Assembly: GCA_021793275.1 (NCBI GenBank)
Contig: JAJYTC010000037.1
Span: forward strand, 1 to 32,037
DNA from: Deltaproteobacteria bacterium
GTDB taxonomy: Bacteria > Desulfobacterota > Syntrophobacteria > Syntrophobacterales > Syntrophobacteraceae
DNA: 32,037 nt
Direction: 5' to 3'
The translations under genes and the position numbers were made by a program. Of this stretch, positions 1-32,037 are shown one piece after another (the first letter of the stretch is position 1; each line of letters begins with the position of its first letter). A model generated the notes under the pieces. It did no database searches and had not been told where the DNA came from. It saw only the letters and a list, made by a program, of their open reading frames with translations.

Positions 1-603
1 CTAAAGGCACTTCAAGACGTGGAAAAGGCACTCATTTTCAATATTAGAGGTTATCAAAGATCGACTCTCGAAAAACTCTGAGAAAAAGCACTGCCCCGGA
101 GGACACCTTTTTTTCAGCAACCTGCTAAGATGGTATGTGCATTTAGCAACGGCTTTTCCTCTGGCCCTGTACTGTCGCGTTTTATTCGGTTGAACTCCTC
201 GAGACGGACAGGAGCGAGCAGATCGCACAAAACTCGGATTGGGGAGGTAGCCTCTTAAAACACACAAATCGCTGCCATCGGACTATAACTTGCGCATTCC
301 AACCAGCATGCGTTCCATTGCAAATCCAAGGGATTTATAGCTCGCTGGGGCGTAAGCCAATTAATCAACAAAATTTTTTCTGTATCTTATCGGAATCCTG
401 TTCAGCTGAACACGTATTGTAGCGTCACAAATAAGCACCGAGCGTCACACCATCGCAGCTTGCTTGTGCCTGCCTGCAGATGAGCTTCAAAGCGATAAGG
501 AGCTTGAAGCTGGAGGATGGCATCCGACAAAAGAGACATCTCCCAGCTTCAAACTCTTCGGATTTTTTCGCTTCCATGCGGTGTTTTTGGAGTTGCAGCT
601 ATT
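1..603. other. No supportable gene; left-edge intergenic DNA
   Basis: I see no convincing gene here. A minus-strand open frame at 1-267 has a composition unlike a protein, no ribosome site and no recognisable motif. An imperfect inverted repeat lies at 506-519 and 537-550 (14-bp arms, 12 matches, arms reading GAAGCTGG outward). It sits downstream of the dockerin-type gene that reads leftward, so it could help end that transcript, but no T-run follows it on that strand. Confidence 0.5.
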
Positions 604-783
604 TTAGAAAAGCTGTTGGGTCTCCGCGGACAAAATCATAACCAGATCTGTGAAGTTCACCACACCGTCTTTGTTCACATCGGCTCTCGGGTGAAACCGG
701 ATCTGGCCGTTCTTTTTTTCAAAAGACTCTTGCACGATGGCCACATCGGACCCATCGGCCTTCCCGACGCCATTGAGGTCGCC
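604..783 (-). pseudogene. Dockerin-type domain stranded behind an in-frame stop
   Basis: Directly after the TGA that ends the propeller protein, the same frame stays open for 59 more codons to a TAA at 604-606. It encodes two dockerin-type (EF-hand-like) calcium loops. The first reads GDLNGVGKADGSD, with one ligand (D5) changed to V. The second reads ADVNKDGVVNFTD, a perfect D-x-N-x-D-G-x5-D loop followed by a hydrophobic helix LVMIL. About 20 residues separate the loops, as is usual for type I dockerin modules at protein C-termini. The preserved frame and ligands mean the stop is recent, is read through, or is a sequencing error. A single-base change (for example CGA or TGG to TGA) would explain it. 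Confidence 0.75.
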
Positions 784-2463
784 TCATTCCAGCACTTTTG
801 TCATATAAACGCCTCCCCAGCCGGTTTCTTCGCTGCCCATAACCGCGTTTATAACAAGCGAGTTGCCGCGAAAGCCGTCACGCTCGATGCCCACCTCCGT
901 GGCAGGCAATCCCTTTGCAGTCGGATCAAGGACCGATCCATCCATGCCGGTCTCGACAAGGGTAAGGAGAGGAGAATTCCCCGGCCCTTCGCTGAGATAG
1001 ATACCGTCGACCGGGTCCTTATAAACCCCTTCAACCGCCTCACCTTTCCTGGCTTTAAAAGCTACATGGAAGTGCGCGTCGGTCAGGCTGCCGTCTACCA
1101 GCCCCGAAACGGCTACAAACGCCGAAGACCTCCATCTGGCCGGTTCGCCGTCATCCTCGCCGGCGCTCCCCGGGACATGGCCCGAAAAGTTCCAGTAGAG
1201 GAAATCGCTGAAGTCATCGCCCGTTTTTGCAACCGCATAGGTCTTGTCTTTGTCGAGGTCGTGAACGAAAATGCCCTGATGTACGGGGACCGTCTCAGTA
1301 CAACCTTCCGCACAAATCTCATTGCAGTAGGCGACGCGGTCCTTGTTTCCCGTTGTCGGGCATTGCAGTTGCAATGTCTTGGTCTCGGCCCCCCAAGCGC
1401 CCCAGAACGCCACAAAACGGCCATCGAAGGAAAGCCCCTCGCCAATCTTGTTAAACACGGCGCCGCTTTTTTCACCAGGAACGGAAGAGCCAAGTTTTAC
1501 AACATTTTTGAGCTTTAGTTTTTGGTCCGATAACTTGACCAGGTAAATCCCACCGACGGTGGGGCTCTCTTCGTTGTCAAGGCCTACAAACACCGCCTTG
1601 CCATCCGCTGCACTGGGCGGCGCAAGGGAGCCAAATACCTGCGTCGTTCCGGGGATCAAGGTATCAGTGTTTGCAATCAATACGACAGGATTTGTCCCGC
1701 CGGCGGGTTCCAAAGATCTGGTTGGAACAGGGATCGGAGCATCAGTCAGGATTCGGTAGTATACTCCGGTTTTGCCGCTTCCTTCTTCGGTGTAATTTCC
1801 CTTGAAAACTATGGTTGTCTTATCCGTTATAGAAGGCGATCCCGGAAATACATCGAAGGGCGTACCAGGCGAGGCGCCAGGAACTTCGAAAAATGAAAAG
1901 TAGGGGACTATACCAAGCTTGGATGCTGCGGTGATCAGTTGACCAAATGGATTGGCATAAATGCCGGTGGTACCGAACCTGTCGCCATTTTCGTCAACCC
2001 ACGTCGGCTGGTGGTTACCGCGGGTAGCGATGGTATTTGAGTTCATGTCAATGCGTGGAAAAGAGGGTGGTTCAGTAAACAGAGTATCGAGGTTGTTTGG
2101 CTGCGGCACTGGAGTGCTGCGGTCCAGAATCTTGACGATAGAGCTTCCCGGCGTGGCCATGTCGCGTGTATAGACCCCGTGAACGGGTTGTTGGCCCGTC
2201 ACTTCTCCGCCCCTGCTTCTGGCACGTATTACCACCAATCCCCGCACATTAACCGAAGGCTGGTTGTAACTGTTGAATTTCCGGCATAAGCTCGTTGGTT
2301 CTGCCGGATTGCACGAATTGGTCGGCATGTCATAGCCGTTGTTAACTACCACCTCCCATCCGTTGATGGCAGGCGGAATAGCATCGGTTGCAAAAGTTGG
2401 CGCCGCTATGGTAAGCGCAACGCCCAGTACAGAAATAAATACTCCACGATTGACTCGTCTCAT
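784..2463 (-). CDS. Secreted beta-propeller-like protein, DUF7453-like repeats
   Basis: The protein has 559 residues. The start at 2463 is chosen over an upstream ATG because AAGGAGG lies seven bases before it and the product then begins with a signal peptide: MRRVNRG, a hydrophobic stretch, and a likely cut after the TFA near residue 26. The mature part carries about eight spaced G-(V/I)-(Y/F) units (for example GVYTRD, GIYANP, GVYYRI, GIYLVK, GIFVHD, GVYKDP, GIYLSE, GVYMTK), often preceded by VAF or IVF plus a small-residue strand. This is the pattern of DUF7453-like propeller repeats seen in secreted 'choice-of-anchor' proteins. Several Cys residues lie in the middle. No catalytic motif is visible, so function is unknown; an extracellular or surface binding role is inference. 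The frame stops with TGA at 784-786, yet dockerin loops continue in the same frame (separate entry), so this may be a truncated allele of a 619-codon gene. Confidence 0.75.
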   Translation of the reverse strand: MRRVNRGVFISVLGVALTIAAPTFATDAIPPAINGWEVVVNNGYDMPTNSCNPAEPTSLCRKFNSYNQPSVNVRGLVVIRARSRGGEVTGQQPVHGVYTRDMATPGSSIVKILDRSTPVPQPNNLDTLFTEPPSFPRIDMNSNTIATRGNHQPTWVDENGDRFGTTGIYANPFGQLITAASKLGIVPYFSFFEVPGASPGTPFDVFPGSPSITDKTTIVFKGNYTEEGSGKTGVYYRILTDAPIPVPTRSLEPAGGTNPVVLIANTDTLIPGTTQVFGSLAPPSAADGKAVFVGLDNEESPTVGGIYLVKLSDQKLKLKNVVKLGSSVPGEKSGAVFNKIGEGLSFDGRFVAFWGAWGAETKTLQLQCPTTGNKDRVAYCNEICAEGCTETVPVHQGIFVHDLDKDKTYAVAKTGDDFSDFLYWNFSGHVPGSAGEDDGEPARWRSSAFVAVSGLVDGSLTDAHFHVAFKARKGEAVEGVYKDPVDGIYLSEGPGNSPLLTLVETGMDGSVLDPTAKGLPATEVGIERDGFRGNSLVINAVMGSEETGWGGVYMTKVLE

Positions 2464-3593
2464 ACTTTTACCTCCTTGATCCGCTACAAAAAGGCTCATT
2501 GCATTTCATACTCCACCCTCGCCTATTGATGAGATAAACATATTCCACAGCGAACGAATCTTTTATGTCTATGGGTGCATCGCATATTTATGTTTCTATA
2601 TTCCCCTATACCCTCAAATAGCAAACGGTTTATGATCACATACATTCGCTTTGCTTCCTAATGATGTAGACATATCAACCTTGTCATGTAATTAAGTCAT
2701 AATATTGTAATTGAATTACTTAATTAACTTTTGAGATGTGTTTTCTCTTACTCTAAGATGTGTTCTCACTGCAGAAAAGATACAATGCTATGATAATGAC
2801 ATTTACACTGCATATTCATTAATACCTTTACTTAAATCAGTTAATGCCATTAACGCGCAGGTTTTGATCCGACGCGAGTTATTCAGCTTACATCGCACGC
2901 GGACTAGGACGTATACCTATGAAACCATAGATAACTACATACTAACCTAATAACTATCTTAAAGGTAATATTCAAGTGGGTAATTTAGGGGTTACGATTG
3001 GGAAGCAATTCGCTAACCCAGTCAGACCGGCCCCGAATCTCTTCCACGCAGTAAGCTTTCTCAAGCGAAAATGAATTTCGGATAGCGCTCGACTGAAAAT
3101 TTTTGCAGGGTTAGGTGATTTTTATCAGACACAACATTCGGAATCCGGCGTGCAATAGTATTCATGAGTCCAGGGCAATTCCGTCGTCAGCACAAAATAG
3201 AGTAACAAAAACCGCTCCACATCGCCGTTCGCAAACATCTGATGTTAGAAGAAGGAGCGGAGGTGCGACCTAGTGTCATTTCAACACAGAGTCACCGCTC
3301 TTTTTCAAACGAAGAGACTGCCACACCCTGAACGTGCGAAAATCAACGACCGCCGAATTGCATCTTAGAGAACTCTTTGACCTGCTCGGGGTGACAGGCT
3401 CGCCGGGGGGGTGTTCGCAAAATGGTTGTCTGAAAGACAAAATGACGGGGGTATAGTGCCACTGGCAGTTTCGGTGGTATTTAACATACCAGTATCATAA
3501 TATATTTTTTCACCCCAGTTAAATTTGGGTTAGTCCTGCGTATTTTTCATTTATGAAAGTCTGTGGATAGTATCGAAGTTTCCACCAACGAGA
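2464..3593. other. Long AT-rich gap without a gene
   Basis: About 1.1 kb separates the propeller gene from the SpoIIAA-like gene. The first half (about 2500-3000) is clearly AT-richer than the rest of the window and contains many stops in all frames. A 70-codon plus frame at 2738-2950 lacks a ribosome site and a plausible composition. Between about 3240 and 3480 the base composition rises and an open plus frame without a start is seen, but I cannot tie it to any family. A small hairpin GGTAT-TTAAC-ATACC lies near 3474-3490. The promoter of the leftward gene should be in the 2480-2600 part, but I cannot place it with confidence. Confidence 0.5.
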
Positions 3594-3956
3594 CTATTCG
3601 CTTATCCAGCTATGGGCCTCGGCAATCTCAGCGTTTTGAAATACACGGACAGGCCCGGGCAGTAAGAAGGCAAATATGCGTACCGCTGATCTCATCCAGT
3701 CTACGTCGGTTACCACTGCTATCCTATCCCAAGATTTCAAGTATTTGAAGCCAATCTTGGCATCATCCCAGAGCGCACCGCTCTCGAATTTGGTGAAACC
3801 CTCGCCTATGTGGTAGAGAACTCTCACCTTCGTGTATTTCGAAAACTTGGCTTCAACTGCCGGTATGATGACCGTCTCGTAGTCAGCCTTCGTTATAACG
3901 CCTTTTGCTGAAAACCCCAGAGCATTGTCAGGAAGGTTTTCGATTTGCTCGATCAT
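3594..3956 (-). CDS. SpoIIAA-like (STAS-fold) protein
   Basis: This is a 120-residue protein of the SpoIIAA-like family, small cytosolic STAS-fold proteins of mostly unknown role. Hallmarks are visible in order: NALGFSAKGVITKADYETV near the N-terminus, IPAVEAKF, VRVLYHIGEGFTKFESGALWDD in the middle, then WDRIAVVTDVDWMR and a C-terminal VRVFQNAEIAEAHSWI. Length matches the family (about 115-125). ATG at 3956 is preferred over ATG at 3962 because AAGGAG is six bases ahead of the former and abuts the latter. The gene is alone on its strand. Immediately upstream lies an IS630-type remnant, so its original promoter region may have been replaced. Family assignment is firm; the substrate or partner is unknown. 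Confidence 0.85.
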   Translation of the reverse strand: MIEQIENLPDNALGFSAKGVITKADYETVIIPAVEAKFSKYTKVRVLYHIGEGFTKFESGALWDDAKIGFKYLKSWDRIAVVTDVDWMRSAVRIFAFLLPGPVRVFQNAEIAEAHSWISE

Positions 3957-4013
3957 GGCCATCTCCTTGATACCTGTAAGCGCCCCGATGCCGAGAGAAT
4001 GTCAGTAAGTTCC

Positions 4014-4363
4014 ATGACTCACGGGCAACCAGTCTATCTCATTATCGACCCTCATCCGGTCCACCGGTCCGCTCAGGTTCAGACGTATGTGGCTTTCAGC
4101 GGGGGGCGTCGACGGATATTTATCCTTCCGCCGTACCCCCCCTGGAACTCAACCCCGACGAACTGGTCTGGAACCAAGTCAAACGCCATGGGATTGGGCG
4201 CGGGTTGACAACGCGCCTCGCTGACCTCAAAGAGCGTGTCACGGCTCGCCTGAAACTGCTCCAAAGCACGCCCGGAATCGTTCGGAGTTATTTCAGGCGC
4301 CCTGATATCCTCCACTGTTCAATGTCCGCCAATCTAACAAGATATCAGCAACCTGGCGAATGA
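4014..4363 (+). pseudogene. IS630-family transposase C-terminal remnant, frameshifted
   Basis: The translation begins with QPVYLIIDPHPVHRSAQV, containing the second catalytic Asp of the IS630/Tc1-mariner DDE fold in its usual LI-D-x-HPVHRS setting. It runs to ILPPYPP and then loses frame at a run of seven C (4136-4142). In the next frame it resumes as LELNPDELVWNQVKRHGIGR, with the third acidic residue in the LNPDE motif, then an alpha-helical tail ending in TPGIVRSYFRRPDI and a stop at 4361-4363. The N-terminal helix-turn-helix and first catalytic Asp are missing, so this is a dead fragment of roughly one third of a transposase. No terminal inverted repeats were found around it. It sits between the SpoIIAA-like gene and a tiny lipoprotein ORF. 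Confidence 0.85.
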
Positions 4364-4422
4364 GCGGCCGGAATGGATTGGGTTGTATGGCCTGATCCCG
4401 CCGGAATCAGATTCGCATTTGG

Positions 4423-4500
4423 TCATTCACCACCTGCACATCCAGCCAAAAGACCAAGGCAGAGAATACCAATCAGAAATAAAAAAATTTTGCGCTTCAT
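4423..4500 (-). CDS. Tiny lipoprotein (25 aa), possibly truncated
   Basis: A 25-codon frame encodes a textbook lipoprotein signal: charged start MKRK, a hydrophobic core IFLFLIGILCLGL and a lipobox LLAGC, with Cys21 as the acylation site. Only AGGE follows before TGA. GGAGG lies five bases before the ATG, so translation is likely. The mature peptide would be five residues, which resembles very small entericidin-type lipoproteins in design, but it may instead be the stub of a larger lipoprotein gene whose body was lost. The IS630 remnant ends about 60 bases beyond its stop. No continuing lipoprotein-like frame was found after the stop. Secretion signal certain by pattern; function unknown. Confidence 0.6.
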   Translation of the reverse strand: MKRKIFLFLIGILCLGLLAGCAGGE

Positions 4501-4822
4501 TCTATCCTCCACTTTCACTCAAATGGGTTAACGCCGGATTATGGAGACCCGATTCGTCCGTTTGGGCCATTTACAGCGCCGAGATTCAAAAGACGGACAC
4601 AGGCAACGTTCACAAAAAAATAAGCCGCCTGATGATAGAGTCAATGGATGGCTTGCCGCTCCGGTCACAGAAAACCATGGAGCAGGTATCTGTGTTCAGG
4701 AGGCCCCTTTCATTCTTGAGGACTTGCTTCTATTTTCCTATCATGAAGAAACAGGGCCATCAAGTCGACGGCTGTGCGCCAAACGCGGGAGCGAGGGATT
4801 CGCGTGAGGGAGGGTCAGCGAT
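4501..4822. other. Intergenic DNA ahead of the lipid operon
   Basis: Open plus frames here (for example 4383-4832) overlap the tiny lipoprotein and the transposase edge, have no ribosome site and show no family motif. I regard the stretch as non-coding. Its right end carries the probable promoter of the type II fatty-acid-like operon. Confidence 0.45.
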
Positions 4823-4826
4823 TCGG

Positions 4827-4854
4827 TTGTAAAATTGCGCCATTATGCTAGAAT
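4827..4854 (+). promoter_or_regulatory. Putative sigma70-type promoter of the lipid operon
   Basis: TTGTAA (4827-4832) and TAGAAT (4849-4854) are separated by 16 bases. They lie about 70 bases ahead of the chosen start of the first gene, in an otherwise gene-free stretch. The match is moderate and untested. Confidence 0.35.
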
Positions 4855-4922
4855 ATTTTCCCTGCGGCCGGTGTGGGGCCTGCCGGGAAAGCCTGAATGC
4901 ATTTTATTGGAAAGTCTTTTTA

Positions 4923-5717
4923 GTGGCGGGAAACATCTTTTTTACGGATAAAGTGGCTCTCGTAACGGGAAGTTCGAGGGGAATCGGCCGGGCTGTCGCC
5001 CTGGCTTTTGCGGAAGCCGGCGCCGATGTGGTCGTAAACCATTCCAAGGCCGAAGGCAGTTCAAAAAGAAAAGCGGAAGACGTTTGTCGTGAGATCGCCG
5101 ACCTGGGCCGCAAAGCCCTGGCTGTTCCGGCGGATATAGCATCGAAATCTTCGGTTGGCGAAATGATCGAGGCGGTGCTGGGCTGGCGCGGTCGGCTCGA
5201 TTTTCTGGTGCTGAATGCGGCGAGGGCGCCCTTCAAGCCTATAGAAAAGCTGCTGGAAAGAGAAATCAGGCAGCTTGTCGAAATCAACTACATGGGCAAC
5301 ATCTTCTGTATTCAGAAGGCCCTGCCCCTACTCGAGGCAGCCGGGGGAAGGATCGTTTTTATATCGAGCCTGGGGAGCCGGTTCTATAATCCGGCCTATC
5401 CGCTCGGAAGCATGAAAGCCGCCATGGAGGCGGTGGTGCGGGACTGCGCGGAAAGTCTGGCCGAAAAGGGCGTTTACGCCAATGGAGTCTGCGGAGGTGT
5501 GGTAAAAACAGATTCCTTCAAGACCCTCAGACAACACATGGAGGAGCTTGAGAATATCCCCGACGAGCTGTGCGTAAGCCCGGAAGCCCTGGCCGACGTG
5601 GTTGTATTTCTTTGCAGCCCCGCCGCTCGCGGTATCCGCGGCCAGACCGTCGTGGTTGACAATGGCTTGAGCAATAGACTATATCGCCCGGCGTGGGTGA
5701 AGAAGTCGAAATCATAG
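4923..5717 (+). CDS. SDR reductase, FabG/FabL-like (acyl-ACP reductase)
   Basis: This is a 264-residue short-chain dehydrogenase, the first gene of the operon, likely an NAD(P)H-dependent reductase acting on ACP-bound acyl chains. The nucleotide-binding motif TGSSRGIG is at residues 15-22, NAA at the usual mid position (LVLNAARAP), and RGQTVVVDNG near the C-terminus. The catalytic segment is unusual: SSLGSRFYNPAY...SMK gives Ser148 and Lys165, but the canonical Tyr (K minus 4) is Leu161; the nearest tyrosines are Y159 and Y155. The segment resembles FabL enoyl-ACP reductases (SSLGS..., Tyr-x6-Lys) with one residue less. GTG at 4923 is chosen because GGAAAG lies eight bases upstream and the Rossmann fold starts right after it; an ATG at 4845 would add 26 unlikely residues overlapping the putative promoter. 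Ketoreductase or enoyl reductase cannot be decided from sequence. Confidence 0.8.
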   Translation: MAGNIFFTDKVALVTGSSRGIGRAVALAFAEAGADVVVNHSKAEGSSKRKAEDVCREIADLGRKALAVPADIASKSSVGEMIEAVLGWRGRLDFLVLNAARAPFKPIEKLLEREIRQLVEINYMGNIFCIQKALPLLEAAGGRIVFISSLGSRFYNPAYPLGSMKAAMEAVVRDCAESLAEKGVYANGVCGGVVKTDSFKTLRQHMEELENIPDELCVSPEALADVVVFLCSPAARGIRGQTVVVDNGLSNRLYRPAWVKKSKS

Positions 5718-5734
5718 ACAGGGGTTGATCAATA

Positions 5735-6298
5735 ATGAAACAAAATCTCATTCCCGAACAGAGGGTAATGGAAGAAGTGAAAAAAGCAATCGCGGAAGGG
5801 ATCGATATCGACCCGGCGCGGATTAAACCGGAGAGTTCCCTCATGAAAGATCTGGGCGCCGAGTCGCTCGATTTTCTGGATATAAATTACCGTTTGGAGC
5901 AGACTTTCGGGATCAAAATGGCCAGGCGCTCGGTCATCGATCACATTGAGGAGTTGTTCGGCGAAGAGAGCGCGATTGACTCGGAGGGCAAGCTCACCGG
6001 AAAAGCCGCCGAAGTGCTGGCTATCCGATATGACGGTTCCGGCGATCAAATTCGTCCCGGCATGGATATGGATGAATTGCCCGTGATGGTCACAGTCACC
6101 TCGATAGCTGAAGGGGTGGCTAATCTTCTGGACACGCTGCCTGGAAATTGCGTCAACTGCAGAGCACAGAACTGGAAGCTGGAGGAAGAAACCCGGATAA
6201 CGTGCGGATCGTGTGGCGAACCGGCTGCGTTCACCAGCGGGGACGACCTCATAGAAGACTGGCTGAAGCAGACCCAGGAAAACAAGAAAATTTTTTGA
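5735..6298 (+). CDS. Acyl carrier protein with C-terminal zinc-ribbon-like domain
   Basis: The protein has 187 residues, about twice the size of a normal ACP. Residues 1-80 form the carrier domain: the phosphopantetheine site is Ser44 in LGAESLDFLD, with ESL replacing the usual DSL, followed by the helix that ends FGIKMARR. After a linker (about 85-115) comes a short segment with a predicted helix (VTSIAEGVANLLDTL). Then come two Cys pairs, C139-x2-C142 and C157-x2-C160, in the spacing of a rubredoxin-like zinc ribbon. It presumably carries the growing chain for the ketosynthases downstream, and the ribbon may dock a partner enzyme; the latter is inference. It lies 17 bases after the SDR gene and 29 before the first ketosynthase. 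A dedicated AcpS is encoded further down the operon. Confidence 0.85.
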   Translation: MKQNLIPEQRVMEEVKKAIAEGIDIDPARIKPESSLMKDLGAESLDFLDINYRLEQTFGIKMARRSVIDHIEELFGEESAIDSEGKLTGKAAEVLAIRYDGSGDQIRPGMDMDELPVMVTVTSIAEGVANLLDTLPGNCVNCRAQNWKLEEETRITCGSCGEPAAFTSGDDLIEDWLKQTQENKKIF

Positions 6299-6327
6299 TC
6301 GGGCGGCTCGCGTCCTTGCAGGAAAAA

Positions 6328-7626
6328 TTGGATTTGAACGCGCATACAAAAAGCAGGCGGGTGGTCGTTACCGGTTACGGAATGATTACGCCGATCGGTA
6401 AAGACAGCGGGGAAACGTTCGGAAACGCTCGAAACAGCGTCTCGGGCATTGACTTCATCAGCTCTTTTGAAACCGAGGGGCTTCCCTGCCGTATAGGCGG
6501 ACAGGTGAGCGATTCCTGGCTGGGCGGTTTTCAGGCCAAAAGGCTTCAGGGTATCGAAAAATGCAGCTCGCGCGGTCTAAAGCTCATGATAGCCGCCACT
6601 TCCGAAGCCGCCGAAATGGCCCGGTTGGATTCGATTGAAAACCGGGCAATGATCGGTGTAAGCCTTGGCTATCACGGGGAAAACCCTTCGGTCGAAGACC
6701 TGGTCCGCCTTTACCGCTACGCCGGTGGGGAGTCTTGGGACATTAACGGGCTTACCAGGGACGGCGTCTATTCCTTCTTTAATTTTTTCCGCAGAAAACC
6801 CGATGTGGCTTGTTCGATCCTGTCGATTTTGTTCCATTGCAGGGGCGCCAATTTTACCGTTGTTTCCGCCTGTGCGGCCGGGACGCAGGCTATCGGAGAG
6901 GCGCTCGGGGCTATCAGGGCCGGGAAAGCCGACGTTATGATCGCCGGCGGGTGCGAATCCAACCTCAACTTTATGGGTTTTGTCGGCTTTGTTCTTATCC
7001 GGGCCCTTGTCGAGAAATACTCTTCGCCCGACAAGGCTTCGAGGCCGTTTGACCGGAAAAGAAACGGCTTTGTTATGTCCGAAGGGGCGGGAACGCTGGT
7101 TCTCGAGTCCCTCGAACACGCCGTGGCGCGCAACGCCCCCATTTTTGCCGAAGTGCTCGGCTATGGTTCATCGGCTGATGCCTTCAGGATAACCGACATG
7201 CATCCCAAAGGCGACGGAGCGGTTTTCGCCATGCAGCAGGCGATCGCCGATGCGGGCCTTTCCGCCTCCGATATCGAGTACATCAACGCTCATGGGACCT
7301 CGACCATACAAAACGACCAGATAGAAACGCTGGCCATAAAGAGGGTCTTGGGTGAGAGGGCAAAACAGGTCCCGGTCAGTTCCAACAAGTCGATGACGGG
7401 CCATACTATTGCTGCGGGGGGCGCGATAGAAGCCGGACTCACCATAATGGGCATGAACGGCTCCATTGTTCTTCCCACGATCAATTATGAGTTTGCCGAT
7501 CCGAAATGCGACCTGGACTATGTTCCCAATCAGGCCCGCCAGCTCGAACACGGGATCTCGCTTTCCAATTCTTTCGGCTTCGGCGGCCAGAACGCATGCC
7601 TGTGCCTGGGTAAATTCCGCAAATGA
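6328..7626 (+). CDS. Beta-ketoacyl-ACP synthase, FabF-like (KS-A)
   Basis: This is a decarboxylating Claisen condensing enzyme of the FabF type, about 432 residues. The full active site is present: Cys182 in VSACAAGTQ, His322 in HGTSTIQND, and Lys354 and His359 in NKSMTGH; the C-terminus ends in the usual NSFGFGGQNA. The start is uncertain: TTG at 6328 or 6334 follows AGGAAAA by 4 or 10 bases and gives MDLNAHTKSRRVVVTGYG; no ATG fits. The longer open frame upstream overlaps the ACP gene and is rejected. Its stop overlaps the start of the next gene (ATGA), which fits a KS/chain-length-factor pair translated together. An insertion of about 40 residues rich in aromatics (around residues 120-170) precedes the nucleophile. 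Confidence 0.88.
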   Translation: MDLNAHTKSRRVVVTGYGMITPIGKDSGETFGNARNSVSGIDFISSFETEGLPCRIGGQVSDSWLGGFQAKRLQGIEKCSSRGLKLMIAATSEAAEMARLDSIENRAMIGVSLGYHGENPSVEDLVRLYRYAGGESWDINGLTRDGVYSFFNFFRRKPDVACSILSILFHCRGANFTVVSACAAGTQAIGEALGAIRAGKADVMIAGGCESNLNFMGFVGFVLIRALVEKYSSPDKASRPFDRKRNGFVMSEGAGTLVLESLEHAVARNAPIFAEVLGYGSSADAFRITDMHPKGDGAVFAMQQAIADAGLSASDIEYINAHGTSTIQNDQIETLAIKRVLGERAKQVPVSSNKSMTGHTIAAGGAIEAGLTIMGMNGSIVLPTINYEFADPKCDLDYVPNQARQLEHGISLSNSFGFGGQNACLCLGKFRK

Positions 7627-8867
7627 AAGCGGGTCTCAAACCTCCTTCCTATCCCCCGGCCGACCGGGTGGCGATTACCGGCCTCGGAGCGGTCTGCTCG
7701 CTTGGCAATTCGGTCCCGGAGATTATCCAGGGTTTTCTGTCCGGAAACTCCGGCGCGGGTGAAATTACCGGTTTCGATGCCGGCGGGTTCGGCTGCCCGG
7801 CCGCGCAGGTGAAAAATCTCCCTGCCTTTAAAACTGATGTGCCTCCTCAGCTAGCCATCACCATGGGAAAGCATCTTTCCCTTCTTATGGCCTCAGTCGA
7901 CGAGGCGCTGCGCGGGGCTTCCATCGACCCGGGCACGTTCAGTCCGGGGGATAGGGGCTTTTTTGCCGGCATGGGTATGGTCGATTATCACGTAGAGGAC
8001 CTTCTCCCGGCTGTTCTCAAATCGCTTAACCGGGACGGTGATATCGACTACGACAAATTTTTTCTTCAAGGCTACCGGGAAATCTACCCCTTGTGGCCCC
8101 TCGGAATGCTGAACAATGTCGCTTTTTGCCAGGCTTCCATCCACTTCGGTCTTCACGGCGAAAACGGCGTCTTTTGCCCCCACGGCGATGCAGGCGTGAG
8201 GGCCGTTTTTGAAGCCGCCTGCGTATTGAAAGAAGGAAGGGCAAAAATGGCCCTGGCCGGCGGGGTGAGTGAGGAGATATCGCCGCTCGGGCTTGCCAGG
8301 GCACGGATTAAAGGACTTATTGGTCCGCCCTCGGAAACTTCCGCGCCGGCGCCCTTTCTTGGAGAAGCCGGGGCCATGCTCGTCCTGGAGCCGTTTTCGA
8401 CGGCAGTGGAAAGAGGGGCTTCCATACTCGGGCAAATCGCGGGCTTCGGTTTTACGTGTGAGAAAAGTGAAGACGGCCGCTTTGCTTCGAGACAGGCGAT
8501 ATCCTCGGCGATCCGGGCGGCGCTTTCCGATGCCGGGCTCACTCCCGGGGGGATCGACCTCGTGATGCTCGGAAGTTTCGATAAAAATGAGTTGGAAGCC
8601 GTCCACGAGGTCTTCGATGCGGATGTCTCGCCGCCGGTTATTGTGGCCACAGCGGGTGCTGTGGGCGAGACCTATGCGGCGGGGCCGGTTCTGAACGCCG
8701 CCATGGCGCTCGCTATCCCGGGGGATGCCGAATTGCCGCCAAATTTCTTGCTGCCGGCCCGTAGCACTGGTTCTGCAGGCTTTAAAATCGGCCGGGTCCT
8801 CGTAAATGGAATAAGCTGCGAGGGCGGGTGCGGCTCGATGATTCTCGAAGGAGCAAACGCCGGATGA
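7623..8867 (+). CDS. Degenerate ketosynthase, chain-length-factor-like
   Basis: The 414-residue protein has the thiolase fold of ketosynthases (VAITGLGAVCSLG at the N-terminus, AKMALAGGVSEE after the nucleophile region, GEAGAMLVLEP later) but has lost the catalytic set. The nucleophile position is Gly188 in CPHGDAGV (a Cys lies three residues earlier), the HGT histidine is replaced in LGSFDKNE, the Lys is gone, and the GH pair reads GET. This is the pattern of the chain-length factor (KS-beta) subunits of type II polyketide and aryl-polyene systems, which dimerise with an active KS. Gene order supports pairing with the KS just upstream, with which it shares an ATGA overlap; its own stop overlaps the next start in the same way. 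Role in setting chain length is inferred from family knowledge. Confidence 0.82.
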   Translation: MKAGLKPPSYPPADRVAITGLGAVCSLGNSVPEIIQGFLSGNSGAGEITGFDAGGFGCPAAQVKNLPAFKTDVPPQLAITMGKHLSLLMASVDEALRGASIDPGTFSPGDRGFFAGMGMVDYHVEDLLPAVLKSLNRDGDIDYDKFFLQGYREIYPLWPLGMLNNVAFCQASIHFGLHGENGVFCPHGDAGVRAVFEAACVLKEGRAKMALAGGVSEEISPLGLARARIKGLIGPPSETSAPAPFLGEAGAMLVLEPFSTAVERGASILGQIAGFGFTCEKSEDGRFASRQAISSAIRAALSDAGLTPGGIDLVMLGSFDKNELEAVHEVFDADVSPPVIVATAGAVGETYAAGPVLNAAMALAIPGDAELPPNFLLPARSTGSAGFKIGRVLVNGISCEGGCGSMILEGANAG

Positions 8868-9385
8868 GACTTTTGTTCTACGACCGGATAACCGACCTTG
8901 TGCCGGGTGAGTCGATAACCGGGATAAAAACCTTTTGTCTTTCGGAAGAATATCTGCGCAAACATTTCAGCAAAGAACCGCTTATTCCCGGCGTGATATT
9001 TATCGAGGCCATGGCTCAGCTGCTGGGCTGGCTGGTTATTCGCACCCATGATTTCAGGCTCTCGGCCGTGATGTCCCTGGTCGAGGACGTTAAGATGACC
9101 CCGGATCTCAGGCCCGGCTTTTCGGCCCAGATCTCGGGGCGCCTTGTCTCCACCTCGCGGAGCGATTCGCTTGGTTCGGCCCGCATGACCGTTGACGGCG
9201 CCGAAATAGCTTCAATCGGCAGAATCATTTACGTGCATTCCGGCGCTGCCGACCCGGATGGCCTGCGGGCGTTGTTTCGTTATTACGGCGGTTCGCAGTG
9301 GGCCGATGAGGCAGGTTTTGCAGGCTCTGCCCGCGGCGAGTTTGCAAGCGGGCATAAGGGCAGCGGCGGCAGGCCGCCGAAATAG
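8864..9385 (+). CDS. FabZ/FabA-like hotdog dehydratase (DH-1)
   Basis: The 173-residue hotdog-fold protein would remove water from 3-hydroxyacyl-ACP. The catalytic pair is His34 in KHFSKEPLIPG and Glu48 in IEAMAQLLGW, the FabZ arrangement. The start at 8864 is chosen because AAGGAG lies 10 bases upstream and the ATG overlaps the previous stop (ATGA); the earlier ATG at 8828 has no ribosome site. It is about 25 residues longer than typical FabZ, owing to a Gly/Ala-rich, probably disordered tail after residue 140 (AGFAGSARGEFASGHKG...). It shares its N-terminal design (DRIT-D-x-x-PG-x-x-ITG-x-K) with the second dehydratase of the operon, so the two are paralogues. Confidence 0.85.
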   Translation: MRLLFYDRITDLVPGESITGIKTFCLSEEYLRKHFSKEPLIPGVIFIEAMAQLLGWLVIRTHDFRLSAVMSLVEDVKMTPDLRPGFSAQISGRLVSTSRSDSLGSARMTVDGAEIASIGRIIYVHSGAADPDGLRALFRYYGGSQWADEAGFAGSARGEFASGHKGSGGRPPK

Positions 9386-9399
9386 GCTGAAGAACCGAC

Positions 9400-10674
9400 A
9401 TGGCAGACCGGAAGGTGGTAATAACGGGTCTTGGACTTGCCACGGCGCTGGGGCTCGAAGTCGAGCAAAACTGGCGCAAAGCGCTTAAGGGCGTCTCGGG
9501 GGTATCCCGAATTCGGCTCGAGTGCGCGGGAAAATCCGCGGTGCAGGCTGCCGCGCAGGTTTCGGACGACGATTGGCGCACTATCTGCGATGATTTTCCC
9601 TCCGAGGCGGAATCCGAAGGCGAGCGACGAACCCTTTTCGCTTTGTGGGCGGGCAAAAAAGCGCTTAGTGACGCGGGGCTGGGACGGGTCGCGGAAGACC
9701 GTTCGAGGTTTGGCGCTGCCATGGGCGCAGGTCTTGGCGTCAATCGGCTGGAAGATATATCGAGATGGCTTACAGCGGGCAAAAAGTTCGATCCCGTCCG
9801 CTTTGCCGGTGAACTCGACCTTGTCGAGCGCGAATCGATAATACGCAACAATTCCAGTGCGCCTGCGACACTTATGGCCGCCAAATTCGGTCTGAAAGGC
9901 CCCAATATTACCATCACCTCCGCCTGCGCCTCCGCGACTCTTGCCCTTGGCGCTGCATACAGGGCCGTCAAACGAGGGGAAGCGGACCTTGTTCTTGCCG
10001 GGGGCGCCGATTCGATGATAAACCCGGTGGGGCTTGTCTTTTTTGTGTTGCTCGGCTCCGTTGCGGTATCCAAGATGGAACCGGAGCATCTTTGCCGTCC
10101 TTTCGACCGCAAGAGGTCGGGGCTTGTCATGGGGGAAGGCGCAGGTATGGCCGTGCTCGAAGAGGAGTCCCACGCGCTGGCTCGCGGAGCGCGCATTTAT
10201 GCCGAAGTGGCAGGGTTCGCATCGACCATGGACGCATGGCGGCTGACAGCTCCTCATCCTGAAGGCAACGGCGCGGAAGCGTGCATGTCGCTCGCCCTGG
10301 CCGATTCAAAAATTCCCCCGGAGGGAATCGACTATATAAACGCTCACGGCACATCGACCAAGCTAAACGATTTGGCCGAGACCATCGCCATAAAAAGGGT
10401 TTTCGGCAACTGCGCCCCTCCCCCGGCCATAAGCTCGAGCAAATCGATCATAGGTCACCTGCTGGCTGGGTCGGGAGGACCCGAATTTGCCTTCACGGTG
10501 CTTTCGGTAGCCCAGAACCGAATTCATCCGACGATCAATCTGTCCAGTCCCGACCCGAAATGCGATCTCGATTACGTTCCAAACGTCGCGCGTGAAAGGG
10601 TGGTTCGCGCAGCTCTGTCGAATTCATTTGGTTTCGGCGGTCAGAATTCGACGATTGTGGTGAGGAAGTATTGA
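9400..10674 (+). CDS. Beta-ketoacyl-ACP synthase, FabF-like (KS-B)
   Basis: This is an active-type condensing enzyme of 424 residues. Catalytic residues: Cys176 in TSACASAT, His316 in HGTSTKLND, Lys348 and His353 in SKSIIGH; it ends NSFGFGGQNSTIVV. It is close in sequence to KS-A, both sharing the unusual late motif DPKCDLDYVPN, which points to duplication within the cluster. ATG at 9400 lies 14 bases after the dehydratase stop. Its own stop (TGA 10672-10674) lies inside the first copy of a short repeat, so the last bases of the gene border that element. Having several active ketosynthases suggests division of labour (initiation against elongation, or different chain lengths), which is inference. 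Confidence 0.88.
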   Translation: MADRKVVITGLGLATALGLEVEQNWRKALKGVSGVSRIRLECAGKSAVQAAAQVSDDDWRTICDDFPSEAESEGERRTLFALWAGKKALSDAGLGRVAEDRSRFGAAMGAGLGVNRLEDISRWLTAGKKFDPVRFAGELDLVERESIIRNNSSAPATLMAAKFGLKGPNITITSACASATLALGAAYRAVKRGEADLVLAGGADSMINPVGLVFFVLLGSVAVSKMEPEHLCRPFDRKRSGLVMGEGAGMAVLEEESHALARGARIYAEVAGFASTMDAWRLTAPHPEGNGAEACMSLALADSKIPPEGIDYINAHGTSTKLNDLAETIAIKRVFGNCAPPPAISSSKSIIGHLLAGSGGPEFAFTVLSVAQNRIHPTINLSSPDPKCDLDYVPNVARERVVRAALSNSFGFGGQNSTIVVRKY

Positions 10675-10820
10675 CAGGAAGGAACGGAGAGACTCAAAAT
10701 CCTGTCCATCCTGTAAATCCTGTCTGAGTCTTTTGTTTTAAGACGTGGTGCGGGTGGAAAAATTTCGGACAGGATTGACAGGCAAGAACAGAGAAACCCA
10801 AATCCTGTAAATCCTGTCCG
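10669..10820 (+). repeat. Two direct copies of a palindromic CCTGTAAATCC-type repeat
   Basis: Between KS-B and acpS, two related units of about 45-55 bases occur: 10670-10724 and 10774-10819. Each starts ATTGACAGG, continues with GAAC-GAGA-AC-CAAA and ends ATCCTGTAAATCCTGTC. Unit 2 is also part of a hairpin: CGGACAGGATTGACAGG (10766-10782) pairs with CCTGTAAATCCTGTCCG (10804-10820), 16 of 17 bases. Unit 1 also has short arms GACTCA/TGAGTC at 10691-10696 and 10725-10730. The style matches dispersed intergenic repeats common in deltaproteobacterial genomes. Within an operon such hairpins can stabilise or attenuate mRNA; this is inference. Confidence 0.75.
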
Positions 10821-10843
10821 ACCGACGGAGGCTAGGGCGGCTG

Positions 10844-11269
10844 ATGATGCACATCCTGCAGGGCATTGACATAGTGCAGGTTTCGAAAATGGAGAGGATC
10901 ATCCAGGCGCATCCCGGACTTGCCTCGGAAATTTTTACCGAAGGAGAGCGGAAGTATTGTTTTTCGATGCCCAGTCCTCACGTTCATCTGGCCGGCAGAT
11001 TTGCGGCCAAGGAGGCCTGTCTCAAGGCGCTCGGCATCGGCCTTTCGGGTGAAGGGATAGACGGTGCGCTGCGCGATATTGAAGTGGTGGCGGGAACTTC
11101 CGGTAAACCTGCTTTGCGTGTCACAGGCAGGGTGGGAAAAACAGGCAGCCGGAAAAAAGTTTACCAGTACACCGTATCCATTTCTCATTCCGGGGATTTC
11201 GCTATTGCCTCCGTAATCCTTGCCGCCCGGCAAACATGCGAAGATTTAAGGGAGGGACCTGTCACGTGA
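10844..11269 (+). CDS. acpS: Holo-ACP synthase (4'-phosphopantetheinyl transferase), AcpS type
   Basis: A 141-residue AcpS-family enzyme moves phosphopantetheine from CoA to the Ser of an ACP, here most likely Ser44 of the operon's own carrier. The two metal/CoA motifs are present: GIDIVQVSKME with Asp9, and HLAGRFAAKEACLKALG with Glu57; VSISHSGDFAIASVIL closes the fold as usual. ATG at 10844 (or 10847) follows a GGAGG-containing stretch. It is separated from KS-B by the repeat pair and overlaps the next gene by four bases (GTGA). A second AcpS beside a non-standard ACP suggests the housekeeping enzyme does not serve it well, which is inference. Confidence 0.87.
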   Translation: MMHILQGIDIVQVSKMERIIQAHPGLASEIFTEGERKYCFSMPSPHVHLAGRFAAKEACLKALGIGLSGEGIDGALRDIEVVAGTSGKPALRVTGRVGKTGSRKKVYQYTVSISHSGDFAIASVILAARQTCEDLREGPVT

Positions 11270-11712
11270 GATATCTTTTGGTTGACCGGATAACGGACGT
11301 TGAGCCGGGGAGCAAAATAACCGGGGTGAAAAACGTCGCCATGAGCGAAGATTTTCTGGAATTCCATTTTCCGAAGAATCCTATCATGCCGGGCATAATG
11401 CTGCTCGAAGCCCTCGTTCAACTCACCGGCTGGCTGGAGGCGGTTTCTTCGGATTTTAAGAAATGGTTTTTGGTCTCCACGGTTTTGAAGTGCAGCTTCT
11501 ATGGTTTTGTCATTCCCGGCGACCGGGTGGAACTGAGCGTGAGTTGCGGCCCCGCCCCGTCCAAGGACCTCGTGGTCTATGGGGGAATTGCCAAGGTCAA
11601 CGGGAAACGCAGGCTCAAAGCCGAATTTCAGGGAAGCCTTGTGGACCTGGAAACCATCGAGGAAGTCGAAGAACAGAAGAAGTTTTTTGAAATACTAAAG
11701 CGCGGGGTTTAG
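11266..11712 (+). CDS. FabZ/FabA-like hotdog dehydratase (DH-2)
   Basis: The 148-residue hotdog protein has His34 in FHFPKNPIMPG and Glu48 in LLEALVQLTGW, a closer match to canonical FabZ (HFPGxPVMPG) than DH-1. GTG at 11266 is chosen: GGGAGGG stands about nine bases upstream, and the codon overlaps the acpS stop as GTGA. An in-frame ATG at 11236 would lie inside acpS without a good ribosome site and would add ten residues before the conserved DRITD. Two dehydratases in one operon could act on different chain lengths, or one may isomerise; neither can be read from the sequence. KS-C follows after eight bases. Confidence 0.86.
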   Translation: MRYLLVDRITDVEPGSKITGVKNVAMSEDFLEFHFPKNPIMPGIMLLEALVQLTGWLEAVSSDFKKWFLVSTVLKCSFYGFVIPGDRVELSVSCGPAPSKDLVVYGGIAKVNGKRRLKAEFQGSLVDLETIEEVEEQKKFFEILKRGV

Positions 11713-11720
11713 GATCCGAA

Positions 11721-13019
11721 ATGTCCTCATCGAGGCGGGTTGTCGTTACGGGAATGGGTTTGGTCACCCCTTTGGGAAAGGGTGTGGAGGCCAACTGGAA
11801 GTCCGTTCTTGCCGGACAAACGGGCATAGAGCGCCATGAGCGCCCGGGATGCCCCGAACACTTTCAGTTCTTCGGACGCGTCGAGGGAGTCGAACGCCCC
11901 GAGGGTATTCCGCCCAAGCTGGCCGGCCAGGTCAGGTTTCTCAATCGTGGCGCGGTTCTCGGGTTCGAAGCGGCAATGGAGGCGCTCAGGAACGCGGGTA
12001 TCGATCTGGCCTCGGTCCCCCGGGAACGCAGGTCGCTTTTTCTCGCATCGGGCGACCTTACGAAGATAGGATGCGAATTTATGCACCCCGCTATAAAGGA
12101 TGCGATCAAAAATGCCGGAAAAGGCGCCGATCGCCTCGCTCTCAACAAGTCCCTGATGGATAAGGTAAACCCCTTTTTCCTGCTCGAATCCATCAGCAAT
12201 AACCTGTTCAGCTTTCTATCCGCCGCCTTGGAATTCATGGGGCCGAACACCAGTCTGGCCAGCCTCTCGCCCTGCGGCGCCCACACGCTCGAACTCGCCT
12301 GCCGAAGGATCGCGGCCGGTGAGGCCGATATTGCGCTTGCAGTAGGTTGTGGCTGCTGGATAACCGAAATTCCCATGTTTGAGATGGATGGACTTGGAAT
12401 TCTATCGAGGTGCAAGCATGGTCCCGCCTCCTTCAGGCCTCTTGACAGGGCGAGGGATGGGTTCATACCCGCAGAGGGTGGCGCTGCCGTCCTGGTCGAG
12501 GACAGCGAACGGGCAATAGCGCGAGGCGCCAGGATTCTGGCTGAAATAAAGGGTAGCGGAAACTGTATCGAACCCCCGAGGGGAAAGGGCTTGAGCGTTC
12601 CCGCTGAGGTCTCGAAAAACTCCATTCGCACCGCCCTCGCGGAAGGCGCCGTCGATGTGCGGGACCTCGCTTTCATATGTCCTCATGGCAGCGGCACGCG
12701 CAAGGGGGACCGATCCGAGCTGAACTCGATCCGTGCAATCCTGGAGGCCGAGGGTGGCAACGTTCCGGTTTGCGCCCTCAAGGCCTACACCGGTCATATG
12801 GGCGCGGCTAGCGATATCTGCGAGGTCATCCTTGGCATCGAGGCAATTAATGAAGGGGTTGTTCCGGGAACCCTCAACTTTTCGATGACCGAACCCGCCT
12901 TTGAGGGCATGGATATTTCAGCCTCGGCCAGGAAGGCCGCAGGCAGAAGCTTCGTGTCGGTAAGCTATGGGATAATGGGGCAGTGTTCGAGTGTTCTGGT
13001 CGAGGGCCGGGCTAATTGA
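11721..13019 (+). CDS. Divergent beta-ketoacyl synthase (KS-C)
   Basis: The 432-residue condensing enzyme keeps all catalytic residues in altered surroundings: Cys185 in LSPCGAHTLEL (instead of SACAxGT), His322 in CPHGSGTRKGD, Lys354 and His359 in LKAYTGHMG. It starts VVVTGMGLVTPLGKGVEAN and ends VSYGIMGQCSSVLVEG, where other KS have NSFGFGGQN. It therefore belongs to a separate branch from KS-A and KS-B, like the extra ketosynthase found in aryl-polyene-type clusters. AGGA seven bases before ATG 11721 supports the start. Its stop overlaps the acyltransferase start, so the two are translationally coupled and may act in sequence (last condensation, then transfer). That order is inference. Confidence 0.85.
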   Translation: MSSSRRVVVTGMGLVTPLGKGVEANWKSVLAGQTGIERHERPGCPEHFQFFGRVEGVERPEGIPPKLAGQVRFLNRGAVLGFEAAMEALRNAGIDLASVPRERRSLFLASGDLTKIGCEFMHPAIKDAIKNAGKGADRLALNKSLMDKVNPFFLLESISNNLFSFLSAALEFMGPNTSLASLSPCGAHTLELACRRIAAGEADIALAVGCGCWITEIPMFEMDGLGILSRCKHGPASFRPLDRARDGFIPAEGGAAVLVEDSERAIARGARILAEIKGSGNCIEPPRGKGLSVPAEVSKNSIRTALAEGAVDVRDLAFICPHGSGTRKGDRSELNSIRAILEAEGGNVPVCALKAYTGHMGAASDICEVILGIEAINEGVVPGTLNFSMTEPAFEGMDISASARKAAGRSFVSVSYGIMGQCSSVLVEGRAN

Positions 13020-13996
13020 ACATGGGGAAGAAGAAGGGGAAAAGTAAGGCTTTACAGATCGTAGAATGCGTGGCGTTTTATGCCGCCGTTGCCGTGGCGA
13101 GACCGCTGCCGGTTAGGGTGTTGAGGGCTCTCTGCGGCTTTCTCGGTCAAATATTGTACGTCGCCGCGCCCCGGAGACGGAAAATAGCCCTGGAAAATAT
13201 CAGGACAGCCTTCGGCGGCAAGATGAGTGAAAAGCAGATGGAGCGGATTGCCCGCCAGAGCTGCAAGGCTTTCCTGCTGACCGCGGCTGAAATGATAAAA
13301 TCGCCTTTCCGCGTGAAGGACGGAAATGTCCTGGCAAAGAGCCGCTATAAAATCGACCATGTCCAGCATCTTTTCCTGAAAGCAAAGAGGATTCATGACC
13401 AGTCCGGAGGGTGCATCTTCGTTACTCCGCACCTTGGCAACTGGGAACTGCTGCCCCATATAAGCGCCCAAATCGGCATCCCGCTTGCCGTGGTCATTCG
13501 TCCGCTGGATAATCCTTATCTCGAGCGGGCTATCCTGTCCAGCCGTATCGGTAGCGGCCACCTCATGGTTCCCAAGGCAAACGCCATGTTTTACCTTGAT
13601 CGCGTGCTGCGGAAAGGCACGTCCGTCGCCATGCTTCCGGACCAGAGCCACAACAAGGGACTAAGAGTTGAATTCTTTGGAAAAACCGCCACGGTCACTC
13701 CCATTCCGGCCCTGCTCGCCCTCAGGCACCGGCGCCCTGTTGTCGTTGTGGCGGCCTGTCGTACCGATGATCCCTACCTATTTGAAGGATTTGTTTCAGA
13801 CCCTATTTGGCCTGATCCGGACAAAACCGACGATGCCCCGGAAATCGCGCGGATCACGCGCGAAATAAACGCCAGGATGGAGGAAATAATCACGCGGTTT
13901 CCCGAACAGTATTTGTGGATGCACGACAGGTGGAAAAAATCCTGGAGGAAACCGGTCTTCGACAGTCAGCGCCCGCGTCCCTCCGGATCGCAGTGA
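13016..13996 (+). CDS. LpxL/HtrB-type lysophospholipid acyltransferase
   Basis: The 326-residue inner-membrane acyltransferase of the lipid A late-acyltransferase family carries the HX4(D/E) motif as His139 to Glu144 in TPHLGNWE, then VIRPLDNPY, LPDQSHNKGLRVEFFGK (the DQ motif) and PEQYLWMHDRWK at the C-terminus. A hydrophobic N-terminal segment (about 16-50) would anchor it. It would hand the finished acyl chain to a lipid acceptor. TTG at 13016 overlaps the KS-C stop and has GAGGG nine bases upstream; ATG at 13022 is the alternative and costs two residues. It is the last gene of the operon. Homologous acyltransferases accompany aryl-polyene clusters, which supports a membrane-anchored product. 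Confidence 0.87.
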   Translation: MNMGKKKGKSKALQIVECVAFYAAVAVARPLPVRVLRALCGFLGQILYVAAPRRRKIALENIRTAFGGKMSEKQMERIARQSCKAFLLTAAEMIKSPFRVKDGNVLAKSRYKIDHVQHLFLKAKRIHDQSGGCIFVTPHLGNWELLPHISAQIGIPLAVVIRPLDNPYLERAILSSRIGSGHLMVPKANAMFYLDRVLRKGTSVAMLPDQSHNKGLRVEFFGKTATVTPIPALLALRHRRPVVVVAACRTDDPYLFEGFVSDPIWPDPDKTDDAPEIARITREINARMEEIITRFPEQYLWMHDRWKKSWRKPVFDSQRPRPSGSQ

Positions 13997-14148
13997 AGCT
14001 CGATCGGTCCTTCTCCTCTCCCCTGCCCCGTCCCCGCTGGACCCTCTGGAATTGAAATAGTACGCTGCTCAGAGCGAAAAATAGATTATATTGTGGTTGG
14101 AGACGACCGTAATGGAAGAAATGCTTCCCATGTTGAAAGGAGGCAGAA

Positions 14149-14637
14149 ATGGATTGGCGTGAGGTAATCGAAAATCCGAGTTTGAGAAATCTGCCATTCA
14201 AGATCGAAACGAATGAATGGGGGCAAATCGTCATGACGCCGGCCACTGTAAGGCACTGTAAATATCAGGGGCTCATAATCGAATGGTTCCATAGGCTGGG
14301 GGAATGGGGCAGGGTATTCCCCGAGTTGGGCATTCAGACCTCTGATGGGGTCAAGGTCGCCGATGTCGTCTGGGGCACGGAGGAGTTTTTCAAGAGGAAT
14401 AAAGGTGATATCCCTTACTTTGTTGAATCACCTGAAATCGTCGTAGAAGTCAAGTCTGCATCCAACACCGTGGAGGAAATGGAAAGCAAGAAAGGGTTGT
14501 ATTTCGAAAAAGGCGCTAGAGAGGTTTGGTTTTGCGACAAGGAAGGTGATATGCACTTCTTCAACATTCATGGGAGGTTGAGTAGAAGTGAATTATTCAA
14601 AGAGTTCCCTCGACATATCGACATCGATTTCATCTAG
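14149..14637 (+). CDS. Uma2-family (DUF820) PD-(D/E)XK nuclease-like protein
   Basis: The 162-residue protein has the Uma2 core: VKVADVVW with the first acidic residue, then SPEIVVEVKSASNT, the ExK of the PD-(D/E)XK fold, followed by MESKKGLYFEKGAREVWFCD. The function of the family is not established; many copies lie scattered in bacteria of several phyla. AAGGAGG five bases before the ATG supports the start. A gap of 152 bases from the acyltransferase, with no shared theme, suggests an independent small gene. It is convergent with the mlaC-like gene. Confidence 0.82.
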   Translation: MDWREVIENPSLRNLPFKIETNEWGQIVMTPATVRHCKYQGLIIEWFHRLGEWGRVFPELGIQTSDGVKVADVVWGTEEFFKRNKGDIPYFVESPEIVVEVKSASNTVEEMESKKGLYFEKGAREVWFCDKEGDMHFFNIHGRLSRSELFKEFPRHIDIDFI

Positions 14638-14684
14638 TACAGCCCGGCACAAGCTGCAAACAGGTTTTGCCGCAGTCGAGGCAG

Positions 14685-14713
14685 GGTGGGCACAGGCTTT
14701 ACCCGTGCCCACC
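14685..14713. terminator. Perfect 9-bp hairpin between convergent genes
   Basis: GGTGGGCAC (14685-14693) and GTGCCCACC (14705-14713) form a perfect stem with an 11-base loop. The palindrome GGAAATTTCC follows directly. No T-run is present on either side, so it is not a classic intrinsic terminator. It stands midway between the ends of two genes that run toward each other, and could block transcription or be one copy of a dispersed palindromic repeat. Confidence 0.4.
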
Positions 14714-14791
14714 GGGAAATTTCCGTATGGCTGCCGGCTTCAAGACCGGACAAAAAGATCGATCATTCACCGCATCCGCGGCGCGTTTCCA

Positions 14792-15412
14792 TCAGAGTCC
14801 GCTGTTGGCCTCTTGTTGAATGGCCATCCTCTTGATTAAATCGTTGAAAGTATGCGTCCTCAGGAATGTACTGAAAGAACTTTTATACGTTTCAACAATG
14901 CCCACCCCGTCAATCAGCACATCTCTTATCATCCATTGGCCACCGCTTTGTTGCATAATATAATCGACAGGGATGTGCTCGTTGGTTCTCATTATAACGG
15001 TTTTTACCTTCGTGAAGCTTCCATCGGGGGTTTCACCCGGATAGCGGACTTTCTCGCGTTTCAGAAAATCGACCACCTGTCTGGTGTAAGAAGAGATGAA
15101 AATAGCAGTGAGAAGTTTTGTATAACGCGCGCGCTGGCCGGGCAAAAGCCTTCCCCAATACTCCTGCAGCGACTCCTTGGCCATTTCCGCCGACAGGAAG
15201 TTTTTAGAAATCAGCTTTCTGATCAGTGCGCCGCGTTGCTTCCGGTGCGCAGCTCCCTGGAGTTGAGGGTTTGTCTGGATATCCATAGCCTTGTTAATTA
15301 CGGTACGCACCTTGGCCATAGCTCCTGAATCCGCTCTGGCCGGAACTGCTGCCCAAAGAATAAGCAAAAAAGATGCGAAAAGCACAAACTTCCATTGTCT
15401 AACTGCGAACAT
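14792..15412 (-). CDS. MlaC/Ttg2D/HpnM-like periplasmic lipid carrier
   Basis: The 206-residue exported protein has a signal peptide (MFAVRQWK, hydrophobic stretch LFASFLLILWAAV, cut after ARA near residue 27). The mature part has MlaC-family features: RKLISKNF in the first third, EYWGRLLPGQRARYTKLLTAIFISSY, and the late WMIRDVLIDGVGIVETYKSSF segment typical of the family. Such proteins ferry phospholipids or hopanoids through the periplasm. It overlaps the end of the RND gene by 14 bases, so the two are coupled, the same pairing as HpnM and HpnN in hopanoid gene clusters. No Mla ABC-transporter genes are present here. Cargo unknown; the converging lipid operon suggests a candidate. Confidence 0.85.
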   Translation of the reverse strand: MFAVRQWKFVLFASFLLILWAAVPARADSGAMAKVRTVINKAMDIQTNPQLQGAAHRKQRGALIRKLISKNFLSAEMAKESLQEYWGRLLPGQRARYTKLLTAIFISSYTRQVVDFLKREKVRYPGETPDGSFTKVKTVIMRTNEHIPVDYIMQQSGGQWMIRDVLIDGVGIVETYKSSFSTFLRTHTFNDLIKRMAIQQEANSGL

Positions 15413-18176
15413 CTTTTACCTCCTCGTCTGAAACCGGGGCTGGATTCTTCATGAAAGACAGAATTGAAGGCAGGATGAGCAACGCGGAGAGAAGAACGAG
15501 AATGCTTCCCGACCACGCAACAAATCCCAGGCTGAAAATCCCCGGGTCTTTAGATATCATCAATGCGCCAAAACCTATGGTGGTGGTCAGAGCGGCGAGA
15601 ATGACTCCCTTGCCCGTGCTCAAGGGAAGCTGCCCGCGGCCTTCCCTGCCCTCTCGCCACCTGTAGAGTATAATTACCCCATATTCGACGCCTGCGCCTA
15701 CAACCAGCGGCATGAATATGCTGTTTGCAAGGTTGAAATTGAAGCCGACAACTCCCATTAATCCAACCGTCCAGATCGAGCCGACAATGAGCGGAACAAG
15801 GGAGACAAGCATAAGCCGAGAACTTTTAAATGTTAACAGGAGAAGCAGCGAGACGGCGATCAGGGCGTAAACCGAGGCTTCAGTCGACGCCTTTTTATAG
15901 GCTGAAGAAAATACGTAAAGGTCGATCGGATCTCCTAACACGCCAGGGTTCACCGACTTAATGCTTTTGACGAAGCGTGTCAGTGCTCCTTCCTCCCAGA
16001 TCGATCCCTTGGGATAAACCCTGACGACATACTGCCCGTGCTGGTAAAACTGGTCTCTCCATTGGGCCGGGATATTCCCGATAGTCATCGGGGAGGCCGA
16101 AGAGCCCTCACTTATGATGGACCACTCGTCCACGACGTCTTTTCTGAAACGTTCACGATAGTGCGACAGCCTTTCGGATTCAACCGGCGTATTCTTGCGC
16201 AAAGATAGGAGAATCCTGTCTATAAATGTCCTTACGGCGGTCATCTGTTGGACTTGAGGCCTTGAAGCTCCCCATTTGGAAGCCTGTCCCGGCTGCATCT
16301 TGAAGTTGATTCTCTCTAGAACGTCAATCAATGAGGACTTGTAAGCGGCATCCTCGGCCGGCGACGGATCCGGATCGCTGCCGCTCAAACTGGCAACCGA
16401 CGATTTCATCCTTGGAACTATTTGGGCAATCGACCTCAAAATCGGGACCTTCACTCCCTGGTGGCCGGGAAGAAGGGAGAAGACGTTGTCAACTTCGGAA
16501 ACGGTCGGTAATGCCTTGAATCTTGCAGTCTCTGCTCTGACTTCTTGAGCCGAGTTCGTGATGACGGCCGCTGAAATAATCGAGCGCTTGGAATGTTCCA
16601 CCATGACTTTTTCCCAGTGGACCGACTGGGAGTGTTTGGACTGGAGGCGTATAGGATTCAGATCGAAATGCACATGGGAAGCACTGAGGGAACCCGCGAC
16701 GCTAAGGACCAGGGCCGCGGCGAGGATGGACTGTATACCCCCGGGACTCAGCCGGAGAAGATATCGCTTTTTCCTTTCACCTGCGCATTGCCCGGGGACC
16801 GAGGCGCCGGCGGCCAGATAGCAGCTTATGGCCGGCAAAACCGTGAAATCGGCAAGTATGATAAAAAGGATGCCCATCCCGGTTATCATCCCCAGCTCCA
16901 TCAGTCCCCGGAATCCCGTAAGAATAAAAGGGAGGAAAGAAATTGCAGTGCTCACACCAGCCAGCATTATCCCCGGTCCGGACTTGTCCATGACATTTTT
17001 TACAATTACCGAACGGCTTGCGTCCGAAATACTTCTTTCTTCTTCGAATCTGGCAAACCAGTGAATACCGTAATCGACGCCGAGGCCGCAGAGCATCGGC
17101 GCAAAGACAATCGAAAGTATAGTGAGATGACCGATAAAAATCGCCGTCCACCCGAATGTCCAGCACAGACCGACGATCAGGGACACGGCGATTATAAGCG
17201 GATGGCGAAAACCTCGCAGAAACAGGGCCATTACAAATATGACGCCCAGCAACGATAACCACGTGGCCGTGGTCATATCCGACATCGCGCTGCTCATTTG
17301 ATCGTCATTGAGCGCTTCCTGTCCGGTGACACCCGCTTTTACGTCTCGGAAGCCCGATGCCTGCAGTTCCCGTATGTCCGCGCGCAACCGCTCAAGAGAA
17401 CCCATGGTCTTGCTGACCTGTCCCTGAACTTTGGCGGGCATAACTTCGGCCACCAGCAATTTCTTCTTGCCCTGCCAGAGATAGCCTGCTTTTTTGATGT
17501 CCCACGAGCCGGTTTTGAAAAATGAAGACCACGGAGACACATACTGGGGATTTCCTGCAAGGTATTGGGAAAAACCCTGGAGGACTTTTATGATGAACTC
17601 AAGGTCCATCGGCTTGCTTTTTTGCGTGGATGATTTTTTTTCATCCAGAAAACCGGTGAAAAGCTGGCCGACCATCTTTGAGGCCATTTTTTGGTTTACA
17701 AGCTCCAAAAAATTGAGCAGGTCCGGGTTTTGAGCCAACTTGTGAACCAGTGTGGAGTTGTCCCGGATGGTGTTTCTGACATCCACCAGATCGTGTTTAT
17801 TGAGATAATAGAGGAGCCATTTTTTGAACTCATCCGGGTTTACCCTGTAAAATACGCCTTGAAAATGCTTGGGGTCGGCATGAATCCTGCCAACTATGGC
17901 TTTGAGGAACGCGATGGCCCTGTCCTGAGAAGGGGCCTCAATTACGAGCGTGAATGTGGTTTTACCGTGAAACTCGAATTGGTCCAGCTTTGCTGACTTG
18001 GCTATGAGAGGGAGCTTGGGAGAGATGAGTTGGAGCTGCTCGGTTTGCACTCCAAGCCGGGTGGCCGCCAGCCAGATTGACACGGCTACGCCCAGTAATG
18101 CTACTATCAGAACTAAACGTGGCCTGGGAAGGACCCAGGCCACGAGTTTATTCGTAAAACCTGTTAAAAGCTTCAT
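15399..18176 (-). CDS. RND-superfamily lipid exporter, HpnN/MMPL type
   Basis: This is a 925-residue inner-membrane transporter. Topology: one segment at about 20-40, a large periplasmic loop, five or six segments around 300-460, a second loop (about 490-760) and a final group at about 770-910. Both halves keep the helix with the proton-relay-type acidic residue: GLGVDYGIHWFARF and GAGVEYGVIILYRW. Length and layout fit HpnN, which moves hopanoids to the outer membrane, and MMPL-like exporters in aryl-polyene clusters. AGGATAAGG precedes the start. It sits between a TolC-family gene (70 bases upstream) and the mlaC-like gene (overlapping). No hopanoid synthesis gene such as a squalene-hopene cyclase is in the window, so hopanoid cargo is not supported locally. 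Confidence 0.87.
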   Translation of the reverse strand: MKLLTGFTNKLVAWVLPRPRLVLIVALLGVAVSIWLAATRLGVQTEQLQLISPKLPLIAKSAKLDQFEFHGKTTFTLVIEAPSQDRAIAFLKAIVGRIHADPKHFQGVFYRVNPDEFKKWLLYYLNKHDLVDVRNTIRDNSTLVHKLAQNPDLLNFLELVNQKMASKMVGQLFTGFLDEKKSSTQKSKPMDLEFIIKVLQGFSQYLAGNPQYVSPWSSFFKTGSWDIKKAGYLWQGKKKLLVAEVMPAKVQGQVSKTMGSLERLRADIRELQASGFRDVKAGVTGQEALNDDQMSSAMSDMTTATWLSLLGVIFVMALFLRGFRHPLIIAVSLIVGLCWTFGWTAIFIGHLTILSIVFAPMLCGLGVDYGIHWFARFEEERSISDASRSVIVKNVMDKSGPGIMLAGVSTAISFLPFILTGFRGLMELGMITGMGILFIILADFTVLPAISCYLAAGASVPGQCAGERKKRYLLRLSPGGIQSILAAALVLSVAGSLSASHVHFDLNPIRLQSKHSQSVHWEKVMVEHSKRSIISAAVITNSAQEVRAETARFKALPTVSEVDNVFSLLPGHQGVKVPILRSIAQIVPRMKSSVASLSGSDPDPSPAEDAAYKSSLIDVLERINFKMQPGQASKWGASRPQVQQMTAVRTFIDRILLSLRKNTPVESERLSHYRERFRKDVVDEWSIISEGSSASPMTIGNIPAQWRDQFYQHGQYVVRVYPKGSIWEEGALTRFVKSIKSVNPGVLGDPIDLYVFSSAYKKASTEASVYALIAVSLLLLLTFKSSRLMLVSLVPLIVGSIWTVGLMGVVGFNFNLANSIFMPLVVGAGVEYGVIILYRWREGREGRGQLPLSTGKGVILAALTTTIGFGALMISKDPGIFSLGFVAWSGSILVLLSALLILPSILSFMKNPAPVSDEEVKDVRS

Positions 18177-18246
18177 CCTTATCCTGACAGAAGAGGTCTA
18201 ACCCGGTTCGTCCATATGCCGGCTGAACGTCCTGTAAAGAAGTTTG

Positions 18247-19638
18247 TCAAGGTTTGTAGGTCATCTCGCCGATTGCATACTCCAGATTGGCCAATGCGAT
18301 GTTATAATTGTATAAACATGCAAGGTAGTTCCCCTGATTTTTTCCATATCGATCTATGGCCTCGAACATCTCCCGTGCCGTACCGATTCCCAGATCAAAA
18401 TTGGAGAAGGCCGCAACGATCCACCTGCGTGCGCCGACCACAGACTGCTCATAGTCATTGGAAGCTTTTTCCTGTTCAATGACGTCCTCGTAATCTTTCA
18501 TCACTTCTACAGGAATATTTCTTCGGGCGTAATCTTCGGCATTGAGCATCTTCTGGTATTCCGCCCTTGCCTTGTCGAGCTTTCCCGACTGGATACCGAA
18601 GTCCAGGTGCCATTTCGCCCCGGCATAGAAAAAGGCATAGGAATGATTGAACTGGTCATAGATGTATGTGTTATCAAATTGTTGGCGACCGGGATCGCCG
18701 GCAACCGATGCCATAACGGCGGCGAACAAGGTGGGATACAGGTCGGCATGGGCTGCCTCGGCCAGTTTTTCCTTGGCGGCCACACCTTCCCTGACCTCCA
18801 AAAGTTCGGGTCTTTCTGAAAGGGCGCGCTGTACATATACTCGTAACGGGGCAAGTTTGGCCGAGGTTCGGGGCAGTTCGGTCGCTTTGATCCTGAACTC
18901 CTCGTCTTTGGGCAATCCTATCGCAGCCTTCAGGGCGCCATAGGCGACCTTGGAGCCGGCCTCCGCCTTGGCGGCAAAAGCTTTCACTTCCCCCCGGTAA
19001 GCTTCCACCTGGTAGAGATCACTTGTTTGAACATTTGGCGAGTTCAGTTGGAGCAATCTTTTGATGCGCCTTTCCGCACCGTCAATGTAACTGGTGGCGT
19101 CTCCGGCAGCATCCTTACCCTGTTCGGCTATAAGATAGGCGAAGTACAGTTGCTTTGTTTCCAGAATGATCTTATTGCGTTGCGCTTCCCTGGCGTCTTT
19201 GCTTGCCGCGATTCCAAATCGGGCGGCCTGTTTGCGGTCGGATATCTTGCCGAAAGTGTAAATGGGCTGTGTCAGGAAGAGATCCAGATCGCCGAATATC
19301 CCGATGCTCCATGTTCCGGCGTCATGAGAGACGATTTGTCCGGTTTTAAGGTTAACGGTGGGAAATCTGGCGTTCTCCATGGGGCCGGTTGTTGCGTATA
19401 CGTTGAGCTGCGGCAACCCGCCGCCTTTTGCCTCTTTGTATTCGCTCTTTGCCGCCAGGATATCCTCTTCGGCCATTTTTAATCTCGGGCTGTTCTCGAG
19501 GGCCATCCGGATAAGTTGGTCCAGCGTGAAGACCCTGGCCTTTTCGGCAGCCATGGAGGCTTGGCAGTTCAGCATCGTGATAAGAAGACAAAGAATCACC
19601 GATAAGAAACAGCCCCTGGCAATATCTTTGGGAATCAT
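18247..19638 (-). CDS. TolC-family outer membrane channel protein
   Basis: The 463-residue protein has a signal peptide (MIPKDIARG, core CFLSVILCLLITML, cut after SMA) and the double OEP architecture: FTLDQLIRMALENSPRLKMAEEDILAAKSEY begins the first repeat, and a second comparable helical half follows residue 250 (AYFLIAEQ- and LPKDEE-type spacers, then VAAKEKLAEAAHADLYPTL). ATG at 19638 is chosen because AAGG stands six bases upstream; a GTG at 19644 is less well placed. It is the first gene of the leftward exporter operon. TolC proteins usually need an RND or HlyD partner; here an HpnN/MMPL-type RND follows but no membrane-fusion protein, which is unusual. The N-terminal region is short of periplasmic adaptor signatures. 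Confidence 0.83.
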   Translation of the reverse strand: MIPKDIARGCFLSVILCLLITMLNCQASMAAEKARVFTLDQLIRMALENSPRLKMAEEDILAAKSEYKEAKGGGLPQLNVYATTGPMENARFPTVNLKTGQIVSHDAGTWSIGIFGDLDLFLTQPIYTFGKISDRKQAARFGIAASKDAREAQRNKIILETKQLYFAYLIAEQGKDAAGDATSYIDGAERRIKRLLQLNSPNVQTSDLYQVEAYRGEVKAFAAKAEAGSKVAYGALKAAIGLPKDEEFRIKATELPRTSAKLAPLRVYVQRALSERPELLEVREGVAAKEKLAEAAHADLYPTLFAAVMASVAGDPGRQQFDNTYIYDQFNHSYAFFYAGAKWHLDFGIQSGKLDKARAEYQKMLNAEDYARRNIPVEVMKDYEDVIEQEKASNDYEQSVVGARRWIVAAFSNFDLGIGTAREMFEAIDRYGKNQGNYLACLYNYNIALANLEYAIGEMTYKP

Positions 19639-19847
19639 AAACACCTTCGTAGCTGAAGTTCATCGTACAGAACAGGGATTGTGTGCTGATCTTTATACTG
19701 TAATTTTTCCCCTATTCATAGAATTTAGTGCTCGGCGCAACGTCTTTTCCCTCTCAGCGAATAAATTGACTTTTGCTTTCATCTCTGGTAACCGATTATT
19801 TTCATACTGAAAAATGAACGCCATTCCGTCTCAAGCTGAAATGAATC
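19639..19847. promoter_or_regulatory. Divergent promoter region between tolC-like and hpnK-like genes
   Basis: This 209-base stretch must hold promoters for both directions. Rightward, TTGACT near 19767 is a fair -35, but the downstream -10 is poor. Leftward, TATAAA (read on the minus strand near 19697-19702) is a fair -10 without a clear -35. I cannot pin either down further. The stretch is AT-richer than its flanks. Confidence 0.35.
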
Positions 19848-20732
19848 ATGCGCCGAAGGTTGATTATTAATGCCGACGATCTCGGATTGACCAGGGGAAT
19901 CAATCTGGCCGTATCCGAATGCGCGGATGGTGGTATGCTCCGCAGCGCTACTCTTATGGCCAACGGCCCCGCATTCGATGATGCGGTAAAGATGGTCAGG
20001 GGGCGTGAGGGGTTCGGCACGGGGATTCATTTCGTACTCACTGGTTTGAAACCGGTCGCGCCGGCGCAAAATCTCGACGGACTCGTCGGTCCGGAGGGGT
20101 TATTACCCTCCGGCCCTCTCGGGTTGCTTAGGAAAATCGAGGCGGACAAATCGGTGCGGGACGCTCTCAGAAAGGAGCTTTTTGCCCAGGCTGAAAAGGT
20201 TTTCGATTCGGGGATCACACCGACTCATTTCGACAGCCATAAGCATGTTCATATCATTCCTGCGGTCCTGAACATCATGGTCGAAATAGCGGGTCGCTTT
20301 TCGGTCAATTGGGTACGCGAGCCTTTCGAACCAAATGGTTCGTGGAGATTTTTGCACGATCTGGAAAAGGGTTTCAGGGGCAAATTTTTGAAACAATTGG
20401 CCGGAACGCGGGCAAGCATTCCGGCTCGACCGGTCTTCAGATCGCGAGTACGCAGGGCTGGAATCCAAACTCCGGCCGGAGTATATGGAATTTCCTTCAC
20501 GGGGTTGATGAATGAGGCCATGCTCAGGCGTCTGTGCGGGATGCTCAAACCGGGTTTAAGCGAGTTGATGACCCATCCGGGCATCGTGGACGCTGAGCTT
20601 CTTAGCCTCAAGGGCCGGCTTGTCGAATCAAGGGCTAAGGAAAAAGAGCTTCTCGTTTCCGCTGGAATAAAAGGGGCTTTTGAAGAAAACGACATTATGT
20701 TGAGCCATTTCGGAGAGGTGGAAAATGAGTGA
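19848..20732 (+). CDS. ChbG/HpnK-like (YdjC family) carbohydrate deacetylase
   Basis: The 294-residue metal-dependent deacetylase of the YdjC/ChbG fold has the metal motifs NADDLG near residue 7, THFDSHKHVH in the first half and ELMTHPG near residue 240. Members remove an N-acetyl group from amino sugars; HpnK does so on N-acetylglucosaminyl-bacteriohopanetetrol. The start codon ATG at 19848 has only a weak ribosome site. Its stop overlaps the next gene (8 bases), a membrane glycosyltransferase, so the pair probably adds and then deacetylates a sugar on a lipid carrier or lipid. Without hpnI, hpnJ or a hopanoid cyclase nearby the specific HpnK role is not proven; an aminosugar on another lipid is equally possible. 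Confidence 0.85.
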   Translation: MRRRLIINADDLGLTRGINLAVSECADGGMLRSATLMANGPAFDDAVKMVRGREGFGTGIHFVLTGLKPVAPAQNLDGLVGPEGLLPSGPLGLLRKIEADKSVRDALRKELFAQAEKVFDSGITPTHFDSHKHVHIIPAVLNIMVEIAGRFSVNWVREPFEPNGSWRFLHDLEKGFRGKFLKQLAGTRASIPARPVFRSRVRRAGIQTPAGVYGISFTGLMNEAMLRRLCGMLKPGLSELMTHPGIVDAELLSLKGRLVESRAKEKELLVSAGIKGAFEENDIMLSHFGEVENE

Positions 20733-21729
20733 TCGCAAATTGGAAACGTTGAGTTTTCCGGCTCGTGTCAAAGAGGTCCCGCAGTTGTCTGTGGTAATCC
20801 CCCTTCATAATGAAGCCCCCACTCTGGAGGAACTCTATGAGCGGGTGCGCGCAGCGGTTGAAATGCTCGATTACACGTGGGAACTCGTTCTTGTAAACGA
20901 CGGGAGCACCGATGCCACGCCGCGCATACTTGACTCGCTGTTCGCAAAGGACCCCCGGATCACGGTGGTGCACCTGCGAAGAAACTACGGCCAGACAGCG
21001 GCGTTGATGGCAGGATTCGATCATGCTCGGGGCGAAGTGATTGTCTCGCTCGACGGAGACCTTCAGCACGCTCCGGAAGAAATCCCCGAGTTCGTAAAAA
21101 AAATCGAGGAAGGCTACGACATGGTTTCGGGGTGGAGGACCGCCAGGTCGGATGCTTTTTGGACACGCACTTTTCCATCGCGAATTGCAAACTGGCTTAT
21201 TGGAAAGGTATCCGGAGTAAATGTGCATGATTTCGGGACCACTTTCAAAGCTTACCGTCGTGAAATTCTTGCAGATCTCCACCTCTACGGCGACCTGCAC
21301 CGTTTTGTTCCGGCCTTGATAGCCCTGAACGGCGCTAAGATAATCGAGATTCCCATCAAGGATATGGGCAGAAACAACGGTAAGTCCCACTATGGATTGG
21401 AACGGACTTTCAGGGTGGCCCTCGACCTCTTAACCGTGTGCTTTTTGCGGTGCTACCTCACACGCCCTCTTCACTTTTTCGGCAAAATATTCCTGAGCTG
21501 CTGGGGAATATCTTTCCTGATCGGTCTCTTTTTGGGCTACAGGAAATTTATCGACGGGGTGGCCATCCTCAAGGTGCATGGACTGCTCGCCATATTTGCA
21601 TCGGTCCTGGTGGTCGTAGGAGTCGAGTTCCTGGCAATAGGATTGGTGAGCGAGATGCTGATGCGAATCTATTTCGAATCGCAGGATAAAAAGATCTATT
21701 CGGTGAAAAAAATCCTGCGGATAGAATAA
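20725..21729 (+). CDS. GtrB/DPM1-type polyprenyl-phosphate glycosyltransferase
   Basis: The 334-residue GT2-family enzyme begins LSVVIPLHNEAPTLEEL, has VNDGSTDATP, the metal-binding DGDLQHAPEEIP (DxD type) and the acceptor region HDFGTTFKAYRRE and MGRNNGKSHYGLERTFR. Two C-terminal membrane helices (about 247-270 and 285-310) follow, as in GtrB, ArnC and related enzymes that transfer a sugar to undecaprenyl phosphate. GAGGTGGAAA precedes the start, which lies inside the deacetylase gene. Together they form a two-gene unit for making and trimming a lipid-linked sugar. The sugar (GlcNAc would suit the deacetylase) is inference. A strong hairpin ends the operon five bases after its stop. Confidence 0.87.
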   Translation: MSDRKLETLSFPARVKEVPQLSVVIPLHNEAPTLEELYERVRAAVEMLDYTWELVLVNDGSTDATPRILDSLFAKDPRITVVHLRRNYGQTAALMAGFDHARGEVIVSLDGDLQHAPEEIPEFVKKIEEGYDMVSGWRTARSDAFWTRTFPSRIANWLIGKVSGVNVHDFGTTFKAYRREILADLHLYGDLHRFVPALIALNGAKIIEIPIKDMGRNNGKSHYGLERTFRVALDLLTVCFLRCYLTRPLHFFGKIFLSCWGISFLIGLFLGYRKFIDGVAILKVHGLLAIFASVLVVVGVEFLAIGLVSEMLMRIYFESQDKKIYSVKKILRIE

Positions 21730-21733
21730 GCGT

Positions 21734-21771
21734 GGAAGGCGCCGGACCGTGGTCCGGGCCTTCCTATTTTT
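21734..21771 (+). terminator. Intrinsic terminator after the deacetylase-glycosyltransferase pair
   Basis: GGAAGGC (21734-21740) plus CCGGACC (21742-21748) pair with GGTCCGG (21751-21757) plus GCCTTCC (21758-21764), with one bulged G, followed by TATTTTT. This is a long GC-rich stem with a T-run in the rightward direction. The stop of the leftward unknown gene lies at its edge, so it may also stop the leftward operon. Confidence 0.85.
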
Positions 21772-22168
21772 CAAATGGCTTCAGATGCACGTGTTTAATT
21801 TCCTCGTTAAGAAAAAAGGTGCTTTCCTTTACTTTCTTTTCGAGCATACCGGTTGTAAAAATAATTTTGTTGAGCGCCGCGAAGCTGCTCAGACTCTTTA
21901 CGGCTGCCAGGGTAACAAGAGTGTCCAGGCATAGGGCGTAAACAATTTCGTTTTGATCGTTTAGGGCGATAATGTCTATCGGCCGGTCGGCTATGCGAGG
22001 CGGCATATAGTCGGCAACGGTCTTCAAGCCGGACTTGCCGACCAACCCGTACAGATGGCATTGGAGCGTCCTATGTACGGCCCGTTCGCTTCGAAACGGC
22101 TTTGGAATATCGCCCCACGCTCTTTCGAGCTCCTTTTTCCATAAATCCGGACTACTGCCCTGCTCCAT
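21764..22168 (-). CDS. Small protein of unknown function
   Basis: A 134-residue soluble protein that I do not recognise. The N-terminal part is basic and helical (LWKKELERAWGDIPKPFRSERAVHRTLQCHLYGL). A central stretch RPIDIIALNDQNEIVYALCLDTL looks like paired strands with acidic residues and is faintly reminiscent of PD-(D/E)XK-type folds, but the ExK is absent. A cluster of Lys and Glu follows at the end. It starts 12 bases after the peptidase stop, and has no overlap with the right-hand terminator except at its stop codon. It is the last gene of the leftward efflux operon. Coding likelihood comes from spacing, start and the absence of a competing frame. Confidence 0.7.
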   Translation of the reverse strand: MEQGSSPDLWKKELERAWGDIPKPFRSERAVHRTLQCHLYGLVGKSGLKTVADYMPPRIADRPIDIIALNDQNEIVYALCLDTLVTLAAVKSLSSFAALNKIIFTTGMLEKKVKESTFFLNEEIKHVHLKPFEK

Positions 22169-22180
22169 TGTACCCTCCGC

Positions 22181-23371
22181 TCAGATGATCACCAATTCTT
22201 CGGTGGCCTCGTTTAGAGATTCGAGTCCGCCGCTTGTGACAAGATAGGTATTTTCAAGTCCGGCGATTCCCAGGTCCGGAATTACTATCTTCGGTTCGAA
22301 GGCGAAAACCATTCCTTCCTCAAGCTCCAGTTTCTGTCGCTCGGCAAGGAAGGGGAACTCGTCGGCCTCGACCCCTACCCCATGCCCGACGAAAGTAATC
22401 CTCGGGTCCGTGTGGCCCATGAACCATCTGGCCCATCCGGCTTCTTTCGCCCATTGCCATACGGCGTCATGGAGTTCGCCGGTTACGGCCCCCGGGCGCG
22501 CAAGGGGCTTCAAACGGCCGTGCACCGACCGCACGAATTCATAAGCTTCGACGAGCCTCGGTGGAGGCGGGCCGATGCAGAAATTCCTGGTTTGGTCGTT
22601 TGCATACCCATTCCAGACAACCGTCGCATCGACGCTCACAATCTCTCCGGGCAGGATTTTCTTGTGCCCGGCGCCCTGGCTGAATGCGGGCGAGATGCCC
22701 AAACCGCCGGTAGGGGCATCGGTGTAAGAGGGTACTGCGGCATGGGGACCCGAGAGGATATGCCCGAAAACCATCTCCATGTTGAAAGCTCTGCAACGAA
22801 GCATCCCGTAATTGCCCGCCTTGCGCGAGACGCTTTCCAACTCGGCGCACAGTTCTAGTTCGCTGATCCCCGGCTTGAGCAACACGGGGACCGATTCGGC
22901 CAGGAGCTTCGAAATGGAGGCTGCCTTCTTAAGCATTTGAATTTCCCACGTTGATTTTATCATGCGCACCCGGCGTATGAGGCCGCTTATGTCAACGATC
23001 CGCTGTTTCGGGAAAATCTTTTTGCTGTAAAGTGAAAAGGTATTTACCGGAATCACGTCCAGTTCAAACCCGAGGGTTTCCGGTTCGCCGCCGCACGCTT
23101 CACGGACGCTTTGAGCGAGTTCGCCCAGACTTTTAATGCCAATTACGGGTCGAACGGGCGAGAAGTCCTCGGTCCGCTCGATGTTGCGGCGCACGAGCAA
23201 AACCGGTTCGCCCGAGGAGGGCACAATGAGATGAGAATCCTGGACCGTGCCCGTGAAATAGAACAGGTCCGCATTTTGCCGTATTATTGCGGCATCGACA
23301 CCGTTTTGCTGCAGGAGCGCCTGCAGCATGATAAGCCTGTTTGCAATCTCGCTCGCCGGTACTTTTTCCAA
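22181..23371 (-). CDS. M24-family Xaa-Pro aminopeptidase-like protein
   Basis: The 396-residue protein has the creatinase N-terminal domain (residues 1-150, with YFTGTVQDSHLIVPSSG) and the pita-bread metallopeptidase domain. The metal ligands are all visible: two Asp in VSVDATVVWNGYANDQTR, His in FVGHGVGVEADEFP, Glu in VFAFEPKIV and Glu in AGLENTYLV. It would cleave an N-terminal residue before Pro, or act on a dipeptide, in the cytosol. It begins 20 bases after the emrB stop, so it belongs to the efflux operon; the reason for that pairing is not known. Which substrate class within M24 cannot be told. Confidence 0.87.
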   Translation of the reverse strand: MEKVPASEIANRLIMLQALLQQNGVDAAIIRQNADLFYFTGTVQDSHLIVPSSGEPVLLVRRNIERTEDFSPVRPVIGIKSLGELAQSVREACGGEPETLGFELDVIPVNTFSLYSKKIFPKQRIVDISGLIRRVRMIKSTWEIQMLKKAASISKLLAESVPVLLKPGISELELCAELESVSRKAGNYGMLRCRAFNMEMVFGHILSGPHAAVPSYTDAPTGGLGISPAFSQGAGHKKILPGEIVSVDATVVWNGYANDQTRNFCIGPPPPRLVEAYEFVRSVHGRLKPLARPGAVTGELHDAVWQWAKEAGWARWFMGHTDPRITFVGHGVGVEADEFPFLAERQKLELEEGMVFAFEPKIVIPDLGIAGLENTYLVTSGGLESLNEATEELVII

Positions 23372-23391
23372 TTATTTACCTCCGCGCCGCT

Positions 23392-24957
23392 TCAGTGCAT
23401 TCCAGCCCCGGGCGCCCCCGCTCCGGAAGGGGCCTTTCTTAGAAACAGGGTCAGCGGAATCATAACGGCGGTCGCAATGGAAAGAACATAAAAAGTATCG
23501 TTAAAAGAAAGCATGTGCGCCTGGCGCATGACCTCCCCGTAAATGAATGCAAGTCCCCCCTTTGTTGGGTGGGCCATGTGATTCATTTGCATAAACTCCA
23601 CCGCTTGCCGGTATGCGTTCCGGAACGCAGGATTAAAGGGCGTGATATATTCGGAGAGATAGGTCTGGTGGACTTGGGCGCGCCGGGCGAGAATCGTGGA
23701 GCTGACGGCAACCCCGAAACTGCCCCCCAGGTTTCTGAGCAGGTTGAAAACCCCGGATGCATTACCCATCTGTTCCACAGGGATATTGACGAAAGCCGCC
23801 GCTGCCAGGGGAACGAAAAACCCGCCAAGGCCAATACCCTGGATGAGGCGAGGCATTGCTATGGCGTAGAAATCAGCCTGGAGGTCGAAGCCGGACATCA
23901 TGAGCAGAGCGTAAGAGGTGACGGCCAGTCCCACCATCAGAATGATCCACGGTTTGACCCCCTTTTTCATAAGAGCGCCCGCAATGGGCATGACAACAAA
24001 GCTCGACACACCCCCGGGCCCCAGGATAAGGCCGGCCCAAAAGGCAGTATATCCCATCAGTTCCTGGGCATAGAGCGGCAGCAGGACGAAACTGCCGAAT
24101 AGACAGAAAAAGCCCAGAAACATGATTGTGCTTCCGGCGCTGAATGCGCTGTCCTTGAAAACCCTCAGATCGACTACGGGATGTTCGACGCAAAGTTCTG
24201 TAACAATAAAAGAAACCAGGGCCAGCACGGCGATGATGGTAAGGATGACGATGAAATCCGAGTGCAGCCAGTCTTTGCGTTCCCCCTTGTCGAGAACTAT
24301 TTGCAGCGCGCTAAGGCCAACGGCGAGAAAAATAAGCCCCCACTTGTCGATGCGCGCTATTTGCCGCTTTATGTAAGCCGGATCGAAAATGAAAACAACG
24401 GTCAGCAGGATGGCCAGAATTCCCGCGGGCACGTTAATGTAAAAGACCCATCGCCAGGACCATTGGTCCGTTATCCAGCCGCCCAAAACAGGTCCGACTA
24501 TGGGGGCCATTACTACGCCCATGCCGAAGACGGCCATTGCCATCCCGTGTTCCCGGCGAGGAAAGGTTTCCAGTAAAATAGCCTGGGAAAGCGGCTGCAG
24601 GCCGCCGCCTCCGAGGCCCTGGAGGACGCGGGCCAGGATGAGCACATCCAAAGACGGGGCGGCGCCGCACAGTATCGAGGCGACAGTAAAAGTGAAAATG
24701 GAGAAGATAAGATAGGGTTTTCTGCCGAAAAGGCCGGAAAGCCAGCCGGTAATTGGAATTATTATGGCATTGGATACCAGATAGGATGTAAGGACCCAGG
24801 TTACCTCGTCCACCCCTGCGCTCATGCTCCCCTGGATATGGGGCAGGGAGACATTGACCACACTCGTGTCCATGACCTCGATGAAGGTCGGGAGCATCAC
24901 GACCAGGGCGACAACCCACTTGTTGACCGCATGGCGGCCTTCGATCCGTGAGGTCAT
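23392..24957 (-). CDS. emrB: EmrB/QacA-type MFS drug exporter (DHA2, 14 TMS)
   Basis: The 521-residue inner-membrane antiporter has 14 hydrophobic segments. It starts FIEVMDTSVVNVSLPHIQ, the DHA2 motif D in TM1, followed by GWLSGLFGRKPYL (motif A) and then LQGLGGGGLQPLSQAILLETFP and GPVLGGWIT (motif C, drug antiporter). The start overlaps the emrA stop (ATGA). With EmrA and a TolC-type channel in the same operon it would form a complete tripartite pump exporting hydrophobic drugs or lipids from the cytosol. The natural substrate is unknown. Confidence 0.9.
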   Translation of the reverse strand: MTSRIEGRHAVNKWVVALVVMLPTFIEVMDTSVVNVSLPHIQGSMSAGVDEVTWVLTSYLVSNAIIIPITGWLSGLFGRKPYLIFSIFTFTVASILCGAAPSLDVLILARVLQGLGGGGLQPLSQAILLETFPRREHGMAMAVFGMGVVMAPIVGPVLGGWITDQWSWRWVFYINVPAGILAILLTVVFIFDPAYIKRQIARIDKWGLIFLAVGLSALQIVLDKGERKDWLHSDFIVILTIIAVLALVSFIVTELCVEHPVVDLRVFKDSAFSAGSTIMFLGFFCLFGSFVLLPLYAQELMGYTAFWAGLILGPGGVSSFVVMPIAGALMKKGVKPWIILMVGLAVTSYALLMMSGFDLQADFYAIAMPRLIQGIGLGGFFVPLAAAAFVNIPVEQMGNASGVFNLLRNLGGSFGVAVSSTILARRAQVHQTYLSEYITPFNPAFRNAYRQAVEFMQMNHMAHPTKGGLAFIYGEVMRQAHMLSFNDTFYVLSIATAVMIPLTLFLRKAPSGAGAPGAGMH

Positions 24958-26234
24958 GGCTCTCGGGGCGTTTTAGACGTAGCCTCGGTCCAGGTCGGGT
25001 GGAGCAGCAACGGACCGCTTTTGTTTTTAATATTTATGGAAACCTCGAGCGAGGCCCCGACCCTTAGCGGATATTTGGGCGAAGGCGGTTTGTCGAGTAA
25101 GATCCGTACCGGAATACGTTGAACCACCTTTATCCAGTTGCCCGTGGCATTTTCAGGCGGAATCAGGGAAAAAGCGGCGCCGGTGCCCGCGAGAATTCCG
25201 GCCACCTTTCCATAATAGGTGTGACCGGGATAGATGTCGGCAGTTATCGTGGCAGGCTGCCCGACGTGGACATCGGTGAGGTCGGTTTCCTTGTAATTTG
25301 CATCTACATAAATCTCTTTAAGAGGGACAACCGCCATGAGGGCTTGTCCCGGCTGGATCCTGTCGCCCACCTGCACACTTTTCTCAGCCACGTAGCCATC
25401 GATCGGCGCGGCAATCATGCAGTAAGACAGATGCAGTTTCGCCGCTTCCAGATCTGCTTTCCACAGGTCACGTTTGGCTTTGAGTGCTTCGACCTTGTGG
25501 AGTTGAACGGCTACATCGGACCGCTTGCTTTCAACAACCCGAAGCTGTGCCCGCAACCGGGCAACCTGTTGGGTTGCCGCAGCCAGGGCCGATTTCTGGG
25601 CCGCTATCTGTGCATCCACGGCATTCACGCGGGCCTTTGCCGTGTCGTAGGCCGTCTGAGCCTGCTGCTCCCTCCGTACGGTCCCTGCGCCCGTGGCCGA
25701 AAGCGCTGCGAAGCGTTTACGGTCGCGTGCGGCCAGCACAAGTTCGGCGGCGGCCGCCGCGCGGCTTTCCTGTAGCTGGACGATAGTGTGCCTGGTTTGG
25801 GTTACTGCATCAATAGCGGCGCTAAGAGAAGCTTCTGCCGCCACGACATTGGAGGACGTCGAGATATGGACCGGGGGCACCAATATTTCGGCGGATTTGA
25901 GCTCTGCCGTGACTTCGTCCAGCGCCGCTTTCGCCCTGTCGACGGCGACTTTGTAATCGGTAGGGTCGAGCTCCACGAGAGGCTGCCCGGTGAGGACGGC
26001 GTAGTTGTCGTGAACGAAAACCTTTATGACCGTCCCGTGGATTCTCGAGCTGATCATTGCACTGTCAGCCTTTGCGTATGCATCATCGGTGCTAACATAA
26101 TTCCTTAGGAAAAACCACCAGTAGATGCCTACCGCAATGAGTAAAACGAGAAGAATCACTGCGCCGATCTTGATTTGCCGCGCCCGTCCGTTCGTCGTTG
26201 CGTTCGTTGGTTCTCTCGGTTGTTCGTTCGCCAT
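24954..26234 (-). CDS. emrA: EmrA/HlyD membrane fusion protein
   Basis: The 426-residue periplasmic adaptor has a single N-terminal membrane helix (about 24-45, VILLVLLIAVGIYWWFF), the lipoyl-type segment VSTDDAYAKADSAMISSRIHG, long alpha-helical hairpin repeats (about 90-260), and the second lipoyl half LSYCMIAAPIDGYVAEKSV. The C-terminal beta-barrel carries VDANYKETDLTDVHVGQPATI. It follows the TolC gene by 17 bases and overlaps emrB by four, so the two are translated together. The first 20 residues are polar and Asn/Thr/Arg rich; in DNA this is a GAACGAAC-like simple-sequence tract. Confidence 0.9.
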   Translation of the reverse strand: MANEQPREPTNATTNGRARQIKIGAVILLVLLIAVGIYWWFFLRNYVSTDDAYAKADSAMISSRIHGTVIKVFVHDNYAVLTGQPLVELDPTDYKVAVDRAKAALDEVTAELKSAEILVPPVHISTSSNVVAAEASLSAAIDAVTQTRHTIVQLQESRAAAAAELVLAARDRKRFAALSATGAGTVRREQQAQTAYDTAKARVNAVDAQIAAQKSALAAATQQVARLRAQLRVVESKRSDVAVQLHKVEALKAKRDLWKADLEAAKLHLSYCMIAAPIDGYVAEKSVQVGDRIQPGQALMAVVPLKEIYVDANYKETDLTDVHVGQPATITADIYPGHTYYGKVAGILAGTGAAFSLIPPENATGNWIKVVQRIPVRILLDKPPSPKYPLRVGASLEVSINIKNKSGPLLLHPTWTEATSKTPREP

Positions 26235-26251
26235 GCCTGATCCCTCGGAAA

Positions 26252-27583
26252 CTACTCCAGCGGTGCTGCGATCGCTCTTTCCAGCTCAGCTTTTGCAATT
26301 TGATAGCCGTAGACGGACTGGTAGAAATTGGCGCGACTCTGCGCCAGAAACACTTCAGCATTCAATACATCCAAAAATATTGCAACCTGCTCTTTGTACT
26401 GGATGGTCGTAATGCGTTCGTTTTCTTTGGCCTGCCGGAGGGCTGTCCTGCTCGTGTTGATATTGGCCCTGGCCACCTGCAACTGCTTGAGCGCATCTTT
26501 GACCTGAAGATCGATTCTTTGCAGAAGGTTTGTCCGCCTGTCCTCAAGCCCTCTCAGGCGGTAGTCCCATTTGAGCACCGCAGCCCGGGTCTTGCCTCCC
26601 TCGAAAAGATTCCAGTCCATTTTTACCCCGATTGCCGCGTTATGGCTGTTCGTGTAAGGGTTGTTGCTGCCCGAGAAATTCTCACCCTGCCGGAAATATT
26701 CGGCGAACGCGGAAACATGCGGATAATAGCCGCCCTCGGCGGCGGTCCTGTAATCTTCAGCCTGTTTTATGGACTCATGAAGGGCAAGGTATTCAGGCCT
26801 TTTGGCTTCGGCTATCAAATAGAGCCGGTCCAGCCTCGGGATCAGGGAGCGTTTTTCCTGGATGCCCGCCAGGGCGATTTTCTTGTCCAGACTTATGCCC
26901 ATGTACTGATTAAGCGTCGCGCGAAGAACGATCAACTGTTTTACGGTCTGCCTTTCCCGCTGGACAGCGTCGGCCAGGGCCACATCGGCTTTTAGCACGT
27001 CATTCCTGGCGGCGACCCCCTGCTTGTAGTTTGCCTGCGCGTTTTTCTTCTGCACCTCGAGGCTCGCCACGTTGTCGCGCGCGACCTGCACCAGCTTCCG
27101 CGCCAGAAGCGTCTGAAGGTATGCTACCCTGACGTCCCTCGTAAGGTCCAGGCGGGCTTTTTCGAGGTCGTACTTTGAAATCTTCAATCCGGCCTTGCTT
27201 GCCTTGTACTTTGATTCCAGTTCAAAGCCGGTGAAAAGCGGCTGGATGACATCCACTTCCCACATGTTTTCGGTTTGTATCGCAAATGGTGCGTTTATAA
27301 ATGCCGTGCCGGGGACCGATGCGAACGGCTGATAGCCCCAGCGCTCATACATGTAGGAACCGTTCACCTTGGGAAAAAAATCTGCCCTGGCTTCGTTTAC
27401 CTCCTCGCGCGAGGCCGAGACGTCTTCGAAGGCGGCCCTGTAAGCCTGGTTATGCTCAAGCGCAAACTTAACGGCGGCTTCCTGGGTCAGGGGCTGTGGG
27501 GGCGTGTTCGGCGCACTCTTTCCCCACGCTGCGAGGGGTGTCGAGAGACAAAAAAGCACGAGAATAACGCTCAACCGTTTCAT
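26252..27583 (-). CDS. TolC-family outer membrane channel
   Basis: The 443-residue protein has a signal peptide (MKRLSVILVLFCLSTPLAAWG) and the two-repeat OEP pattern, with PQPLTQEAAVKFALEHNQAY opening the first repeat and YKEQVAIFLDVLNAEVFLAQSRANFYQSVYGY in the second. It would provide the outer membrane exit of the EmrAB pump. The start is in an ATGA overlap with the HAD gene stop (27580), so it is coupled to it. It is distinct from the TolC-like protein of the lipid exporter operon. Confidence 0.87.
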   Translation of the reverse strand: MKRLSVILVLFCLSTPLAAWGKSAPNTPPQPLTQEAAVKFALEHNQAYRAAFEDVSASREEVNEARADFFPKVNGSYMYERWGYQPFASVPGTAFINAPFAIQTENMWEVDVIQPLFTGFELESKYKASKAGLKISKYDLEKARLDLTRDVRVAYLQTLLARKLVQVARDNVASLEVQKKNAQANYKQGVAARNDVLKADVALADAVQRERQTVKQLIVLRATLNQYMGISLDKKIALAGIQEKRSLIPRLDRLYLIAEAKRPEYLALHESIKQAEDYRTAAEGGYYPHVSAFAEYFRQGENFSGSNNPYTNSHNAAIGVKMDWNLFEGGKTRAAVLKWDYRLRGLEDRRTNLLQRIDLQVKDALKQLQVARANINTSRTALRQAKENERITTIQYKEQVAIFLDVLNAEVFLAQSRANFYQSVYGYQIAKAELERAIAAPLE

Positions 27584-28326
27584 CGTTTCTCCTGGCGCCG
27601 GGCATCCAGCAGCTTGACCATTGCCTGGAAATTGAGGTCCGAAAGAGACCCGATCACCTTGTCCGCCCCGGAAAGCTCAGTTGCTGCAAACGAGTTTGTA
27701 ACGGCGACGACGGCAAGGCCTGCCGATTTGGCCGAACGGATGCCCGCAGGGGTGTCTTCTATCGCGATGCAGTTGAGCGGATCGAGGGGCTTCGAACCGC
27801 AAGCCGGCCTCAATCGCTCTATTGCGAGCAGATAAGTCTCCGGGTCGGGTTTGCTTTTCTTAACATCGTTGGCAGCTACAATGACGCGAAAAACTGCGTC
27901 CAGGCCCAGTGATGATACGAAAGCATCCACTTCATGCCGGAGCGCTCCCGAGGCAACAGCCATCGGAACCCCTCTGTCCATGAGCTCCTCCACCAGTTCA
28001 ACCACGCCCGGAAAACTCGGCGCGCCCTGTCTAATGAGTTCGCCAAGCGCCGCCGACTTGGCTTCAATGAGCCTGTCGAGCGAATCGGCCGAAAGTTCCC
28101 TGCCCGCCTCCTTGAAGGCGTGGATGAAAGCGTCCCGGTCGTCGAAACCAACAAAATGTTCGAGGTAGCGGGCATAGTCGTGTCCCAGACCCAGCGGCGC
28201 AAGCACCTTCTGGAAGGCCTGGTAATGCAGCGGCTCGGTATCTACCAGTACACCGTCGCAGTCAAATATTACCGCCTGAAGACCCTGTTCGGGACAGGAT
28301 GTAACACCGGTCAAAAAAATCTCCAT
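27580..28326 (-). CDS. HAD-superfamily phosphatase, beta-phosphoglucomutase-like
   Basis: The 248-residue protein has all four HAD motifs: AVIFDCDGVLVDTE (nucleophile and acid Asp), MAVASGA (motif II Ser), a Lys in VKKSKPDP (motif III), and AIEDTPAGIRSAKSAG (motif IV). A helical cap domain lies between motifs I and II. It resembles the PGMB/GPP type, acting on sugar phosphates or related metabolites. The start at 28326 has no strong ribosome site; a TTG at about 28308 is an alternative. It lies between tetR and tolC on the same strand, with 97 bases to tetR. Why a sugar-phosphate phosphatase travels with an efflux pump is unclear. Confidence 0.85.
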   Translation of the reverse strand: MEIFLTGVTSCPEQGLQAVIFDCDGVLVDTEPLHYQAFQKVLAPLGLGHDYARYLEHFVGFDDRDAFIHAFKEAGRELSADSLDRLIEAKSAALGELIRQGAPSFPGVVELVEELMDRGVPMAVASGALRHEVDAFVSSLGLDAVFRVIVAANDVKKSKPDPETYLLAIERLRPACGSKPLDPLNCIAIEDTPAGIRSAKSAGLAVVAVTNSFAATELSGADKVIGSLSDLNFQAMVKLLDARRQEKR

Positions 28327-28423
28327 GGAAATGTGATTGTCGAACGTCTGTTTACCACTTTTTCGCCCGATTAAACATCACCAAATATTGCAAGTCCAAC
28401 GGTAGCACCCCGACTTTACCGAA

Positions 28424-29095
28424 TCACCCTGTCTGCCCCGATTGCGCCCTCGCTGCGAGTTCACGAATGCCGCCAAGAGAGAATCGCGTGATATGATCGG
28501 CGATCTGGTCGATGCGCGCAGGATCGAAGCTGCGTGGACGGAGCGAATCGATCAGATGCCTCGCTATATGGTGGTGCAAACATTGAGCGACAATGCTTAG
28601 CGAGGTAAGAAAGGTCGTATCGCTATCCTCGCCGCCTGCCGGTTTTTCTTCTCCCGTCAGTTCGCGCACGATGCCGGCCAGATAAGTGTAAAGAGGGCGG
28701 ATCGAGGATTCGACCACCTCGCCCAGTGCCCCGCTCGGTTCGGCGATTTCCTTGGCCAGCAGCTTTCCATGCCATGCGGGAAGGCCCTCACCCATGAGAC
28801 GCAAAAGGAGCGAGCGGATGTAGGCGTGAAGCTTTTCCTCCGGTGTTGCTTGTCCGCTGAGCCCCAAATCGGGCGGATACTTTGCGACCGCCAGTTGAAG
28901 CGATTGGCCGAAGATGGCTGCATAGAGCCCCTTTTTGTCCCTGAAGTGATAATTGACCGAACCGACGTTGGTGCGGGCGCGCTGGCAAATCTGTCTGACC
29001 GTGGATGCGCGATAGCCCTGCTGCGCAAACACCTCTCCGGCCGCCGCCATAAGCCTTGCCTTTGTGTCATCCTTTTTTTTCGAGCTTTGCGGCAT
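28424..29095 (-). CDS. TetR-family repressor, CecR/YbiH-like (DUF1956)
   Basis: The 223-residue regulator has an N-terminal helix-turn-helix (DTKARLMAAAGEVFAQQGY, VRQICQRA, NVGSVNYHFRDKKGLY) and then a DUF1956-type ligand domain (AWHGKLLAKEIAEPS, SIRPLYTYLAGIVRE, LSIVAQCLHHHIAR). Relatives such as CecR control HlyD-type drug efflux, which fits the operon below. ATG at 29095 is chosen because GAGGA stands eight bases upstream and the protein then begins MPQSSKKK; an ATG at 29161 would overlap the predicted operator. Likely self-regulated through the inverted repeat at 29138-29159, and probably controls the HAD-TolC-EmrAB genes. Confidence 0.87.
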   Translation of the reverse strand: MPQSSKKKDDTKARLMAAAGEVFAQQGYRASTVRQICQRARTNVGSVNYHFRDKKGLYAAIFGQSLQLAVAKYPPDLGLSGQATPEEKLHAYIRSLLLRLMGEGLPAWHGKLLAKEIAEPSGALGEVVESSIRPLYTYLAGIVRELTGEEKPAGGEDSDTTFLTSLSIVAQCLHHHIARHLIDSLRPRSFDPARIDQIADHITRFSLGGIRELAARAQSGQTG

Positions 29096-29137
29096 CTCAG
29101 AAGTCCTCAAAAAAATGGTCGAGGATTGAGAACAAAA

Positions 29138-29159
29138 GTTTGAAACCACCGTTCCAAAC
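29138..29159. promoter_or_regulatory. Candidate TetR operator, 22-bp inverted repeat
   Basis: GTTTGAAAC, four bases (CACC), then GTTCCAAAC: 9-bp arms with one mismatch. It lies 43 bases ahead of the tetR start in the tetR/ABC-F intergenic stretch, the usual location of a TetR-family operator. A further GTTCCA follows a few bases on. Binding is inferred from position and symmetry alone. Confidence 0.55.
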
Positions 29160-29176
29160 AACTGTTCCAGAGGACT

Positions 29177-29203
29177 TTTCTACGTTTTGCCGGGCTTTGT
29201 CAA
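29177..29203 (-). promoter_or_regulatory. Possible tetR promoter
   Basis: On the minus strand a perfect TTGACA (29203-29198) precedes TAGAAA (29182-29177) with a short 15-base spacer. The candidate operator lies just downstream, so a bound repressor could block transcription. The spacer is shorter than ideal, hence low confidence. Confidence 0.35.
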
Positions 29204-29289
29204 TAACGATTGCAAAAAACTTTCCCGCAAGGTGCTCTTTACAGTTAAAATGGATCCGTAACGGGGCCGCCCCTTCAGGAGTCGTATCA

Positions 29290-31281
29290 TTGCTGAGTTT
29301 AAAAGACGTATCAAAATTCATTGGAAAGAAGGAACTTTTCCGCGACGTATCCTTTCACGTGCATCCGGCAGATAGAATTGGACTCATAGGTCCCAACGGC
29401 GCCGGGAAATCGACCCTTTTCGGTATAATTCTCGGTTCGATCGAACCGGATTCGGGCAGTGTAGCCAAAGCCGGCAGGGTTCGAATCGGGTGGCTGCCGC
29501 AGGAGATGGCGCCAGCGCGAGGCAAGTCGGTCCTTGAGCGTGCTACGGACGTATGCGAGGAAGCACAACAGCTTCGGGCCGAACTGGAGCTGGTGCAGAG
29601 CGCGATACATCGTGAAAATGACCGCCGGGTCCTGACTGAACTGGCAACGAGGCATGCCGCCGCCTTCGAAAAACTCGAACACCTTGTTGGATACAACCTG
29701 GAGGCGAGGGCGGAAAAGGTCCTCGAGGGCCTCGGGTTCGGGGCCAACCAGTTTACAATTCCGGCAACGGATCTCAGCGGCGGTCTGGTGATGCGGCTCG
29801 AACTGGCGAGGCTTCTTCTCGCCGAACCCGACCTTTTGCTCCTGGACGAGCCCACCAACCACCTCGACCTCGAGAGTCTCATGTGGCTGGAAAATTACCT
29901 GCTGAACTCCTCATCGGCCCTTGTCCTGGTCTCACACGACCGCACCTTTCTCAACAGGACCGTTCACCGCATAGTTGAGATCGAAGGGGGCATGCTTCAG
30001 GAGTACGCCGGAAACTATGATTTTTACCTCGAAGAGAAGGCTAAGCGGATGGAAATCCGCATGGCGACATATAAAAACCAGCAGGACCGGATCAAACAGC
30101 TCGAAAGGTTTATAGACAAGAACAGATACAACGCGAAAACGGCCGCCCAGGCCCAAAGCCGTATAAAAACGCTTGAAAAAATCGAGAAAGTCGAAGCTAC
30201 TGTCGCCGGTTCGGAAATCCGTTTCGAGTTTCCCCCGTGCGCCCGCTCGGGAAAGAAAGTAATCGAGCTTGTGAACGTCGGCAAGTCTTACGGCGATATC
30301 CAAGTCTATTCCGGAATAGACCTCCTTGTGACCAGAGGAGACAAGATCGCTTTGATGGGTCCTAACGGGGCCGGAAAGAGCACCCTTTTGAAACTGCTCG
30401 CCGGGACCGTCAGGCCGGATTCCGGGGAGCTGTCAAAGGGACTTAACACCACGACGGGCTATTACGCTCAGCATCAATGGGAGCAGCTAAACCCGGAGGC
30501 CACAGTTTTCGAGGAAGCATTATCCGTTTCAGGCGACATCCTGCAGACACAATTGCGCGCTCTTTTGGGGGCGTTTTTGTTCCAGGGCGACGATGTTTTC
30601 AAGAAAACCTCGGTACTGAGCGGAGGAGAAAAGGCCCGCCTGGTATTGTGCAAGCTGCTGCTGCAGCGCCCTAACTTTCTGCTCCTGGACGAACCTACAA
30701 ACCACCTCGATATCCCGTCGAGGGTTGTACTCGAGAAGGCGCTTGGCGAATTTGGCGGAACGATCTGCTTTATCAGCCACGACCGGCAGTTCATAAACGG
30801 TGTGGCCAACAAGATCCTGGTTGTAAAATCCGGCGGCATCCACCTGTTCCCCGGCAACTACGACGATTACGTGCGCACCTGGAAGAGCCGCCTCGACGAT
30901 CCGCCTCAAGACAAAGCTGGAAAACAGGGCTCAAACGGTGCAAGATCGCTCACGGCGCAAAAAAGAGCGGAAGCCGAATGGAGAAACGAGCTGTTTCGAG
31001 CCAAAAGGCCGGTTCAGGAGAGTATCGAACGTATCGAGCGCGATCTGGACTCCTGCCATGCAGAACTGGAATCGCTAAAAGAGCGACTCGCCGATACCGA
31101 GACTTACAGGCAGGGAAAACTGGCCGTGGAGATTCAATCCCAATACAGGGAAACACAGGCCAGGATCGATGAGTTGACCGGCCAATGGGAAGAAAAAATG
31201 CTGGAACTCGAGCAGATAGAGGAAGATTTTCAGAAAGAAAAGGGACTGAGGGATTTGACGGCTCAGGGCGGAATTGCGTAA
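29290..31281 (+). CDS. ABC-F family ATPase (Uup/EttA/YheS-like)
   Basis: The 663-residue soluble protein has two ABC modules and no membrane segments, the ABC-F hallmark; such proteins act on ribosomes. Walker A is GPNGAGKST in both halves (near residues 35 and 355), the signatures are LSGGLVMRLELARLLL and LSGGEKARLVLCKLLL, and the Walker B motifs contain LLDEPTNHLD. A linker rich in charged residues (KRMEIRMATYKNQQDRIKQL) joins the halves, and a coiled coil follows residue 560, as in Uup. TTG at 29290 is used since AGGAG lies eight bases before it; no ATG fits and the open frame before it overlaps tetR. First signature LSGG-LVMR departs from LSGGQ/E. Divergent from tetR; followed after 15 bases by a LysR gene. 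Confidence 0.88.
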   Translation: MLSLKDVSKFIGKKELFRDVSFHVHPADRIGLIGPNGAGKSTLFGIILGSIEPDSGSVAKAGRVRIGWLPQEMAPARGKSVLERATDVCEEAQQLRAELELVQSAIHRENDRRVLTELATRHAAAFEKLEHLVGYNLEARAEKVLEGLGFGANQFTIPATDLSGGLVMRLELARLLLAEPDLLLLDEPTNHLDLESLMWLENYLLNSSSALVLVSHDRTFLNRTVHRIVEIEGGMLQEYAGNYDFYLEEKAKRMEIRMATYKNQQDRIKQLERFIDKNRYNAKTAAQAQSRIKTLEKIEKVEATVAGSEIRFEFPPCARSGKKVIELVNVGKSYGDIQVYSGIDLLVTRGDKIALMGPNGAGKSTLLKLLAGTVRPDSGELSKGLNTTTGYYAQHQWEQLNPEATVFEEALSVSGDILQTQLRALLGAFLFQGDDVFKKTSVLSGGEKARLVLCKLLLQRPNFLLLDEPTNHLDIPSRVVLEKALGEFGGTICFISHDRQFINGVANKILVVKSGGIHLFPGNYDDYVRTWKSRLDDPPQDKAGKQGSNGARSLTAQKRAEAEWRNELFRAKRPVQESIERIERDLDSCHAELESLKERLADTETYRQGKLAVEIQSQYRETQARIDELTGQWEEKMLELEQIEEDFQKEKGLRDLTAQGGIA

Positions 31282-31296
31282 GGCAAAGGATATATT

Positions 31297-32037
31297 ATGG
31301 ATATTCACCGCCTCATGATTTTCTGTAAGGTGATCGAGCTTCAGAGCTTCACGAAAGCCGGCGAGGCCCTCGGGCTTACCCAGCCGACCGTGAGCGAGCA
31401 TATCCGGGCGCTGGAGGATTCGCTCGGAGAAAAGCTGGTCGACCGCCTGGGACGCGAAACCCTGCCGACGCCTGCGGGCAAAGTCCTCTACAAATACGCC
31501 CGTGAGATGATCCAGCTCAGGGATAAGGCCGTCCAGGCGATCGGCAAATTCAAAGGCGATCTTTCAGGCTCTCTTTATGTTGGGGCGAGCACGATTCCCG
31601 GGACCTATATTCTTCCGAGGCTCGTCGGGACTTTTAAGGCCAGCTACCCTTCCATCCAGATTACCGTCAGGATCGGCGGCAGCGGGGAAATCGTCAAGAA
31701 AATCCTCGACGGCGGGGTCGAGTTTGGAATAATCGGCGCGAAGTGGGACGAAAAGAAGATCCTGCTCGAGGAGATTTACTCGGATGAGCTTGTACTGGCG
31801 GTCTACAAGGGCCATCCGTGGGAAAGCCGCGAAAGCGTGGAACTCGATGAACTTGCGGGGGCGCCCTTCGTGCTTCGAGAAAGGTCTTCCGGGACCCGGA
31901 TGGTGACCGCCCAAGCGCTCGAGACCGCGGGATTTTCACCCTCGCTTCTAAACGTCGTTGCCGAGATGGGCTCGACCGAAGCGGTAAGAGAGGCGATCAA
32001 GGCCCGGATCGGAATATCCATAATTTCCCGGCACGCG
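31297..32037 (+). CDS. LysR-family regulator, partial at right edge
   Basis: The frame is open to the window end (247 codons, so about 50 residues are missing). The winged helix is clear: MDIHRLMIFCKVIELQSF, TKAGEALGLTQPTVSEHIRALE, LGEKLVDRLGR. The effector domain begins GSLYVGASTIPGTYILPRLV and continues as a periplasmic-binding-protein fold. The sequence resembles the LysR type described as associated with selenium metabolism, and CysL-like regulators, so a link to selenium or sulfur genes just outside the window is possible. AAAGGA lies six bases before the ATG. It sits 15 bases after the ABC-F gene and may be cotranscribed with it. Confidence 0.85.
   Translation, partial: MDIHRLMIFCKVIELQSFTKAGEALGLTQPTVSEHIRALEDSLGEKLVDRLGRETLPTPAGKVLYKYAREMIQLRDKAVQAIGKFKGDLSGSLYVGASTIPGTYILPRLVGTFKASYPSIQITVRIGGSGEIVKKILDGGVEFGIIGAKWDEKKILLEEIYSDELVLAVYKGHPWESRESVELDELAGAPFVLRERSSGTRMVTAQALETAGFSPSLLNVVAEMGSTEAVREAIKARIGISIISRHA

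Follow-up and report, generated by a model that had tools for sequence, protein, structure and literature searches.

A split acyl carrier protein with a C-terminal Cys4 zinc-ribbon-like domain, kept between the same reductase and ketosynthase in four phyla

We report an acyl carrier protein (ACP) whose domain architecture, within a known protein family, is conserved and apparently undescribed: the carrier fold is predicted to be split by an internal insertion and to be followed by a Cys4 beta hairpin resembling a zinc ribbon, then by a helix. Its gene belongs to a cluster of fatty-acid-synthase-like genes in the window, i.e. the whole stretch of 32,037 nucleotides that was analysed. A search of open-access papers turned up no description of a zinc-ribbon ACP, most subscription papers being beyond its reach. 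We propose, with moderate confidence, that a structural zinc ribbon docks the carrier to the neighbouring ketosynthase KS1 and/or to a FabL-like reductase, in a type II synthase for a dedicated envelope acyl chain.

Results

Anatomy of the carrier

Translation of the open reading frame gives the 187 residues of the original prediction, with Ser44 in LGAES(44)LDFLD and cysteines at 139, 142, 157 and 160. The PP-binding profile PF00550 matches residues 14–69 only (E 2.9e-7, above cut-off) and is matched in all 27 members of a first alignment of homologues, which share 49–86% identity with the window protein; the best PDB match by profile is RPA2022 (2kw2/3lmo, E 2e-11). The 187-residue carrier scores under the cut-off of each NCBIfam ACP model, and no NCBIfam or Pfam model covers the full layout of ACP, insertion and ribbon, which bears out the earlier view that this is not a standard ACP.

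An AlphaFold2 (AF2) model of the full chain, built from the 27-member alignment, has a pLDDT of 91.6 and a pTM of 0.86. It predicts helices at 8–23, 44–58, 67–75, 89–98, 121–132 and 169–184, and two strands, 147–150 and 154–157, between the two Cys knuckles. Over residues 6–133 the model adopts a four-helix ACP fold: the VIA alignment to the ACP 1x3o gives Z 10.9 and an rmsd of 1.5 for 77 aligned residues, and many solved ACPs align likewise from ~6 to ~133 with ~77 residues matched. As this match spans the middle of the chain, the ~50 residues lying there are best read as an insertion, and helix 121–132 as the last helix of the ACP. The predicted parts are as follows:

5735–6298, + strand: split acyl carrier protein with C-terminal Cys4 zinc-ribbon-like domain, 187 aa, ATG start
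5756–5920, + strand: first part of the predicted ACP fold, residues 8–62, helices 8–23 and 44–58 (AF2; PF00550 at 14–69)
5864–5866, + strand: Ser44 codon, phosphopantetheine site, in an ESL motif invariant in 27/27
5921–6073, + strand: predicted ~50-residue insertion, residues 63–113, between ACP helix II and the last ACP helix (AF2, structural alignment; also in ribbon-less relatives)
6074–6136, + strand: predicted end of the ACP fold, residues 114–134, last helix 121–132 (AF2, structural alignment)
6137–6238, + strand: predicted zinc-ribbon-like hairpin, residues 135–168, Cys codons starting at 6149, 6158, 6203 and 6212
6239–6286, + strand: predicted C-terminal helix, residues 169–184 (AF2)

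The original prediction had described about 100 added residues ending in two CxxC pairs. The Cys pairs are indeed there, but they do not close a single tail: about half of the addition (~63–113) would be internal, and the appended domain would be residues ~135–187 only, i.e. the Cys4 beta hairpin and the helix. This anatomy is independently supported by relatives devoid of the ribbon, which carry the same insertion and stop just after the last ACP helix. The AF2 model and these relatives together rule out one 100-residue tail.

The Cys4 ribbon

The four Cys, Ser44 and Trp147 are invariant in the 27 aligned homologues. A wider survey, covering about 300–400 genomes each in the phylum of the window, the Nitrospirota, the Gammaproteobacteria and the Acidobacteriota, yielded 47 distinct full-length members, and all of them keep the four Cys as C-x1-2-C...C-x2-C, the first pair being mostly Cx2C and in a minority Cx1C. 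The conservation of these residues in homologues, on which the original prediction was to be judged, is thus complete in both sets. Both TGC and TGT are in use as Cys codons; with the conservation in 47/47, this mixture rules out a chance or frameshifted tail. The mean identity to the window protein is 74% for the ACP core, and 52–58% for the ribbon, the insertion and the last ACP helix.

The tail had been called zinc-ribbon-like, and by profile and predicted fold it does resemble a zinc ribbon, through matches that are weak. Searched member by member, the ribbon domain gives sub-threshold matches to RUBY_RBDX in 15 of 27 members (best E 0.0005, or 0.00046 before rounding) and to Zn_ribbon_RRN7 in 20 of 27 (best E 0.0016). 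Pfam and PDB sequence searches with the ribbon likewise return only sub-threshold, mixed zinc-ribbon matches; no DUF35 match is listed among the profile searches of the ribbon, an absence that excludes nothing. Modelled alone, the ribbon finds as its best Foldseek/VIA match the ribosomal zinc ribbon eL43, weakly (E 0.26; Z 4.2, rmsd 3.4, 51 aligned residues), and TFIIB is also among the structural matches. In most eL43 alignments, for which only the first and last aligned residues are given, residues 5–55 of the model lie on 37–92 of the chain; the start offset of 32 brings the model Cys 7, 10, 25 and 28 near residues 39, 42, 57 and 60 of eL43, which we take to be its zinc ligands. The two Cys knuckles (Cx1-2C...CxxC) are present in all 47 members and, in the model of the window protein, sit on a predicted beta hairpin, as is expected of a zinc ribbon. 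Taking profile, fold and conservation together, a Cys4 metal site is likely; from this predicted site we infer zinc as the bound metal. The AF2 confidence of the tail, ~93–96 within the full chain, drops to a pLDDT of 73.6 when the tail is modelled alone, which fits a packing of the ribbon on the carrier.

Homologues in four phyla

Full-length relatives were found in the Syntrophobacteraceae, the group of the window itself, with the nearest record at 86% identity, and in Nitrospirota, Acidobacteriota and Gammaproteobacteria; the 47 members of the survey come from Thermodesulfobacteriota and the latter three. Apart from those confined to the common ACP core, the matches are bimodal: one set is full length, with E 1e-79 or lower, and the other breaks off near residue 130, with E values of about 1e-12 to 1e-25. 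Phages gave no match to the ribbon ACP and plasmids matched its ACP region only, on which ground a phage or plasmid origin was rejected; the Photobacterium plasmid match is a ribbon-less split ACP with unannotated neighbours.

Gene neighbourhood

The genes around the carrier in the window are:

4845–5717, + strand: FabL-like SDR reductase with a family-wide Y-x5-K; the real start codon probably lies downstream of 4845
6271–7626, + strand: ketosynthase KS1, FabF type; Cys-His-His intact; start codon uncertain
7623–8867, + strand: degenerate KS of chain-length-factor (CLF) type; active Cys replaced and both His absent in the window copy
8828–9385, + strand: FabZ-type dehydratase 1 (DH1); start uncertain
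9400–10674, + strand: ketosynthase KS2, FabF type; Cys-His-His intact
10844–11269, + strand: AcpS-type phosphopantetheinyl transferase; the genome encodes two PF01648 proteins, this one included
11236–11712, + strand: FabZ-type dehydratase 2 (DH2)
11721–13019, + strand: KS3; active-site Cys replaced by Ser, both His kept
13016–13996, + strand: LpxL/HtrB-type acyltransferase
14792–15412, − strand: MlaC-like protein, beside the cluster in close relatives only
15399–18176, − strand: MMPL/RND transporter, beside the cluster in close relatives only
18247–19644, − strand: outer-membrane efflux protein (OEP), beside the cluster in close relatives only

By NCBIfam the SDR resembles FabL, below cut-off; it might possibly carry out an enoyl reduction. 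Its Y-x5-K is found in 21 of the 21 ribbon clusters aligned, a spacing which is neither that of FabG (Yx3K) nor that of FabL/FabI (Yx6K). In KS3, Ser stands for the active Cys with both His kept, in the window as in the relatives aligned; it may have a decarboxylase or chain-length role. Further along the window, overlapping reading frames at 19848–21729 encode a YdjC-like protein, then a family 2 glycosyltransferase, and 23392–29161 holds an MFS pump, an HlyD-type adaptor and an outer-membrane efflux protein (judged by eye), followed by a HAD hydrolase and a CecR-type TetR regulator; this is probably an ordinary drug-efflux locus.

Wherever the locus is long enough and unsplit, the order SDR – ACP – KS1 – degenerate KS – DH1 – KS2 – (SDR2) – (AcpS) – DH2 – KS3 – LpxL-type acyltransferase is the same in all four phyla, the window being without SDR2. 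The most constant part is the beginning: each of the 47 ribbon ACPs is directly flanked by the same SDR, upstream (57–86% identity), and by the same KS1, downstream (55–89%), on the same strand and mostly 0–200 bases apart. Among the partial matches of this survey, L007 is a ribbon ACP cut by the end of its contig. In four Nitrospirota genomes the SDR, the ACP and KS1 are kept together while the rest of the pathway stands at another place or contig (L155–L158); the detached half, to the extent that its genes were read, comprises some or all of CLF, DH1, KS2, SDR2, AcpS, DH2, KS3 and the acyltransferase. At the trio itself unrelated genes directly follow KS1 in L010, L013 and L021, and L011 ends soon after KS1. 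Since the trio is constant and the rest of the pathway separable from it, KS1 and the SDR are the likeliest partners of the ribbon; co-regulation alone could however give the same pattern.

The AcpS gene behaves otherwise. It had been proposed that a private AcpS points to a carrier in need of its own activating enzyme, a view that the comparison of clusters does not support. No AcpS gene was found in the ribbon clusters L012, L016, L017, L019, L020 and L098. For three of them, L012, L016 and L020, the genome encodes just one PF01648 protein, located on a different contig (these are draft genomes, in which one could be missed). The ribbon-less clusters L087, L089, L091 and L093 do carry AcpS. 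AcpS therefore does not track the ribbon; in split clusters it travels with the other half, away from the ribbon ACP. The genome of the window has two PF01648 proteins and five PP-binding matches.

Split carriers without the ribbon

The ribbon-less split ACPs (L051, L061–L068, L131–L139, L142–L146) have the same insertion and the same last ACP helix, end right after it and measure about 130–150 aa. They form a broad family present in Desulfobacterota, Gammaproteobacteria, Acidobacteriota and Nitrospirota, and none of the NCBIfam ACP models reaches its cut-off for the four that were tested. Where the neighbourhood was read, they belong to multi-ketosynthase clusters of FabF/FabZ/FabG-like genes, some with AcpS. 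They differ from the ribbon ACPs by the lack of the Cys4 domain, by another type of SDR (YxxxK) and by the lack of a constant SDR–ACP–KS1 trio: none of them lies between the same SDR and KS1, the best SDR identity being 39%.

On a tree built from the ACP only (29 ribbon and 10 ribbon-less rows, tail columns excluded), the ribbon group is one side of a single branch with a support of 97/90, so that the presence of the ribbon switches once over the tree. Long branches lead to two of the ribbon-less rows, and the detail among the ribbon-less rows is unsure. The tree does not give the direction of the change, gain or loss; the simplest account is that a split ACP gained the ribbon once.

Discussion

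The ribbon ACP shares with the type II ACPs (PF00550; AcpP, AcpXL, RPA2022) the place of the phosphopantetheine Ser and the ACP helices recovered in the model. It departs from them by its size, 187 residues compared with ~80–100, owing to ~50 residues inserted inside the fold and to the zinc-ribbon-like tail. Aryl polyene (Ape) and AcpXL–LpxXL clusters combine a dedicated ACP, a KS and a degenerate KS, FabZ/FabG-type enzymes and an LpxL/HtrB-type acyltransferase. The cluster of the window is alike in that gene set, with an MMPL transporter nearby in close relatives; unlike them it has a FabL-like SDR, and their carriers are ordinary-sized. From the gene set we infer, by analogy with the aryl polyene or AcpXL-type systems, that the product could be a dedicated acyl chain on an envelope lipid; no aryl starter-activating ligase was seen among the window genes scanned.

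The carrier would thus be the dedicated ACP of a type II (FabF/FabZ/FabG-like) synthase, and the acyl chain would grow on the phosphopantetheine arm at Ser44. The Cys4 ribbon and its helix may pack on the carrier as a rigid structural element and, with the insertion, would most likely serve as the surface by which the carrier docks to KS1 and/or the FabL-like reductase. On a carrier docked in this way the chain could stay separate from housekeeping fatty-acid synthesis up to the point at which the LpxL-type acyltransferase might place it on an envelope lipid. The suggestion, made from the start, that the tail docks a partner enzyme thus holds in part, as the role that the above evidence makes most plausible.

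A precedent exists in the DUF35/PhlB proteins, which, with their Cys4 zinc ribbon and OB fold, join an active to an inactive subunit, both of the thiolase superfamily, within a polyketide enzyme (PMC6392133, PMC2954200); the PhlB-type ribbon protein bridges the subunits of PpATase (PMC6392133). In both cases a Cys4 zinc ribbon, here a predicted one, is associated with active and inactive condensing enzymes of the thiolase superfamily, but in DUF35/PhlB an OB fold follows the ribbon, whereas here it is joined to a phosphopantetheine carrier, at the C-terminus, and ends with helix 169–184. The analogy is functional only. That the ribbon does a similar job of bridging, fused this time to the carrier itself, is the best-supported proposal.

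Against this reading stand the weakness of the structural matches of the isolated ribbon, the chance that co-regulation rather than contact accounts for the tight trio, and the fact that the ribbon-less split ACPs manage with related ketosynthases, which indicates that the ribbon is dispensable for carrier function as such. It is possible, if somewhat doubtful, that the ribbon is a purely local stabiliser of a large carrier burdened with an insertion, its metal site folding the C-terminus with no partner involved. The predicted packing of the tail on the ACP, with its loss of confidence in isolation, and the lower conservation of ribbon, insertion and last helix relative to the core are what one would expect of such a stabiliser; on the other hand ACPs of several phyla bear the same insertion and do without a ribbon, and the ribbon is only found with one particular SDR and KS1. 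We consider it improbable that the ribbon docks a partner other than these two, i.e. the degenerate KS, KS3 or the LpxL-type acyltransferase. Their genes do recur with the ribbon ACP family, and DUF35-type ribbons, as said, join active to inactive thiolase-fold subunits; but in split clusters these three genes stand away from the ribbon ACP while the SDR and KS1 stay beside it, and a CLF-like gene also accompanies the ribbon-less ACP of Photobacterium.

Metal or redox sensing, by zinc or by a rubredoxin-like iron, whose oxidation or loss would free the tail and switch the carrier off, has to our mind little likelihood. Anaerobes are a known feature of the groups to which many of the carriers belong, and the rubredoxin-like RUBY_RBDX is among the better of the weak matches; however the cluster has neither a conserved regulator nor a conserved redox partner, an invariant Cys4 with short knuckles is the common structural zinc pattern, and the family is also present in Gammaproteobacteria and Acidobacteriota.

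As a rule type II carriers are free to diffuse, and nothing but their surface serves for recognition. A bolder form of the docking proposal, which we hold to be unlikely, would make of these proteins a distinct class of carriers, each locked permanently by an integral zinc (or iron) ribbon into a complex with its own reductase and ketosynthase, close to a subunit of an assembly line and possibly gated by metal or redox state. If docking to KS1 and/or the reductase is true, a carrier with its own docking module would be another way to insulate a pathway running beside fatty-acid synthesis, in use across four phyla, and those who engineer type II synthases would find in the ribbon a docking tag already at hand.

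For a direct test of the docking idea, nature offers a comparison in the split ACPs that lack the ribbon. One of them is encoded on the Photobacterium plasmid pDA100 (L051:14983–15441), beside an unannotated cluster (L051:15461–23684) with several KS genes and SDR genes; this cluster also holds a 978-aa reading frame whose N-terminal half, judged by eye, is aminotransferase-like.
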